Below are positions 1 through 64,000 of a stretch of DNA of 64,000 nucleotides, one piece after another. The stretch is taken from the NCBI GenBank assembly GCA_021739765.1, contig JAIPBD010000009.1, forward strand, positions 99,711-163,710, in the 5' to 3' direction. The notes beneath the pieces were generated by a model, which was not told the DNA's origin, did no database searches, and worked only from the letters and a program-made list of their open reading frames with translations. The number at the start of each line of letters is the position of its first letter. The stretch's first letter is position 1. A program made the translations under genes and the position numbers. Source of the DNA: Melioribacteraceae bacterium. Its GTDB lineage: Bacteria > Bacteroidota > Ignavibacteria > Ignavibacteriales > Melioribacteraceae.

Positions 1-1148
1 ATGTCCCTCTCTTCGAAACTCTAATTAAAGATTTGTCCCAATCTTATATCTATCGATACACGCGCTCCAAGTTAATTACAAATGTTGGAATTGAAGATTT
101 ACGAATTGATATTGAAACCGCAAATCTCTCATTCGATGAAAGCCACGCTTACACCGCAATTGAGATGACTGAAATTGAAGATAGCTGGGTTAGAAATTGC
201 ACAATGCTTCACTTTTATTTGTCGGGTGTCGAAACGGGAACAGCGACCAGAGTTACTGTGGAGGACTGCGATGCATTTCATCCAGTTTCACAAATAACCG
301 GTGGAAGACGTTACAATTTTAGTGTTTATAGAGCATCGCAGCAAATTTTATTCAAAAATTGCAATGCGACACTTGGCAGGCATTCCTACGTATCAAACGG
401 TGTATCAACCACTTCTGGAATTGTATTTTACAATTGTACTTCAGACAGTGCATTTGCGGCAAGTGAAGGTCACCGTCAATGGTCTCAGGCTTTGCTTTAT
501 GATAATCACAGAGAATTAAGTGAACCAATCGGGGGATACAACCCGAGACGGATCGGATTTTATAATAGAGCATATTATGGCACGAGCCATGGTTGGCCTG
601 TTGTTCATAGTGTTATCTGGAATTGTGATGTAAATGGCGGAGAAATAATCGCTCAAAAACCGCCGCGTGGTCAAAATTACGCTATTGGTTCATTCGGACA
701 ATTGGTCGCGGGTTATGGAACCTCCTCGTTCGCTGAACCGGCCGGATTTATCGAAGGCGCAAATAAACCAGGTCTAAATCCACCGTCACTTTATATGGCA
801 CAATTGGAAGAGAGAAAAAGTCTACTCACGGGCTTGAATGCTGATCCTGCCGAATTAGAATTAATTCCGGAAATGTTCAGTGTGTCGGATGCTTACCCGA
901 ATCCATTTAATCCGGAAACCAAAATAAATGTGAATTTACCGGAAGTCTCCAATCTGAAAATTGTTATTTATAATGTTACTGGTGAAGAAATTGTAACAAT
1001 TACAAATCAAGAATTTGGAGCCGGTATTTTTTCGTTTAATTGGAACGGAAAGAACAAATTCGGACAAGACGTTTCTTCGGGAATGTATTTCTTTTCCGTG
1101 TCTGCCAATCAAGGGATGATGACTAAGAAAGTTATATTTCTGAAATAA
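1..1148 (+). CDS. Right-handed beta-helix protein with T9SS C-terminal sorting domain (5' end cut off)
   Basis: The frame is open to the left edge, so this is the 3' part of a longer gene; the TTG at 33 is not a convincing start. The visible part has short rungs rich in Asn-Cys ('VRNCT', 'VEDCD', 'FKNCN', 'FYNCT', 'IWNCD') about 20-30 residues apart, the pattern of a parallel beta-helix as in polysaccharide lyases and DUF4955-type proteins. The last 90 or so residues are a T9SS type A domain beginning 'AYPNPFNPETKIN' and ending in a basic 'TKKVIFLK'. The protein should therefore be exported across the outer membrane and anchored or released there. It lies 6 bases upstream of an alginate lyase family gene and is probably part of the polyuronate operon. 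The substrate cannot be read from this fragment. Confidence 0.8.
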   Translation, partial: VPLFETLIKDLSQSYIYRYTRSKLITNVGIEDLRIDIETANLSFDESHAYTAIEMTEIEDSWVRNCTMLHFYLSGVETGTATRVTVEDCDAFHPVSQITGGRRYNFSVYRASQQILFKNCNATLGRHSYVSNGVSTTSGIVFYNCTSDSAFAASEGHRQWSQALLYDNHRELSEPIGGYNPRRIGFYNRAYYGTSHGWPVVHSVIWNCDVNGGEIIAQKPPRGQNYAIGSFGQLVAGYGTSSFAEPAGFIEGANKPGLNPPSLYMAQLEERKSLLTGLNADPAELELIPEMFSVSDAYPNPFNPETKINVNLPEVSNLKIVIYNVTGEEIVTITNQEFGAGIFSFNWNGKNKFGQDVSSGMYFFSVSANQGMMTKKVIFLK

Positions 1149-1154
1149 TTAAAA

Positions 1155-2378
1155 ATGATGACCAAACTAATTAAAATATTTGTTGTATTGTCTTTGTTCA
1201 GTTTTCAATTAATTGCGCAAGATCAGTCAGAGATCTATTTCAAAACAGAAGATCTTTTAGAAGTTAAATCAAGTTTTCAATCATCTGATTCTGACTTAAA
1301 AACAATCATTAAACATTATGCCGATAGATTTCTAGACGCAGGACCTTGGAATATAACCGAATCTTCTCCTTCCCGGATAAAAATTGACCCGCATTATTAT
1401 TTCACTGAAAGTCCTTATTGGTGGCCAAATCCTGATGATCCCGAAGGTTCCTATATTCGAAAAGATGGAGTTCGGAATCCCGACCGGTTTTTAGATCACA
1501 AAGAAAAATTCATGAAAGTCTATCAAACGGTTTCAACCCTTGCTCTTGCATCTTTTCTTTTTGATAATGAGAGTTATGCTCTAAAGGCTTTTCAAATTTT
1601 GGATATGTGGTTTGTAAATGAAAAAACTAAAATGAATCCGGATCTAAAATACGCTCAACTAATTCGAGGACGTGATGAAAAACGAGGCGTGGGCATAATT
1701 GAAACACACAGATTAACAAGATTTGTCGAAATGTTAAATTTACTCAGACTAAATGACCGCGATAATGTTGTACTTGAAGGTGTTGAGAAATGGATGTCAC
1801 AATATCTGAAATGGTTAGTTGAAAGTGAATATGGAGTGGATGAAAAGGAACGTGGTAATAATCATTCAAGTTGGTATGCGGCACAAATAGCGGCATTATC
1901 TTCTTTCACGAACAATAATGAATATTTGAATTGGTTGGATGATTATACAAAAGAATTTTTGATTGACAACCAGATCACCCAAAGCGGAACACAACCATAT
2001 GAGGAGGAGCGAACACTTTCTCTTTCATACTCGGTATTTAATCTTGATGCGCTCTCATTTTTGTCGGTTCTGCTTTCGAATGAGAAAAATGATATTTGGC
2101 GTTATTCAAATGACGGTGGAAGTTTAGTGGATGCGATAAACTATCTGACGCCATTTTTACTAAATCAAACTGATTGGCCGCATAAACAAATTAAAAAATA
2201 CAACGGTGGGGCTCCGATTTTTTGGGGTTTGTATGCTGTTTCAAATAATGATGTAGAAAAAATGAAATTGTTTAAAGAGTTATTCGAAAACCCTTCGGAT
2301 GATTTTTATGACACGCAAAACGACCCTTTCAAAGTCTTGTTATTCTTAGTAATTGACCGAAAAATTAACAAATACTGA
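1155..2378 (+). CDS. Alginate lyase family protein (PL5/PL38-like)
   Basis: This 407-residue secreted protein has a signal peptide ending near 'FQLIAQ' (about residue 21). It carries the hallmarks of the alginate lyase (alpha/alpha)n-toroid family (PF05426): 'SPYWWPNP' at 86-93, 'GNNHSSWY' at 234-241 with the Asn-His pair used in catalysis, and 'TQPYEEERTLSLSY' at 279-292. These are most like PL38 and PL5 enzymes, which cleave alginate or glucuronan by beta-elimination. It would act in the periplasm or at the surface to give unsaturated oligo-uronates. Two ATGs lie side by side at 1155 and 1158 and either could be the start. The downstream genes complete uronate catabolism. Fold and class are secure, but mannuronate versus glucuronate specificity is inferred from context only. 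Confidence 0.85.
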   Translation: MMTKLIKIFVVLSLFSFQLIAQDQSEIYFKTEDLLEVKSSFQSSDSDLKTIIKHYADRFLDAGPWNITESSPSRIKIDPHYYFTESPYWWPNPDDPEGSYIRKDGVRNPDRFLDHKEKFMKVYQTVSTLALASFLFDNESYALKAFQILDMWFVNEKTKMNPDLKYAQLIRGRDEKRGVGIIETHRLTRFVEMLNLLRLNDRDNVVLEGVEKWMSQYLKWLVESEYGVDEKERGNNHSSWYAAQIAALSSFTNNNEYLNWLDDYTKEFLIDNQITQSGTQPYEEERTLSLSYSVFNLDALSFLSVLLSNEKNDIWRYSNDGGSLVDAINYLTPFLLNQTDWPHKQIKKYNGGAPIFWGLYAVSNNDVEKMKLFKELFENPSDDFYDTQNDPFKVLLFLVIDRKINKY

Positions 2379-2385
2379 TGTGATT

Positions 2386-3030
2386 ATGAGTAAGAATTTA
2401 ATAATTGAGAGCATTCTATTAAATGGTTCAGTTGCCGTCATCAGAACACAAGATGTCGGTAAATTGATGAAAGTTGCTGAAGCATTATACAATGGCGGTG
2501 TAAAATCTCTCGAAATTACAATGACTGTTCCTAATGCGATAGAAGTGATTAACGAAATTTCGAAAAAAGTTAAAGATGATATTCTGATTGGAGTCGGAAC
2601 GGTACTTGATTCAGAAACCACAAGAAAATCAATAGAAGCCGGTGCAAAATTCGTTGTAAGTCCGATACTTAAAAAAGAAATAATTGATACTGCACACAAT
2701 TATGATGTTCCGGTTTTCCCCGGAGCATTTTCACCTACTGAAATCCAAACCGCCCATGAATGGGGTGCGGATATTGTAAAAGTATTTCCGGCGGATATAT
2801 TGGGAATGAAGTATTTCAAAAATTTAAATGCCCCGCTACCACATATCAAAATGATGCCGACCGGAGGAGTTACCCCCGAAAATGCAGGTGATTGGATTAG
2901 GAACGGAGCCTGCGCGGTTGGAATTGGTTCTGCTCTATTAGATGAACAAGCGATTTTAGATGGAGACTATAAATTACTCGAAAGGAAAGCGAAAGTTCTT
3001 ACTGAAAGTATCAAAAATGCGAAGAATTAA
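2386..3030 (+). CDS. eda: 2-dehydro-3-deoxy-phosphogluconate (KDPG) aldolase
   Basis: This is a 214-residue class I aldolase of the KHG/KDPG family, the usual length. The ATG at 2386 is preferred over an upstream in-frame TTG at 2353, which would overlap the lyase gene. Visible family features are 'VAVIRTQD' near the start, 'GGVKSLEITMTVP' with the catalytic Glu, 'IGVGTVLD', and 'ADIVKVFPADILG', whose Lys forms the Schiff base, followed by 'MPTGGV' of the phosphate site. It splits KDPG into pyruvate and glyceraldehyde 3-phosphate in the cytoplasm. This is the last step after the kinase encoded 12 bases downstream. Confidence 0.93.
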   Translation: MSKNLIIESILLNGSVAVIRTQDVGKLMKVAEALYNGGVKSLEITMTVPNAIEVINEISKKVKDDILIGVGTVLDSETTRKSIEAGAKFVVSPILKKEIIDTAHNYDVPVFPGAFSPTEIQTAHEWGADIVKVFPADILGMKYFKNLNAPLPHIKMMPTGGVTPENAGDWIRNGACAVGIGSALLDEQAILDGDYKLLERKAKVLTESIKNAKN

Positions 3031-3042
3031 TAGGATCTGAGA

Positions 3043-4080
3043 ATGAAAAATAAAAATGTTATAACCTTTGGCGAAATAATGTTAAGACTTTCAACGCCCG
3101 GGTTTGTAAGATTTGTACAATCACAAAATTTTGATGTTACATTCGGAGGTGGAGAGGCTAATGTTGCCGTCTCACTCGCTAACTACGGATTGGAAAGTTT
3201 TTTTGTCACGAAACTACCCGTCCACGAAATTGGTCAATCCGCCGTAAATCACTTAAGAAGATTTGGAGTGAATACTGATTTAATAGTGAGAGGCGGTGAA
3301 AGAGTCGGTATTTATTTTCTGGAAACCGGCGCAAGCCAACGTGCATCGAAAGTAGTTTATGACCGTAGTAATTCAGCAATTAGTGAGGCTGCTGCAAGCG
3401 ATTTTGATTGGGAAACTATAATGGAAGGAATGGATTGGTTCCACTGGACAGGGATAACTCCGGCACTTGGTAAAAATGCTCAATCATCACTTCTACGAGC
3501 TTGCAAAGCAGCCCGCAATTTAAACGTAAAGATTAGTTGTGATTTAAACTTCCGTAAAAAAATGTGGTCAGAATCGGAAGCGCAAAAAGTAATGAATCCG
3601 CTAATGGAATATGTTGATGTTTGTATCGCAAATGAAGAGGACGCGGAAAAAAGTTTAGGAATGAAGGCGAAATCAACGGATGTAGAGGCAGGTGAACTGA
3701 ATGAAGCTGGATATTTTGAATTAGCCAAGCAGCTAAAATCCAAATACGGTTTTGAAACCGTAGCTATTACTTTGCGTGAAAGTTTCTCGGCATCAAGGAA
3801 CGGATGGAGCGCATTGATACATGATGATAAAGATTGCGAACTTCCATATCGCTCTACCAAATATGATATTCAAATTGTCGATAGAGTTGGCGGCGGTGAT
3901 TCGTTTGCAAGCGGACTTATTTATGGATTATTAAGTAAATCGAACACCAAGGAAGCCTTAGAATTTGCCGTTGCTGCCTCCTGCCTAAAGCATACTATTC
4001 CAGGCGATTTTAATTTAGTCACGGTTGATGAAGTTGAAAAACTAATTAGTAACGGCGGCTCCGGACGTGTTGAAAGATGA
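3043..4080 (+). CDS. kdgK: 2-keto-3-deoxygluconate (KDG) kinase, PfkB family
   Basis: This 345-residue ribokinase/PfkB-family sugar kinase phosphorylates KDG to KDPG with ATP. The N-terminal 'FGEIMLRLSTPG' and 'FGGGEANVA' (about 34-42) are typical of KDG kinases. The C-terminal 'VGGGDSFASG' (282-291) contains the anion hole and the catalytic base Asp286. It sits between the aldolase and a GntR regulator on the same strand with short gaps, as expected for a polyuronate operon. Substrate assignment rests on motif resemblance plus this context; other PfkB substrates are unlikely next to KDPG aldolase. Confidence 0.9.
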   Translation: MKNKNVITFGEIMLRLSTPGFVRFVQSQNFDVTFGGGEANVAVSLANYGLESFFVTKLPVHEIGQSAVNHLRRFGVNTDLIVRGGERVGIYFLETGASQRASKVVYDRSNSAISEAAASDFDWETIMEGMDWFHWTGITPALGKNAQSSLLRACKAARNLNVKISCDLNFRKKMWSESEAQKVMNPLMEYVDVCIANEEDAEKSLGMKAKSTDVEAGELNEAGYFELAKQLKSKYGFETVAITLRESFSASRNGWSALIHDDKDCELPYRSTKYDIQIVDRVGGGDSFASGLIYGLLSKSNTKEALEFAVAASCLKHTIPGDFNLVTVDEVEKLISNGGSGRVER

Positions 4081-4098
4081 AAAAATATAGAGGGTCCA

Positions 4099-4821
4099 AT
4101 GTTTAATTCAGTAGGGGAAAGATTACCGATAAAACAATTGATCGCGACTCAAATTGAGGATGCAATTCTGAGTAAAAAGTTTACTCCCGGGCAGAAACTA
4201 CCTTCCGAAAATGAACTTTGCATTCAGTTTAGTGTAAGTAGAACTTCAGTTCGGGAAGCATTACAAATCCTGGGCGCTCATGGATTAATTACCGTTGAAA
4301 AGGGTAAAGGAATTTTTGTAAATAAAATCACTTCAGAAAGTGTTGTTAATCCTTTGGAGAAATACCTTCGACATTCTTTAGATAGGAATTATGTTTTTGA
4401 TTTAGTTCACGCACGACAAATTCTTGAACCATCCATCGCCCGTGAAGCTGCAATTTCGCACGATCTTGAAGATATTAAATTGCTGGATGAGGATATAAAA
4501 AATCTTGAACAGAAAAATCTTAATTACAAACAACTTGCTACGATTGATATGGACTTTCATAATCATCTCGCGATGGCTACAAAAAATACCGTTGTTCCGT
4601 TACTCTTAAAACCTTTACACAGATTATTACCGCAAATAAAATCAACTGTATACGCCACCGTTGATGAGGCGAGAGAATCCGCGATAAAGTGGCATTCAAA
4701 AATTTTAACCGCCGTAAAAGATAGAGATCAAGAAGCATCTTACAATTTTATGGTTGAGCATCTGAAAATCGCAGAAAAACACGCCAGTATGATTCTTCAA
4801 ATGCAAGATAAAGCTTCATAA
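4099..4821 (+). CDS. GntR family transcriptional regulator (FadR subfamily)
   Basis: The N-terminal winged helix (about residues 8-75) has the GntR signature 'PGQKLPSENELCIQFSVSRTSVREAL' and a wing ending 'KGKGIFV'. The rest (about 90-230) is an all-helical FCD ligand-binding domain with the metal-ligand pattern 'DMDFHNHLA' and later 'WHSKIL' and 'VEHL'. FadR-subfamily regulators often respond to sugar acids, and many uronate operons are controlled by such a protein (UxuR/ExuR type). Being inside the operon, it probably autoregulates the cluster with a pathway intermediate as inducer. The operator would lie upstream of the window or possibly at the palindrome at 13753; neither is shown. Confidence 0.9.
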   Translation: MFNSVGERLPIKQLIATQIEDAILSKKFTPGQKLPSENELCIQFSVSRTSVREALQILGAHGLITVEKGKGIFVNKITSESVVNPLEKYLRHSLDRNYVFDLVHARQILEPSIAREAAISHDLEDIKLLDEDIKNLEQKNLNYKQLATIDMDFHNHLAMATKNTVVPLLLKPLHRLLPQIKSTVYATVDEARESAIKWHSKILTAVKDRDQEASYNFMVEHLKIAEKHASMILQMQDKAS

Positions 4822-4847
4822 AAATTAAATTAAAAGGAGTAAGATAT

Positions 4848-5603
4848 ATGCATAACTTCACAAATAAGGTAGCCATTGTAACCGGAGGAGCGAGAGATAT
4901 CGGCAGATATTGTTCATTAAAATTAGCGGAAGGCGGTGCCTCGGTTTGTATTAATTATTATGATAATAAAGAACAAGCTGAAGAAACAATCAAAATGATT
5001 GAAGATATGGGCAAAAAGGCTATTGTGGTTCAGGGTGATATGACCAAAGCCGACGATGTTAAAAAAGTTGTTGATGAATGCCGTAGCGCGTTCGGGGAGG
5101 AAATTCATTATCTGATTAATGTTGCAGGTGGATTAGTCGCGAGAAAAACTATGTCCGAAATGGATGAAGACTTTTGGAATTTTGTGTTGGATCTTAATCT
5201 TGGTTCGGTATTCAAAGTTACAAAAGCTGTACTTCCGTTTATGCCGGCAGGTGGCGCTATTGTTAATTTTGCTTCACAAGCAGCGAGAGATGGCGGTGGC
5301 CCGGGAGCCAGCGCATACGCAACTTCGAAGGGAGGAGTATTAACATTTACACGTGGTTTAGCAAAAGAGCTTGGACCGAAAAATATCCGTGTAAATTGTG
5401 TTTCCCCGGGAATGATAAATACAACTTTTCATGACACATTTACAAAACCGGAAGTAAGAGCAAAAGTTGCCGGCGGAACACCATTAAGAAGAGAAGGTGA
5501 AGCCCCGGAAGTTGCCGATCTTGCAGTTTATCTATTATCAGACAGCGCTTCTTTTATTACCGGAGCCTCAATGGAAATTAACGGCGGAACCTATTTCATC
5601 TAA
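4848..5603 (+). CDS. SDR family oxidoreductase, probable DEH reductase
   Basis: This 251-residue classical short-chain dehydrogenase has 'TGGARDIG' (12-19) for the nucleotide, 'NVAGG' (91-95), and the Ser143-Tyr157-Lys161 triad in 'FASQAARDGG...SAYATSK'. It also has the usual 'PGMINTTF' and ends in 'GASMEINGGTYFI'. In alginate operons an SDR at this position reduces 4-deoxy-L-erythro-5-hexoseulose uronate (DEH) to KDG, feeding the kinase encoded just upstream. KduD-type activity on a pectin intermediate is the alternative, but no kduI is present while kdgF is. A good ribosome binding site (AAAGGAG) precedes the ATG. Confidence 0.85.
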   Translation: MHNFTNKVAIVTGGARDIGRYCSLKLAEGGASVCINYYDNKEQAEETIKMIEDMGKKAIVVQGDMTKADDVKKVVDECRSAFGEEIHYLINVAGGLVARKTMSEMDEDFWNFVLDLNLGSVFKVTKAVLPFMPAGGAIVNFASQAARDGGGPGASAYATSKGGVLTFTRGLAKELGPKNIRVNCVSPGMINTTFHDTFTKPEVRAKVAGGTPLRREGEAPEVADLAVYLLSDSASFITGASMEINGGTYFI

Positions 5604-5604
5604 A

Positions 5605-7815
5605 ATGAAACAAAGGCTAATAAATTCAAATAAAATTATCATTGTTTTTGCTTTGTTGCTTTGGGCGTTCTCGAATGAATCGAATGCCCAGGCAGAAAGT
5701 CCTAATCTTGTTTTAACATTCGAAGCCGTTAAGGAAATTCAAGCCTCAATCGGTTCTGTCCCTTTATTTGATAAATCTCTCGAATCCGCAAAATCTTTTG
5801 TTGAAAATGCCTTGAAAAATCCGATAGAAGTACCGGTCCCGGCAGATGCGGGTGGTGGTTATACTCACGAAAAACACAAGCAAAATTATAACGAAATGTA
5901 TCAAGCCGGAATTTTGTTTCAGATTACGGGTGAAGAGAAATATGGCATTTTTATTAAAAATATGCTTGACCAATATGCTGAATTATACCCGACTCTCAGC
6001 GCTCATCCACAAGGGAAAAGACAAACTCCGGGCCGGCTGTTCTGGCAGACTCTGAATGAAAATGTCTGGTTACTGCACACGATACAAGCGTATGACTGTA
6101 TTCAAGAGTGGTTGAGTCCCAAAGACCGCCAAAATTACATCGATAATATTTTCACTCCGATGGTAAAATTCTTTATGATTGATTGCAGCCAAAGTTTTAA
6201 TCTTATCCACAATCATGGCACTTGGATGGTCGCATCTGTGGGAATGACCGGATACGTTTTGGGAAATCAAGATTATGTACAGAAGGCGCTTTATGGTTCA
6301 GATTTGGATGGCAAATCTGGTTATTTGGCTCAATTAGATGAGCTTTTTTCACCGAGCGGTTATTATACGGAAGGTGGGTATTACGTCCGCTATGCACTTT
6401 GGCCGTTTTTTATCTTTGCCGAAGCAATTCATAACAATGAAATTGATCTAAAAATTTATGAATATCGAGATCAAATTCTGCGCAAAGCACTTTATTCCGC
6501 GCTTCAAGTTACATACACCAACGGAGCGTTTATTCCCATAAATGATGCCATTAAGGAAAAAACTTGGTTATCACGCGAATTAATTTTTGCGACAAATTTT
6601 GTATTTGCTCATTACAATCAAGATGCCGAGTTATTAAACTTAGTAAAGTTGCAGGATGAAGTTTCGTTAACCGGTCCCGGTTTAGAAGTTGCAAAAGCAT
6701 TAGACGATATTTCTGAAATTCCGGCATTCACATGGAAAAGTATTGAATTTACAGACGGCCCAAAAGGTGATTGGGGCGGAGTTGGTATTATACGTTCCGG
6801 TGATAATTCCGACCAAGAGACACTAGTGATGAAATATGGTTCGCATGGTCTATCGCACGGCCATTTTGATAAGCTAACTTACCTCTTTTATGATCAATCG
6901 CGAGAAATCATTCAAGATTACGGATCAGCAAGATTCTTAAACGTAGAGCAGAAATTTGGCGGAAGATATCTTGATGAAAACGATTCCTTCGCGAAGCAAA
7001 CAGTTGCCCACAACACAGTTGTTGTCGATGAAAAATCCCAATTTGACGGTATTCGGGATAAATCACAAGAGAGCCACTCAATTCGATATGCATTTTCCGC
7101 GCAGGATGAACAATTCCAATTCATGAGCGCGAAAGAGAAAAATGCTTACAAGGGAGTAAAAATGCATCGAACTATGGCAATGGTTAATGATGAAAAATTA
7201 TATCGCCCCGTAATTATCGATGTGTTCAGAATTGAATCCGACCAAAAACATACTTATGACTTACCGTTTTATTACAAGGGACACTTTATTTATTCGAATT
7301 TCGAATATGAAGCTTTTACGAAGACCAAATCAGTAATTGGAGAAGATTCCGGATACCAACATCTGTGGAAGGAAGCTATTGGGAAACCTGATAAAACTGC
7401 ACAATTAACCTGGTGGAACGGAAAACGTTTTTACTCAATCGTATCAAATACTTCGACCGGAAATGAAATATATTTTGCCAGAATCGGTGGAAGCGATCCC
7501 GATTTTAATCTTAGAAACGAACCGGTTTTTATAATTCGTGCGAGGGCCGATAATTATGTATTTGCTTCGGTTTTAGAACCACATGGAATATTTGACCCGA
7601 TCGCCGAATTCACAAAAGATTCTTACAGCAGTTTCGAAAATGTTCAAGTAATACTCAATGCTGAGGATTACACAATAATTAATCTAAAAGGTAAAAATAA
7701 TATTGATTGGAATTTAATGATCTCCAACGAAGACAACAATCCCGAAAGTGAACATAAGATAACGTTCAACAACGTTGTTTATGAATGGAAGGGAACTGTT
7801 GGAATAAAAAAATAG
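5605..7815 (+). CDS. PL17-like exolytic oligoalginate lyase
   Basis: The start at 5605, one base after the SDR stop, gives a clean signal peptide ending 'NESNAQA'; an upstream in-frame start at 5497 would lie inside the SDR gene. The 736-residue product has an N-terminal (alpha/alpha)6 toroid (about 30-380) and a C-terminal heparinase II/III beta-sandwich. Family residues are visible: 'NHGTW' (Asn203-His204), 'TEGGYYVRYAL' with Tyr259/Tyr260, and 'YGSHGLSHGHFDKL' (411-424) supplying further His. These match the Asn-His, Tyr and His catalytic set of PL17 enzymes such as Alg17C, which release unsaturated monouronate from oligoalginate ends. It would work in the periplasm upstream of KdgF and the permease. 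Confidence 0.88.
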   Translation: MKQRLINSNKIIIVFALLLWAFSNESNAQAESPNLVLTFEAVKEIQASIGSVPLFDKSLESAKSFVENALKNPIEVPVPADAGGGYTHEKHKQNYNEMYQAGILFQITGEEKYGIFIKNMLDQYAELYPTLSAHPQGKRQTPGRLFWQTLNENVWLLHTIQAYDCIQEWLSPKDRQNYIDNIFTPMVKFFMIDCSQSFNLIHNHGTWMVASVGMTGYVLGNQDYVQKALYGSDLDGKSGYLAQLDELFSPSGYYTEGGYYVRYALWPFFIFAEAIHNNEIDLKIYEYRDQILRKALYSALQVTYTNGAFIPINDAIKEKTWLSRELIFATNFVFAHYNQDAELLNLVKLQDEVSLTGPGLEVAKALDDISEIPAFTWKSIEFTDGPKGDWGGVGIIRSGDNSDQETLVMKYGSHGLSHGHFDKLTYLFYDQSREIIQDYGSARFLNVEQKFGGRYLDENDSFAKQTVAHNTVVVDEKSQFDGIRDKSQESHSIRYAFSAQDEQFQFMSAKEKNAYKGVKMHRTMAMVNDEKLYRPVIIDVFRIESDQKHTYDLPFYYKGHFIYSNFEYEAFTKTKSVIGEDSGYQHLWKEAIGKPDKTAQLTWWNGKRFYSIVSNTSTGNEIYFARIGGSDPDFNLRNEPVFIIRARADNYVFASVLEPHGIFDPIAEFTKDSYSSFENVQVILNAEDYTIINLKGKNNIDWNLMISNEDNNPESEHKITFNNVVYEWKGTVGIKK

Positions 7816-7827
7816 AAAGGGAAATCT

Positions 7828-8172
7828 ATGAAATACGAAAGTGAAATTTTTAATATCGCTGATGATATGGAATGGGAGTCTGTGGCTCCTGGAATGAAAA
7901 GGAAAATTTTAGGATACAATGACGAAATAATGCTCGTAAAAGTACACTTCGATAAAGGTGGAATTGGTGTAAGACATAAACACCGGCACAGCCAAACCAC
8001 TTATGTTGAAAGCGGAAAGTTCGAAGTTACGGTAGGGGAGAATACAAAAATCTTAAAAGGTGGTGACGGATTTTACATACCGCCTAATATTGAACATGGC
8101 GCGGTTTGTTTAGAGGATGGAATTCTCATCGATGTTTTTAGCCCCATCCGTGAAGATTTTATGGAAAACTAA
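7828..8172 (+). CDS. kdgF: KdgF-like cupin, unsaturated uronate ring-opening protein
   Basis: This 114-residue single-domain cupin has the metal-binding set 'RHKHRHSQ' (His50, His52, His54, Gln56) and 'PPNIEHGAV' (His90). KdgF proteins convert the 4,5-unsaturated uronate monomers released by exo-lyases into linear ketonised forms (DEH or DKI). Its position directly after the PL17-like lyase and before the hexuronate-type permease fits that role. It has no signal peptide and so is cytoplasmic. A generic cupin is the only real alternative. Confidence 0.85.
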   Translation: MKYESEIFNIADDMEWESVAPGMKRKILGYNDEIMLVKVHFDKGGIGVRHKHRHSQTTYVESGKFEVTVGENTKILKGGDGFYIPPNIEHGAVCLEDGILIDVFSPIREDFMEN

Positions 8173-8216
8173 ATTCATTTTCAACTTTTATGTAAAATAC
8201 TATTTGGGAGAAATTG

Positions 8217-9476
8217 ATGAAAAAAATTAAGGGTTTGAGATGGTGGATTATCACTCTCGTAGCGATAGCGACCGTTATAAATTATATAGATCGAGGCGCG
8301 CTTTCTATAATGTGGCCCGAAATTTCGAAAGACCTTGGGATGACCAAGGAAGATTATTCAACAATCGCAATTACATTTACGATCGCATACGCGTTATCTC
8401 AAACTCTATCCGGTCGTTTATACGATTGGATTGGTACAAGAATGGGCTTTGTATTCTCGATCGTACTTTGGTCTGTTTCGGTTGCTTTTCATGGATTGGC
8501 AAGAGGAATGGCGAGTTTCAGCATCTTTAGATTTTTTCTCGGGCTTGGAGAAGCCGGAAACTGGCCCGGAGCCACAAAATCAAATGCCGAGTGGTTCCCT
8601 ATAAAAGAGAGAGCGCTTGCTCAAGGCATATTCAATTCGGGCGCCTCAATCGGTTCAATCATTTCTCCCCCATTCATCGCTTTTTTGTATTTATGGATTG
8701 GTTGGGAACTTACTTTTGTCCTACTTGGATTTCTCGGAATTTTATGGATTGTACCCTGGTTATTTATCAACAAAGCATTACCCAAAGATCATCCATGGGT
8801 TACAGATTCAGAAAAGGAATATATACTGTCCGACCAAAAGGATGAAAAATCAGATGAAAAACCTCCGTCATGGGGAAAAGTGCTCAAACAAAAAAAATCC
8901 TGGGCGGTTTTGGCATCACGATTTTTCCTTGATCCTATTTGGTGGCTCTTTGTTTTTTGGCTACCAATTTATTTAGCGGACACCTTCGATTTTGATATCA
9001 AACAAATCGGTCTTTTTGCCTGGATGCCTTATGTGGGCGCTGCTACCGGAGCAATTTTCGGCGGATGGATCGCCGGAAAATGGATGAACAGTGGTTGGAG
9101 TTTGAATAAAGCCAGAAAAGGCGCGATAGTTCTCGGTGCAGCAATTATGCTACCGGCATTAATTTTTACTTCCGTTGCGAGCACGCCACTTGTTGCGGTA
9201 ATTTTAATTGCATTAATTCTTTTCGGATTTCAGACTTCGATCAGCAATATACAAACTCTACCGAGTGATTTTTTCAGCGGCAAATCTGTCGGATCACTTG
9301 CGGGTCTTGGAGGAACTACAGCAGCAATTGGCGTTGTTTTAACAACCTACATCGTTCCTGCATTAACGGTTGATACCTATGCTCCTTTTTTCATCTTGGG
9401 CGCAATCCTGGTTCCATTAGGCGTAGCGAGCGTTTATATTTTTGGCGGCCAAATAGAAAAAACAGAGATGAAATAA
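8217..9476 (+). CDS. MFS transporter, hexuronate/anion-cation symporter (ExuT-like)
   Basis: This 419-residue, roughly 12-helix permease has the anion:cation symporter family signature 'GEAGNWPGATKSNAEWFP' (111-128) and 'NYIDRGALS' in the first helix. ExuT, UhpT and DgoT relatives share these. It should import the unsaturated uronate monomer or DEH by proton or sodium symport. The ATG at 8217 is chosen because a GGGAGAA ribosome binding site lies just upstream; a TTG one codon earlier is also possible. No SusC/SusD pair accompanies it in the window, so passage through the outer membrane must depend on something else. Confidence 0.88.
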   Translation: MKKIKGLRWWIITLVAIATVINYIDRGALSIMWPEISKDLGMTKEDYSTIAITFTIAYALSQTLSGRLYDWIGTRMGFVFSIVLWSVSVAFHGLARGMASFSIFRFFLGLGEAGNWPGATKSNAEWFPIKERALAQGIFNSGASIGSIISPPFIAFLYLWIGWELTFVLLGFLGILWIVPWLFINKALPKDHPWVTDSEKEYILSDQKDEKSDEKPPSWGKVLKQKKSWAVLASRFFLDPIWWLFVFWLPIYLADTFDFDIKQIGLFAWMPYVGAATGAIFGGWIAGKWMNSGWSLNKARKGAIVLGAAIMLPALIFTSVASTPLVAVILIALILFGFQTSISNIQTLPSDFFSGKSVGSLAGLGGTTAAIGVVLTTYIVPALTVDTYAPFFILGAILVPLGVASVYIFGGQIEKTEMK

Positions 9477-9497
9477 AAATCCTTACAAAGGATATTC

Positions 9498-11447
9498 ATG
9501 AAAAATTTATTTTTGATATTATTCTGTGCGGTTCAAATCCAACTGACCGCACAGTTAAAACTCCCTTCAATCTTTTCCGATAACATGGTTCTTCAGGCAC
9601 AAAAGGAAATAAACATTTGGGGATGGGCTTCCGCAGGTGAAAATATAAGTGTGGAATTTCGCAAACAATCCAAATCAATAATCGCGAATTCTAACGGTGA
9701 ATGGATTGTGAAGTTAAGCCCTGAAAATTATGGCGGACCGGATGATTTGAAAATTGCCGATGAAGAGAATGAAAGAATTTTTAAAAATGTTTTGGTTGGA
9801 GAAGTTTGGGTTTGTTCGGGCCAATCAAATATGAATATGCCGTTAGGAGGATGGGGAAGGGTTAACAATTATAAAGTAGAAATTAAAAATGCCAATTATC
9901 CCAAAATTCGACTTTATACTGTACCTCTCACTTTATCAGAAAAACCGGAACAATTTGTTGATGCCGAGCCTTGGAATATTTGTACTCCGGAAACATTAGA
10001 AAACTTTTCCGCGGTCGCATACTTTTATGGACGTGAATTATTTACAAAGTTAAATGTTCCTATCGGACTGATTCACGTATCCAAAGGTGGAACACCGATC
10101 GAAAGTTGGATGAGTGCAAGCAGTTTGAAAGAATTTCCCGAATTTAACTCAGATATTAAATTTGTTAAAGAAGGTTCAGTCACAAAATTTAAAACTATTA
10201 ATGATTCGTACAAAAAATCGTACTCCCAATGGTTTGAAAGCATAAAGGAAAATGATCCGGGTTTTACTTCCGAGCCCGCCTGGTTTGATTCATCATACAA
10301 TTTTGATGATTGGTTAACCATGGAAATTCCAAATGTTTGGGAGGATCAAGGATTACCCAAATATGATGGGGTCGTTTGGTTTAAAAAAGTTTTAAATCTG
10401 CCTCCTTCATGGATTGACCAAAATCTAAAAATTTGTCTTGGACCCGTCGAAGACAAAGATATAACTTATTATAACGGGATTAAGATCGGAGAACAAAAAT
10501 CCAAAAATCTTCTTTCGATTTATGAATTACCGAAAGAATTGAACACTAAATCGGAAAATGTGCTCACGGTTAGAATACATGACGATTATGGAAACGGCGG
10601 AATTTGGGGAAGAGAGAACGAGCTTTATTTGGAGAACGAACTTGGCGAAAAAATAACTCTCGTAGGTGAGTGGAAATATAAGCCGGCATTACAATTTGAT
10701 GATAATAATTTGAAAGTACCCGAAAGAGTGCTTATTGATCGAAAGCCTACAATTCTTTTTAACGGAATGATTTCACCGATTACAAATTTTGCAGCACGAG
10801 GATTTATTTGGTATCAGGGTGAAAGTAACGGTTCGCGTCCCGAACAGTACAAGTTGTTATTCCCGAAAATGATTTCGAGCTGGCGAAATTACTGGAATGA
10901 TCCGGAAATGCCGTACTATTTTGTTCAACTCGCGAATTATAAAGCGAAATCGAAGAAACCCTCAAACAGCGGTTGGCAATATATCAGAGAATCTCAAAAC
11001 TCTGTTTTGGATTTACCAAATACCGGAATGGCGGTAACAATTGATATCGGGCATCCGACCGATGTTCATCCAAAAAACAAGCAGGAGGTTGGAAGAAGGT
11101 TAGCTCTTCCGGCTCTTGTAAAAACTTATGGAATAGAGAACCTTGAATATAGCGGACCTTCGCTCGAGAATTTCGAAATTATAAATGGGGAAGTTCTTCT
11201 TTCATTCAAACATGCAGAAGGATTAAAAACACCTGGAAATGAAAAGTTAGTCGGATTTGAACTTGCCGGTCAGGATAGTATTTTCCATAAAGTTGATGCG
11301 AAAATTCAAGGTGATAAGGTTATTTTGAAATCGGATATTGTAATTAATCCGGTTGCCGTCAGATACGGATGGGCGTTTAATCCTGACTGTAACTTGTATA
11401 ATTCCTCAAATTTGCCGGCTTTACCATTTAGAACGGATGAATGGTAA
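9498..11447 (+). CDS. Secreted carbohydrate esterase, sialate O-acetylesterase-like (SASA/SGNH)
   Basis: This 649-residue protein has a signal peptide (to about 'QLTAQ', residue 19). The esterase core has 'VCSGQSNM' (105-112, nucleophile Ser110), an oxyanion-type 'RGFIWYQGESNG', and 'DIGHPTDVHPKNK' with the Asp and His of the triad. A beta-sandwich insert (about 270-400, 'VVWFKKVLNLP') resembles a jelly-roll module found in family members. Such enzymes remove O-acetyl groups from sialic acid or other sugars. Within a polyuronate operon the likely job is deacetylating acetylated uronan so the lyases can act; this is inference. It follows the permease by 21 bases. Confidence 0.83.
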   Translation: MKNLFLILFCAVQIQLTAQLKLPSIFSDNMVLQAQKEINIWGWASAGENISVEFRKQSKSIIANSNGEWIVKLSPENYGGPDDLKIADEENERIFKNVLVGEVWVCSGQSNMNMPLGGWGRVNNYKVEIKNANYPKIRLYTVPLTLSEKPEQFVDAEPWNICTPETLENFSAVAYFYGRELFTKLNVPIGLIHVSKGGTPIESWMSASSLKEFPEFNSDIKFVKEGSVTKFKTINDSYKKSYSQWFESIKENDPGFTSEPAWFDSSYNFDDWLTMEIPNVWEDQGLPKYDGVVWFKKVLNLPPSWIDQNLKICLGPVEDKDITYYNGIKIGEQKSKNLLSIYELPKELNTKSENVLTVRIHDDYGNGGIWGRENELYLENELGEKITLVGEWKYKPALQFDDNNLKVPERVLIDRKPTILFNGMISPITNFAARGFIWYQGESNGSRPEQYKLLFPKMISSWRNYWNDPEMPYYFVQLANYKAKSKKPSNSGWQYIRESQNSVLDLPNTGMAVTIDIGHPTDVHPKNKQEVGRRLALPALVKTYGIENLEYSGPSLENFEIINGEVLLSFKHAEGLKTPGNEKLVGFELAGQDSIFHKVDAKIQGDKVILKSDIVINPVAVRYGWAFNPDCNLYNSSNLPALPFRTDEW

Positions 11448-11505
11448 AATTTAATAGTTTTATAATTTATTATAATAATTTCAAAAAGAATACTCAAAAT
11501 CTGAT

Positions 11506-13677
11506 ATGAAAAATATTTTTGCCATAATTTTTATTACTAGTATCCAGCTACTAAGTCAATCAGCCTGGTTAACTGATTTACCAACCAACAAAGAAATTTT
11601 TGAATCATTATCAGTTGAAAATCCGGAGATTGTAACAATCAAAAAAGTGGCTGAATCAGATGTTGATGAAGCACTTAAAAAGCTGGCCGCCTACTATCGA
11701 GAAAAATTTTCCAACTCTTATTTCTTTGATTGGAAAAAATTCGAAAATAAATTTGATGAATATAAAAATTTGTATCCGACTCAAATTGAGTCTCACTCCC
11801 TCAGGAAAAATTTACATCTGGATTTGTTTCCGGCAACCGCAAATTGGAAACTCCCTATCCTCGCATTAAACGGCGAAAATATTTCGGCATATCAGCTGAG
11901 GCATTTGGCCCGGCAGCACAAAATGATAGATATTGCTTTTATGTATCATTACGAAAAAGACCCAAGGTATGTGAAATATTTCATCGACCAAATGCTTTCG
12001 CTTAATGTGGCCTTTGAAGAAAACAATTACGCACAAGATGGAAATGGTGTTTTTGAATATTTTAGGGCAGGATACAGAGTCCTAAACTGGTTTCTCGTCC
12101 ATAATATTTTCTTAAAGTCAGAACATTATTCCGACGCAAATCAATTCGAATTTATCAGAACCATGATTTATCATGGCGCAGTTCTGAGAGAAAACACTAA
12201 AGATTTTAATCCGGGAAATCACCACACCAAGGGGTTAGTCGGGTTGTTTATAATATCGACATTGTTAAATGAATTCGAGTTTTCACGGGAATGGCAAAAT
12301 CATTCGATAGAAATGCTGACTGAACATTTAAGCAAAGAAGTAAATGACGATGGTTTTCAGTTTGAGCGGTCGATTCATTATCACATCGGTGATATCGATA
12401 ATTATTTTTACGTCTATTACTTAGCGAAATTAAACTCGGTTAAATTGCCCGATGTTTACCGTAGCCGCTTCTACTCAATGTTTGAGTCATTAATTAAAAT
12501 GGCGTTGCCAAACAAAATGCTGCCGGTGCAGCAAGATGATACCGATGCTCCCTGGGCTGAATTTAACCGGTTAGAAGAAACAATGAAACTCGGCTCGATT
12601 CTATTTGATAACCCGATTTTTTCTTACTTCGCGGGTGATGAAATCTCAGCTTCAAAATATTGGTATTTCCGGGATGCTGATCTGCAAAAAGTAAATAATA
12701 AAACTGAACGTGATCGACCAACTATCGGGTCGGAAGTTTTGTCAGAAACCGGATATTATATTATGCGAAACGGTTGGGCAAAAGACGATGCTTACATGAT
12801 TATCAGTGCCGGACTTTCAGATACGAAGCCTGACCATCAACACGGTGATATGTTGGGAGTTTATGCTTACGCGAATGGAAATGTTATTTTGCCAAATTAT
12901 CAAGTCCGTTATTTCCTTGACGATTTTAAGTTTTTCAAAAATTCTTTTACGAAAAATGTTGCACTTGTTGATTCAATACCTCACGGTCAAAATTGGAAAG
13001 GGAATAGCGGAGGTTCCGGTTTTGGTAAATGGTTAAAACTTCCCAATCCAACTATTTTAGATTGGAAATCGACAAAAAATTATGATTATTTTGCCGCTTC
13101 ACATGATGTGTATAATTCGATTGGTGTTAAATACCGGCGGGAAGTAATTTTTGTAAAAGCCGGTTATTGGATCGTGATCGATAATTTTCAATCCGAAGAT
13201 CTTCATTCATATCAGCAAATTTGGCAAGGGCATTTTGATGAGGAAGAGGAACGGTTCTTCAGAACAACATTCGCCGATGGTTCCGGACTCGATATAATTC
13301 CTCTTAATAATTCAAATTATAGATTTACTAAGGATTCCTTTCGAGGAAAAGGAAATCTGGTTGTTGAAAATACGGGGAAGTCGAATTTCAATATTGTAAC
13401 GATGCTTTATCCTTTTCATGATTTTGATCAACGCGCAATTTTGGATGAAAGCGGATCAGGAAGTCTCGGAAGTTTAACTTTGGAAACGAATCAAACCAGC
13501 ATAAATATTGAGGGGGATGATCAATATTATGATTTAAGAATTACCGAGAACGGGGGAAATAGTTTATTGCTCAATTACTCCGAAAAAAACAAATCCACTC
13601 AAAATGATTTATTACTTAAAGGGATTTATTATTATAACTATGCGGGAAAAGAAATAGACAAAATCGATCACCGATAA
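11506..13677 (+). CDS. Heparinase II/III-fold polysaccharide lyase
   Basis: This 723-residue secreted protein has a signal peptide ending near 'LLSQSA'. The N-terminal helical toroid (about 25-400) has 'NPGNHHTKGL' (235-244) and 'FERSIHYH' (286-293), and the C-terminal beta-sandwich has 'PDHQHGDMLG' with two more His. This architecture is shared by PL12, PL15, PL17, PL21 and PL39. The motif set differs from the PL17-like gene of the same operon, so it is a distinct lyase rather than a duplicate. It is last in the operon, 58 bases after the esterase. It could attack a different block type of the same polymer or a different uronan; the sequence alone does not say which. Confidence 0.8.
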   Translation: MKNIFAIIFITSIQLLSQSAWLTDLPTNKEIFESLSVENPEIVTIKKVAESDVDEALKKLAAYYREKFSNSYFFDWKKFENKFDEYKNLYPTQIESHSLRKNLHLDLFPATANWKLPILALNGENISAYQLRHLARQHKMIDIAFMYHYEKDPRYVKYFIDQMLSLNVAFEENNYAQDGNGVFEYFRAGYRVLNWFLVHNIFLKSEHYSDANQFEFIRTMIYHGAVLRENTKDFNPGNHHTKGLVGLFIISTLLNEFEFSREWQNHSIEMLTEHLSKEVNDDGFQFERSIHYHIGDIDNYFYVYYLAKLNSVKLPDVYRSRFYSMFESLIKMALPNKMLPVQQDDTDAPWAEFNRLEETMKLGSILFDNPIFSYFAGDEISASKYWYFRDADLQKVNNKTERDRPTIGSEVLSETGYYIMRNGWAKDDAYMIISAGLSDTKPDHQHGDMLGVYAYANGNVILPNYQVRYFLDDFKFFKNSFTKNVALVDSIPHGQNWKGNSGGSGFGKWLKLPNPTILDWKSTKNYDYFAASHDVYNSIGVKYRREVIFVKAGYWIVIDNFQSEDLHSYQQIWQGHFDEEEERFFRTTFADGSGLDIIPLNNSNYRFTKDSFRGKGNLVVENTGKSNFNIVTMLYPFHDFDQRAILDESGSGSLGSLTLETNQTSINIEGDDQYYDLRITENGGNSLLLNYSEKNKSTQNDLLLKGIYYYNYAGKEIDKIDHR

Positions 13678-14069
13678 AAAAGTTTGCCTGACTTAATAAA
13701 TCACATCTTTAGATATTCTTCACTCAAAATGGTCTTGGAAAAAATAGATCGTAATTATACGTAGTATAATTTTCGAAAAATTTACTACATTCAACTATTG
13801 TTGATTTTGTACTTGAATAAGTTTTAACAGAAATAACGTGCATGCAAATTTAATTGAAGTGGGAGCAAAAACTTAAAATCATCGGTAACCGATTTTACCC
13901 GCAAGAAAACTTTTGTTGAACGTCGAGGCAAATCAATAATATAATTCAAAAGTGATTATTTGAGATTATCCCAGAACAGATTCTTGCTTGCGCATAATGA
14001 TTTTTTGGGAACTACGCATTTTGCTGATCCAAGATTCGGGTCGAATAATTAAAAAGAGTCTTTCTTGAT
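13678..14069. other. Intergenic region after the polyuronate operon
   Basis: This 392-base gap contains no plausible gene on either strand. It holds the 19-base palindrome at 13753-13771 and AT-rich sequence. I see no hairpin with a T-run that would clearly terminate the operon. Confidence 0.6.
13753..13771. promoter_or_regulatory. Perfect palindrome, candidate operator
   Basis: AATTATAC-GTA-GTATAATT is a perfect 8-base inverted repeat around a 3-base centre. Its size and dyad form suit a dimeric regulator such as the GntR protein encoded at 4099. No second copy was noticed in the window, and the promoter of the upstream operon is not visible, so the assignment is tentative. Confidence 0.3.
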
Positions 14070-14480
14070 ATGTTAGTTCTATTTACAACCATTGGAACCT
14101 TCGTTTTCGTAGGTTTGATTTTCGTCCTAATTTTTGTAATTGCCGAAAAGAAAAAGCAGAAAAAGAGACTAAAAGCCGTAGCATTAATTGAAAAATTAAA
14201 TCGGGATTACAAGTCTTATTCGAGCAGGCTCTCCAAAATTATGAATAAAATTCGATATGAGATCCGTACGAGCGGAAATGGTAATGGTCAGAACGGCAGC
14301 TATAAATTTACGCAAGAGGAAAGAGCGGAGTTGAAAAGGTATCTTTCATCTGAGGATTTGCAAATTCTTGAGAATAAAAATATTTATGGACAAATAACTA
14401 TGATGAGCCGTCTTATCATCACCGTAAAGCAAAAATATATGAAAAAACTAAAATACCTAAACGATGTAGCTAATTTATAA
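14070..14480 (+). CDS. Hypothetical protein with N-terminal membrane helix and coiled coil
   Basis: This is a 136-residue protein I do not recognise. Residues 2-26 form one strong transmembrane helix ('LFTTIGTFVFVGLIFVLIFV'). A very basic stretch 'EKKKQKKRLK' follows, then a charged, mostly helical tail of about 100 residues broken by 'SGNGNGQNGS'. The topology is probably N-out with the tail in the cytoplasm. An AAAGAG ribosome binding site precedes the ATG. Confidence 0.6.
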   Translation: MLVLFTTIGTFVFVGLIFVLIFVIAEKKKQKKRLKAVALIEKLNRDYKSYSSRLSKIMNKIRYEIRTSGNGNGQNGSYKFTQEERAELKRYLSSEDLQILENKNIYGQITMMSRLIITVKQKYMKKLKYLNDVANL

Positions 14481-14523
14481 AATACAAATTGTAAAAATGT
14501 TGAACTATCTATCCGGTAAGTAT

Positions 14524-14703
14524 TTAGAATAAATAATTGACGGCAAAGGCCGTAAATGATAAAATACCTATAAATAATAAAACCACGATGAGTAATTTTT
14601 CCATCCAGCTTAGCTCTCGAAAAGATTTTTTGTTTTTTGAATTGATAAATAGGATAATTACAACGGTGGCAATTGCAATGTAAATTGGAAATAATGTTTT
14701 CAT
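14524..14703 (-). CDS. Small two-helix membrane protein, 59 residues
   Basis: The minus strand reads an uninterrupted 59-residue frame with a good GAGG ribosome binding site 8-11 bases before the ATG at 14703. It has two hydrophobic segments, about residues 4-20 ('LFPIYIAIATVVIILFI') and 36-57 ('KLLIVVLLFIGILSFTAFAV'), joined by a basic loop 'NSKNKKSFRELSWM'. Positive charge in the loop suggests both ends face outwards. I know no family for it. It points towards the end of the 14070 gene, so the two are convergent. Confidence 0.55.
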   Translation of the reverse strand: MKTLFPIYIAIATVVIILFINSKNKKSFRELSWMEKLLIVVLLFIGILSFTAFAVNYLF

Positions 14704-14902
14704 TTCAACCTCAATTTATTGGTAGTAAATTTTTCCTCACTTTCTCCGCTATCGGATTATTTTTAGTGCATCTTTTTCTATTTATTGAGGTACTCACACA
14801 AATTCTTTCTCAAATTGATGCCCACTTTAGACGATTCATTAATAAAAATTACTCGTCAAAATTTAAAAAATTTTACGATGCGATTTAATACGGTGAGAGA
14901 TA

Positions 14903-15952
14903 TTGGCTGAGATAAAAATGCCGACAGTTTCGGTTGTGCTTTGTGTTTTTAATCAATCGGAATATTTAACTGAAGCGATCGAAAGCATACTAAAACAAAC
15001 CTTTACGGATTTTGAATTCATTATTGTAAATGATGGTTCTACAGATGACTCGCAGAAAATTATCGATTCTTACGATGATCCCCGCATCGTGACAATTAAA
15101 AATTCCCGCAATCTAGGACTAAGTATCTCAAAAAATATGGCACATAAGTTAGCAAAGGGAAATTACATAGTTGCTTGTGATGGTGATGACTGGAATGATA
15201 AATCAAGATTGCAGAAGCAAGTCAATTTTATGAATGAGAATCCGGATATCGATATTTCCGGCACCAATTTTGCACATATTGGAACCGGGAAGATTATTCA
15301 GAAACCAAGGAATGATGAAGAAATAATAATTGCTTTGTTGGAAGGTTGTTCTATTTGTCACGGATCGACAATTTTCCGGAAATCATCGATGGAGAAATAT
15401 AATTTATTCTATGATGAAAATGTTTTAGCCTCTGTTGATTACGATTTATATTCTCGATGCGCCGACATTCTAAAATTGGGAAATCTACAGGAAGTGTTAT
15501 ACAATTATAGAATGCATAGGAACCAAATGACATTTTATATGAGCTCAAAACAGGTTCAATTTGGTGATAAAGTTCGTAATCGTGAACTTAATCGTATTAT
15601 TCCCCAAAGAACTAGAGATGAGTCTGAAATTCATTGCAAAATTTGTAGAAAGGACTTTGCCGGTATTGAAAATGATTTTGAAAAAAGCAAAAGATGGTTG
15701 GATCGATTACTGCGGGCCAATCAAGAATCCGGGTGTTATGATGAAAAATTGTTCGAGAAATTTGTTAATCGATTGAAGGGAAATGTAATAAAAGCTTACT
15801 GTGATTCTCGATTTGTGCTTGCCAAAAAGTATAATCTGAAATTGCTAAAAGAATATTTCTCCTCCCCGCAAAATGCATTTAAGGTTTACAACTTCAAGGT
15901 AACATTCGGTATCGTTGTGAAGTGTTTCATTCAGTATAAAAGAACTAAATAA
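14903..15952 (+). CDS. Family 2 glycosyltransferase
   Basis: This is a 349-residue GT-A fold enzyme. The N-terminal domain begins 'PTVSVVLCVFNQ' and has 'NDGSTDDS' and the metal-binding 'ACDGDDW', followed by 'LEGCSICHGSTIFRKSS', as in many GT2 enzymes that extend surface polysaccharides. The C-terminal third contains a possible small metal site, 'EIHCKICRKDF'. The TTG at 14903 is taken as start because GGTGAG lies just upstream; an in-frame ATG at 14918 would remove five residues. It has no membrane helix and acts in the cytoplasm. The acceptor is unknown, and no other cell-surface sugar genes lie beside it. Confidence 0.8.
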   Translation: MAEIKMPTVSVVLCVFNQSEYLTEAIESILKQTFTDFEFIIVNDGSTDDSQKIIDSYDDPRIVTIKNSRNLGLSISKNMAHKLAKGNYIVACDGDDWNDKSRLQKQVNFMNENPDIDISGTNFAHIGTGKIIQKPRNDEEIIIALLEGCSICHGSTIFRKSSMEKYNLFYDENVLASVDYDLYSRCADILKLGNLQEVLYNYRMHRNQMTFYMSSKQVQFGDKVRNRELNRIIPQRTRDESEIHCKICRKDFAGIENDFEKSKRWLDRLLRANQESGCYDEKLFEKFVNRLKGNVIKAYCDSRFVLAKKYNLKLLKEYFSSPQNAFKVYNFKVTFGIVVKCFIQYKRTK

Positions 15953-15965
15953 TTTGTTTTTACGG

Positions 15966-16973
15966 TTACTCTTTGCCGACTATCTTTCGAAATTTCTCAA
16001 CACCATCCCTAAATACCGATTTACCGAAGTTAACGCTTTTGGAATCTTTGATTCCCATATAGCCTTTATCCAAAACCAGTAAAACGGGGTTTACCGTTTT
16101 CTGAAATGTATCTTTCGATTTTTCCTTCGCCAGCGCTTTTAATTTAGTATTAATTTGTTCAAATAATTCCGACGTTAAGTCTTTGGTGGCTTCAAGTATA
16201 AATCCGGGATTGGGTCGTAGATCCTTGTCAGATTCTGCGACTAATACGGTGCAATAGTTCTCGGTTATGAGTGAAATCCGGGTTAAGAGGGTTGCGTTCA
16301 CGAATCCATCGGCAAGTGAAGAGAGAATTTTGTTTAGAATCGGAATAGATTTCATAGTATCGGTAGCAAACTTCGAAAAGATTTCTTCCGTTGCGTATTC
16401 GATTCCTTCTGAGCCTCCGACTAACATTGAATAATAAACTTTTTTGAATATTATAAACAAATCCCGGTTAGATGTGCGCCCGTTGAACAAAATAAAAGTG
16501 TCTTTTATGAGATCAATTGAAGCTGATAAAACGAACAAAGCGTCCAGAAAACCATTTTGCGAAATAGCGGTGCTGTAAAAGACTTGATTGACATAGTGTT
16601 TTCTAATTTTTCGATTTCTTTCCTTAAGGAGATTTGTTATTCGATAATAATTCTCTTCTGTCGGAATAGAATTCTTGTCATCAAGCATCTCAAGTACTTT
16701 AGGATTTTGTGAATACTGGTTCATTCGCGCAGTAAGGACTTTCGTTTTTTCAGATTCGTCTTTCGCCGGTTTATAATTACGCGGTAAACGAATTAATCTG
16801 TAAAGGGGCAGAATTAAAAAGTAGAAAACAAACAAAACGATTGCCAGAAGAAAAGCATAACCGAAAAAAATGTTCACTTCTTTGATGTAATAGTAAAGTT
16901 CAAAAAATTCCTTAACTACAAACACCAAAGCAAACGCAAAAAAGAAGTAAAATATTTTTTTTATTGATTTCAT
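15966..16973 (-). CDS. DUF697/YcjF-like membrane protein
   Basis: This 335-residue protein starts at the ATG at 16973, 11 bases after the helicase stop; a longer reading would overlap the helicase gene. Two transmembrane helices lie near the N-terminus (about 5-25 'IFYFFFAFALVFVVKEFF' and 35-60). A soluble helical domain follows, with 'LADGFVNATLLTRISLITENYC', which resembles the DUF697 core ('DG.VNA.L..R.....YC'). DUF697 proteins are inner-membrane proteins of unclear function, sometimes fused to or near GTPases. The 11-base gap suggests joint transcription with the helicase. The family call is tentative. Confidence 0.6.
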   Translation of the reverse strand: MKSIKKIFYFFFAFALVFVVKEFFELYYYIKEVNIFFGYAFLLAIVLFVFYFLILPLYRLIRLPRNYKPAKDESEKTKVLTARMNQYSQNPKVLEMLDDKNSIPTEENYYRITNLLKERNRKIRKHYVNQVFYSTAISQNGFLDALFVLSASIDLIKDTFILFNGRTSNRDLFIIFKKVYYSMLVGGSEGIEYATEEIFSKFATDTMKSIPILNKILSSLADGFVNATLLTRISLITENYCTVLVAESDKDLRPNPGFILEATKDLTSELFEQINTKLKALAKEKSKDTFQKTVNPVLLVLDKGYMGIKDSKSVNFGKSVFRDGVEKFRKIVGKE

Positions 16974-16984
16974 GATTAGCGATT

Positions 16985-18403
16985 CTAAGTCAACATTTCG
17001 AAATCGTTCTGAGAAGGGGCGGAAATTGCGTATAGATTTTCCCTCGCTCTTGTGATTGCAGTATAACAAATTCTAAAATAGTTTTCTGTTTTATGATTGA
17101 TATTCGATTTGAAATCGAAAAATACGTTTTTCCATTCCCCGCCTTGCGATTTATGGACCGTTATAGCATATCCAAATTTAATTTGTAGCGCGTTCAGATA
17201 AGGATCATTTACCGCAAGCTCGGCTAATTCCTTCGGTTTATTAGTTAAATCCCTGTACCTATTCCTAAAATCTCTCCATAATGCGCTGTATTCATTTGTG
17301 TTCAATTGCGGATTTCCGGAATAAATTAGGTTCTCCAGCACTAAAGCTTCAATTTGGAAAGGTTTTCCGGTTTCATTTGTAAATTCAATTGCGACATTTC
17401 TAAATTTTAATACAACTGGTGCGGATCGTTTTAGCGTGACCCGCCTTTTCTCAACATTTTCACTTACGTATTTTATTTCTCCCATCTGACCGTTAAAAAC
17501 GCCGTACATCATATTGTTACGAACTACAATTATTCTGTCATTTTCTGATAAATGCTGAGGCAATCCCAGTCTTTCCCGGATTGCGTCATTGTAAAGTTTT
17601 ATCGATGAATTCATGTGAGCTAACATTACAACATTCTGAGGATCTTCCGTAAAATGATTTACGAATTGATAAATTATTTCTTCCGGCGGCAAATCAATAA
17701 ATTCGGGATGATTGAATTCCAATTTCATAAAATCAAAACTTTTTTCCACAATTTGATCTCTTATTGAATTCGCGTTTAGCACAATTCCGCTTTCTCCAAC
17801 TTGTCGGACGATTTCATTTAGCTGAAAGTTCGAAACAAAAAACTGTGGTTGCAGAAGTGATAAATATTCAATGCTGAGCGCCGGGGAAAAATTAGAATTA
17901 ACCGGTGGCAGCTGTGCATTATCGCCGATAAAAACAATCTTCCTGTTGTTAGATACATTAATATCAATAAACTCCAACAAATCCTTCAACAAATATCCGG
18001 AACCGAATCTCAACGAATCATTTGAAGAATACTCATTCGAAATCATTGATGCTTCATCAATAAAATAAAAAGTATCCTCCGGATCGTTATTCCCCTTCAT
18101 TTTGAAATAGGTGATGATATTATCGGAATCATCGACCTCTGTACTTCGGTCATAACTGTAGAGCATTGAATGAATCGTGACCGCGTCTTTAACTCCTTTT
18201 TCCCTTAAAATTTGAGCTGATCGCCCGGTTGGGGAGCAGACTCGGTAAGATTTTGTCATTCTTTTAATGATCTGAGTAAGCAAAAATGTTTTACCGGTTC
18301 CCGCACTTCCTGTAATTATAAGTAAATTTTTCCCAGCAAGTGAAAAATGGCTAAGTTCATTTATCAATTTGGATTGAGAAGATGTAAGCAATAATTCGGG
18401 CAA
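16985..18403 (-). CDS. RecD/Dda-like superfamily 1B DNA helicase
   Basis: This is a 472-residue ATPase. Walker A is 'TGSAGTGKT' (31-39), Walker B 'YFIDEASMIS', motif III 'GDNAQLPPV', and the C-terminal motifs are 'AITVHKSQGGEWKNV' and 'CYTAITRARENLYAI'. These are the motifs of SF1B helicases such as RecD2 and T4 Dda, which move 5' to 3' and work in repair or replication restart. It lacks the long N-terminal region of RecD2, making it closer in size to Dda. The start is TTG at 18403; an in-frame TGA lies immediately upstream and AAAAAGAG serves as ribosome binding site. No recB or recC is nearby. Confidence 0.85.
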   Translation of the reverse strand: MPELLLTSSQSKLINELSHFSLAGKNLLIITGSAGTGKTFLLTQIIKRMTKSYRVCSPTGRSAQILREKGVKDAVTIHSMLYSYDRSTEVDDSDNIITYFKMKGNNDPEDTFYFIDEASMISNEYSSNDSLRFGSGYLLKDLLEFIDINVSNNRKIVFIGDNAQLPPVNSNFSPALSIEYLSLLQPQFFVSNFQLNEIVRQVGESGIVLNANSIRDQIVEKSFDFMKLEFNHPEFIDLPPEEIIYQFVNHFTEDPQNVVMLAHMNSSIKLYNDAIRERLGLPQHLSENDRIIVVRNNMMYGVFNGQMGEIKYVSENVEKRRVTLKRSAPVVLKFRNVAIEFTNETGKPFQIEALVLENLIYSGNPQLNTNEYSALWRDFRNRYRDLTNKPKELAELAVNDPYLNALQIKFGYAITVHKSQGGEWKNVFFDFKSNINHKTENYFRICYTAITRARENLYAISAPSQNDFEMLT

Positions 18404-18611
18404 TCAAATACTCTTTTTATTATTGGTAAACAATTTAATTGGCATTTTAGGAAAATGAAAGGGAAGAGCAGAAAACTAATTCTCATATGCAAATCTGAAA
18501 TGATTTTAGCTGATCATAAATTTTTAGAAAAAGTATTTTCGTTAAATTTCTGAATCCATTGTCAAAAAATAATGATTGAAATCGATTTGTTTAATTAAGA
18601 GAGCGTCGCAA

Positions 18612-18887
18612 ATGAAGTATAACTTTTTCACCAGAAAAAGTCCTAAAGTTTCTGAAATTGGGTTTGGAGCGTGGCAATTAGGGAATAGTGGTGCGTGGTC
18701 TGCAATTCCCTACACAAAATCGATGAGATTGATTGAAACTGCTTTGGAACTTGGAATAAATTTCTTCGATACGGCTCCCGGTTATGGTTTGGGTGATAGT
18801 GAAAATATATTGGGTGAAGTTTTATCTAAAACCGATCGATCGAAAATCGTGATCAGCACAAAATTTGGACACAACCAAGATGAGTAG
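18612..18887 (+). pseudogene. Aldo/keto reductase N-terminal fragment
   Basis: The 91 residues match the start of an aldo/keto reductase: 'EIGFGAWQLG' in strand 1, then 'ALELGINFFDTAPGYGLGDSENILGEVL' with the catalytic Asp and Tyr, then 'IVISTKFGH' with the catalytic Lys. The frame stops at 18887, where a full-length enzyme would continue for about 200 more residues. I could not find the rest in the following 240 bases. It therefore looks like a truncated remnant. It is not simply a copy of the intact reductase at 22442, because the N-terminal sequence differs. Confidence 0.7.
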
Positions 18888-19133
18888 TGTAAAAACATTT
18901 ATGTAAATGCATAAAGAAGAGTTTGAAGCTAAGTCGCATGAAGTGTAATCAAAGAAATTAAAAGGAATTCACGGATTTTCGAAGATTTCAGATTAGTCGG
19001 AATAATCAGAACAATTTGCGAAGTTAGAAAATCCTGCTTATAAAATATTTATATTTTCATAATGCGACGATTATTGATACTTTGATTTACAATTTCACAA
19101 CTATTTCAGAAATACTAACCGCTATTATTTATC

Positions 19134-22100
19134 ATGAATAGAACTATAGAGAAATTAGTTTTTGTATTTATAATTTTACTCTCGAGTAATACTTATGCTC
19201 AAGTATCTGGAATTCACTCTGAAAACAAAACGAAACTTGAAAAGATTTACTTAACTGTTCTGGAAGAGTCAGTGGATTATTTTGATTCTCTTTGGGTAGA
19301 TGATCCGAATATCCTAAATTCCGGCTTTTTTAATTTTGCAATGTATAACGATTGGTTGGATGGTAATTTAATTCGAGATGGTGAAATAATCGAGAATTAT
19401 AACTACTCATCAGTTATTACAATTCCCGGAAACGGGATGATATTACTGGCCTACGCAGTATTACTGACTGAAACCGAAAAGCCAACTTTCGGTCGGATTG
19501 GATTACCAAGAACTGAACTTATCGAGAGAATTATCAAATCTATTCGTTGGATATCATTGACAAGTGCTTATGTAAATTTTGACTATTCTTATCTACCTAA
19601 TACTCCGACCGATTTGCTGGGTGGGAAGAAATGGAAAAGGAGAGACGGAAGGCGTGCAGATATCATTGGTTATTTAACCCTCGCGGTCGCAATAGCTGAT
19701 CAGTATATCGATCAAGAGACGAAAGATCTTTTTACCCAAGTCGCTGTTGGTGGAATACAGAAATCAAGAACAATTAGGAATTGGCAGTTTGGAGAAGGTG
19801 GAAATCACGATCAAGTCAAACATGATTTATCAAGCAGTTATGGTGCCGCTTTCTTTTTTGGTAATGAAAAAGAGAAACAAAAATTACACGAGCTTTTAAT
19901 CCCGGCGGGAATTGACCTTGTGGGAACACATCACGACAAAGCAAATACAACCATCGTAGAAGGAAAATCAATATATCAGTGGTCTAAAGGGTGGAATTTA
20001 TACGAGGATTATTCTAGCGATCATCATGGATTTGCAAGTGTATGGTACGGCAGCGAAATAATTTTTGAAGCAAGAATATTTGTCGATTTAATTACGAAAA
20101 TTAGCAAGCGGCAAATTCCTGAAACTTTTAACTATCCAGGAAATGGATTTGAAGGAGTTCTAGAATGGATTAAAGACCTTACACTAAAAAATGGTGGTCT
20201 AATACATCCTCATGGAGTTGAGTACGATTCTTACTACGGGGCTGGACTTCTTGCATTTTGTTATGGAGCAACAGTAATTCAAGATGACGTATCGTCCAAT
20301 CTTGAATTTCAAGCTGCAAAATTAATGCTCGAACATACCAGATCAGTTAGAAAATACGATTATCACAGGGGATCCTGGGCAAAAGCAGCTCTGGCCTTTT
20401 TGATGCATAAATATTATAAATCAGATCCCACGCAATTAGATATACCGAGTACGTTGAAATCTTTGGAAGGTACATTTTATTATAAGGATCAGCAAAATAT
20501 AATTCACAGATCAAATAATAAAACGGTTAGTTTTTCATGGGGCAGTCTCTCTTCCGCTAAAAATAATGGAGAAGGCTTTTGTGGAATTGTGGTTCCTCAG
20601 AATACGTCATCAAATTCAGAAGACCTGTATATTTATTCGCACCCTAATTCACTAACTGGGAAAGTAGAAACTTTTTCTTTTTCTCAATCGATGAAACCCG
20701 CAAATCTTAAAAAATCAATTAAATGGTTGATCGTAGAAATTGAAATATATTCGTCACAATTGAGCACATTTCTAAACATGAGATTAAGGTACATAATCAT
20801 TTTTGTCCTTTTGCTTTCCGGATATGTTGTAATAATTTATTTCAAAAAAGTCTTTTCGAATTTGACATCTGATCAAAAGAGGAGACATGTTTTATCTATT
20901 TCATTTCTTATTGCTGCTCCATTAATTTCTTTTGCATGGATAATTATTGAACATGAAGTTCCTAATGACAAGATCTTAGAAACTACTTACAATTATGATA
21001 TTTCTGATGACTGTTTCAGTTCGACCGGACTTTTACAAATGCGGGATGTGAACCGTTATTGTTCAATATTTTCATTTAATAATGGTCCAACAATTTTCCT
21101 TAATCAATTTTATGCGACATCTAGCTCTAGAGTATCATGGTCGGGAATATCTCAATACATATTCAAAAAAAGAGGAGCAGAGGATAATTTAATCTACACT
21201 TTTCAAGATGGTTCCTCTTTACTGAGTTCTGAGGCTGAGAGTATCAGTAATTGGTGGAATTTGGATAATCAATTGGGAGTTATTACGATTGGAGGAAATG
21301 GAAAAATTCAAAATGGATGGGGAATTGGATTTAACTGGGCACGAACCGATTCCTACAAAGATAAATATGATTCAGTTTCAGTCTCTAAATTAGAAAATTT
21401 TAGCATGGACCGGGGTGAAACATTTGAGATTGGAACGGTTATTTATACTTACCAAACTAATGATTTTATAATGTCCAATAAATCGAAAGCAATTGATATC
21501 TCCGATAAACTTCCAGATGGTTGGTTCGGATTAATTGCACCATTTTCCGAAAAGGACCCCAGCAGAATTATAGCAATTTCAAACTTTCGGAATAAGCAAG
21601 AAGAGACTTTTTTGGAAGTGGAATTTCAGTATGGGGCGCCTGTTTTTAATCGAACCACTCATATAAAGAAAAAAATAGCGGGAGTAAATATTAGAGTTCC
21701 AAAGTTGGATGCTTATAGTGAAAAATTGAGTTGGTATGTCGAAGTTTTATCTGGAATTGAAATTAATGCAAAAAAAATTGATAAAAATAGTATTAGAATT
21801 GAACCAATTAATTCCTCACAAAATACTATTTCTATTAGATATGCAGGGGATTACAAAGGTGAGATTCAATTCGAAAATTTGAATGGGAGTATAGTTTATA
21901 CAGTTGATGCCTCAAAATTAGCATTTCCATCCAAAGAAATTTGGGAATTAAAAGAACCTATAATTGTTAGACTAGCAAATGATTTCACTGAGGATTATTT
22001 GGCTCCCAGTGTAATTATTGATGAAATTTTTGAAATAGATGAAAAAACGATAGTTTTTGTAAAAGCATCCGATCAATCAGGAATAAAAAACGTAAAATTA

Positions 22101-22265
22101 TTTTGTGATGGAGTTGAGATCGGAACGATTGAAAATTCACCCTATAAATGGACCATTGATCTTAGCCCCGGTTGGCACACTTTTATTGCAATTGCAACGG
22201 ATGATTCCAAGAACAATAATATTAGGAAATCATTTATTAGGACGGTGGAAATAAAAGGTAAATGA
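19134..22265 (+). CDS. Large exported protein with two internal membrane helices and C-terminal Ig-like domain
   Basis: This 1043-residue protein has a signal peptide ending 'SNTYAQ' (about 23). Residues 30-430 are helical with conserved-looking aromatic and His clusters ('GEGGNHDQVKHDLSSSYG' 220-237, 'SDHHGFASVWYG' 295-306, 'YDYHRGSWAKAAL' 408-420). This suggests an (alpha/alpha) toroid like polysaccharide lyases and heparinases, though I cannot assign a family. A beta-rich part follows, then two transmembrane helices at about 551-570 and 586-606, then another beta-rich region. The end (about 960-1035) is Ig-like, as in Big_7-type domains ('SGIKNVKLFCDGVEIGTI', 'WTIDLSPGWHTFIAIATD'). Membrane helices inside an apparent secreted enzyme are unusual. 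It lies between two aldo/keto reductase sequences. Confidence 0.65.
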   Translation: MNRTIEKLVFVFIILLSSNTYAQVSGIHSENKTKLEKIYLTVLEESVDYFDSLWVDDPNILNSGFFNFAMYNDWLDGNLIRDGEIIENYNYSSVITIPGNGMILLAYAVLLTETEKPTFGRIGLPRTELIERIIKSIRWISLTSAYVNFDYSYLPNTPTDLLGGKKWKRRDGRRADIIGYLTLAVAIADQYIDQETKDLFTQVAVGGIQKSRTIRNWQFGEGGNHDQVKHDLSSSYGAAFFFGNEKEKQKLHELLIPAGIDLVGTHHDKANTTIVEGKSIYQWSKGWNLYEDYSSDHHGFASVWYGSEIIFEARIFVDLITKISKRQIPETFNYPGNGFEGVLEWIKDLTLKNGGLIHPHGVEYDSYYGAGLLAFCYGATVIQDDVSSNLEFQAAKLMLEHTRSVRKYDYHRGSWAKAALAFLMHKYYKSDPTQLDIPSTLKSLEGTFYYKDQQNIIHRSNNKTVSFSWGSLSSAKNNGEGFCGIVVPQNTSSNSEDLYIYSHPNSLTGKVETFSFSQSMKPANLKKSIKWLIVEIEIYSSQLSTFLNMRLRYIIIFVLLLSGYVVIIYFKKVFSNLTSDQKRRHVLSISFLIAAPLISFAWIIIEHEVPNDKILETTYNYDISDDCFSSTGLLQMRDVNRYCSIFSFNNGPTIFLNQFYATSSSRVSWSGISQYIFKKRGAEDNLIYTFQDGSSLLSSEAESISNWWNLDNQLGVITIGGNGKIQNGWGIGFNWARTDSYKDKYDSVSVSKLENFSMDRGETFEIGTVIYTYQTNDFIMSNKSKAIDISDKLPDGWFGLIAPFSEKDPSRIIAISNFRNKQEETFLEVEFQYGAPVFNRTTHIKKKIAGVNIRVPKLDAYSEKLSWYVEVLSGIEINAKKIDKNSIRIEPINSSQNTISIRYAGDYKGEIQFENLNGSIVYTVDASKLAFPSKEIWELKEPIIVRLANDFTEDYLAPSVIIDEIFEIDEKTIVFVKASDQSGIKNVKLFCDGVEIGTIENSPYKWTIDLSPGWHTFIAIATDDSKNNNIRKSFIRTVEIKGK

Positions 22266-22441
22266 ATTATTGAACATTCGATTGATATATTTCAAAAAGA
22301 TAATTCTGAGCTTCTAGAATATTAAGCTACATCGGAAATCCGTTTTCCTACATCATGTTCAATTCCAAACCAAAATAATTCTTATAATATCTTGTAAATT
22401 GTGGACTCACAAAATCTTATTTACTTACTTTGAAAGACAAT

Positions 22442-23395
22442 ATGAACAAGAATAATAAAATCGGATTTGGTACAGCCGCTATTGGTCGACCGTCCTACAT
22501 TAATATTAAAACTGATGATTCACCAGCGTTCACCGATATCAACTCCTTTAGAAACAAAGGTGTTGATTTGTTGAGGAGTGCTTGGCGATTTGGGATTACT
22601 CATTTTGACACTTCACCTGGATATGGAATCGCGGAGGATTTGATACTCGCATTTATAAAAGAAAACAGCAATCAGAAAATCACCATATCAACTAAATGGG
22701 GATACACGTATGTCGCAAATTTTGATCCAAACGCAAAACAACACGAAATTAAGGAACACAGCTTACAGAAATTGAATGAACAGTGGGAAAAATCAAAATT
22801 GCTTCTTCCATACCTAAAATTATATCAAATTCATTCGGTTACACCCGAAAGTGATGTGTTGGATAATTCCGAAATTCTTGATCGTTTGTTCGAAATCAAA
22901 ATGGAGAATCAAATAGCTATAGGAATTACCACAAGCGGTCCTTTTCAAAACGATGTTATAAAGAAAGCCCTTAAAGTTGAAATCGGTGGGGAAGCGTTAT
23001 TCACTTCTTTCCAGGTTACTTTTAATATATTGGATCAAAGTTTATTTGAACTGAAGCAAATATTAAAAGGGAAGAATCTTATTGTTAAAGAAGCTTTAGC
23101 TAACGGCAGGATATTGAGGAATCGGAAATATCCTCATTACAACGAGCTCTATTCTGAATTAGAACGATTAGCAAATAAATATGAAGTAGGAACAGACGCG
23201 ATAGCTCTACGTTTTTGTCTGGATAGTTTTGAAGATTCTACCGTTCTAAGCGGGGCAAGTGAGCAAGATCAGCTCAAACAAAATTTAAAAGCAGCAATTA
23301 TCACTCTTTCTTCGAGTGAACTTAATAACTTACAATCATTCGGATTAGATAAAACCGATTATTGGAATGAGAGGAAAAAGTTGGATTGGGTCTAA
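22442..23395 (+). CDS. Aldo/keto reductase
   Basis: This 317-residue (beta/alpha)8 oxidoreductase has the family sites: 'IGFGTAAIG' at the N-terminus, 'FGITHFDTSPGYG' with Asp and Tyr, 'KITISTKWG' with Lys, 'YQIHSV' with His, and a C-terminal cofactor region 'STVLSGASEQDQLKQNL'. It resembles the L-fucose/D-threo-aldose dehydrogenase-like branch, but the substrate is unknown. The ATG at 22442 is preferred to a TTG four codons earlier. It lies 176 bases after the 1043-residue protein on the same strand. Confidence 0.82.
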   Translation: MNKNNKIGFGTAAIGRPSYINIKTDDSPAFTDINSFRNKGVDLLRSAWRFGITHFDTSPGYGIAEDLILAFIKENSNQKITISTKWGYTYVANFDPNAKQHEIKEHSLQKLNEQWEKSKLLLPYLKLYQIHSVTPESDVLDNSEILDRLFEIKMENQIAIGITTSGPFQNDVIKKALKVEIGGEALFTSFQVTFNILDQSLFELKQILKGKNLIVKEALANGRILRNRKYPHYNELYSELERLANKYEVGTDAIALRFCLDSFEDSTVLSGASEQDQLKQNLKAAIITLSSSELNNLQSFGLDKTDYWNERKKLDWV

Positions 23396-23458
23396 AAAAA
23401 ATATTTCTACAAATAACAATTTATTAATCAATTTTATAATTATTACAGGTACACATAG

Positions 23459-24625
23459 ATGAGTGAAGAAATACTAAAACCGATTGATGTTATGTCAGAG
23501 GATGAACTGTTGGCAGTGATTACCGTTAATCGAGAAAAGTTTAATGATGAATATAAATCAAAAGTAACCGAGGAATTAGAGAAGAGAGGTGTAAATTTAG
23601 AAGAAAAATTCAGAACCGTCAGGATGAAATTCAATTTAAATGAAGTTGAAGAAGTTGATATATCGGAGGTAAATGAAAGAATATCCTTACTAAAAAAACC
23701 TATTGATGTTTTATATTTTATAAATATAATGAATGAACATTATGCTGTTCAAAAAAATAAAAACTTATTTGTTGTGCATCACCATGCTCCAAAATCCGGT
23801 TTCAAATCATTTTTTTTAGAAATTGAAGAATCACTAAAAACCTCCCTTCAAAATTTTCTTACACTCAACAATTGGTTGCCCGATGGCGTGGAAGTAATCG
23901 AGCATTGGGAAACATTTGAAGAATCTGCATCACCAGATTACATTCTTAAATTAGCTGAATTTATGGATGAAAGTGAGATAGTCTACTGTGTTAATTCTTT
24001 ACAAAATGTTCGCTTCAATTCGAATAATTCGCCCTATGCAATTGTTTTACCTGTTGATGAAGTTTCTGGAGCGGAAGAAATATTTGATAAAATGGAGCAA
24101 CTGAAAGAATCTCTGCATACAAAATTAGAAGAAGCAGAAAGTAAAGACGATGTTGAATTACAATTAAATATATTGAAAGAGCTTGAATCTGTTACTCCAG
24201 AAGATTCGTTGGTATTTTATATCAAGGCACAATTATTAGATGAAAAAGGTGATTATCAAAATGCTTCCGACGCTCTGATTGAGTCTTTCAATATTGAAAT
24301 GAGTAACGGGGCAGTAGATGATATCGATGATATTGAAAATTACCTGGTTTCGATAATCGATAAAATTGATAACAAAATAAATAGTTTACACTGTTTAGCC
24401 ACAATTTCTGCATTTAAAGGTGAAGTTGATAGCTCGGCTGAGTATTACGAAAAAATAATTAAGTTAGATGAAAATGACTCAATGGCTCATTTGCATTTGG
24501 GACATCATTATTATTCAAATACTGAAGATGATGAAAATGTGAAAATTCATTTTAATAAATACCTCGAACTTGAACCGAAAAGTGAAGAACGCGACGCAAT
24601 TGAAGAGATATTAAATAATCTATAA
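23459..24625 (+). CDS. TPR-containing cytoplasmic protein of unknown function
   Basis: This 388-residue acidic protein has no signal peptide. Residues 1-80 form a helical segment 'SEDELLAVITVNREKFNDEYKS' similar to short helical repeats in other FCB hypothetical proteins. The middle has an alpha/beta look. From about 215 the sequence turns into tetratricopeptide repeats ('DSLVFYIKAQLLDEKGDYQNASDAL' and 'CLATISAFKGEVDSSAEYYEKIIKLDENDSMAHLHLGHHYY'). TPRs mediate protein contacts. I cannot name a partner, and the neighbours give no help. Confidence 0.7.
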   Translation: MSEEILKPIDVMSEDELLAVITVNREKFNDEYKSKVTEELEKRGVNLEEKFRTVRMKFNLNEVEEVDISEVNERISLLKKPIDVLYFINIMNEHYAVQKNKNLFVVHHHAPKSGFKSFFLEIEESLKTSLQNFLTLNNWLPDGVEVIEHWETFEESASPDYILKLAEFMDESEIVYCVNSLQNVRFNSNNSPYAIVLPVDEVSGAEEIFDKMEQLKESLHTKLEEAESKDDVELQLNILKELESVTPEDSLVFYIKAQLLDEKGDYQNASDALIESFNIEMSNGAVDDIDDIENYLVSIIDKIDNKINSLHCLATISAFKGEVDSSAEYYEKIIKLDENDSMAHLHLGHHYYSNTEDDENVKIHFNKYLELEPKSEERDAIEEILNNL

Positions 24626-25604
24626 AGTTAGTAACTATTTAACCTCACTTGGAAAAGGACAAATAGTAAATTTTATTAAATAAAAAGATTAGCTAACAAA
24701 GTGAGAAAAGTAGAGTAATTAGTTCATCTTTTTTATCTGGCTAAGAACGAACAAAAAATCCTTTTGAAATTGAGTTCCGAAACACCTTTGTCTGTAATAA
24801 TTGAGCCTTTTTTATCAGACACAACCAAGAATTTACAAGTCGATACGGCCACATCAAAGTCCAGATTAGTTTCGTTGAGTGCTGATACCAAGGGGGTAAT
24901 CCTTTTAAAGCAATGAAGTAGTTTTAATTATTCCGGTTGTGAATACGTTATGAACTGTCTGTATGTTGTTGTATTTAAGGGGTTTTGCCTGTCCGCCGAG
25001 GCCGGGAAAGGGGGTAACGCGATCCATTCAAATCCATCGGTTATGAGTTGAAAATTCTCTATCTGGAAGGCTGGTGACTAAAAAATGACGAACAGCTTCA
25101 CTATATTATTGTTGGTCAGAATTTAAACTGTTTTATTACATCTAGTTATCGAGAAAATGAAGTGCCAATAAGTGAAATAAAATTCAAATATAATCTCATA
25201 AATATAAATATGAGATAGGTTACACAAACAATACTAATCTGCAAATTTAGTAATTGGAACTCCATAAATATTTTGTGAAATTGAATCTGATATTATCCTT
25301 TAATAACTTGCAGAGTTATTTTTGTTCTTTTACTCATTTTTCGGAACCAAAACTTAGAATAAACCTTTCAAAGTAGCTCCAAATCCATAAAATCATTATG
25401 GCATTATAATTGATTAAATGGGACTAATATTGATTTGATTTTAGGCGTTTGTCAAGAATAAAAACAGATATCAAAGTTTTGATATCTATTAAGTATAAAA
25501 TATAGATATAATCGTACCCGGTAAAAATTATTTTGAATCTGGATCGATTGCAGATAGTCAAATACGAACTGATAAACGATTGTTTAAATACCGGAAAATT
25601 GGTT
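24626..25604. other. Long non-coding region with possible gene remnant and degenerate repeat
   Basis: This 979-base stretch has no convincing intact gene. On the minus strand 24733-24924 reads as an open, protein-like fragment ('LDFDVAVSTCKFLVVSD', 'SIITDKGVSELNFKR') without a good start, possibly a decayed gene end. Bases about 24940-25050 resemble, imperfectly, the intergenic sequences near 33.7 kb and 37.3 kb. The last 300 bases are very AT-rich and probably hold the promoter for the downstream secreted-protein genes. Confidence 0.5.
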
Positions 25605-26450
25605 ATGAAAGAGAGAATTATAAAAATAACAATCATTATAATCTTCTTATGTGGATATGCTTTATCTGCACAGACCAACTTTTCGGATGACTTGAGATGC
25701 GGAACTGATATTTTCATCAGAGACGCTGTTTTCGAAGAAGATGTAGATCTTACCGAAATCTGCGAATTTACCGATTTTACAACATCCCAAAAGCTATGCG
25801 AGATCAATTCCAATATAATTTTTGATAACTGTACTTTTCAAAATTTCACAGCATTCCGAAGCGGTGATACTTTGAAGTATATCATACAGTTTAACAAGAA
25901 TCTGATTTTTTCCAACTGTTATTTTAACGGTAATCTAAATCTAGCGGATACTAAAATAGTTGGTGAATTCTCTCTAAAATCATCAACAATAGCCAAGTCA
26001 CTAAATCTTTCAGGAGCCTGGATTCTTGGCAAAATTTCTGATTTTTCAGGAATGAGGTGTTTTGGTATTACAAAAATCTCAAATTCAATATTCGAAAATA
26101 GAGTCAATTTCCTTAATGCGGTATTTGACGATATGGTAATTTTCCAGCATTCTGTTTTTAAAGGAAAAGCTATCATGGGAGCTGTTAATTTTAACGATTC
26201 TGTCGTGTTTAGCAATGCTCTATTCTTTCAAAATCTATTATTGAGTAAGTCGGAATTTCATAAAAAGTCATTTTTTAATTATTTGGATGTGAGAGGCTCT
26301 GCAGAGTTTAATGATACAGAGTTTAAACTTGATCCGGAATTTAACCACGCACGATTCCTTGGTCTCGCAATATTTAATGGTTCAAACATAAATTCAAATT
26401 CACTGAATGAAAGTGCTTTTTTTCTAACGAAACCAGTATTAGAAAAATGA
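25605..26450 (+). CDS. Secreted pentapeptide-like repeat protein
   Basis: Starting at the ATG at 25605, this 281-residue protein has a signal peptide 'KITIIIIFLCGYALSAQ'. After about residue 90 it is built of short F-x-x-x-x-F units such as 'NLIFSNCYFNGNLNLADTKI', 'SIFENRVNFLNAVFDDMVIF' and 'VNFNDSVVFSNALF'. These read as a degenerate pentapeptide-repeat right-handed beta-helix with about five residues per face. Cys residues cluster in the first half, suggesting disulfides. The function is unknown. Its stop overlaps the start of the papain-like gene by four bases (ATGA), so the two are probably translated together. Confidence 0.68.
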   Translation: MKERIIKITIIIIFLCGYALSAQTNFSDDLRCGTDIFIRDAVFEEDVDLTEICEFTDFTTSQKLCEINSNIIFDNCTFQNFTAFRSGDTLKYIIQFNKNLIFSNCYFNGNLNLADTKIVGEFSLKSSTIAKSLNLSGAWILGKISDFSGMRCFGITKISNSIFENRVNFLNAVFDDMVIFQHSVFKGKAIMGAVNFNDSVVFSNALFFQNLLLSKSEFHKKSFFNYLDVRGSAEFNDTEFKLDPEFNHARFLGLAIFNGSNINSNSLNESAFFLTKPVLEK

Positions 26451-28168
26451 AAAAATTCACAAAACTTTTTGCAAAACTTATCATCATTTTATTGATTTTT
26501 ACTAATTGTGAGCATAGCACTACACCTCAGAGTGGAGATGATGGGAAGAATGATCCGCCGTATGATACCGGTCTGGATAGAGATAAGGAACTTCAAACAA
26601 TCGATATAACGCCCAAAGATTTGTCTCTAATAACACTGTCGGATCAAAATATAAATCTTCTTAATAGAGTAATGCTTTATGATTATATCCCTCCGGTAAG
26701 AAGTCAGGAAAATTACGGAACCTGCGCAGCTTGGGGAGCCGGATATTACGCCCGAACAATTATGTATGCACGAGAAAATAATCTGTCAAAAACCGATCTC
26801 GAAAATGATGCAAACGTATTTAGTCCTAAGTATTTGTTTTTATCGACCGAGTATCGAGGGGAAAACTGTTATGGGGCAAATCCATTTTACGTAATGAAAG
26901 CATTGCAAGATAAAGGAATTGCAACATGGTCCACTGTTCCCTACGATGATCTCGGAAATTGTTCTCAGAATACTACCGGTGACTGGGATAACGAAGCTGC
27001 GAATTATAAGATTGAAAATTTCAGATCCGTTGATCCTACTGATCACAATGCTTTAAAAATGTATTTAATGATGGGAAGACCGGTACAACTCAGTTGTAAT
27101 CTTGGACTAAATTTCTTTTCCACCAAAGACGAAGTTATTTATGACGATGATTATTCATCGGAGCCATCAGAGCATATGTACCATTCAATGTGTCTTGTTG
27201 GGTATGACGATGAAAAGGGAGCTAGCGGAGCTTTCCGTATCGTTAATTCGTGGGGTGAAAACTGGGGTGATAATGGATTTGTCTGGGTGGACTATAATTT
27301 CTTTTCCGATAAACTTTGTTATATGGCATATGTAATCGAGGGAGACAAGGGTGGATTAAGTGAAGCGATGGTGGATGAAAAAGTTATTAATCCTAATTTT
27401 AGAGTAGATGGCGATGACCTTCTTACGATTCAATTTAAAGACGAATCGGATCCTCATGGTGATGAAAAGCAGGATCGTGTTCTCACATACAATATATTCA
27501 ATAGGGGAAGTAAAACCATAAATGCATCTGACGATTGGAATATAGTTTATTACTACTATAACGCATTTAATCCAGAGGGCGATTTTGGTGTTATTCTGTA
27601 TGATTATTACACCGACGATGTCGGCTCAGAATTTTATGGAAAAAATGATGACTTCGATAATGTTGATGTTCCTATGGATAAATACGGGATATTTAATTGG
27701 TGGAACTATGTTGACGTCCCGGCCGGGTGGTCTGTCGCAAAAGCAGTTTATTCCGATGACGGGTCCGATTACGATTTCGAATTTTCTTACACAATTCCCA
27801 ATCTTACGGGGGATTACTATTTCGTTCTCATGGCTGATGGATTTAATAATATTGAAGAACAATACGAACAGAACAATTTTGTTTTCTTTACAGATGAAAA
27901 CCGTAAGCCATTAAAAATTGAAAATGGTATAATTCAGAATGAAACACTTCATAAAGGGAAAGAACAGTCTAGCCATGCAGGTGAAATGAAGAGATCCCAG
28001 CCCAATGCATATAATATCGAAGAAATTTCAGCGCTTATAAATTATCAAAAAAGAAACGGAATTTTAGAAGCTGCTGCTAATAAAAATAAATCACTCACGA
28101 AGAAACACCCAAAAAATTCACATTATGGAAAAAAAATTGTGAAGGCTGTCTTGAATAGGGAAATGTAA
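26447..28168 (+). CDS. Papain-family (C1) cysteine peptidase, lipoprotein
   Basis: This 573-residue protein has a lipoprotein signal ending 'IFTNC', with lipidated Cys21. The C1 peptidase domain spans about 78-300: 'PPVRSQENYGTCAAWGAGY' gives Gln87 and nucleophile Cys93, 'EHMYHSMCLVGYD' gives His246, and 'FRIVNSWGENWGDNGF' gives Asn267. It lacks a recognisable propeptide. The C-terminal part (about 320-500) is beta-rich, with 'TYNIFNRGSKTINAS' and 'NNIEEQYEQNNFVFF', resembling CARDB-type adhesion modules, followed by a basic tail. It would act anchored in the periplasm or on the surface. Targets are unknown; neighbouring secreted proteins are candidates. Confidence 0.85.
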   Translation: MKKFTKLFAKLIIILLIFTNCEHSTTPQSGDDGKNDPPYDTGLDRDKELQTIDITPKDLSLITLSDQNINLLNRVMLYDYIPPVRSQENYGTCAAWGAGYYARTIMYARENNLSKTDLENDANVFSPKYLFLSTEYRGENCYGANPFYVMKALQDKGIATWSTVPYDDLGNCSQNTTGDWDNEAANYKIENFRSVDPTDHNALKMYLMMGRPVQLSCNLGLNFFSTKDEVIYDDDYSSEPSEHMYHSMCLVGYDDEKGASGAFRIVNSWGENWGDNGFVWVDYNFFSDKLCYMAYVIEGDKGGLSEAMVDEKVINPNFRVDGDDLLTIQFKDESDPHGDEKQDRVLTYNIFNRGSKTINASDDWNIVYYYYNAFNPEGDFGVILYDYYTDDVGSEFYGKNDDFDNVDVPMDKYGIFNWWNYVDVPAGWSVAKAVYSDDGSDYDFEFSYTIPNLTGDYYFVLMADGFNNIEEQYEQNNFVFFTDENRKPLKIENGIIQNETLHKGKEQSSHAGEMKRSQPNAYNIEEISALINYQKRNGILEAAANKNKSLTKKHPKNSHYGKKIVKAVLNREM

Positions 28169-28229
28169 TTATAGTATTGAATACATAGTAAGCATTGAGA
28201 CCAATTTATTAAAATAGAGGTGAATCCAC

Positions 28230-29141
28230 ATGAAAGGGGAACTTAAATACGTCAACTCCATCATCATACTTGTATGTCTTTTTTCTAATATGAGCTTCGG
28301 ACAAATCACTTCCACCGATACTGAGATGGCAAAAGCAGTTGCAAAGAATGCTATTAAAGATGGGGATGATATCAAGTTTGGAATTGGTATGATGAATTAT
28401 GGTTTGAAATCTTCGAACGGATCAGTAACGGGAAGTAACTACAACACGCTGAATACCTATTCAATTTTCGGTGCATACAACTACAAAACTTCATTTATGG
28501 ATAAAATTTATATCGAATACGATTTCCAGCTGGGGAAAAAATTTTTTAAGCAGGATGGTATGGAAGGTGATGAGATCAATATTCTTACTTGCGACAGTTA
28601 TACACACTATTTCTTTGCTATCCCTCTCACCCTAACATATCATCATCTTGAGGATGATTTAATGCACCTTAGCTACAGTTTCGGAGTGTTTTGGGAGTTC
28701 GCGGGGATGGGAGAATTTAAGAATGAAAAAGGTACCAGATCGGCGGGATACGCTGGATATGATATAAATGGATTTGATTGGGGATTAAATTTTGGCGCAG
28801 AGTTCAGTTATTATGGAGCATTTATTGGTACAAATTACTCGTTCGGCTATAAAAACCTAGCTGGAGAATCAGCCGCCGGTTGGGAGCTGAAAAACAACGG
28901 TCAGCTAACAGTTAGTGCCGGCTTCCGTTTCTCTACCCTTTTCGGAGAAGACCTAATAAAATTGATATTGCCAGGTGGAAAAGAATCAGATGAAGAGCTG
29001 ACAAAAGGTGAAATTAATGGACGTGAGCCAAAAGGTGAAGTTGAGGACGTGAAGAAAGGTAAAACTGATAATGGGGATAAAAAAGATGAAAACAATCAGA
29101 AGAATAGCGAGAACGAAAAGGGTAATGGATGGGCAAAATGA
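28230..29141 (+). CDS. Outer-membrane beta-barrel-like protein with charged C-terminal tail
   Basis: This 303-residue protein has a signal peptide ending 'NMSFGQ'. Residues about 45-245 alternate in the way of transmembrane beta-strands, with aromatic-rich segments ('FGAYNYKTSFMDKIYIEYDF', 'YTHYFFAIPLTLTYHHL', 'FGAEFSYYGAFIGTNYSFGY', 'LTVSAGFRFSTLFG'). The last 60 or so residues are highly charged and disordered (rich in Lys, Glu, Asp, Asn). The ATG is preceded by AGGTGA. Its end overlaps the ricin-type gene by four bases. It may be an outer-membrane protein that holds or exports its neighbour; that is inference. I do not recognise a family. Confidence 0.6.
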   Translation: MKGELKYVNSIIILVCLFSNMSFGQITSTDTEMAKAVAKNAIKDGDDIKFGIGMMNYGLKSSNGSVTGSNYNTLNTYSIFGAYNYKTSFMDKIYIEYDFQLGKKFFKQDGMEGDEINILTCDSYTHYFFAIPLTLTYHHLEDDLMHLSYSFGVFWEFAGMGEFKNEKGTRSAGYAGYDINGFDWGLNFGAEFSYYGAFIGTNYSFGYKNLAGESAAGWELKNNGQLTVSAGFRFSTLFGEDLIKLILPGGKESDEELTKGEINGREPKGEVEDVKKGKTDNGDKKDENNQKNSENEKGNGWAK

Positions 29142-29725
29142 AAAAATTAACTTATTTAATTATTCTAATAATTATATCACAAGGATTACTTTTTGCACAG
29201 AAACGAGGGAAAAAAGTTGAGCTTAATCTGGAAGCTGGACCATACTATATTAAGAGTGTTGCGAGTGGCAGAATTCTCGATATTCCGGGATACGCTTCTA
29301 ATGCCCATAAGAAAAACGGCTCTAATGTCCAACTCTGGGAGCTTGATGACGGTGCCGATAGAAAAGTAAAATTTATTCCAACGGAAAATGGATATTACTC
29401 AATTCGTTTTCAGCATGCAAAAATGAATCTCGATGTTCATGGTTGCTACGACAGCAAGTGGTTCTGCTGGACTTATAAAAGAGATAAAGGTGCGAATGTA
29501 CAGATTTGGAAGGCTGGCAATTCGAAACCTCAGCAATGGAAAGTAGAGCAAGTCAATCCTGGTCAGTTCAGAATTCAAAACAGATACTCAGGGAAATATC
29601 TTGATGCCGATGCAAACAATATCAATAAAAATGGATGCAACGTTCTGCAGTGGACTTGGAACGGAAGGGATAACCAGCTTTGGGAAATAGTTGATGTTGA
29701 AAGCGGACAGAAATATCAAGAGTAA
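29138..29725 (+). CDS. Secreted ricin-type beta-trefoil lectin-like protein
   Basis: The start at 29138 overlaps the preceding stop as ATGA. The 195-residue product has a signal peptide ending 'LLFAQ' and one ricin B-like domain (RicinB_lectin_2 type). It shows repeated units 'YYIKSVASGRILDIPG', 'GSNVQLWEL', 'GANVQIWKAG', 'PQQWKVEQVNPGQFRIQNRYSGKYLDAD', 'NVLQWTWNGRDNQLWEI', that is three lobes with the Q-x-W signature. It probably binds sugar or a protein partner outside the cell. Related trefoil domains appear in four further proteins downstream. Confidence 0.82.
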   Translation: MKKLTYLIILIIISQGLLFAQKRGKKVELNLEAGPYYIKSVASGRILDIPGYASNAHKKNGSNVQLWELDDGADRKVKFIPTENGYYSIRFQHAKMNLDVHGCYDSKWFCWTYKRDKGANVQIWKAGNSKPQQWKVEQVNPGQFRIQNRYSGKYLDADANNINKNGCNVLQWTWNGRDNQLWEIVDVESGQKYQE

Positions 29726-29814
29726 GTGATTTTAACAAAATTTGGGTTTCGTGAAAAATTTAAAAAACAACCAAATCAGTATGGTTTATCAATAATCAAA
29801 TGGAAATAAGTTAT

Positions 29815-30435
29815 ATGAAGAATTTAATAATTTTATTTGGAATAATTTTAGTTACTGCTTTTTCCGGTTGTTCAAAAGAACCGGCAAGCAATGTAAAAGA
29901 TGCTTTAGAAAATGAGATTAAGCCCCCAAACGAATTCATATTCGCGGATGATTTATTAGCTCTTGATAGTCATTCTCAGTTAGAGAAAATTTTCGGAATG
30001 GAGAATCTCTCAATAAGTGAAGAATGGTTTGAAGAAGGAACAGTTAAGAAGTCTCAATCTAAAATCTATCCTAACACAAAAAATGAGATATCGATCACTT
30101 GGAAGGAAAACGAGAAAGATATTAAATCAATTTCCTTCAGCTCAATAGACTCAAAATGGAAGCTGAAGAATGGATTATTTGTGGGAATGTCTTTAGAGGA
30201 TTTGGAAAAAATAAATGATAAATCAATCTCTTTTTATGGTTTTGGCTGGGATCAGGGAGGATTAATTGATTTCAATGAAGGAGTGCTCGCAAGTCAACGA
30301 TTACAAGTATATCTCTCCTTTCCCGAAGACGGGTGGGAAAATCTTATGGGAGATCGAAAATTTCAAGCCAACTCGAAAAAGGCGGAATCTGCCGAGTTGA
30401 GAATTGGGGAAATAAAATTGTTCCCAACTGAATAA
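29815..30435 (+). CDS. Hypothetical lipoprotein
   Basis: This 206-residue protein has a lipoprotein signal ending 'TAFSGC' and then 'SKEPASN'. The mature part has alternating short strands and helices ('FIFADDLLALDSHSQLEKIFG', 'ISITWKENEKDIKSISFSS', 'GLFVGMSLEDLEKIND'). The last pattern resembles small periplasmic domains that compute on 'GMSLEDL.K.NG' loops, but I cannot name one. It lies between the lectin-like genes and is probably co-transcribed with them. Confidence 0.65.
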   Translation: MKNLIILFGIILVTAFSGCSKEPASNVKDALENEIKPPNEFIFADDLLALDSHSQLEKIFGMENLSISEEWFEEGTVKKSQSKIYPNTKNEISITWKENEKDIKSISFSSIDSKWKLKNGLFVGMSLEDLEKINDKSISFYGFGWDQGGLIDFNEGVLASQRLQVYLSFPEDGWENLMGDRKFQANSKKAESAELRIGEIKLFPTE

Positions 30436-30536
30436 AATTAAAATTCGGGATTTTGATCTTAATTGAATTCCACTACCCGAACTATAACTATGAGCAGTAC
30501 GAAAAAAGAATAAAAATTTAGTTGAGAGGGAAAACA

Positions 30537-33500
30537 ATGAAACAAATTGTAAAAATTATTCTTGTCGCTGTAGCATTATCATCAATACTGAATGCGCAGA
30601 ATGACAATGACTTAATTCCGAAAGACAAAGTATTTTATATTCAATCGGCAATTAATTACGGGAAAGATAACAAAGGATTCTGGGATCTTCCCGGTGAAAA
30701 AGATTTTGCCCTTAATCAGCAGTTCAAGGTTTGGGAATATAACATACCAGAGAAGAAAAACTATTTCCAATTTAGTACTGATGTTGATGGTGATAGGAAA
30801 ATTAAATTTTTCACTGCAAAGAATAGCGAATATATTGAAATGAGACTTGCTGGGGTTAATGCGTTTGTTGAGGTGTACAAAGGAGATGATAAGAATGGAA
30901 CAAATATTGTCATAAATGAAAAGAACAATAATTCATCTCAGAATTTCAGATTCGTTTATGTGAACGAGGGGGGATTCAAAATCTATAACGAAAATAGTAA
31001 AATTTTACAGTTGGAAGATCAAAACTCGAATAACGGCAGCAAGATTGTCCTCGGGGATGATAACGACGGCACCCATACTGAATGGGTTCTAATTTCGGAT
31101 GAAACAAGAAAACCTCTATCTTTTCCAAACAAACCGAAAATTGAAAGCAGACAGGAAGGCTGGGCGGATATGAGCGGAATCGGCCGTTTTATTGTTCAGT
31201 CTGTTAATAACTACGGTAAAAACCGGGGCGGGTGCTGGGATATTTCAGGCAACGACGACCCCAAAAAAGGGGACAATATTCAGGTTTGGGATTTAAGCGG
31301 AGTTGCTCCGGACCGTGTGTACTCGTTGGAAGAAGCTCAAAATAAAGCTTATTATAACATAATTGTCGGACCTTCTCTCGGCAGTGATGTTGTTGTTGAT
31401 CTTCATGGAAATAAATATAGAAACGGTTCTAATATTGGAACCTGGGAGCCGGGCAATTCTCCTGCCCAAAATTTCTACTTTAAACATCTAGGTGGTGGAA
31501 AATTCAAAATATATAATCAAAATAATAAAATTTTATCTCTCGATAACAGCTCATCCAAGAATGGCAGTAACGTTCAAATCTGGCAGGATCATGATGCGGA
31601 GGGAACCGGATGGTACCTTTTAGATTCGGAAACATTAAATCCATTTATTCCTTATCCGGTTCCATCAGACCTAAGCAAAATAAAAAGCGGAAATATGCCG
31701 GGAGAAGAATCGAAAAAACTGGCTGCCAGTATTGATAAAACCTATAAAGAAGTAATTAAGACTGAAAGCAGATTAGAAGCATTGAATAAGAAAGCTGACA
31801 AAGCGAGAAAGGTTTTGCAAAAAACGAAAACCGCTTCAACAGAAATTAATGGTTTGAATACAAAGGTCGCGCGAGCATACGATGTTATCGCTGCGTTTCA
31901 GAGACTGCCGATAATCGGTACACCGGCAACTGTTTTGGCAACTACTCTTACACAAGTTAAAGGCAAATTAGACAAAACAAATACGACGGTAAAAAATCTG
32001 GAAAAATCTATGCTTGGGCCGACCTTAAATGGTGTTTACAACGCGAATGAGGCTATGTATTCGTTTGAAAGAAATTTAGTGGTTGTAAGCAAAGACATAA
32101 TGACTGCAAAAGTGAACTACAGCAGTGCTGCAGCGTGTATTATAAACAGCGGGGACCAGAATGTAACTACAGTTTTTGAAGATAAATCTCGTGAAGCAAA
32201 TGCCCAGTTGACAACAGTTAATAATTCACTTGTTGAAATAAATAAAAACATTGATGAATTGGAGAAACTGTTCAGTTCTGTTTCAAATCTTGATGGCAAA
32301 CTTAAACCGGTTGAAAAAGCAATTCACGAAATCGAAAAAGCTTTTAAAGCAGCCGATAAAGTAGCAAATGAGATTAATAAAGTTCTCGATAAGAGGCTCA
32401 AGAAAAAAGTTCTCGGTGTAGGTGTTGATATCTCATTAAAAGATGCTCTGAATGTTGGGAAGAAATACACAAAAAAAGTTACTGAAAAAATAAATGATTG
32501 GGTTGGTGCAGCTCTGAAACCTGTTCTTAAAAAACTGAACATTAAAATCCCGGATATAAATATTGACGGATTAAAAAATGAACTTGATAAATTAAACATG
32601 GTTTCCAACGAGCTTGAAAAACAGAAGAAAGAAATATCTGAAAAAATAACTAATGTAAAAGATCTCCGTGAAAAACTAAATAATAGTCTGGATGGCTGCT
32701 TATCTGTTCCACCGTGTGAAAGCAATGGTGAAGTTGACTTAAATGAAATTTATGCAGAGAAGAAAACTGAATCAGTTTCCCAGATTGGTAAAGTTTATAA
32801 TCCCGTTTTTACCGAAACTACTTATGATTTCATTTTCAATATCGAAACGAAAAAACCATTGGAATTAATTAGAAAGGGTGATGTAAAAACCGGATCGGGC
32901 TACAATGGATCTGAGGAGCAGAAGTTCCAAATTTCACACCAAAAAGATGGATATTACAATCTATTTAATACATCGTCCATGAATGTTGTGACAGTTGAGG
33001 ACGGAAGCTTCAATGAAGGCGCAAATGTTGTTCCTGCTGCCTGGTCAAGTTCTGATAATCAGTTATTCGCGATTGTTAGAGATACGACGAAATACAGATA
33101 TGCCGCCTTTTTAATAGCAAGACATAGCGGAATGGCACTGGCAGTAAATGAGAAAGGAAGTGTTGTTCAGAAAACCTTCAATCCTGATGATAAATCTCAG
33201 ATTTGGGCGTTCTCAAAGAAGATGGCATGGAAGAACGACAAGGGATATTTAGGCATTGAAAACAGCAATGGAGCAATTTCCACAACTAAAGTCGGCTGGA
33301 ATTACATTATTCACCCGACTTTGAAAAACGCATATTACATTATGAACGCAAAGACATACAATATTTTTCAAACTGAAGAAAAGTACGATGAAAATAATTT
33401 GCTGGCGTCATATAATCTGATTGAAGCACCCTACAAAAAGGGGACGGGTACATCCATGCTCTTTTATATGAACTACAGCGATGATTCAAGAAAGAAAGTG

Positions 33501-33626
33501 AATTTAATTGAAGTATTTACAAGATATGTAATCGACTGCGATGCAGCAAGTAATTTAATTTTAAATCCGAAGGAGAAAGCGTCAACCTCTTCAGCTTGGG
33601 AAATGGTTGAGGCGCCACTTGATTAG
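30537..33626 (+). CDS. Large secreted trefoil-trefoil-helical rod-trefoil protein
   Basis: The ATG at 30537 follows GAGAGGGAAA and gives a 1029-residue protein with a signal peptide ending 'SILNAQ'. Domains in order: ricin-type trefoil 1 (about 28-187, Asn-Gly-rich lobes such as 'NGSKIVLGDDNDGTHTEWVL'), trefoil 2 (about 212-365, 'NGSNVQIWQDHDAEGTGWYLL'), a long helical region (about 388-720) with heptad-like Lys/Glu pattern and the motif 'KPVLKKLNIKIPDI' (661-674), then a C-terminal trefoil-like region (about 755-1029, 'RYAAFLIARHSGMALAV', 'KSQIWAF'). A less polar segment 'IAAFQRLPIIGTPATVLATTL' (451-471) lies inside the helical part. The three genes at 33848-37179 carry the same modules separately. 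Function unknown. Confidence 0.75.
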   Translation: MKQIVKIILVAVALSSILNAQNDNDLIPKDKVFYIQSAINYGKDNKGFWDLPGEKDFALNQQFKVWEYNIPEKKNYFQFSTDVDGDRKIKFFTAKNSEYIEMRLAGVNAFVEVYKGDDKNGTNIVINEKNNNSSQNFRFVYVNEGGFKIYNENSKILQLEDQNSNNGSKIVLGDDNDGTHTEWVLISDETRKPLSFPNKPKIESRQEGWADMSGIGRFIVQSVNNYGKNRGGCWDISGNDDPKKGDNIQVWDLSGVAPDRVYSLEEAQNKAYYNIIVGPSLGSDVVVDLHGNKYRNGSNIGTWEPGNSPAQNFYFKHLGGGKFKIYNQNNKILSLDNSSSKNGSNVQIWQDHDAEGTGWYLLDSETLNPFIPYPVPSDLSKIKSGNMPGEESKKLAASIDKTYKEVIKTESRLEALNKKADKARKVLQKTKTASTEINGLNTKVARAYDVIAAFQRLPIIGTPATVLATTLTQVKGKLDKTNTTVKNLEKSMLGPTLNGVYNANEAMYSFERNLVVVSKDIMTAKVNYSSAAACIINSGDQNVTTVFEDKSREANAQLTTVNNSLVEINKNIDELEKLFSSVSNLDGKLKPVEKAIHEIEKAFKAADKVANEINKVLDKRLKKKVLGVGVDISLKDALNVGKKYTKKVTEKINDWVGAALKPVLKKLNIKIPDINIDGLKNELDKLNMVSNELEKQKKEISEKITNVKDLREKLNNSLDGCLSVPPCESNGEVDLNEIYAEKKTESVSQIGKVYNPVFTETTYDFIFNIETKKPLELIRKGDVKTGSGYNGSEEQKFQISHQKDGYYNLFNTSSMNVVTVEDGSFNEGANVVPAAWSSSDNQLFAIVRDTTKYRYAAFLIARHSGMALAVNEKGSVVQKTFNPDDKSQIWAFSKKMAWKNDKGYLGIENSNGAISTTKVGWNYIIHPTLKNAYYIMNAKTYNIFQTEEKYDENNLLASYNLIEAPYKKGTGTSMLFYMNYSDDSRKKVNLIEVFTRYVIDCDAASNLILNPKEKASTSSAWEMVEAPLD

Positions 33627-33847
33627 AAATAATCGAAAAATAGGTTGTTCCAAAATTCATTTTTCATTGAATGAACCCGTCTGCTTAAAGATTTCAGCCT
33701 GGGCAGGCGGAGTCGGTAAATTGTGGGGTAATCCAGTTTGGAATTCGTCGTAAAACACTCACGCCTGAAGATTTATTAGTATTTAAAATAAAATCATAGG
33801 TTTTCAATTCCACTTAAATTGAGTGTAAGAACATAAACGGAGTATCA

Positions 33848-34435
33848 ATGTCACAATTAAACAAATTATTATTAAAAATGACTTTACTAAGCTTGTTTTT
33901 TCTTTCGACTATTTACGCGCAGAGTAAGCTCGAAAAAGGTCTTTACGTTATTAGCAATATCGGCTTAATGAACAACAGTGCAGCGGATGCAAAGAAATAT
34001 CTAAATTTATCAAGCAAGATTAATTCTGCTGATGAAATTAAAAAGAAAAGTGTCCAGATAGTAATGGGCAAGGAATATTTGGACGCAACCGGACAACTGT
34101 ATCTGATTCCTGAAGGTGACGCATATCAGATTAAGGCTGTTTTCAACGATAAAAGCTGGGGAGTGCTTACGATCGAGGATACCTTCAAAAAAGAAGGTGC
34201 GAAATTGTTTGTGGAATATGATGAGATAAAAGCGGAAAATCAGATTATCCACAGGCAGAGATTCAGACTGGAGAAAACGAAGAGAGATTACTACCACATC
34301 CGTACACTTGACGGCAGATATCTGAAAATTGATAAGAATGCTGCCGTATTAACCTCTGAAACTCCCAACCCTAAGACCAACAATTTCTATGAATTTAGTG
34401 AATGGTTTATTGCTAAACCGAGGAATAGATTTTAA
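33848..34435 (+). CDS. Secreted ricin-type trefoil-like protein
   Basis: This 195-residue protein has a signal peptide ending 'LSTIYAQ'. The mature part looks like a single trefoil domain related to those of the larger neighbours: 'KGLYVISNIGLMNNS', 'YLIPEGDAYQIKAVFNDKSWGVLTIEDTFKKEGA' and 'HIRTLDGRYLKIDKNAAVLT'. The unit 'EDTFKKEGAKLFVEYDEI...RQRFRLEK' closely parallels 'EETFNKNGANFQIEKRVDL...RQRFSLIY' of the next gene. That points to local duplication of trefoil modules. Q-x-W motifs are poorly kept, so sugar binding is uncertain. Confidence 0.68.
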   Translation: MSQLNKLLLKMTLLSLFFLSTIYAQSKLEKGLYVISNIGLMNNSAADAKKYLNLSSKINSADEIKKKSVQIVMGKEYLDATGQLYLIPEGDAYQIKAVFNDKSWGVLTIEDTFKKEGAKLFVEYDEIKAENQIIHRQRFRLEKTKRDYYHIRTLDGRYLKIDKNAAVLTSETPNPKTNNFYEFSEWFIAKPRNRF

Positions 34436-34473
34436 TTATTTATGAAATTTTCGAAAATTAATAGGACTTTATA

Positions 34474-36135
34474 ATGAAGCAAATTTTAGCTGTAATTCTT
34501 TTTTGTCTGTTATTGGCACACGTCCATTCTTATGGGCAAATAGCGCCTACGGGCAAATGGCTTTGGATTCAGAGCGCTGCTGAGGTTGGAGAATCGGAAC
34601 TGGGATATTTTGACGTCCCCGGAAAAATTGCGGGAATTGGAGCAAACGAAATACACAATGTTACTGTATATGAAATTGACGGTGGAACAGACCGCCAGTA
34701 TCAGGTAATTCATGTAAAAGATGATAAATATCAGATCTACGCCGGACATTCCGGTGAGACCCATGTTTTGAAAATGGAGGAGACGTTCAATAAAAACGGG
34801 GCCAATTTTCAAATTGAAAAAAGAGTTGACCTCGGAGATAAAGATATATTCAACAGACAGCGCTTTTCGCTTATTTATCAGGGGGCAGGCGCATGGAAAA
34901 TCTACAGCGATGATGGAAGGATTATCTGCCTGGATGGAAAATCTTCTAAAAACGGTACCAATGTTCATCTTTGGGAGGATCACAAAGGGCTCTGGACCGA
35001 ATGGGTTTTCATCGACCCTCAGTCAAAAAAAATTATCTACCCGGAGATTGCTAATAATCTAAATCATATTTCCGTCGGAGGAAAGATCAAGAATCCGGTC
35101 GCAAACGCCACAATTAAATCGATTGATGATACTCATCTTCAACTTTACAACGCTGAAAGAGAGCTTTTTAAATATTTGCCGAAGATCAGTGAATCGAAGA
35201 AAATTATAGACCAAACAAGCCATTTCAGCAGTAAATTTGATAGACTGAACACCGAAGTGAGCAGGCTGGAAGAAGTACTAACAGCCTTCAACAGAATTCC
35301 GGTTATCGGTAAAGCTACTTTAGTTCTTTCAAAAGGTGTAGGCATGATTGCTTCCCCCGTTGGAAAAGTAAACATAGCCATAGCTAAAACCGATGAAGAA
35401 GTAGTTTCACCCGCGCACGGATCTGTGCATGCTGCCGATAATTCAATTGTCGACTATGAAAAAGAACTGGTTCAGTTGATGTACAAACTGGAAAAGATGA
35501 AAGAAATTTATATTACAGCCGCTCTTGCTGTTGAAGATGATAAAACCGCGCTGATCTCATTCAATCAGAATTCAGAGAAACTTAACGCGGTATTGAAAGC
35601 AGTTCCTAATGAGCTTGAACTGATTATAAATGAGCTTTCGAAAATCGACAATATGACAAAAGATCTTAAGAAGATTGAAAAAACTGCAAATGCGCTGGAT
35701 AAGGGAATTACTAAATTTGAAAAAGTATTTCATGAAATAGATAAGGTCGGAAAAGAAGTGGATAAGGTACTATCGGCCGAGTTCGACGCGAAAGTAGTAA
35801 AGTTGAGCTTGAAAAAAGCACTTACAGGAAGTGTTCTCCCAGATGAAGTAAAAGATAAATTCAAGAAATGGTCAGATGGTCTTATTAAGCCACTTATCAA
35901 AAAACTCAATATAAAAATTCCAGAAGTTCCCGGTGTAGATGAATTTAAGAACGAAATTAAAATTATTGAGAATAAGATTGCATCAGTGAAGCAAAGCAGC
36001 GTAAAACTTGAGGAAAGCAGAAGAACAATACCTGCTATTTCGGAAGGATTGGAAGCTCCTTTTCTCAGCTGCCTTCAGGCGGTTCCATACGATAAGATGG
36101 TAAAATTCAAATTAGTTGATAAAAGTGAATATTAA
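34474..36135 (+). CDS. Secreted trefoil plus helical-rod protein, paralogue of the N-terminal part of the 30537 product
   Basis: This 553-residue protein has a signal peptide ending 'HVHSYGQ'. A trefoil domain (about 27-186, 'GKWLWIQSAAEVG', 'NGTNVHLWEDHKGLWTEWVFI') is followed by a helical region (about 205-535). The helical part aligns with residues about 388-720 of the 30537 product: 'LTAFNRIPVIGKATLVLSKG' matches 'IAAFQRLPIIGTPATVLATT', and 'KPLIKKLNIKIPEV' matches 'KPVLKKLNIKIPDI'. It stops where the larger protein continues into its C-terminal trefoil. The next gene supplies that part. Confidence 0.72.
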   Translation: MKQILAVILFCLLLAHVHSYGQIAPTGKWLWIQSAAEVGESELGYFDVPGKIAGIGANEIHNVTVYEIDGGTDRQYQVIHVKDDKYQIYAGHSGETHVLKMEETFNKNGANFQIEKRVDLGDKDIFNRQRFSLIYQGAGAWKIYSDDGRIICLDGKSSKNGTNVHLWEDHKGLWTEWVFIDPQSKKIIYPEIANNLNHISVGGKIKNPVANATIKSIDDTHLQLYNAERELFKYLPKISESKKIIDQTSHFSSKFDRLNTEVSRLEEVLTAFNRIPVIGKATLVLSKGVGMIASPVGKVNIAIAKTDEEVVSPAHGSVHAADNSIVDYEKELVQLMYKLEKMKEIYITAALAVEDDKTALISFNQNSEKLNAVLKAVPNELELIINELSKIDNMTKDLKKIEKTANALDKGITKFEKVFHEIDKVGKEVDKVLSAEFDAKVVKLSLKKALTGSVLPDEVKDKFKKWSDGLIKPLIKKLNIKIPEVPGVDEFKNEIKIIENKIASVKQSSVKLEESRRTIPAISEGLEAPFLSCLQAVPYDKMVKFKLVDKSEY

Positions 36136-36159
36136 TAATTTTTGAAAATAGGTGATTAA

Positions 36160-37179
36160 ATGAAGCAATTAATTTTTCTGATATTCTTCGGATTATCAAT
36201 AATAGCTAACGCGCAGTTTACTGGCGGGACATTTTCGAACTTCTTTAATATTTCTACCGGGGCGCTGGTATATAATCCCGGTGGAGAAGCAGTTGAATCG
36301 CCCGGCTCCGAAGTGGCGGAGAAACTGGCACTTAAAGTTTTTAGGGGCTACGGGAGAGTTCCGCTTCCACCTCTTAATCCACATTTTAGATGTATGCCAT
36401 ATGAAAAAGCAATATCTGATTACATTTTTGAAGAGGATAAAGACCGGAATAAATGGACATTTGAACATATCTCGGATTCGCAATATGTAGTAGTGAACAA
36501 GAAGTTCAATGTTGCATTAACAGCCAAAGGGGAAACAGAAATTGTACCTGAGCCTTTCGAACAGGGCAATCAGAACCAGATCTTTATTATCTCTCGTGTA
36601 CTCAAGGATTTCCGGTACGCTCTCTACCTTAAAACTAAATCGGGTGAGACCGCTGTAACCAGCAATGCATCAGGCAGTCTGGTGTATCAGCGACCATTTG
36701 TTAAAGGGAACAGAAATCAAATGTGGGTAATGGCGAATAGATACAGCTTGACTAGTGCTGAAACAGGTAAGCTTTTAGCTCCGCCAGAAGTTGAAACCTT
36801 TAAGCCTGGTCTTGTATTGGAAGCAACGCAGAAATGGGCGGGCAAAGCCATAGCGGATTGGGATATAATCAACCATCCACTGGCCAAAGGATGGTGCTTT
36901 CTACAGCATGTGCAGTCGGGTTTATTTTTCGCTTACCCGAAATCGGAAGCTTCCACAACAACTGGCGCTTTAGGACTGAATGCCTATCTTATGGACTATA
37001 GAAACGATTATAACTTGGTATTCGTATTTTGGACGTCGCCAAAGTTCACGAAAGGCGCGCATATTATTGTCTATCCAACCGAGGAATGTATGTCTGTATC
37101 TGAAAAGGGAATAATCGGTGAGAAATATGACGGTCCAAACGCAACAAAATCACAGCTTTGGGTTTTTGAAGTCCGATAG
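36160..37179 (+). CDS. Secreted trefoil-like protein, paralogue of the C-terminal part of the 30537 product
   Basis: This 339-residue protein has a signal peptide ending 'SIIANAQ'. It aligns with residues about 755-1029 of the 30537 product, for example 'DFRYALYLKTKSGETAVTSN' against 'KYRYAAFLIARHSGMALAVN' and 'NRNQMWVMA' against 'DKSQIWAFS'. Tandem trefoil-like repeats ('NQNQIFII', 'NRNQMWVM', 'TKSQLWVF') are visible. It follows the 553-residue gene by 24 bases and precedes a strong terminator, so it is the last gene of the cluster. Confidence 0.72.
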   Translation: MKQLIFLIFFGLSIIANAQFTGGTFSNFFNISTGALVYNPGGEAVESPGSEVAEKLALKVFRGYGRVPLPPLNPHFRCMPYEKAISDYIFEEDKDRNKWTFEHISDSQYVVVNKKFNVALTAKGETEIVPEPFEQGNQNQIFIISRVLKDFRYALYLKTKSGETAVTSNASGSLVYQRPFVKGNRNQMWVMANRYSLTSAETGKLLAPPEVETFKPGLVLEATQKWAGKAIADWDIINHPLAKGWCFLQHVQSGLFFAYPKSEASTTTGALGLNAYLMDYRNDYNLVFVFWTSPKFTKGAHIIVYPTEECMSVSEKGIIGEKYDGPNATKSQLWVFEVR

Positions 37180-37207
37180 AGGTTTAGTAGCCGTGAAGTT
37201 TCAAAAA

Positions 37208-37238
37208 AAATCCCAACTTTTTCAAAAAGTTGGGATTT
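37208..37238 (+). terminator. Symmetric hairpin terminator after the trefoil cluster
   Basis: AAATCCCAACTTTTT and AAAAAGTTGGGATTT form a 15-base inverted repeat with a one-base centre. The arms end in A and T runs, so it could work in either direction. It lies 29 bases after the stop of the last trefoil gene. Confidence 0.75.
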
Positions 37239-37648
37239 AATATCAAGTTAGATTTCCATGCCTTTTTTTTGCCGGCCCCATTCTAAATTTAAGAGTAGAT
37301 GAAAGAACTCTTTGTAAATACGTCGAGAAATGTCGGTAAGATGTTGTTATTAAAGGGATTTGCTTGAACGCAGAAGGAATGACAGAGAGAGGTGAATTGA
37401 TTCTGTCCATCCAAATCATTAAAAAACAGACTAAAAACTGACTCAGAAGTTTAGAATTTAACAGTGACACGGGCACCGGCAAGTAGAAAGAAAAAATATA
37501 GTATATTCGCAAGAAAATGAGTACTCAATTATCGGTTTTGAGTTTACTTCCGATGGTTTGCATTTTCAGGTTAGAAGCAAGATTAAGTTCAGATATTAGC
37601 ATAAGAGATAAAAGTAAAATTGTGAAAATTTAGTAAGAAGAAAGTTAT
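37239..37648. other. Intergenic region with degenerate repeat
   Basis: I see no credible gene in these 410 bases. Bases about 37310-37410 share scattered identity with about 24940-25050 and less with about 33660-33740. The right end should hold the promoter of the beta-helix/propeller gene, but I cannot place it with confidence. Confidence 0.45.
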
Positions 37649-40603
37649 ATGAAGCAGAAAACAATTCTAATCTTTCTAATCATCATTGCAATCACTCTAA
37701 TAATAGAAGCGCAATCAGTGTATGACCAGAGGTGTGAGGATGAAGGTGCGTTATATTTTACTGAAGCAAATTTTGATATTAAAGCAAATGGAATGAATGA
37801 TGTCTCAGAAGCACTTCAATTTGCTATAAATAAACTAAAAAAGGAAAAGAATTTTGGGATACTTTTTATCCCGGAAGGGCAGTATCTCATCAGTAAAACA
37901 ATTTATATTCCTAAAGCAATTCGTTTGATAGGATATGGAAAAAATCGCCCTGAGTTCATTCTTGGCAAAAGTACTTCAGGCTTCTCCGATGAAAATAATT
38001 ACATGTTTTGGTTTACCAGCAATTTGGTGGAAGACGGAGAGTTGCCGAGGGATGCAAGCGCAGGCACATTTTATAGTGCCATTTCAAATATAAATTTCCG
38101 TATTGAAAAAGGAAATCCAAAGGCAATTGCGCTTCGCACTCATTTTGCTCAGCATAGTTTTGTTAGTCATTGCAACTTTTATATAGGTGATGGGTTCGCT
38201 GGAATTTACGATTTAGGAAATGAAATCGAAGATCTCAAATTTTATGGTGGTGAGTATGGAATCTCCTCTTCCCGAACATCTCCCGGATGGCCCATGATGA
38301 TGCTTGATCTGTATTTTGAAGGACAGCGTAAAGCAGCTGTTCTTAGCCGAAATACCGGGATGACAATTGTTTCGATGCATGTAAAAAATACTCCGGTCGC
38401 TGTTGAACTTCAACATGGAGTTGCGGACAGATTATTCATGGAAAACTGTCTGTTCGAAAATGTGGAAAAAGGTGTAATTGTAGGTGTTGAAAAAGAAGCC
38501 GGCAGCCAAATTAATTTACTAAATATTATATGCAATAATGTTGATTTCCCAATACATTTCTCACCGAGCGGAACAAACATTATAGGTAAGGGAGATCAGT
38601 ACATTATTAACAACTTTGTTTATGGTTTGGTCATGGAAGATATGGCCGATGATTCCGAATATAAAACTATAACCGATATTGTAGAAACTGATATTGTGCC
38701 AAAAAAATTGAAAAAAGTAATACCCGATCTTCCTTCAATGAAAACCTGGGTAAATGTCAAAGATTTTGGAGCTCTCGGTGATGGTATAACGGATGATACC
38801 CGTGCAATCAAAAAGGCTATTGCCAGCCATAAAAATATATATTTCCCAACCGGATGGTTTCGTGTTACTGAAACAATTAAACTGAACGAGGGATCTGTTT
38901 TAATTGGTCTGCATCCATATGCAACTCAGCTGATAATTGATGAAAGTGAGAATAATTTCAGTGGATTTGGATCACCGGTTCCTGTGTTAGAATCATCAGA
39001 AGGGGGGAGTGATATTGTAAATGGAATTGGTATAAATACCGGCGCTTATAACAATCGAGCAGTCGGAGTAAAGTGGATGGCAAATCATAATTCTATGATT
39101 AACGATGTGAAATTTGTTGGTGGGCATGGTAACATTTCAAAACCGGGAGAACCCACATATCGAAGAAACCGGGAAAATAAAATCAGTAGTCCTTCTCAGC
39201 CTGTTTATTCCCTCGGGATGGATGAGGCCTGGGATAATCAATATTGGAGTCTTTGGGTTACCAATAATGGCGGAGGAATTCTGAAAGATCTATGGTCTGC
39301 CAACACTTATGCAAGCGCAGGATTATACATAAGTAATACATCAACACCCGGAAAAGTCTATGCTATGTCTTTGGAGCACCATGTTCGACAAGAAGCTCGC
39401 ATCAACAAAGTGGCTAACTGGAATTTTTATGCTATACAATTTGAGGAAGAAGGCAGAGAAGGTAAAAAAGCTCAAACGCTGGATATCAGTGATTCCAAAG
39501 ATCTGACATTTGCAAATTTCTGGATGTATAGGGTAATTCGTGCAAACACTCCAAGACCTTGGGGAGTAAAAATTTCCAACAGTTTTAATTTAGATTTTAG
39601 GAATATGCGCAGCTGGACGCAAGTTTTACAATTACCAGAGCGCACGATTTTCGATATGGATAAAAACCTTATTGTTTATCCTGGAGATTTTGCGAGAGTA
39701 ACTATAACCGGTGAAGAAAAGCCCAACAAAAATGGGAACTTCAATAGTATAGCTGAGAAATTGGGCTTTGGTTATGAATTTGCAACCGGTGCTGTTTCTG
39801 ATAGTAAAGGAAATGTTTACTTTTGTGAAAACCGGCAGAAGCGTGTTTACAAATGGTCCACTGAAAGCAATTCAATTTCCATTTATGCCGATTACCCATT
39901 CAAACCTTTTTCACTCGCGGTAGATACCAAGGACAATTTGATTGTCATTTGTCGATACGATCCACAACCGGGTTTTAATCATTATGAGCAGCCGATTACT
40001 ATCGAAACATTGCCCGATAATAATCCATATTATAGTGGATGGGGGAACGGTGGCTGGTCAATAATGGCTTATGCAATTAATCCAAAAAAATCAGATGACT
40101 TTCACGCACTGAAGCTGGTGAAATCGAATGAAGTGAAAAATGTAGAGCGGGTATTTCATCCAACTCACAGATGGCGGAGCAATTTTGAGGCTGTTGTTAC
40201 AAGTATTTCTGAATTTAGTTTTGTTGCACCTGACAGTGTTACTATCATTCCCTACACTTTTGATCTTGGTCGTTCGGTGCAACTTATGGGAGTGGAGCCA
40301 AATCAGAAGAATCGTGTTTATGTAACACATGAGGATTCAAAAATCACCTACCGTTTTAATGTTGATGAAAATGGAGCTCTTTCTAATATGAGCGAATTTA
40401 TAACGCGTGGGGAGTTTAGTAATTTAGTTGACAGTCGTGGTAATTTGTATTTAGCCGAAGGCGAAATATTTGTTTTTGATAATGAGGGGAATAAAATAAA
40501 ACGAATTACTTTAGATGAACGCGTACATTCCATGGCGTGGGGTGGAAGAGATAAAAATGATCTGTTTGTAACTACAAGCAATGCCATTTATCGGATTAAA
40601 TGA
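37649..40603 (+). CDS. Secreted double beta-helix protein (pectate lyase superfamily/GH55-like) with C-terminal propeller
   Basis: This 984-residue protein has a signal peptide ending 'LIIEAQ'. Two pectate-lyase-3-type beta-helix starts are clear: 'DIKANGMNDVSEALQFAIN' with 'GILFIPEGQYLISKTIYIP' (about 45-90), and 'VNVKDFGALGDGITDDTRAIKKAI' with 'NIYFPTGWFRVTETI' (about 365-410). Tandem helices of this kind occur in GH55 glucanases and relatives. After about 700 the sequence becomes a propeller with NHL/gluconolactonase-like blades ('ATGAVSDSKGNVYFCENRQKRVYKW', 'SLAVDTKDNLIVICRYD'). It is probably a surface or periplasmic glycan-active protein. The GH32 gene follows. Confidence 0.72.
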   Translation: MKQKTILIFLIIIAITLIIEAQSVYDQRCEDEGALYFTEANFDIKANGMNDVSEALQFAINKLKKEKNFGILFIPEGQYLISKTIYIPKAIRLIGYGKNRPEFILGKSTSGFSDENNYMFWFTSNLVEDGELPRDASAGTFYSAISNINFRIEKGNPKAIALRTHFAQHSFVSHCNFYIGDGFAGIYDLGNEIEDLKFYGGEYGISSSRTSPGWPMMMLDLYFEGQRKAAVLSRNTGMTIVSMHVKNTPVAVELQHGVADRLFMENCLFENVEKGVIVGVEKEAGSQINLLNIICNNVDFPIHFSPSGTNIIGKGDQYIINNFVYGLVMEDMADDSEYKTITDIVETDIVPKKLKKVIPDLPSMKTWVNVKDFGALGDGITDDTRAIKKAIASHKNIYFPTGWFRVTETIKLNEGSVLIGLHPYATQLIIDESENNFSGFGSPVPVLESSEGGSDIVNGIGINTGAYNNRAVGVKWMANHNSMINDVKFVGGHGNISKPGEPTYRRNRENKISSPSQPVYSLGMDEAWDNQYWSLWVTNNGGGILKDLWSANTYASAGLYISNTSTPGKVYAMSLEHHVRQEARINKVANWNFYAIQFEEEGREGKKAQTLDISDSKDLTFANFWMYRVIRANTPRPWGVKISNSFNLDFRNMRSWTQVLQLPERTIFDMDKNLIVYPGDFARVTITGEEKPNKNGNFNSIAEKLGFGYEFATGAVSDSKGNVYFCENRQKRVYKWSTESNSISIYADYPFKPFSLAVDTKDNLIVICRYDPQPGFNHYEQPITIETLPDNNPYYSGWGNGGWSIMAYAINPKKSDDFHALKLVKSNEVKNVERVFHPTHRWRSNFEAVVTSISEFSFVAPDSVTIIPYTFDLGRSVQLMGVEPNQKNRVYVTHEDSKITYRFNVDENGALSNMSEFITRGEFSNLVDSRGNLYLAEGEIFVFDNEGNKIKRITLDERVHSMAWGGRDKNDLFVTTSNAIYRIK

Positions 40604-40605
40604 AA

Positions 40606-40629
40606 CCTAATTGCCTAAATTCAATTAGG
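40606..40629 (+). repeat. Hairpin element, copy 1
   Basis: CCTAATTG-CCTAAATT-CAATTAGG is a perfect 8-base stem with an 8-base loop, starting two bases after the stop codon. The same loop and a covarying stem occur after the GH32 gene at 42332. There is no T-run, so it is not a standard terminator. Confidence 0.6.
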
Positions 40630-40780
40630 ATTTATAGCAAAGTTGTTTGGAATTGTGACTTAGCATCTGAAAGGGAAATGCTGATCATTAACAATCAGAA
40701 TTAAAATATATGATTATGCTAAAAAGAAGTCTAAATTAAATAAACTATCTATTATAACTTTATTCAAACTTGTTAACTTA

Positions 40781-42319
40781 TTGAATCCACGAAAAAAAAA
40801 TAGTTTTTATAAAGAACAATACCGGCCACAATTCCATTTTACTCCTGAAAAGAATTGGATGAACGACCCAAATGGTATGTTTTATTTTGAAGGTGAGTAT
40901 CACTTATTCTACCAACATAATCCATTTGGTGATAAATGGGGACATATGAGTTGGGGGCATGCGGTTAGTACTGATATGCTGCATTGGGAGCATTTACCCA
41001 TTGCACTTCCCGAAGAGGATGGAGTCATGATTTTCTCAGGCAGTGCTGTGGTTGACTGGAATAACTCAAGTGGATTTGGTGAAGGTAATCAGCCACCTAT
41101 TGTGGCTATTTATTCAGGTAGAAGAAACTTTGATGACCGTCAATTCCAATGTTTAGCTTATAGTAATGATAAAGGTAGGGTCTGGGTAAAATATTCGAAT
41201 AATCCTGTTCTTGACATCGAATCAAATAATTTCCGTGATCCAAAAGTATTCTGGTATAAAGAAACGAAAAAGTGGGTTATGGTGCTCGCTTTGTCAATCG
41301 AAAGAAAAGTTCAATTCTATGGGTCTGAAAACCTAATTAATTGGGATTTGCTTAGTGAATTTGGTCCTGAAGGCGCGGTTGAAGGAGTTTGGGAATGTCC
41401 TGATTTATTTCAATTGCCTGTAATAAATGAGGAAGGTAAGAAAAAATGGGTGTTGGAAGTCGGCATAGGAATCGATAGTGTTGCCGGCGGCTCCGGGGGA
41501 CAATATTTTGTTGGTGAATTCGATGGTATAATGTTTAGTCCGGATTTAAATTATTCTGATGAAAATAACATAGATCATATAATTTTAGCAGATAGACCCA
41601 CTCACAAAGCGTTGGAAAAATGTAATTGGGTTGACTATGGCAAAGATTTCTATGCTGTAGTTAGCTGGTCTGATATCCCGAAAAGTGATGGAAGGAGATT
41701 GTGGCTCGGATGGATGAGCAATTGGGATTATGCCCAAGAAGTTCCTACCGCACCTTGGCGTTCGGTAATGAGTATCCCCAGAGAAATTAGACTTAAGAAG
41801 AATGATCAGAAATACTTCCTTGTTCAGCAGCCGGTTGAAGAATTAAAAAAATTAAGAAGCCTTATACTTGATGATTCCAATATAGATATTGATGAAATTC
41901 ATTCGATTTTAGTATCCTCAGATCTGTATGAAATGGAATGCGAAATTGTCAATCCAGAGCTGGCATCGTTAACAATCACATTTAATTCAACAGACGACGA
42001 ATTTACATCGCTTATGATTGATCCCCAAAATACAAAGATTGTATTCAATAGAGAAAACTCCGGAATTGTAGATTTCAATCCTACTTTTGCTGATCAGATG
42101 TCAGCGTGCAATGAATCATTAGACTATTCAAAAATGAAGATTCATGTTTTTATTGATAAATCCTCAATCGAAATATTTATAAACGATGGAATAATTGTTT
42201 TCACAAATGTTATATACCCGACTGAGATTCAGAAATCAATAAAATTTAGTTCCAAAGGCACAGGAATCAAATTAAGCCGCATGAGTCTGTGGAAACTCGA
42301 TTCCGTATGGAAAAATTGA
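40781..42319 (+). CDS. GH32 glycoside hydrolase (fructanase/levanase/invertase type)
   Basis: This 512-residue GH32 enzyme hydrolyses beta-fructosides. The five-bladed propeller carries 'WMNDPNG' (26-32, nucleophile Asp29), 'FRDP' (151-154, Asp153 stabiliser) and 'WECPDLF' (204-210, acid/base Glu205). A C-terminal beta-sandwich ends with 'HVFIDKSSIEIFINDG', typical of the family. The start is odd: no in-frame ATG precedes the domain, and the only upstream candidate is TTG at 40781 without a clear ribosome binding site. The frame stays open back to 40685 and reads a mildly hydrophobic stretch ('LSIITLFKLVNLL'). A signal peptide may have been lost to a frameshift after the out-of-frame ATG at 40716. 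Confidence 0.88.
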   Translation: MNPRKKNSFYKEQYRPQFHFTPEKNWMNDPNGMFYFEGEYHLFYQHNPFGDKWGHMSWGHAVSTDMLHWEHLPIALPEEDGVMIFSGSAVVDWNNSSGFGEGNQPPIVAIYSGRRNFDDRQFQCLAYSNDKGRVWVKYSNNPVLDIESNNFRDPKVFWYKETKKWVMVLALSIERKVQFYGSENLINWDLLSEFGPEGAVEGVWECPDLFQLPVINEEGKKKWVLEVGIGIDSVAGGSGGQYFVGEFDGIMFSPDLNYSDENNIDHIILADRPTHKALEKCNWVDYGKDFYAVVSWSDIPKSDGRRLWLGWMSNWDYAQEVPTAPWRSVMSIPREIRLKKNDQKYFLVQQPVEELKKLRSLILDDSNIDIDEIHSILVSSDLYEMECEIVNPELASLTITFNSTDDEFTSLMIDPQNTKIVFNRENSGIVDFNPTFADQMSACNESLDYSKMKIHVFIDKSSIEIFINDGIIVFTNVIYPTEIQKSIKFSSKGTGIKLSRMSLWKLDSVWKN

Positions 42320-42331
42320 TAATTAAGGCAA

Positions 42332-42355
42332 ACCAACTGCCTAAATTCAGTTAGT
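42332..42355 (+). repeat. Hairpin element, copy 2
   Basis: ACCAACTG-CCTAAATT-CAGTTAGT forms the same stem-loop as 40606-40629. The loop is identical. Two stem pairs differ by compensating changes (T-A to C-G and C-G to A-T) and one pair is a C-A mismatch. It lies 12 bases after the GH32 stop. Confidence 0.6.
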
Positions 42356-42493
42356 GAAAAAGACCAACCCCGGACACAACCAACTATTTTTATCAAAATA
42401 ATACACTTAAAATTAAGTTGAAGAATTTCAAATATTGCGTTTATGGCTTGTTTTGAACGTTTGGGGGTATTTCTAAGAGGGGGCAAAAACTGA

Positions 42494-42583
<90 letters not shown>

Positions 42584-42752
42584 GTGATTTACAGCTTTTC
42601 TCAAATTGTAAGATCACAAATTTATGAATTCTTACGCAAACTCAAAACAATTTTATCAGCTTTTGGCATTAAATAAAATTTAGTTTGATTTTATTTTAAT
42701 CATCTGCTAATTTCTTCATCTGATCTACAATAATCATCCTAATGGAGGTTTA

Positions 42753-44645
42753 ATGACTAAAAGTGAAATGACAGGAGATGTTTATTACCCATCTCAAGAA
42801 ATAATAGATAATGCACACGTTAAAGACTGGGAAAAACTTCGGCAGGAGGCATCGGGTAATTATGAAAAATTTTGGGAAGATAGAGCAAATGAATTGCACT
42901 GGTTTGAAAAATGGGATAGGGTTTTAGACGATTCAAACAAACCTTTTTACAAATGGTTCATTAATGCAAAAACAAATATTAGTTACAATTGTCTCGATGT
43001 TCATGTAAAAACCCACCGCAGAAATAAGCTGGCTTTTATTTGGGAAGGTGAAAACGGTGATTTTGAAGCCATGTCATATTATCGTTTACACAAAGAAGTC
43101 TGCAAATTTTCGAATATCCTCAAAAGTATGGGAGTCAACAAAGGCGATCGTATTACAATTTATATGGGAAGAATACCCGAAATAGTGGTTGCAATGTTAG
43201 CGTGCGCAAGAGTTGGGGCAATTCATTCAGTTGTGTACGGCGGTTTTTCCGTCGAAGCTTTACACGAAAGAATCGAAGATAGTCAATCGAAAGTTTTAAT
43301 TGTGGCTGACGGTGCCTGGCAGCGTGGAAAAATAGTTCCTCTCAAAGAAATTGCGGATGAGGCCCTTCAAAGAGCCGGCGGAATTGAGCATGTAATCGTA
43401 GTAAAAAGAACCGGACAGGAAGTTAACATGGAGTTTGGACGTGATATGTGGTATCACGAACTTCGAAGTCTTCCTATTGCTTCAAATGATTGCGCAATGG
43501 AAGTGATGGATGCTGAGGATCCGTTGTTCATTCTATACACTTCCGGAACCACCGGAAAACCGAAGGCAATTTTACATACGCATGGTGGATATCAAGTCGG
43601 TACTTATACCTCCTTAAAATATGTTTTCGATATTCACGAAGAGGATCGTTACTGGTGTGCCGCTGATCCGGGTTGGATAACCGGTCACAGTTACATTGTG
43701 TACGGACCATTATTGAATGGAGCGACTTCATTTTTGTACGAAGGCGCGCCAAACTTTCCATACCCGAATCGCTGGTGGTCAATGATTGAAAAATATGGTT
43801 TAAATATTCTTTATACAGCCCCGACAGCAATTAGAGGTTTGATGAGATTCGGAGATGCGTGGGTTAAACGACATGATCTTTCATCTCTGCGAATTTTGGG
43901 TTCGGTTGGCGAACCTATAAATCCGGAAGCTTGGAAGTGGTATCACACGGTTGTGGGAAAAGAAAAATGTCCGATTATGGATACCTGGTGGCAAACCGAA
44001 ACCGGAATGTTTATGATTACTCCAATGCCTTCTTCACCTTTAAAACCTGGCTCGGGTACAAAACCCTTCCCGGGTTTAGAAATGGATATCGTTGATGAGG
44101 ATGGAAAACCGGTTAAGCCAAATGAAGAGGGATTTCTGGTAATTAAAAATCCTTGGCCTTCAATGATGAGAACAATTTATGGGGATGACCAACGTTATGT
44201 TGATCAATATTGGACAAAATATCCGGGTATGTATATGACAGGGGACAGCGCTCGGAGGGATGAAGACGGTTATTATTGGATAATCGGTCGTGTTGACGAT
44301 GTGATCAAGGTTTCAGGGTACCGCCTCGGAACAGCTGAAATTGAAAGCGCGCTAGTCAGTCATGTAGCTGTTGCTGAAGCAGCCGCAATAGGTCTTCCAC
44401 ATGAATTAAAGGGGAACGCAATCCATACTTATGTAATATTAAAGGATGGATTTAATGCTTCAGACGAGCTGATGGAAACTCTTCGCCAACACGTTGGTCA
44501 TGAGGTTGGGCCCATAGCTAAACCGGAAAAAATATCTTTCATGGAGAAATTACCTAAAACGCGCAGCGGAAAAATCATGAGACGAGTGTTGAAAGCTCAA
44601 GCTCTAGGGCAAGATCCGGGAAATCTCTCAACATTAGAAGATTAA
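42753..44645 (+). CDS. acsA: Acetyl-CoA synthetase (acetate--CoA ligase)
   Basis: This 630-residue ANL-superfamily enzyme activates acetate to acetyl-CoA through acetyl-AMP in the cytoplasm. The N-terminal ACS region 'NISYNCLDVHVKTHRRNKLAFIWEGE' is followed by the P-loop 'YTSGTTGKPKAILHTHGG' (about 258-275), 'DTWWQTETGMFM', 'TGDSARRDEDGYYWIIGRVDDVIKVSGYRLGTAEIE', and the C-terminal 'PKTRSGKIMRR' with Lys607, the residue acetylated in regulated ACS enzymes. Length and motifs are typical of Acs rather than propionyl-CoA ligase. A strong GGAGG precedes the ATG. Confidence 0.95.
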   Translation: MTKSEMTGDVYYPSQEIIDNAHVKDWEKLRQEASGNYEKFWEDRANELHWFEKWDRVLDDSNKPFYKWFINAKTNISYNCLDVHVKTHRRNKLAFIWEGENGDFEAMSYYRLHKEVCKFSNILKSMGVNKGDRITIYMGRIPEIVVAMLACARVGAIHSVVYGGFSVEALHERIEDSQSKVLIVADGAWQRGKIVPLKEIADEALQRAGGIEHVIVVKRTGQEVNMEFGRDMWYHELRSLPIASNDCAMEVMDAEDPLFILYTSGTTGKPKAILHTHGGYQVGTYTSLKYVFDIHEEDRYWCAADPGWITGHSYIVYGPLLNGATSFLYEGAPNFPYPNRWWSMIEKYGLNILYTAPTAIRGLMRFGDAWVKRHDLSSLRILGSVGEPINPEAWKWYHTVVGKEKCPIMDTWWQTETGMFMITPMPSSPLKPGSGTKPFPGLEMDIVDEDGKPVKPNEEGFLVIKNPWPSMMRTIYGDDQRYVDQYWTKYPGMYMTGDSARRDEDGYYWIIGRVDDVIKVSGYRLGTAEIESALVSHVAVAEAAAIGLPHELKGNAIHTYVILKDGFNASDELMETLRQHVGHEVGPIAKPEKISFMEKLPKTRSGKIMRRVLKAQALGQDPGNLSTLED

Positions 44646-44674
44646 ATATTGACTAAACCATTCGTTATTATTAT

Positions 44675-44698
44675 GAGCTTGCCTTTATGCGCAAGCTC
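44675..44698 (+). terminator. Hairpin after acsA
   Basis: GAGCTTGC-CTTTATGC-GCAAGCTC is an 8-base stem 30 bases after the acsA stop. The following sequence is AT-rich but lacks a clear T-run, so termination is likely but not certain. Confidence 0.45.
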
Positions 44699-44927
44699 GA
44701 ATTAAAATTTCCCCATTTTATAAATAATCTGGAATTGCTCTAATTTCGAGATTGGATTCTACAAATATCGGGTAAAATATACATTTTAAAAGAGAAGTGA
44801 TATCTAACCTGATTCCTCTTTCTAGACCAATCTTCCTTAAATTTATTTCTTATACATTCATTTGTTTTTCCCATCCCATTTCATCAATTTTCAATATTGA
44901 ATTATTTTTGTTTGTGAGGTGGATATT

Positions 44928-46226
44928 ATGGAAAAATTGCTTGGCCTTCGACGCGAAGACAAAAACATTTGGGAAAAACGTGTTCCGATAATCCCGGAAC
45001 ATGTTCGAATTTTAAAAAATGACTTTGAAATAGAAACTGTTTTGCAGCCCTTTCACGAAAGAGCATTTACTGAAGTTGAATTTACGGAGGCCGGAGCAGA
45101 ATTTGATGAGGATATCAACCAATGTCCGGTAATCGCCGCTGTTAAAGAAATTCCTATCGATCTGTTAAAAGAGGATAAAATATATCTTTTTTTCTCCCAC
45201 ACAATAAAGGGGCAGGCTTACAATATGCCACTTTTGAGAAGGATTATGGATCTAAAATGTACGCTCATCGATTATGAGTGTATTATGAATGAGAACGGAA
45301 AAAGATTGGTCTTTTTTGGTAAATATGCCGGATTAGCGGGAATGATTGAGGCTTTTTATGGATTAGGCAGAAGATTAAAATCACTTGGGATGAGTACCCC
45401 ATTTTTGCAATTTCAACAAGCTTATAAATATAAAGATATCAAGGAAGCAAAGGGGCATATTCGTTTGATTGGAGAGGATATTAAGTTGAACGGAATTCCT
45501 AAAGAGTTAAAACCGTTAATCGTAGGATTTGCGGGATATGGAAATGTCTCCAAAGGTGCGCAAGAAATTTTTGATGTCCTACCTTTTAAGCAGATAAAAC
45601 CCGAAGAGATTAGCAATGTTAACAAGGATGCGGATATTATTTACAAAGTAGTTTTTGAGGAAAAACATCTTGTCGAAAATATTGAGAATCCTTCAAGTTT
45701 TGATTTAAATGACTATTTCTCAAATCCGGCCGATTATAAATCAAAATTTGAAAAATATATTCCATATTTAACGATGCTTATCAATGCAATTTATTGGGAT
45801 GACAAATATCCGAGATTGATCACCAAGAAATATCTTAAGGAAAATTTTCAAAAAACTAAGCTCCAAATTGTTGCGGATATTAGTTGCGATATAAACGGTT
45901 CAATAGAATTTACCGAGAAAGTGACTGAACCTGATATCCCCGGTTTTGTATTTAATCCGATTAATGATTCTATAAAGGATGGATTTGAAGGCGAAGGAAT
46001 TGTAAATATTGCCGTTGACAATTTACCAACCGAATTGCCAAGAGATGCTTCAGTAGAATTTAGCACTGCGCTATATAAATTTTTACCCGGAATATTTAAT
46101 GCTGACTTTGATGAATCATTCCAGGATTGCAATCTCCCGGAAGAAATTAAAAGAGCAGTAATTGTTTATAAAGGTGAGTTAACTCCGAATTTTGAGTATT
46201 TGCAAGCTGAATTGGCAAAATTATAG
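44928..46226 (+). CDS. Lysine-ketoglutarate reductase (saccharopine dehydrogenase)-like protein
   Basis: Starting at the ATG at 44928 after GAGGTGG, this 432-residue protein has the alanine dehydrogenase/PNT-type N-terminal domain of the LKR half of LKR/SDH enzymes: 'LGLRREDKNIWEKRVPIIPEHV', 'VIAAVKEIPIDLL', 'YLFFSHTIKGQAYNMPLLRRIMD', 'TLIDYE'. The Rossmann region 'LIVGFAGYGNVSKGAQEIFDVLP' follows, then 'QIVADISCDINGSIEFT'. It is about half the length of animal and plant LKR/SDH, so only the reductase half is here. With the aldehyde dehydrogenase encoded just downstream it points to lysine breakdown by the saccharopine route. The reaction direction in this organism is not shown. Confidence 0.82.
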   Translation: MEKLLGLRREDKNIWEKRVPIIPEHVRILKNDFEIETVLQPFHERAFTEVEFTEAGAEFDEDINQCPVIAAVKEIPIDLLKEDKIYLFFSHTIKGQAYNMPLLRRIMDLKCTLIDYECIMNENGKRLVFFGKYAGLAGMIEAFYGLGRRLKSLGMSTPFLQFQQAYKYKDIKEAKGHIRLIGEDIKLNGIPKELKPLIVGFAGYGNVSKGAQEIFDVLPFKQIKPEEISNVNKDADIIYKVVFEEKHLVENIENPSSFDLNDYFSNPADYKSKFEKYIPYLTMLINAIYWDDKYPRLITKKYLKENFQKTKLQIVADISCDINGSIEFTEKVTEPDIPGFVFNPINDSIKDGFEGEGIVNIAVDNLPTELPRDASVEFSTALYKFLPGIFNADFDESFQDCNLPEEIKRAVIVYKGELTPNFEYLQAELAKL

Positions 46227-46232
46227 GTTTGA

Positions 46233-46299
46233 TTAACCGCAAATGACGCTAAGAATAGCTCTGCGATCTTAGCGCCTTCTTGGCGAACTTGGCGGTTAA
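46233..46299. repeat. Nested palindromic intergenic repeat
   Basis: TTAACCGC (46233-46240) pairs with GCGGTTAA (46292-46299), and inside it CGCTAAGA (46247-46254) pairs with TCTTAGCG (46267-46274). The wording ('cttagcg', 'cttggcg', 'cttggcggtt') resembles the palindromic intergenic repeats common in FCB genomes. It separates the two lysine genes. Confidence 0.6.
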
Positions 46300-46360
46300 G
46301 TTTTCTTAGTACTAAAAAGTGACTTAAATTTTTATTAAATGTATCAAAATTGAGGTGGAA

Positions 46361-47893
46361 ATGGATTTTTTGAAAGAACTTGGGATCAAAGAAAAAAACT
46401 TTGGTGCTTCAACCGGATTAACTTGGTTTGAAACAACCGATAATGGTGAACTGGAAGTTATATCTCCGGTTGATGGAAAAAAAATCGCTTCAGTTTATTT
46501 GGCATCTGAAGACGATTACGAAAAAATTGTCGAGACTTCACAAAATGCTTTTAAGATTTGGAGGGAAGTTCCGGCCCCGAAAAGAGGTGAGGTTGTTCGA
46601 CAGATTGGTGATGAACTCCGTAAATATAAAGACGCTCTCGGTACTTTAGTTTCTTACGAAATGGGAAAATCCTTGCAAGAGGGAAAAGGTGAAGTCCAAG
46701 AGATGATCGACATCTGCGATTTCGCAGTTGGTCAATCGCGGCAGCTTTATGGTTCAACAATGCATTCCGAGCGTTTTCAACATAGAATGTACGATCAATA
46801 TCATCCTCTCGGCATAGTCGGAATAATTTCGGCGTTTAATTTCCCCGTTGCCGTTTGGTCATGGAATGCTATGATTGCTGCGGTCTGCGGCGATAGTAAT
46901 TTGTGGAAACCTTCTTCGAAAGTTCCTTTAACGGCAATCGCTGTCCAAAATATTTTAGCCGATGTCATCAAAACGAATAATCTGCCCGAAGGACTATTCT
47001 CCTTAATTGTGGGAAGAGGTTCGTCTGTAGGAGAAAAATTCTTGAATGACAAACGAATACCGCTAATTTCAATTACCGGTTCGACCGGAGTTGGGAGGAA
47101 GGGCGCCGAGAAAATTTCTCGCCGTTTCGGAAAAATGATTCTCGAACTTGGTGGGAACAACGCTATTATCGTTACACCAAGTGCTGATCTCAAAATGGCG
47201 ATTCCGGCAATGGTTTTTGGTGCTGTGGGAACTGCCGGTCAACGCTGCACGAGCACAAGACGATTAATCGTTCATGAAGAGATTTATGATAAAGTGAAAG
47301 ATTCATTAATAAAGGCTTATTTAAGTCTTAAAATTGGTAATCCTTTGGATGAATCCAATCACGTGGGTCCGTTAATTGACAAAGCGGCTGTGGAAATGTT
47401 TAAAGATGCCATTATTAGAGCAAAAGAAGAGGGTGGTAAGCTTATCACCGGCGGAGAAGTGTTAGAGGGTGAAGGTTACGAATCCGGTTGTTACGTTGTA
47501 CCCGCAATAATCGAAGCTGAAAACCAATATAAAATTGTTCAGGAAGAAACATTCGCTCCGATTCTGTATTTAATCAAATATTCCGGGGATGTTTCCATTG
47601 CCATCGAAATTCATAATGATGTTGTTCAAGGATTATCTTCCTCAATCTTCACAAATGATATGCGTGAAGCTGAGGAGTTTGTATCTCATATTGGATCAGA
47701 TTGTGGAATCGCCAATGTAAATATTGGTACTTCCGGTGCGGAAATCGGTGGTGCGTTTGGTGGTGAAAAGGAGACCGGAGGTGGAAGAGAATCAGGTTCC
47801 GATTCTTGGAAAGCTTATATGCGAAGGCAAACAAATACAATCAATTGGGGGAAAACACTTCCTCTTGCGCAAGGAATTAAGTTCGATATATAA
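46361..47893 (+). CDS. Alpha-aminoadipate semialdehyde dehydrogenase-like ALDH (ALDH7 type)
   Basis: This 510-residue NAD-dependent aldehyde dehydrogenase of the antiquitin (ALDH7) branch has 'ISAFNFPVAVWSWNA' (Asn160), 'SITGSTGVGRKGAE', 'LELGGNN' (Glu262) and 'TAGQRCTSTRRL' (nucleophile Cys296), plus the branch-specific end 'GAFGGEKETGGGRESGSDSWKAYMRRQTNTIN'. It oxidises alpha-aminoadipate semialdehyde to alpha-aminoadipate, the step after saccharopine cleavage. The ATG at 46361 follows GAGGTGG, the same ribosome binding site as the upstream LKR-like gene. A terminator follows 20 bases after the stop. Confidence 0.9.
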   Translation: MDFLKELGIKEKNFGASTGLTWFETTDNGELEVISPVDGKKIASVYLASEDDYEKIVETSQNAFKIWREVPAPKRGEVVRQIGDELRKYKDALGTLVSYEMGKSLQEGKGEVQEMIDICDFAVGQSRQLYGSTMHSERFQHRMYDQYHPLGIVGIISAFNFPVAVWSWNAMIAAVCGDSNLWKPSSKVPLTAIAVQNILADVIKTNNLPEGLFSLIVGRGSSVGEKFLNDKRIPLISITGSTGVGRKGAEKISRRFGKMILELGGNNAIIVTPSADLKMAIPAMVFGAVGTAGQRCTSTRRLIVHEEIYDKVKDSLIKAYLSLKIGNPLDESNHVGPLIDKAAVEMFKDAIIRAKEEGGKLITGGEVLEGEGYESGCYVVPAIIEAENQYKIVQEETFAPILYLIKYSGDVSIAIEIHNDVVQGLSSSIFTNDMREAEEFVSHIGSDCGIANVNIGTSGAEIGGAFGGEKETGGGRESGSDSWKAYMRRQTNTINWGKTLPLAQGIKFDI

Positions 47894-47913
47894 TCATTCT
47901 TTGTAGTTCAATG

Positions 47914-47940
47914 AAGGCGGTTTGAAACCGCCTTTTTTTA
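47914..47940 (+). terminator. Rho-independent terminator
   Basis: AAGGCGGTTT-G-AAACCGCCTT is a perfect stem followed by a run of T. It lies 20 bases after the ALDH7-like gene and just before the propeller gene. Confidence 0.9.
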
Positions 47941-47951
47941 TAACTTCACAA

Positions 47952-48989
47952 ATGCGCATTATTAAATTAAATAGAAATACAAGTTGGATTAAGTCGACTT
48001 TGATTTTGATCGTTTTATTCAAAATTACAATTTGTGCACAAGAAATATCTCAATTTGATCAATGGTTACACTTGAATAAATCAAATTCTGCGATTGAGTC
48101 AAATTCGATCCATACAATATTTGTTGATTCCCGGGAAAATATTTGGATTGGAACTTGGGATAGAGGAATAATTTATGTTGATGATTCGGGAATTAAATCG
48201 ATTTCGAAAGAAAATTCAAACCTTCCGCATAATACTATTTACAAAATAAAAGAAGATTCTAAACAGAATATTTGGATCGCTACATTCGGCGGAGGTTTGG
48301 TTAAATATTCAGATGAACAGATTCAAATATTTGATACTGAGAATTCCGGATTATTACATAACTGGCTTTATGACTTTTATATCGACGGGAAGGATCTGCT
48401 TTACATCGGAACTTGGGGGAAAGGAATTTCCATTTTTGATGGGAGTACATGGCAAAATTGGTATGATGAGAATTCCAAAATTCCATATAAAGTTCCGTCA
48501 ATTTTGAAAGATGAAGAGAAGTTGTGGATCGGCTCAATTGAAGGGCTTTATTGTAAAATTGGATCGGAAATTAAGAGCTATGCGGATTCAGCTTCCGTGC
48601 TTCCCGATGCCTCTGTTTATGCATTGCATAAAGCCAAAAACAATGTGTTATGGATTGGTTTCAAACAGCATGGAATTGGAACTTACGCTGAATCGAAATT
48701 TACTTATCGATCTTCCGACCAACTTGGATTCGATGGAATTTACTCGATTGCCGAAGATTCAAAAGGGAATATTTGGTTCGGTACTTTCGGTGATGGGCTT
48801 GTTAAATATGATGGCGAGAACTTCCGCATTTTGGATAAAACCAATTCTCCATTGACCGATGATAAAATATTCGGCACGTTCATCGATAAATATGATAATA
48901 TTTGGATCGGAACCTTAACTGACGGATTATTTATTTATAATGAAACTAAATTGAAGAATTTGAAATCTGCTTTCAAAATATTAGAATGA
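47952..48989 (+). CDS. Secreted two-component-regulator-type propeller protein
   Basis: Start at 47952, because an earlier in-frame ATG would lie in the terminator. The 345-residue protein has a signal peptide 'IKSTLILIVLFKITICAQ'. It consists of about seven Reg_prop-type blades with the repeated 'D....IWIGTWDRGI..', 'IWIATFGGGLVKYSD', 'LYIGTWGKGISIFDG', 'IWFGTFGDGLVKYDG', 'IWIGTLTDGLFIYN'. In hybrid two-component systems such propellers sense glycans, but here no kinase follows. Its stop overlaps the CPBP gene by four bases. Confidence 0.82.
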   Translation: MRIIKLNRNTSWIKSTLILIVLFKITICAQEISQFDQWLHLNKSNSAIESNSIHTIFVDSRENIWIGTWDRGIIYVDDSGIKSISKENSNLPHNTIYKIKEDSKQNIWIATFGGGLVKYSDEQIQIFDTENSGLLHNWLYDFYIDGKDLLYIGTWGKGISIFDGSTWQNWYDENSKIPYKVPSILKDEEKLWIGSIEGLYCKIGSEIKSYADSASVLPDASVYALHKAKNNVLWIGFKQHGIGTYAESKFTYRSSDQLGFDGIYSIAEDSKGNIWFGTFGDGLVKYDGENFRILDKTNSPLTDDKIFGTFIDKYDNIWIGTLTDGLFIYNETKLKNLKSAFKILE

Positions 48990-49738
48990 GTTCCCTTAAA
49001 AAAGAAATAAACGAATTAAAGAATCTTTTAGGAGAGCTCGACAAAAAGATAGTTTTTATTTTTCTATCGATCGCAATCCTTCAGACAATTTCTTGGTATT
49101 ACGGATCGAGATCATTCTTCCGCGCGAACTACCTCGCTAAATATTTCGGCAATCCCAACAATCAAATTTATGAGTTTGTCTTTTGGTTCATCTCGGATAT
49201 TGTGCTATTTCTTTTCATTCCACTAATTATTATCAAAGTAGTTTTTAAAGAAAAACTAAAGGAATATGGATTTTCAATTGGTCGCCAAAATCCCGGATTG
49301 AAAATTGTTCTAATTTCTTTATCTGTAATGATTCCTTTGCTATGGTTTGTTTCGTCGTTAGCGTCGTTTAGTTCAAATTATCCTCATTACTCAAACGGTA
49401 AATTAAATTGGGAAATGTTCCTTATTTACGAAATCTCGATGATTTGTTATCTTTTTGCATGGGAATTTATTTGGCGAGGATACACATTATTTGGCCTGGA
49501 ACAAAAATTTGGGATTTACGCTGTATTTATCCAAATGATTCCGTTCGTCATTTTGCATAACGGTAAACCACCTTTGGAGACTTTCGCCGCGATTCTCGGT
49601 GGATTGGCTTTGGGATTCTTAGCCATTCGCACCAGGAGTTTTATTTATGGCTTTTATATCCACGTGGGAATAATGTTTTTTATAGATTTGTTTTCGGTTT
49701 TACGTTTCCGAATAGGAAATTATAACTTAATTTTCTAA
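48986..49738 (+). CDS. CPBP-family intramembrane protease homologue
   Basis: This 250-residue protein has about six to eight membrane helices. The family motifs appear as 'AWEFIWRGYTLFGL' (Glu160, Arg164), 'FVILHNGKP' (Phe187, His191) and 'YIHVGIMFFID' (His226). In the usual EExxxR motif the first Glu is the catalytic base; here that position is Trp159. It may be inactive or belong to a subgroup with this change. CPBP/Abi proteins are related to Rce1 and often have roles in immunity to self-made peptides or prenyl-protein processing. It overlaps the propeller gene by ATGA, so the two are coupled. Confidence 0.75.
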   Translation: MSSLKKEINELKNLLGELDKKIVFIFLSIAILQTISWYYGSRSFFRANYLAKYFGNPNNQIYEFVFWFISDIVLFLFIPLIIIKVVFKEKLKEYGFSIGRQNPGLKIVLISLSVMIPLLWFVSSLASFSSNYPHYSNGKLNWEMFLIYEISMICYLFAWEFIWRGYTLFGLEQKFGIYAVFIQMIPFVILHNGKPPLETFAAILGGLALGFLAIRTRSFIYGFYIHVGIMFFIDLFSVLRFRIGNYNLIF

Positions 49739-49769
49739 TTACGATTTGAAAAAAATGAGGAACATATAA

Positions 49770-50489
49770 ATGAAATTTGCACTCAATGTTGATCACGTCG
49801 CAACCTTAAGAAACGCGAGAGGGGAGGGGGTTCCAGATCCTGTAACATTTGCTCTAATGGCTGAAAAATATGGAGTTGAAGGAATTGTGGTTCACCTTCG
49901 TGAAGACCGCAGGCACATTAAAGATAGAGATGTTTATAAATTAAAAGAATTGATAAAAACCAAACTCGATTTGGAAATGTCAATAAGTGATGAAATTGTA
50001 AATATCGCCATAGATGTAAATCCTGATCTCGCGACACTGGTTCCTGAAAACAGACAAGAATTAACTACCGAAGGTGGTTTGGACCTGCGCCGAAAAGGGA
50101 AAGAAATTGCCGAGGCGGTTAAAAAGCTCCGTGATAATGAAATTATGGTTTCGCTTTTTGTTGAACCGGATATTGAAGTAATTGAAATGGCACAGGAGAT
50201 GAACGCTGATTTTGTTGAACTTCACACAGGTGCTTATGCGAATGCGATTAAAGATCTTGAGATTGAAGCTGAATTTGAAAAATTGAAAAATGCCGCGCAA
50301 TACGCACATAGAATAGGGTTGGGCGTAAATGCCGGACATGGATTAAATTATAATAATATGATCGAAGTAGCGAAAATTGAAGATATCGATGAAGTTAGTA
50401 TCGGGCATTCCGTCGTAGTTCAATCTCTCTATTTTGGAATTGAAAAAGCAATTGTGGAAATGAGAAATTTGGTTAAACAGAAAAGCTGA
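49770..50489 (+). CDS. pdxJ: Pyridoxine 5'-phosphate synthase
   Basis: This 239-residue TIM-barrel enzyme condenses 1-deoxyxylulose 5-phosphate with 3-amino-2-oxopropyl phosphate to make pyridoxine 5'-phosphate. It carries the clear family sequence 'LNVDHVATLRNARG' at the N-terminus, 'GVEGIVVHLREDRRHIKD', 'TLVPENRQELTTEGGLD', 'VELHTGAYA', 'LGVNAGHGLNYNN' and 'EVSIGHSVV'. The stop overlaps the next start by one base, suggesting coupled translation. It is cytoplasmic. Confidence 0.96.
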   Translation: MKFALNVDHVATLRNARGEGVPDPVTFALMAEKYGVEGIVVHLREDRRHIKDRDVYKLKELIKTKLDLEMSISDEIVNIAIDVNPDLATLVPENRQELTTEGGLDLRRKGKEIAEAVKKLRDNEIMVSLFVEPDIEVIEMAQEMNADFVELHTGAYANAIKDLEIEAEFEKLKNAAQYAHRIGLGVNAGHGLNYNNMIEVAKIEDIDEVSIGHSVVVQSLYFGIEKAIVEMRNLVKQKS

Positions 50490-51280
50490 TGCCTCGTTTA
50501 TCGAATGTAAAAATTAAAGCCAGACTCGATTATCATTATCGAGCTTTTAACAAAACTCAGTTATCACCTGATCCATTGGAATTTCCGCATAAGTTTACTG
50601 AATATCACGACATTGAAATTTCAGCTTTTTTAGCGGCTACTTTTGCATACGGAAATATCTCACAAATATTAAAATCGCTGGAACGGATTCATGAGATTAT
50701 GGAATGGAAGCCTTATGAATTTGTGATGAATTATAATCATCTAAAGGATAGAAAGTTATTTGATTCTACGATACACAGATTTTTTACTGCTTCCGATATT
50801 TCAATTCTATTTGAAATTCTCCACCAGATTTATACGAATAACGAATCAATGAAGTATCTCTTTCTTCTTTATTATTTCCCAAAAGCTGAGAATCTTAAAT
50901 CCTCGCTTTCATTCTTTTCGAATAACTTGCTCGATTTGGCGAAGCATTATTCTGAAATCACACACGGACTAAAATTTATGTTTCCAGATCCGGCAAAGGG
51001 GAGCGCTTGCAAGCGGATGAACTTATTCCTTCGTTGGATGGTAAGAAAAGATGATCTCGATTTTGGATTATGGAATGAAATATCAACTTCAAAATTGGTA
51101 ATTCCTGTCGATACTCATGTAGCGCATATTTGCAAGAAATTTTATTTAACTAAGCTTAACACAGTATCATGGAAAATGGCAGAAGAGATAACAAACAATC
51201 TTAAAAAATTTTCGTTGGATGATCCGGTTAAGTACGACTTTGCAATTTGTCATCTCGGAGCGCGCAAAATCGACTTTTAA
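50489..51280 (+). CDS. TIGR02757 (DUF2400) family protein
   Basis: This 263-residue protein matches the conserved TIGR02757 family of FCB bacteria: 'DPLEFPHKF', 'DIEISAFLAATFAYGNISQILKSLERI', 'HRFFTASDI', 'KRMNLFLRWMVRKDDLDFGLW', 'LVIPVDTHVAHICKKFYLT' and 'YDFAICHLGARK'. The function is not established; parts recall helix-hairpin-helix DNA glycosylases. It starts at the last base of the pdxJ stop. Confidence 0.85.
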   Translation: MPRLSNVKIKARLDYHYRAFNKTQLSPDPLEFPHKFTEYHDIEISAFLAATFAYGNISQILKSLERIHEIMEWKPYEFVMNYNHLKDRKLFDSTIHRFFTASDISILFEILHQIYTNNESMKYLFLLYYFPKAENLKSSLSFFSNNLLDLAKHYSEITHGLKFMFPDPAKGSACKRMNLFLRWMVRKDDLDFGLWNEISTSKLVIPVDTHVAHICKKFYLTKLNTVSWKMAEEITNNLKKFSLDDPVKYDFAICHLGARKIDF

Positions 51281-51356
51281 AGGACATCACTATTCGTTTT
51301 TATTATTATCATTCTATACTTAAATTCACGGATTGATTTAACAAATATTGAAGACT

Positions 51357-52625
51357 ATGACTGAAACCAGAACCCAACCAACACCAATTTATCGATGGAC
51401 AGTTTTAATACTTGTAAGTCTTGCGATGTTCGGCAATTATTACATTTACGATAGTATTGCACCAATTGCGGATCTGTTAAAATCCCAATTAGGTTTTTCG
51501 GATACTAATATCGGATCACTAAATTCAATCTATAGCTTCGCGGCTGTATTTATTCTAATCTTCAGCGGCATCTTGATTGACCGCATTGGAGTTAGAATTT
51601 CAATTTTAATCTTTGGTACGATTTGTTCGATTGCCGCTTTAGTTACGGCATTGTCCTCCGATTTATATGTAATGCTATTCGGAAGAGTATTATTGGGCAT
51701 TGGCGCCGAACCGTTAATAGTCGCTATTACAACTGCCTTAGCAAAATGGTTCAAAGGAAAAGAACTTGGTTTCGCTTTCGGTATAAACTTAACAATAGCG
51801 CGACTTGGGTCATTCGCGGCAGATTGGTCTCCGACCTGGGGAGGTCAGTATTATTCAAATTGGCAAGATCCTCTCTACATTGCTTTTGTTATTGGTCTTA
51901 CTTGTATAATGGGCGGTGTAATTTATTTTATAATGGAAAAGAATGCCGAAAGAAAATATTCACTCGGCTCCGCATCTGAGACGGATAAATTTGAAGTAAA
52001 AGATATTTTTAAGTTCGATAAATCCTTTTGGTACATTGTCATTTTGTGTGTTACTTTTTATTCTGCTGTTTTCCCGTTCAGAACATTCGCGATTAAATTT
52101 TATATGGAAGCACACGGCGCCGATCGTGAATTAGCAGGTCAGTTAAACAGCGCTCTGATTTTTGCATCAATGGTTGCCACACCATTATTTGGTCTTTTGG
52201 CAGATAAAATCGGAAAACGGGCATCAATGATGATGTTCGGCTCGATTTTAATTTTACCCGTCTATTTACTCCTTGTTTACTCTGGAATTTCTTTATACGT
52301 TCCTATAGTAATGTTAGGAATTGCTTTTTCGCTGATTCCGGCAATAATGTGGCCATCGGTTGCGTATTTGGTAGATCAAGGCAGACTTGGAACTGCTTAC
52401 TCTCTAATGACGTTAATTCAGCAATTGGGAGTATTCGCCTTTAACTATATTCTTGGTTGGTCAAATGATATTTCGGGTGCTTCGGCAGCGAATCCCGGTG
52501 GATATGAACTCGGAATGTGGATTCTTTCCATACTCGGTTTTATTGGTTTATTATTTGCTTATTTGCTACGTAAAGAAGAATTAGGGCCGAATGGACATGG
52601 CTTAGAAGTGGTAATCGACAGGTAA
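51357..52625 (+). CDS. MFS transporter
   Basis: This 422-residue permease has about 12 membrane helices. It has the MFS loop 'GILIDRIGVRISIL' after helix 2 and the repeat 'GLLADKIGKRASMMM' after helix 8. The first helix ends 'YYIYDSIAPIADLLKSQLGFSD', a pattern of nitrate/nitrite- and oxalate-type or unclassified MFS permeases. The ATG at 51357 is preferred over a TTG three codons earlier. The substrate is unknown. Confidence 0.85.
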   Translation: MTETRTQPTPIYRWTVLILVSLAMFGNYYIYDSIAPIADLLKSQLGFSDTNIGSLNSIYSFAAVFILIFSGILIDRIGVRISILIFGTICSIAALVTALSSDLYVMLFGRVLLGIGAEPLIVAITTALAKWFKGKELGFAFGINLTIARLGSFAADWSPTWGGQYYSNWQDPLYIAFVIGLTCIMGGVIYFIMEKNAERKYSLGSASETDKFEVKDIFKFDKSFWYIVILCVTFYSAVFPFRTFAIKFYMEAHGADRELAGQLNSALIFASMVATPLFGLLADKIGKRASMMMFGSILILPVYLLLVYSGISLYVPIVMLGIAFSLIPAIMWPSVAYLVDQGRLGTAYSLMTLIQQLGVFAFNYILGWSNDISGASAANPGGYELGMWILSILGFIGLLFAYLLRKEELGPNGHGLEVVIDR

Positions 52626-52635
52626 CAAATTATCT

Positions 52636-53370
52636 ATGAAGAAATTACTTTTTATACTTTTATTTATCGGTTTAATCCAGGTACAAGCTCAAACATGCGG
52701 ATTCGGATGTTTGGGACTAAGCGGGATATACGGAGGCTACACTTTTCAGGAGTTCGACAATAAATCGTTAAATGAAAGGCTACAATTTCATTGGTCAAAT
52801 ACTAATATCCCTCCTCAGGAATTAGACTTCTCAAAAATTCAAGGTTTTCGAGTCGGTGCTAATATTATCAAAGCTCAGTTTTCATACATCTCTTTTGGCA
52901 TAAAGGGATTTTATCAATTTATGAAGGCCAATAAAGAATTTGAATTGTTTGTTAATAGCGATAAAGTCCGTGAAAATTACAAGATGGACCTAAGCTATTG
53001 GGGGCTTGGAGTCGATTTTGGTTTCGCTCTGCTCCGGGACGTTATAGATATAAAATTGGTGGATGCCGGTGTAACTTTGCATCAGCCTACTTTTACGTGG
53101 AGTTCGTATATCGCTAATGTTCAACAATTTGAATACAAATATGTAGCTGAAGATATACAATTGAATTATTATGCCGGCTCCGGTTTAATTTTACACATCG
53201 TTCCGGATTATATTAGTCTCGAAGGTACAGCATTTATAAGTTTTTTCGAACTTGATAATCTTCAAAACGAAGAAAGTGGTGAAGGTTTGCTATTAACTCA
53301 AGAGCAGTTAGTCAAGAAAACCGAAACAATAAATTATTCACTTCAACTCAACCTCGGATTCCCACTCTAA
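52636..53370 (+). CDS. Secreted outer-membrane-like protein of unknown function
   Basis: This 244-residue protein has a signal peptide ending 'IQVQAQ' and then 'TCGFGCLG'. The mature part has alternating amphipathic strands ('YISFGIKGFYQFM', 'LSYWGLGVDFGFALL', 'QLNYYAGSGLILHIV', 'INYSLQLNLGFPL') and ends in an aromatic/hydrophobic strand, as outer-membrane beta-barrels do. I do not recognise a family. It lies 10 bases after the MFS gene and is probably co-transcribed. Confidence 0.62.
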   Translation: MKKLLFILLFIGLIQVQAQTCGFGCLGLSGIYGGYTFQEFDNKSLNERLQFHWSNTNIPPQELDFSKIQGFRVGANIIKAQFSYISFGIKGFYQFMKANKEFELFVNSDKVRENYKMDLSYWGLGVDFGFALLRDVIDIKLVDAGVTLHQPTFTWSSYIANVQQFEYKYVAEDIQLNYYAGSGLILHIVPDYISLEGTAFISFFELDNLQNEESGEGLLLTQEQLVKKTETINYSLQLNLGFPL

Positions 53371-53464
53371 CCACAAATCAGATATTTGTTTGAAAACGAG
53401 CCATGAATTTACTATTTTTGTGATCTCAATTTTTTCAACACACCAATACAAGTACTAAAAATTT

Positions 53465-55639
53465 ATGGAATTTCTAAAAACTCTCAATTCTGCGCAAAAA
53501 GATGCTGTTGAATATAACGCCGGCCCACACATGATTGTTGCGGGAGCCGGTTCCGGAAAAACAAGAGTATTGACATACAAAATCGCTTATCTGCTAAACG
53601 AAGGATTTGAACCCGAGAATATTTTGGCTCTCACTTTTACTAACAAAGCCGCTAGGGAAATGGCCGACCGTGTTAAAGAATTGGTTGGCGCAAAAGCCGA
53701 AAAAATCTGGATGGGTACTTTTCATTCCGTCCTCTCAAGAATTTTGAGAGTCGAAGCCGAGAAAATAAACTACAGACAAAATTATTCAATCTATGATAGG
53801 GAAGATTCGGTTTCTCTCGTCAGTAACATAATTCAAGAAAAGAATATTAATGTTGATGGGTTTACACCCGGAAATGTACAAAGGAGAATCAGCGGACTTA
53901 AAAATCAAATGATTTATCCCGATGAATATGCCAAGAATATGGCTGAAACTTCGATGGATAGGAAGTTTGCTGAAATTTATAAAGAATACAACATTCGTCT
54001 TCGCGAAAATAACGCGATGGATTTTGACGACCTATTGTTAAAACCAATCGAACTTTTCAATGAACATCCGCGTATTGCGCAGAAGTATAGAAGACAATTC
54101 AAATATTTGTTGGTAGACGAATACCAGGATACGAATAAAGCTCAGTACGAAATATTGAAAATGATTTTTACTACTCGAATCAAAATATGTGTTGTTGGTG
54201 ATGATGCCCAGAGCATTTATGGGTGGCGAGGCGCTGAAATTAAGAACATGCTTAATTTCGAGAAGGATTTCCCAAAAGCAAAAACTTTTAGATTGGAGCA
54301 AAATTACCGTTCCACTAAAATGATTTTGAATGCCGCGGATTCCGTTATCAAAAACAATCAAGATCAAATTGAAAAAACACTTTGGACAGAAAATGATTCG
54401 GGAGAGGAATTAACGCTAATTCGATGTTCCGATGAGAAAGACGAAGCAATCCAAATTGCGAAACAAATCAAAAAAGAGATTACTTCACGTAAAATTCAAT
54501 TAAATGATATCGCGATTCTTTACAGAATTAATTCTCAATCCAGAACTTTGGAAGACGCATTCAGAAGAGCAAAAATACCTTACAAAATTGTTGGTGGAGT
54601 TGAGTTCTACAAAAGAAAAGAAATCAAAGATATCATCGCTTATTTACGTGTGTTAGCAAACAATAACGATGAAGAAAGTTTGCTTAGAATAATGAACTAT
54701 CCACAACGTGGGATTGGTAATACTTCCATCAGCAAAATGATAGCTTTTGCCCGAAAACTTGAGATTACACTATTTGCAACCATGTCGAGGGTTTTTGAGG
54801 TTATTGAAGTCAAAGAACGCATTCAGAAGAATGTTAAACAATTCAAGCAGCTTTTAGATAAATATTCTGATTTAAAGGATCAACTCTCGCTTCAGGAACT
54901 AACTTCGGCATTAATAGATGAATTGGGCATATTGCGAATTTATAAAGAAGAAAACACCGCTGAATCGAAAGCCAGATATGAAAACGTTCAAGAATTGCTT
55001 TCCGCTATTAATGATTATTCGAAAGAGAAGAAAGATGCCACAATAGATGATTTTCTCGCTGAAGTTTCGTTAATTGCAGGAATAGATACGTACGATGATG
55101 AAAATAATGCGATTACCATGATGACCGTTCATAGTTCAAAAGGATTAGAGTTTCCCGTTGTATTTATAACAGGATTGGAGGAAGATATTTTTCCTCTCAA
55201 TCCAAAATTCGAATCTGAATCCAGACTGGATGAAGAAAGAAGATTATTTTATGTTGCTGTTACAAGGGCCGAGAAAAAAGTGTTTCTTACTCATGCTCGA
55301 TCCAGATATAGATTTGGCGAAGTAGCTTACCAAAATAGATCACGTTTCATTGATGAACTCGACGAAGAAACATACATCGAGCTTAATGGAACAACCTCCA
55401 AAAAGGGTGGAAGGAGGAGGAAAGCAGTCTATGATGAATTTTTCCAGGATAGTTACGATGATTACAACCAGGAGCAAAGGTCGCTGCGTGTAGGAAGCAG
55501 AGTGACTCACGAAATTTTCGGAATGGGGAAAATTCTCCAACTATCCGGACAAGGTGATATGCAAAAGGTTGCCATCGATTTTGAAGATCATGGACATAAG
55601 CAGCTTCTTGTTAAATTCGCGAATATTAAGTTAGTTTAA
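53465..55639 (+). CDS. UvrD/PcrA-type ATP-dependent DNA helicase
   Basis: This 724-residue SF1A helicase has Walker A 'VAGAGSGKTRVL' (25-36), 'ALTFTNKAAREMADRV', 'MGTFHSVLSRILR', Walker B 'LLVDEYQDTNKAQYEIL', 'VVGDDAQSIYGWRGAE', 'LEQNYRST', 'MTVHSSKGLEFPVVF' and 'RRLFYVAVTRAEKKVFLTHA'. The last 50 or so residues ('RVGSRVTHEIFGMGKIL') form the Tudor-like domain that binds RNA polymerase in PcrA/UvrD. It works 3' to 5' in nucleotide excision repair and conflict resolution. Confidence 0.95.
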   Translation: MEFLKTLNSAQKDAVEYNAGPHMIVAGAGSGKTRVLTYKIAYLLNEGFEPENILALTFTNKAAREMADRVKELVGAKAEKIWMGTFHSVLSRILRVEAEKINYRQNYSIYDREDSVSLVSNIIQEKNINVDGFTPGNVQRRISGLKNQMIYPDEYAKNMAETSMDRKFAEIYKEYNIRLRENNAMDFDDLLLKPIELFNEHPRIAQKYRRQFKYLLVDEYQDTNKAQYEILKMIFTTRIKICVVGDDAQSIYGWRGAEIKNMLNFEKDFPKAKTFRLEQNYRSTKMILNAADSVIKNNQDQIEKTLWTENDSGEELTLIRCSDEKDEAIQIAKQIKKEITSRKIQLNDIAILYRINSQSRTLEDAFRRAKIPYKIVGGVEFYKRKEIKDIIAYLRVLANNNDEESLLRIMNYPQRGIGNTSISKMIAFARKLEITLFATMSRVFEVIEVKERIQKNVKQFKQLLDKYSDLKDQLSLQELTSALIDELGILRIYKEENTAESKARYENVQELLSAINDYSKEKKDATIDDFLAEVSLIAGIDTYDDENNAITMMTVHSSKGLEFPVVFITGLEEDIFPLNPKFESESRLDEERRLFYVAVTRAEKKVFLTHARSRYRFGEVAYQNRSRFIDELDEETYIELNGTTSKKGGRRRKAVYDEFFQDSYDDYNQEQRSLRVGSRVTHEIFGMGKILQLSGQGDMQKVAIDFEDHGHKQLLVKFANIKLV

Positions 55640-55758
55640 CAACAAGTATTCTTTTTTTCACTTATTATTCAAACTCTTGTATCATTACAATTTGTATTGG
55701 TATAAGCGTTTACAAAAATCGTAAATAATATTTTACATAATATAAAAAGGAGACGATA

Positions 55759-56796
55759 ATGAAAATCGGTGTTCTTACTGGTGGCGGCGACTGCCCTGGA
55801 TTAAACGCAGTTATCCGAGCGGTTGTTAGAAAAGCTCAAAGTCTTGATTATGATGTTATTGGAATCAAACAAGGCTGGAAGGGTATTCTCGAAAAAAATT
55901 ACGAAGAAATGGATTTGTTCTCTGTTTCCGGAATACTTCATAGAGGTGGAACTATCTTAGGTTCTTCTCGAACGAATGTTTTTAAAATTGATAACGGTGT
56001 TGAAATCGTTAAAAATAATCTAAAGGAAATGGGAGTTGATGCTCTGGTCGCCATTGGTGGCGAGGATACTTTAGGTGTCGCAAACAAGTTGTTTAAAGAA
56101 GGTGTTAACGTTGTCGGAGTGCCTAAAACCATTGACAATGACCTGAATGCAACTGACTATACTTTCGGTTTCGATACGGCTGTTAACATAGCTACTGAAG
56201 CTATTGACAGACTTCATACAACAGCTGAATCTCACAATCGAGTTATTGTTGTTGAAGTTATGGGAAGACACGCCGGATGGATTGCCGTACATTCAGGAAT
56301 GGCCGGCGGCGCGGATTCTATTCTAATTCCCGAACAAAAATTTAAAATGTCGGAAGTTGCGGCCGATATAAAAGCACGTCATGCGCGTGGTAAATCGTTC
56401 AGTATTATCGTTGTTGCAGAAGGTGCTCAACTTGAAGATGAAGCCGGTCAAGATCATATGATTCTTAGCAGCAAAGAAAAGGATTCATTCGGGCATGTTC
56501 AGCTTGGCGGAATTGGTAATATTGTTGCCGAAGGAATTGAAAAACTTACCGGTTATGAAACCCGAGCGACCGTGCTTGGACATATCCAAAGAGGTGGAAG
56601 TCCCACAGCCTACGACAGAGTATTGGGAACTCGTTTTGGTGTTCATGCGGTTGAGCTTATCAGAGATGGCAAATTTGGAAGGATGTCTGCTCTCAAAGGA
56701 AATAAAATCGTAGATGCTGAATTGGAAGAAGCTGTCGGAACCTTAAAAACAGTTGATTTGGATTTATATGAAGTTGCTAAAACTTTCTTTGGGTAA
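55759..56796 (+). CDS. pfkA: 6-phosphofructokinase, predicted pyrophosphate-dependent
   Basis: This is a 345-residue PFK with 'GVLTGGGDCPGLNAVIR' at the N-terminus. At the phosphoryl-donor site it has 'IGGEDTLG' (99-106) with Asp103, and 'PKTIDND' (122-128) with Lys123. In ATP-dependent E. coli PfkA the two positions are Gly104 and Gly124; Asp plus Lys is the known signature of PPi-dependent enzymes such as that of Amycolatopsis. The fructose 6-phosphate site 'VEVMGRHAGWIA' and 'ATVLGHIQRGGSPTAYDR' is intact. It would catalyse a reversible step of glycolysis and gluconeogenesis. AAAAGGAGA precedes the ATG. Confidence 0.92.
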   Translation: MKIGVLTGGGDCPGLNAVIRAVVRKAQSLDYDVIGIKQGWKGILEKNYEEMDLFSVSGILHRGGTILGSSRTNVFKIDNGVEIVKNNLKEMGVDALVAIGGEDTLGVANKLFKEGVNVVGVPKTIDNDLNATDYTFGFDTAVNIATEAIDRLHTTAESHNRVIVVEVMGRHAGWIAVHSGMAGGADSILIPEQKFKMSEVAADIKARHARGKSFSIIVVAEGAQLEDEAGQDHMILSSKEKDSFGHVQLGGIGNIVAEGIEKLTGYETRATVLGHIQRGGSPTAYDRVLGTRFGVHAVELIRDGKFGRMSALKGNKIVDAELEEAVGTLKTVDLDLYEVAKTFFG

Positions 56797-56828
56797 TTTC
56801 AAATAATCCGAAAAGCAATAAATGATTA

Positions 56829-56860
56829 AAAAAAAAGCCGCAATCAGCGGCTTTTTTTTA
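56829..56860. terminator. Bidirectional terminator between pfkA and the symporter genes
   Basis: An A-run, GCCGC-AATCA-GCGGC and a T-run form a classic stem-loop that can end transcripts from both sides. The end of the small minus-strand gene at 56844 is encoded inside it. Confidence 0.9.
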
Positions 56861-56969
56861 TGAATAATTTTTTGAGTGTAGATGATCGGTAAAATACAAA
56901 AGTAAATACACCAACTATCATCACCCAGGATCCCATTAATAGAATCCAACCTTCAATATTCAATCCCAT
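56844..56969 (-). CDS. Small single-helix membrane protein, 41 residues, possible symporter accessory peptide
   Basis: The minus strand has an ATG-started frame of 41 codons. It reads 'MGLNIEGWILLMGSWVMIVG' then 'VFTFVFYRSS' and a basic tail 'TLKKLFIKKSR'. It has one transmembrane helix (about 7-27) and a positive-inside C-terminus. It lies 89 bases after the AGCS symporter and on the same strand. Small hydrophobic subunits such as MetS are known beside NSS transporters, so an accessory role is plausible but not shown. Its stop lies in the stem of the terminator. The ribosome binding site (AAAGAAAA) is weak. Confidence 0.5.
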   Translation of the reverse strand: MGLNIEGWILLMGSWVMIVGVFTFVFYRSSTLKKLFIKKSR

Positions 56970-57058
56970 AATTTTCTTTGCCCCGGCTGAACAATTATCA
57001 AATTATTAATCGGGACAAAGTTAACTTTTTATTCATTTATCTCAAAGTGCATTTCGTG

Positions 57059-58660
57059 TTATTTACCCCTTTCCTTGAACGGAATATGAATCTCTGAAAA
57101 GTATTTTTTCAGATCAGATTTCAATACTCCCGAAAGCAACACAATAGAAATCAAATTCGGGAAAGTCATGAAGCCTAAGGCTGCATCTCCAAACGCCCAA
57201 ACAGCTTCCAATTCGGCAATTGCACCGATAAATACAAACAAAACAAAGAACCATTTGTAAATCGGAATTGCTTTTTCACCAAACAGATAATGAGCCGCAC
57301 GATCCCCATAAAATGACCAACTGATCATTGTTGAAATCGCAAATAAAAGAACTCCTATAGTAATTATTTTGTCACCGTAGTCAAACAACCAGCTCAGCCC
57401 TTCTTTGAATGCAAATGATGTTAATAAAGAAGCGTTAAGATCCAGACTGTTAAATGAAGGATCGATTCTGTTTACATAAAATTCTGTGTGATGCCAGGCG
57501 CCTGTTGTTATAATAACTAAACCGGTAAGCGTACAAATTGTAATTGTATCGATGAATGGTTCCAACATTGCAACTGTTCCTTCACGCACAGAATGTTTTG
57601 TTTTCGCGGTTGAATGTGCAATTGCTGCACTGCCTTGTCCGGCTTCATTCGAGTACAATCCTCGTTTAATTCCCCAGAGAGCTGTGTTCATAAAAACAAG
57701 AAATGTTCCGCCTCCAACTCCGGCAATCTCAGCCGGCGGATTAAATGCCATATCGATTATCAATCCGAAACTCGGTAAAATTGCGGGAATATTTGACAAT
57801 AAAATGAGGAATGCAGCCAGCACATAAAAAACTGCCATCACCGGAGAAAGCAATCCGGTTACATTTCCGATTCGTTTGATCCCACCTATAATTACTAACG
57901 CCACAATCGCTGAAAGTCCTAATCCAAGCAGCACTTGCGTAATTGAAAGATCAAATCCGCTGAAGATATGGTGTTTAAATGTAAATGTTGCGTCCGCTCC
58001 AACCAATTGAATCACTTCGGAGTATAATTGATCAGAAACAGTAAAAGCTTGAATCGCGTTTCCGGTAGCAAAAGAACACAATACCGCAAAACTCGCAAAA
58101 GCAACCGCCAGCCATCTCCAATTTTGCCCTAATCCTTTTTCAATCGTATACATTGGTCCGCCGGCGGTTGATCCATCCGGGAGAATATCTCTATACTTAT
58201 GAGCCAAAGTACATTCAGAAAATTTAAGTGCGGTTCCAAAAAATGCCGTAACCCACATCCAGAATAGTGCGCCGGGGCCACCATAATATATTGCTGTGGC
58301 AACTCCTGCAATATTACCGATTCCAACAGTAGCTGAAAGGGCAGTAGCTAAAGCCTTGAAATGAGTTAAATCTCCCTCGTCATCCGGATCATCATAAATA
58401 CCCGCGGTAACTTTTACGCCATGCCAAAAGTTTCTAAGTTGAGGGAAGAAAAGTTTAAACGAAATAAATATTCCGGTTCCAAGAAGAGCAAGAATCATAA
58501 ACGGAATTGATCCGAGTGGTAAATCTTCGCTGGGAATATTTTTTATAAAATCAAAATTACCGGGGAAAGACCACACTGCATCAAAGAAAGGAATTCCACC
58601 AATAATTAAAACGACAAAAATAACCACAAGGGTTATTAACCCTACTACTGATTTCTTCAT
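57059..58660 (-). CDS. Alanine/glycine:cation symporter (AGCS family)
   Basis: This 533-residue sodium:amino acid symporter has about ten to eleven membrane helices. Family signatures are 'VGIGNIAGVATAIYYGGPGALFWMWVTAFFG' and 'SNEAGQGSAAIAHSTAKTKHSVREG', plus 'PIYKWFFVLFVFIGA'. It imports alanine or glycine with sodium. It lies 30 bases after the NSS symporter gene and is transcribed with it; the 41-residue membrane peptide follows. Confidence 0.92.
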   Translation of the reverse strand: MKKSVVGLITLVVIFVVLIIGGIPFFDAVWSFPGNFDFIKNIPSEDLPLGSIPFMILALLGTGIFISFKLFFPQLRNFWHGVKVTAGIYDDPDDEGDLTHFKALATALSATVGIGNIAGVATAIYYGGPGALFWMWVTAFFGTALKFSECTLAHKYRDILPDGSTAGGPMYTIEKGLGQNWRWLAVAFASFAVLCSFATGNAIQAFTVSDQLYSEVIQLVGADATFTFKHHIFSGFDLSITQVLLGLGLSAIVALVIIGGIKRIGNVTGLLSPVMAVFYVLAAFLILLSNIPAILPSFGLIIDMAFNPPAEIAGVGGGTFLVFMNTALWGIKRGLYSNEAGQGSAAIAHSTAKTKHSVREGTVAMLEPFIDTITICTLTGLVIITTGAWHHTEFYVNRIDPSFNSLDLNASLLTSFAFKEGLSWLFDYGDKIITIGVLLFAISTMISWSFYGDRAAHYLFGEKAIPIYKWFFVLFVFIGAIAELEAVWAFGDAALGFMTFPNLISIVLLSGVLKSDLKKYFSEIHIPFKERGK

Positions 58661-58690
58661 ATTACCTTTTTGTTTTATGAGAGAATTCGT

Positions 58691-60085
58691 TTAGAAGAAC
58701 AAATTTATCAACGGATCAAGCAGGCCTAAAGAATTTAATAAGACCAAAAATATCAGAACCGACGAAAAATACTTTAAGAAAATTTTCCAAAGTGAAATTT
58801 GCCAAGGTGTATTTTCAAATATTGCTTCCGCTCCTTTTTTCAATTCAACAACGGCTTTATCCAATCCCCAAACCCAAGCAACAAATATTGCAATCAAAAA
58901 TCCACCCAAAGGAAGCATTATATTGAAAGTAATATAGAACATCAGATCAAAGAAATTCATACCGAATATCAAAAACTCTGAGAGCCAGTTAAAAGATAGG
59001 GCACTGGGAACACCGGCTAAAATCGCTAATGAACCTAATAAATAAACCGCTTTTTTTCGTTTCCATTTTTTTTCATCAACAAAATAGGCTGTTACAACTT
59101 CCATTAAAGAGATTGCTGAAGTAAGCGCCGCGATGAACAATAAAGTGAAAAAAACTACGGCAATAATATAGCCGCCTGTCATTTTTGAAAACACGATCGG
59201 GAGAGTGTGAAATATTAATCCAACACCTTCTGATGGATTAAGACCGATGGCGAAAACAGCGGTAAATATTGCGGTTCCGGCAATAAGCGCAATGGACGTA
59301 TCAATAGTAACAATCTGGAAAGTTGAAGTTACCACGTTATCCTTTTTTGACATATAGCTACCATAAGTCATCATAGCTCCCATTCCAAGTGAAAGCGTAA
59401 AAAATGCTTGACCTAATGCGACCAAAACAGTAGTCCCGGATATTTTACTCCAATCGGGATTGAAGAGAAAAGAAAGTCCCGCTGAAGAACCTTCGAGTGT
59501 AACACCTCTAATCATAACACCTATCAAGAGAATAAATAAAAGGGGCATCATTATTTTGCTCCCTTTTTCGATTCCTTTCTGAACACCTGAAACTACAATC
59601 ACCATTGTCAAAATCATAAAAAACAACAACATTCCCAGAATCCAAACCGGGTCTCCGGTTAATGAATTAAAATGATTGATGGCGTCCTGAGGAGTTTGAA
59701 AATCAAAAAACACACCACGAATTGCCTCAAAGATATAACCTAACGCCCAGCCAGCAACAACCGCGTAGAACGAAAGTATCACAAATCCGGCAACTACTCC
59801 CATTCCTCCCACGACATGCCAACCTTTAGAATTAGAAAGCGCTTTAAATGTGCCTACCGGATTTCGCTGTGCCGTTCGCCCGAGTAATATTTCAGCTAAT
59901 AAAACCGGTAATCCTATTATTGCAACGCACAACAAATAAACTACTATAAAAGCGGCTCCACCGTTCGATCCGACGACATATGGAAATGCCCAAATATTTC
60001 CGAGTCCTACTGCAGATCCGGCTGCGGCAAGAATAAATCCAAGTTTCGATCCCCACTGTTCACGATTTTGTTCTGTTGGCTGCAT
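58691..60085 (-). CDS. Neurotransmitter:sodium symporter (NSS/SNF family) transporter
   Basis: This 464-residue transporter has the LeuT-fold signature in helix 1 'LGFILAAAGSAVGLGNIWAFPYVVGSNGGAAF' with the sodium-binding region, and in later helices 'FFTLSLGMGAMMTYGSYM' and 'LLFIAALTSAISLMEVVTAY'. Bacterial members import amino acids such as tryptophan, methionine or alanine with sodium. It is the first gene of a minus-strand unit with the AGCS symporter, divergent from the T9SS protein gene. Confidence 0.92.
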   Translation of the reverse strand: MQPTEQNREQWGSKLGFILAAAGSAVGLGNIWAFPYVVGSNGGAAFIVVYLLCVAIIGLPVLLAEILLGRTAQRNPVGTFKALSNSKGWHVVGGMGVVAGFVILSFYAVVAGWALGYIFEAIRGVFFDFQTPQDAINHFNSLTGDPVWILGMLLFFMILTMVIVVSGVQKGIEKGSKIMMPLLFILLIGVMIRGVTLEGSSAGLSFLFNPDWSKISGTTVLVALGQAFFTLSLGMGAMMTYGSYMSKKDNVVTSTFQIVTIDTSIALIAGTAIFTAVFAIGLNPSEGVGLIFHTLPIVFSKMTGGYIIAVVFFTLLFIAALTSAISLMEVVTAYFVDEKKWKRKKAVYLLGSLAILAGVPSALSFNWLSEFLIFGMNFFDLMFYITFNIMLPLGGFLIAIFVAWVWGLDKAVVELKKGAEAIFENTPWQISLWKIFLKYFSSVLIFLVLLNSLGLLDPLINLFF

Positions 60086-60435
60086 AATATAAATACCCTT
60101 TTCAACGATAGTTTATTAAACAATCGCCCAATATCTCTTTTTCAGTGTACAATTTCAATACATTATTTATTTTTTACGAGAGGTAAATTTTACATGTAAA
60201 TATGAAAAAAAACGGATAAAACAGAAAAAATTACTTGACAATCCAAGTAATGTATCTTAAGTTCACAGCAACCAGCCGAGAAAATTTGAAATTTTGTATC
60301 AGATTATAAATCTGAATCGTTTTGAGACATCAAAAATCAGCCAGATTAAAATCGTTTTTTAATCTATTGTCTCATAATTATTAATAATTTCAAACTAATA
60401 AATTGAATACTCAAGTATAGTAGCAGAGAGAAGCA
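60086..60435. other. Divergent intergenic region
   Basis: This 350-base region separates the symporter unit from the T9SS protein. It holds a short dyad TTACTTG-N6-CAAGTAA at 60231-60250, the hairpin cluster at 60300-60374 and a small dyad ATACT-CA-AGTAT at 60407-60418. No gene is seen in it. Confidence 0.6.
60300..60374 (+). promoter_or_regulatory. Structured leader upstream of the T9SS Fn3 protein
   Basis: Hairpin 1 is CAGATT-ATA-AATCTG (60300-60314 with a three-base loop). Hairpin 2 is nested: TGAGACA (60323-60329) pairs with TGTCTCA (60368-60374), and GATTAAA (60344-60350) pairs with TTTAATC (60358-60364). It ends 61 bases before the start codon. It could be a regulatory leader or an upstream terminator of another transcript. 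I recognise no riboswitch class. Confidence 0.35.
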
Positions 60436-63400
60436 ATGTTGAAAAAAGTATACCTTTTATCTTTTTTTCTAACAGCCGCAGTTTCAATTAATCTATCAGC
60501 GCAGCCGGTTCCGGCAGATGGAGCCGTAAATGTAGATTATACTAAAACATCCTTCACACAGTTCAAGTGGACAACCCAAGTTGGCAGCACAGTCTTTTTT
60601 GTAATTTGGAAGGACGGCCTCACACCAACAGCAGAAAATGTTGTTTGGGTCCCTTTTATGCAACCAACTGAATCCGGAATTGTTGGGAGTGGTACGGAAG
60701 TATTAGACTTCGGTTCGAACCCCGGAACGCTCTTAGAACCCGACACGGAATATCATTGGGGAATTTGGGAATACGGCGCTGTTAGCGTTTATGATGATCC
60801 CGCAGAGGTATCATACACATTTACCACTGCTCCTTTAGGATTTACAATCACTTCTCCTTCAGCAAATTTGTCTTTTGATAACTGGGCGCCGATCGATGTG
60901 GATTTTGAATGGACAGTCCCTTCTGCGGATTACAATAACGATTTAGAATACAATATAGTTTTTAACGGGGCGGATTTAAGCGGAACTGATATCACTTCGC
61001 CATTCACGCAAAGTTTTGAAGAAGAAGATGGTTCGTATCAATGGAATATTTCAGCAACAAAAAACGCTTGGGGAATTCCACTTTTAGCGGAAAGAACTTA
61101 TTTGTCGGACGCAGGAACTATTGACTTTAATGAAGTATTAATCTCTCCCGCAAAAGAAGCCACTCAAGTTGGAATTTATCCAAAATTTCAATGGAAGGAA
61201 GTAGCGGGGGAAACAGAATATACGATCGAATACGGAACTTCTGCAAATAACTTATCCTCCTCAATTTCAGTTACTCCGGTTCTCAATGGTGGAATAGCAA
61301 CCTATAATGTTTCGGAAGGGGAGACCGGTTTTCCACTTTCTAATGAGACGACCTATTTTTGGAGAGTAACTTACGATGACGCGGGAACTGAACGTTTCTC
61401 GAACACTTGGAGCTTCGAAACGGTTGAGAACGTAACCTTAATATTATCAAATCCTGTAAATGGTGGAGAAATTACACCTTACAGCCCAATGATGTTTTCA
61501 TGGTACTTAAATGCGGTTCAAAGCGGTAAAAGATTCAAATTGCAGATATTCAAAGATGATGGAGCAACACCGGATTTAGCGGATTGGGAATCAGGTGCAA
61601 CTTTGAATTATGATAATATCACAAACCTTTACAAATCGATCTCAGGATTAAGTGGTGGTACAAAGTATTTTTGGAGATTGATTGTATATTATAATACAGG
61701 AACAGATGCAGGTTCTTTAGACGCAGAAGACGATATTGTCAAAATTTCCCAAACAAATAATTTTACAACGGGTGGCGGCGCCGTCGCAGCAACTCTTTCA
61801 TATCCAATCGGTGGTTCAATTGTTTACACACTACATCCAACATTCTATTGGTATGTTTCTGAGTATGAACCATCGGCGACTTTTGAAGTATTAATTACAG
61901 AAGATGATGCGGTTGCCGGGGTTTTATCAACAAATTTAATTTCCGGCGCACCAATTAGTTCGGGAACAAATAAAACTTTATATCTCGGGAATGAACTCGA
62001 ACCTAGTAGAACCTACAATTGGCAAGTAAAAACGATCTATCAAGATCAAACTGAATATTCTGCTGTCGCTTCATTCACTACAGATGCCATCGGAGTTGTA
62101 ACAGCATTCAAACCAACTCAATCTTATCCGACAGCCGGAGTTACGGTTTATACAACTGCACCGGCTTTATGGTATTATACGGGCGGTGCATACGGCGAAC
62201 TCGATTTTATAATTGAAGTGAGAGAACAGTCTTCAGGTACACCGGTATCCGGCAGTCCTTTCACTGCTGAGTATTTGACAAGAACAGTTTCAGGATTAAC
62301 ACCGGGTTTTACCTATGAATGGAGAGTTAAATCATATGAAACCGGAAATTCTTCAAATGAATCCGATTTTACAGCCTGGCAGTCATTTACAATTACGGGC
62401 GGGGGATTAACGCAAGCGGTCGCAAGTTATCCGACGAATAATCCGACAGTTTTTAGTTTGAACACAACTGCTTATTGGTACAATATTGGTTCAGTTCTTG
62501 GATTTGATAAATACATAATTAAACTTTATCACGATGCCTCTTTAACCGGAGCCCCATCAGATTGGGCAAGTGAAAGTGTAACCGCTACAGTTACAAACTC
62601 GGGAGTTACGTGGTACACATTCTCCAATCTTGAACCGGGTGAGAAATATTTCTGGGCAGTTGCTTTTGATAATGGAATTAGTCCGAATCCGACTCATGGC
62701 GATTTTGCGGAAGGTTCATTTACCGTTGCCGGCGGATCGCAGACACAATTACAACCGACTTCTCCCGAAGACAATTCGATTACATACACTTCTGATCCTA
62801 CTTTGTATTGGTCGGTGATCGGTTCAGGTTTGGGAATTACCGGTTATAGAGTTACTTATAGTAATACAGCGGCTTTTGTTGACGATCCGCTCTATACTCA
62901 TACTGTAGAATCAACTACGACAAATATTAAATTAACAGACTTATTACCCGGAACCACTTATTTTTGGTTTGTTCAATTAAGTTATGATAATGGAGTTACT
63001 TGGGTTAATAAGTCAGATACTTATGAATTTACGGTTAATGCAGGTTCTTTCGCGGTTGTACCGAAAATCGGTTCACCGGATCACGGAGTTCAACTAACCG
63101 AAGGTGCACCTACATTATCCTGGTTACTCCCTGTGCAGTCAGAATCAGAATTAGTCTATGATGTGCAAATTGCCGACAATTCGGAATTTGAAAATGCTCA
63201 AGAATATTCGGATGTGGAATCATTAAACGCGAAACTTTCTTCTCTAGGTGAAGGCAATTATTTCTGGAGAGTAAGATCGAAAGTCGCTAATCAAAAAAAT
63301 GCGAATGTTTCGTACTATTCAGATTTAGGAAAATTTAGAATTGGCAACTCGGTAACTGCGGTTAATGAATTTTCGAACATACCTAGCGAATTTTCATTGG

Positions 63401-63663
63401 AACAAAATTATCCGAATCCGTTTAATCCGACAACTACTATAAGTTACCAATTACCCGAGAATTCGTTTGTTTCCGTAAAAATATATGATATTTTGGGAAA
63501 TGAGATAAGAACTCTCGTTAATTCTGAACAAGCACCCGGACTATATTCAGCAAACTGGAACGGTGACGATAACTTCGGTAATAAAGTATCTAGTGGTACT
63601 TTTATATATAGATTGGAATCGGGCAACTTCTCTGAAACCAAAAAAATGATTTTAATTAAATGA
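60436..63663 (+). CDS. T9SS-exported protein with multiple Fn3-like repeats
   Basis: This 1075-residue protein has a signal peptide ending 'INLSAQ'. It contains about eight or nine fibronectin-III-like domains of about 90-110 residues, each with an opening 'YP..G..V...P..YWY' and a closing 'L.PG..Y.W.V' strand ('LEPSRTYNWQVKTIYQDQTE', 'LTPGFTYEWRVKSYETGN', 'LEPGEKYFWAVAFDNG', 'LLPGTTYFWFVQLSYDNG'). The last 85 or so residues are a T9SS type A domain ('NYPNPFNPTTTISYQLPEN', ending 'TKKMILIK'). It should sit on the cell surface, perhaps for adhesion or glycan contact. No catalytic domain is visible. Confidence 0.9.
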   Translation: MLKKVYLLSFFLTAAVSINLSAQPVPADGAVNVDYTKTSFTQFKWTTQVGSTVFFVIWKDGLTPTAENVVWVPFMQPTESGIVGSGTEVLDFGSNPGTLLEPDTEYHWGIWEYGAVSVYDDPAEVSYTFTTAPLGFTITSPSANLSFDNWAPIDVDFEWTVPSADYNNDLEYNIVFNGADLSGTDITSPFTQSFEEEDGSYQWNISATKNAWGIPLLAERTYLSDAGTIDFNEVLISPAKEATQVGIYPKFQWKEVAGETEYTIEYGTSANNLSSSISVTPVLNGGIATYNVSEGETGFPLSNETTYFWRVTYDDAGTERFSNTWSFETVENVTLILSNPVNGGEITPYSPMMFSWYLNAVQSGKRFKLQIFKDDGATPDLADWESGATLNYDNITNLYKSISGLSGGTKYFWRLIVYYNTGTDAGSLDAEDDIVKISQTNNFTTGGGAVAATLSYPIGGSIVYTLHPTFYWYVSEYEPSATFEVLITEDDAVAGVLSTNLISGAPISSGTNKTLYLGNELEPSRTYNWQVKTIYQDQTEYSAVASFTTDAIGVVTAFKPTQSYPTAGVTVYTTAPALWYYTGGAYGELDFIIEVREQSSGTPVSGSPFTAEYLTRTVSGLTPGFTYEWRVKSYETGNSSNESDFTAWQSFTITGGGLTQAVASYPTNNPTVFSLNTTAYWYNIGSVLGFDKYIIKLYHDASLTGAPSDWASESVTATVTNSGVTWYTFSNLEPGEKYFWAVAFDNGISPNPTHGDFAEGSFTVAGGSQTQLQPTSPEDNSITYTSDPTLYWSVIGSGLGITGYRVTYSNTAAFVDDPLYTHTVESTTTNIKLTDLLPGTTYFWFVQLSYDNGVTWVNKSDTYEFTVNAGSFAVVPKIGSPDHGVQLTEGAPTLSWLLPVQSESELVYDVQIADNSEFENAQEYSDVESLNAKLSSLGEGNYFWRVRSKVANQKNANVSYYSDLGKFRIGNSVTAVNEFSNIPSEFSLEQNYPNPFNPTTTISYQLPENSFVSVKIYDILGNEIRTLVNSEQAPGLYSANWNGDDNFGNKVSSGTFIYRLESGNFSETKKMILIK

Positions 63664-63692
63664 TTTATTTAACTAAAAAATAGAGAGGTAGT

Positions 63693-63824
63693 ATGCTCTA
63701 TGTAGAGGGAAAAATAAGCCAAGACAAGGTATTTGACAAAAAGAGATTCACATGGTTTACTATTATTCTCTTTTTTGTCAATATTACGGCAATTGTTGCA
63801 TGTTCATTGTTCCTTTTGCATTAG
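63693..63824 (+). CDS. Small single-helix membrane protein, 43 residues
   Basis: An AGAGG ribosome binding site five bases before the ATG opens a 43-codon frame: a polar start 'MLYVEGKISQDKVFDKKRF' and one hydrophobic helix 'WFTIILFFVNITAIVACSLF' (about 21-40). It lies 29 bases after the T9SS gene on the same strand. No family is recognised. It may belong with the gene that begins at 63954. Confidence 0.45.
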   Translation: MLYVEGKISQDKVFDKKRFTWFTIILFFVNITAIVACSLFLLH

Positions 63825-63953
63825 AAATAATGGGCTTTATTGAATATGAAAAAATTGCAAAAATTGTGTAACTTGTTTTTTTCAGCCGAAAAACAGAATT
63901 ATGCAATAGAAAATTTTAGAAACGAAAACAATCACAATATGAGGAATAAACTC

Positions 63954-64000
63954 ATGAAAAAATATCTTTTACTATTTATCAGCATGTTTTTAATTGCTGG
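63954..64000 (+). CDS. Start of an exported protein (cut by the right edge)
   Basis: ATG followed by 'MKKYLLLFISMFLIA', the beginning of a signal peptide. GAGG lies about 12 bases upstream, next to an in-frame ATG at 63939. The product cannot be told from 15 codons. Confidence 0.55.
   Translation, partial: MKKYLLLFISMFLIA

What the first reader, a model, noticed from the sequence alone, without database searches (positions are those of the whole stretch)
30537..37179. One protein and the same protein in pieces, side by side
The 1029-residue product of 30537 has the order trefoil-trefoil-helical rod-trefoil. The next genes encode a lone trefoil (33848), trefoil plus helical rod (34474) and a C-terminal trefoil (36160). 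The rods share 'KP(V/L)(L/I)KKLNIKIP' and the C-terminal parts share 'RYA..L....SG..A'. So a duplication has been followed by fusion or splitting, which implies that rod and C-terminal trefoil act together in one complex.
Basis: partly seen in the sequence, partly recalled or inferred. Interest (0 to 1): 0.75.

Follow-up and report, generated by a model that had tools for sequence, protein, structure and literature searches.

The report
Lectin-rod protein beside older loose parts
A bacterium carries, side by side, a large secreted protein that probably binds sugars and separate genes that resemble its parts; comparison with relatives points to the large protein having arisen by fusion of genes that were once separate, so the small genes are mostly older cousins and not fragments of it.

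Summary
The rods of genes 30537 and 34474 are clear homologues (27% identity, E 1e-53; 124 bits against at most 34.7 in 900 shuffles), and 36160 is homologous to the large protein's C-terminal part (E 1e-7). The interpretation needs correcting: the small genes are not the large protein in pieces. 36160 resembles a stand-alone secreted family found in four other genomes of its bacterial family, three without a detected rod; it scores 132 bits to that family, 54 to the fused domains. The fused domain starts near the stand-alone protein's signal-peptide cleavage site, so the large gene arose by fusion. Trefoil-rod 34474 groups with proteins of two other genomes, not its neighbour (98/98; sister grouping rejected, p 3e-6). 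Only the lone trefoil 33848 looks like a local duplicate. The rod is an undescribed family, solid in 9 of 165 genomes of the order; 6 of 13 rods are trefoil-trefoil-rod without C part, 2 carry another head. Rod and C-trefoil are thus not obligate partners, though they co-occur above chance; a lipoprotein family (29800) tracks the C-trefoil more closely. Likely role, inferred: secreted multivalent glycan-binding spacer. No structure prediction was possible.

The parts
29129..29725 (+). Secreted single ricin-type trefoil protein (198 aa); its start overlaps the end of the gene before it
   Evidence: PF14200 E 5.5e-33; ORFs
29800..30435 (+). Putative lipoprotein (211 aa; lipobox-like FSGC read by eye); relatives lie next to the C-trefoil or fused gene in two other genomes (G038, G004)
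   Evidence: no Pfam, NCBIfam or PDB match
30537..33626 (+). Large fused protein, 1029 aa: signal peptide, trefoil 1, trefoil 2, helical rod, C-terminal trefoil region
30624..31106 (+). Trefoil 1 of the large protein (approximate)
31182..31652 (+). Trefoil 2 of the large protein (approximate)
31659..32738 (+). Rod of the large protein
   Evidence: alignments A2/A4; periodicity of the aligned rods
32739..33623 (+). C-terminal trefoil region of the large protein, homologous to nearly the whole mature stand-alone C-trefoil protein
33848..34435 (+). Lone trefoil protein (195 aa), probably a local duplicate of the trefoil of the next gene
   Evidence: BLAST E 1e-7; grouping 80/90, not strong; shared extra loop before RQRF
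34474..36135 (+). Trefoil plus rod protein (553 aa), own signal peptide
   Evidence: groups with G036 and G010
35047..36132 (+). Rod of the trefoil-rod protein
36160..37179 (+). Stand-alone C-trefoil protein (339 aa), own signal peptide followed by FTGGTF
37208..37238 (.). 31-base palindrome just after the gene run, terminator-like; the scan called it on the - strand only

Best explanation
The run 29129-37179 makes a set of secreted (signal peptides read by eye) ricin-type trefoil proteins plus one putative lipoprotein. Two of them carry an undescribed helical rod. History (the better supported part): the 30537 product is a trefoil-trefoil-rod protein onto which the mature form of a stand-alone C-trefoil protein was fused, at or before the ancestor shared with two genomes of another genus (if inherited vertically). 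Next to it sit a trefoil-rod gene of another lineage, a probable duplicate of its trefoil, and a C-trefoil gene most like the stand-alone family. Function (inferred): the trefoils bind glycans, the coiled-coil-like rod is a spacer and probably an oligomerisation element, and the fused protein is a dumbbell with glycan-binding ends on both sides of a rod, able to bridge two glycan surfaces or to hold polysaccharide at the cell envelope. In the two-gene version the two ends are secreted apart and may or may not meet.
For: 36160 finds the stand-alone genes at E 6e-29 to 6e-23 but the large protein's C-domain only at 3e-5. It scores 132.4 bits over its whole length to the profile of four stand-alone genes and 54.0 bits to the profile of three fused domains; best of 200 shuffles 3.6 and 4.1. 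The 11-row tree puts it with the stand-alone genes 98/99 and the fused domains together 99/99. The fused domain aligns with the stand-alone protein from its signal-peptide cleavage site (by eye) to near its end, column 346 of 352 (hhalign 2.7e-27). Trefoil+rod tree: 34474 with G036 and G010 98/98, 30537 with G001 100/100, sister grouping of 34474 and 30537 rejected at p 3e-6. The commonest form among 13 rods is T-T-rod without C part, 6 of 13; two rods carry another head. The best hydrophobic periodicity of the aligned rods lies at 94-108 degrees per residue in 21 of 23 windows. Pfam trefoil hits. After a 470-base gap lie a pectate-lyase-like and a GH32 gene.
Against: Without the distant outgroup the C-domain tree is weak: a clade of 36160 with the fused domains is not rejected (p 0.289; with outgroup p 0.038), and 36160 has a very long branch. 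In the rod-only tree 34474 falls next to the 30537 lineage, without support (51/25). A pair 34474 + G036 alone is neither shown nor rejected (p 0.396 and 0.362). The periodicity had no shuffled control. No sugar binding, secretion or oligomerisation was tested. No structure model could be made. The polysaccharide enzymes lie beyond a 470-base gap.
Confidence: 0.6

Rival explanations
1. One reading: one ancestral gene was duplicated here and one copy was split into 34474 and 36160 (or the large one was fused from this very trio).
For: Homology, and the gene order rod then C-trefoil matches the domain order; genes 34474 and 36160 are only 24 bases apart; the unrooted 8-row C-domain tree does not exclude it (p 0.289); the rod-only tree puts 34474 beside the 30537 lineage, though at 51/25, so a duplication older than the split from G001 and G004 is possible.
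Against: 34474 and 30537 as sisters rejected (p 3e-6 with trefoil, 2e-5 rod only); 34474 with 30537 and G001 p 0.01; 36160 with 30537's C-domain as sisters rejected (p 9e-5); 36160 keeps the GGTF and a PG segment of the stand-alone family, which the fused G001 domain and the large protein lack.
Confidence: 0.12
2. The rod is a membrane-active module like the ClyA-type alpha-pore-forming toxins, with trefoils as receptor-binding heads and several paralogues in one operon.
For: Paralogous helical proteins encoded together; the most hydrophobic 19-residue stretch of the rod lies at one conserved place (columns 80-105) in 11 of 13 rods and is second best in the other two; lectin heads are known on other pore formers (PMC9468336, passages).
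Against: That stretch averages only 0.77-1.54 on the Kyte-Doolittle scale in those 11 rods, and shuffled rods equal or beat it in 172-474 of 500 trials; only one such stretch, where PMC6602965 (passages) describes two adjacent membrane-inserting helices; in the PDB profile search AhlC comes at E 0.036, 29th of 127 matches (60 shown), behind unrelated coiled coils.
Confidence: 0.1
3. The rods are passive envelope or matrix spacers and the trefoils no longer bind sugars.
For: The ricin-type motif is only partly kept, for example in trefoil 1 of the large protein and in 33848.
Against: A stretch LD..SS.NG.N..(L/I)W is kept in the trefoil before the rod in 34474 and in trefoil 2 of 30537.
Confidence: 0.18

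Closest known systems
Ricin-type beta-trefoil lectins (Pfam PF14200, PF00652)
   Same: Trefoil domains above a curated cut-off in 30537, 34474, 36160 and 29129
   Different: In 30537 and 34474 attached to an undescribed helical rod; Pfam shows no enzyme or known toxin module in these chains
Gene-fusion ('Rosetta stone') pairs, e.g. PMC3155505 and PMC4921024 (abstract starts in a search listing only)
   Same: A protein that is separate in some genomes is a domain of a longer protein in others
   Different: Fused and separate versions stand side by side in one genome, and the separate ones appear to belong to other lineages than the fused one
Pore-forming lectins such as SaroL-1 and CEL-III (PMC9468336, passages)
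   Same: Lectin (trefoil) domains joined to another module in one chain
   Different: Their pore module is aerolysin-type beta-sheet; here the module has helical periodicity
ClyA-family multi-component alpha-pore-forming toxins (PMC6602965, passages)
   Same: Paralogous helical proteins encoded together
   Different: No sequence match beyond coiled-coil noise, no clear hydrophobic head, and trefoil heads present

Membership tests
Ricin-type beta-trefoil lectin | Match above the Pfam curated cut-off | tested here: met
   30537, 34474, 36160, 29129 yes; 33848 no
Ricin-type beta-trefoil lectin | Glycan binding | not testable with these tools
   No assay; motif only
Gene fusion (Rosetta stone) of rod and C-trefoil | Separate homologues of both parts exist in other genomes | tested here: met
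   T-T-rod without C part in G052, G010, G111, G112, G133 (two); stand-alone C-trefoil in G047, G031, G038, G010
Gene fusion (Rosetta stone) of rod and C-trefoil | Parts always occur together (the strict form of the inference) | tested here: not met
   Rods in 6, C-trefoil in 7, both in 4 of 80 genomes of the family; assemblies are incomplete, e.g. G038 82%
ClyA-family alpha-pore-forming toxin | Hydrophobic head able to cross a membrane | tested here: inconclusive
   One conserved mildly hydrophobic stretch, not above shuffles
ClyA-family alpha-pore-forming toxin | ClyA-like helical bundle fold | not testable with these tools
   Structure prediction switched off; sequence search at noise level
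Aerolysin-type pore-forming lectin | Beta-sheet pore module next to the trefoil | tested here: not met
   The module has helical periodicity and no Pfam match above a cut-off outside the trefoils; by sequence only

The most novel reading that the evidence does not exclude
The rod is a new secreted, head-swapping module (two trefoils, one trefoil, or a repeat head that looks like a propeller) of a glycan-targeted machine. This genome keeps a one-chain and a two-chain version of it side by side, with a lipoprotein as a frequent partner of the C-trefoil (for example an anchor, or a protector if the rod is membrane-active).
Probability: 0.12. Interest if true: 0.65.

Novelty: new variant of a known kind. 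Interest (0 to 1): 0.35.

Why it matters
It is a small case in which a fusion can be placed relative to its parts, and it warns that 'the same protein in pieces' next door can be older cousins. It also points out an undescribed helical rod family that carries interchangeable heads, and gives a testable partner: the 29800 lipoprotein family, which goes with the C-trefoil (p 2.5e-4 by genus) more tightly than the rod does (p 0.024).

Tried and rejected
Alpha-pore-forming reading: hydropathy and PDB profile search did not support it. Mobile element as the cause of the arrangement: the 221-base spacer 33627-33847 is single-copy in the genome apart from a 24-base match, and of the 26 direct-repeat families in 28000-40000 the 20 shown are at most 53 bases long. 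Defence-system reading: for 30537 PADLOC gave only matches inside the rod, LmuB and JetC at E 1.5e-5 or weaker, and for 34474 DruC at 0.06, which I take for coiled-coil chance. Conserved outer-membrane partner: the 28230 gene has no relative at E 1e-3 in the 79 other family genomes. Plasmid relatives of 34474: none at E 1e-3. Named relatives in genome contigs: none in two scans, which reach close relatives only, so the organisms are unnamed here. Papers: searches; the terms Ignavibacter + ricin + lectin gave 0 papers; that lineage was my guess from memory and the taxon was not determined.
Full report
Observation. Each product starts with a signal peptide, mostly ending in AQ or a similar site (read by eye; no predictor was run). 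Pfam finds ricin-type trefoils above the cut-off in all but the 195-residue lone one, whose best match is a sub-threshold Fascin. BLASTP joins 30537 residues 209-726 with 34474 residues 20-538 at 26.8% and E 1e-53, 30537 residues 796-1019 with 36160 at 22.5% and E 1e-7, and the lone trefoil with that of 34474 at E 1e-7. As rods are prone to chance coiled-coil matches I ran controls: the real rods score 124 bits, the best of 900 shuffled rods 34.7 and the reversed rod 20.0.

Distribution of the rod. A search with 34474 found matches in 7 of 80 genomes of the same family; one of these, G005, has only a trefoil. A rod profile found 11 of 165 genomes of the order at E 1e-3, two of them (G139, G162) weak partial matches. 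In samples of 295 genomes of the class and 395 of the phylum, at E 1e-6 and with only the best 5-6 candidates of a genome scored, rods were found only in genomes already seen, plus one weak partial match in each (G251, G212). The 9 solid genomes hold 13 rods: 6 in trefoil-trefoil-rod proteins without C part (G052, G010, G111, G112, two in G133), 2 with C part (the window's 30537 and G001, the latter with a run of X near its end, by the contig end), 1 in pieces (G004: a first trefoil at the end of another contig, probably of the same gene, and a frame break between rod and C part), 2 trefoil-rod (window 34474, G036) and 2 with a different N-terminal head of W-containing repeats that look like a propeller by eye but match no Pfam family at E 0.1 (G010). 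No Pfam or NCBIfam family covers the rod above its cut-off, and PADLOC gave only weak matches. Profile-profile comparison relates the three rod types (E 5e-51, 3e-28, 3e-17).

Distribution of the C-trefoil. Full-length stand-alone homologues of 36160, each with its own signal peptide followed by F.GGTF, lie in G047, G038, G010 and G031 (E 6e-29 to 6e-23); the fused domains of G001, G004 and 30537 are weaker (E 2e-10, 1.5e-8, 3e-5). G047, G038 and G031 have no rod at E 1e-3; they are 99%, 82% and 99% complete. G036 and G052 have rods but no C-trefoil; the G036 rod gene ends about 340 bases before the contig end, so a neighbour cannot be seen there. In the alignment the fused domains of G001 and G004 keep a segment like the stand-alone protein's ADDLVGDLFG..GL, and the fused domains of G001 and 30537 start with an F-T-E segment where the stand-alone protein has F.GGTF. 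hhalign of the two groups starts at the signal-peptide cleavage site (by eye) and runs to column 346 of 352. This is what fusion of a mature protein to the end of a rod gene would leave.

Trees. C-domain, 11 rows: 36160 with the stand-alone genes 98/99; fused domains together 99/99; 36160 as sister of the 30537 domain rejected, p 9e-5; 36160 with all fused domains p 0.038. Without the three distant rows the last is not rejected (p 0.289), and 36160 has a long branch (2.86 and 3.07), so its place rests also on profile scores (132.4 against 54.0 bits) and on the GGTF and PG segments. Last trefoil plus rod, 10 rows: 34474 with G036 and G010 98/98, 30537 with G001 100/100; 34474 and 30537 as sisters rejected, p 3e-6; 34474 with 30537 and G001 p 0.01. 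G004 and the two other-head proteins of G010 were left out of that tree, as they lack the trefoil in the same piece. In the 13-row rod-only tree 34474 falls beside the 30537 lineage without support (51/25), a result against the above but unsupported. Trefoils, 22 rows: the lone trefoil with that of 34474, 80/90, on a long branch, and both share an extra loop before RQRF. The groups tested were chosen after seeing the similarity searches.

Partnership. In the 36 genera of the family, rods occur in 5, C-trefoils in 6 and both in 3 (p 0.024); the 29800 lipoprotein family occurs in 4, all among the 6 with C-trefoils (p 2.5e-4), and with rods in 3 of 4 (p 0.005). By genome the lipoprotein is in 6 of 80, of which 5 have a C-trefoil; G005 does not. 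It lies directly beside the C-trefoil or fused gene in the window, in G004 (convergent) and in G038 (divergent), but on other contigs in G001 and G010. Against a strict link: with the G004 lipoprotein as query, one weak match (G009) and six genomes of one genus of the second family are added; these have no C-trefoil match and no C-trefoil or rod in the stretches held around those six. Counting weak matches on both sides over the 69 genera of the order gives p 0.0011. These p values ignore relatedness between genera.

Mechanism. Shown: homology, domain order, distribution, and a best hydrophobic periodicity of 94-108 degrees per residue in 21 of 23 aligned rod windows (104-108 in 13), as helices and coiled coils give; the two exceptions start at columns 243 and 257 (no shuffled control was run for this). 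Inferred: glycan binding, spacer role, oligomerisation, bridging of two glycan surfaces. A conserved mildly hydrophobic turn at columns 80-105 is the most hydrophobic stretch in 11 of 13 rods, but is no more hydrophobic than shuffled rods often give, so I do not file the rod with pore formers.

Literature. PMC6602965 and PMC9468336 were read as found passages only; other papers only as search listings. Trefoil-fold facts not cited are recalled.

Noticed in passing
window 29800-30435; L021:2457-3104; L073:3256-3909: An unnamed lipoprotein family lies beside the C-trefoil or fused gene in three genomes, each time in a different orientation, and goes with the C-trefoil across genera of the family.
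   Followed up: partly
L023:13001-14875 and L025:7825-9702: Two proteins of G010 carry the same rod under a head of about 50-residue W-rich repeats with no Pfam match at E 0.1.
   Followed up: partly
L026:8727-9476: In G005 the relative of trefoil 1 of the large protein stops where an ISL3-type transposase gene lies on the other strand; no rod was found in that genome.
   Followed up: partly
L021:1404-1547: In G004 the reading frame breaks between rod and C-trefoil, so even a fused gene can look split; real or an assembly error, not decided.
   Followed up: partly
window 26447-28168 and 25533-26450: A papain-like cysteine protease and a pentapeptide-repeat protein, both with signal-like N-terminal stretches, precede the trefoil genes.
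   Followed up: no
window 37649-42319: A pectate-lyase-like protein with an SGL-type C-terminal region, then a GH32 gene, follow the trefoil genes after a 470-base gap.
   Followed up: no
window 28230-29141: A secreted protein gene (outer-membrane-like by eye) that overlaps the first trefoil gene has no relative at E 1e-3 in the 79 other genomes of the family.
   Followed up: yes
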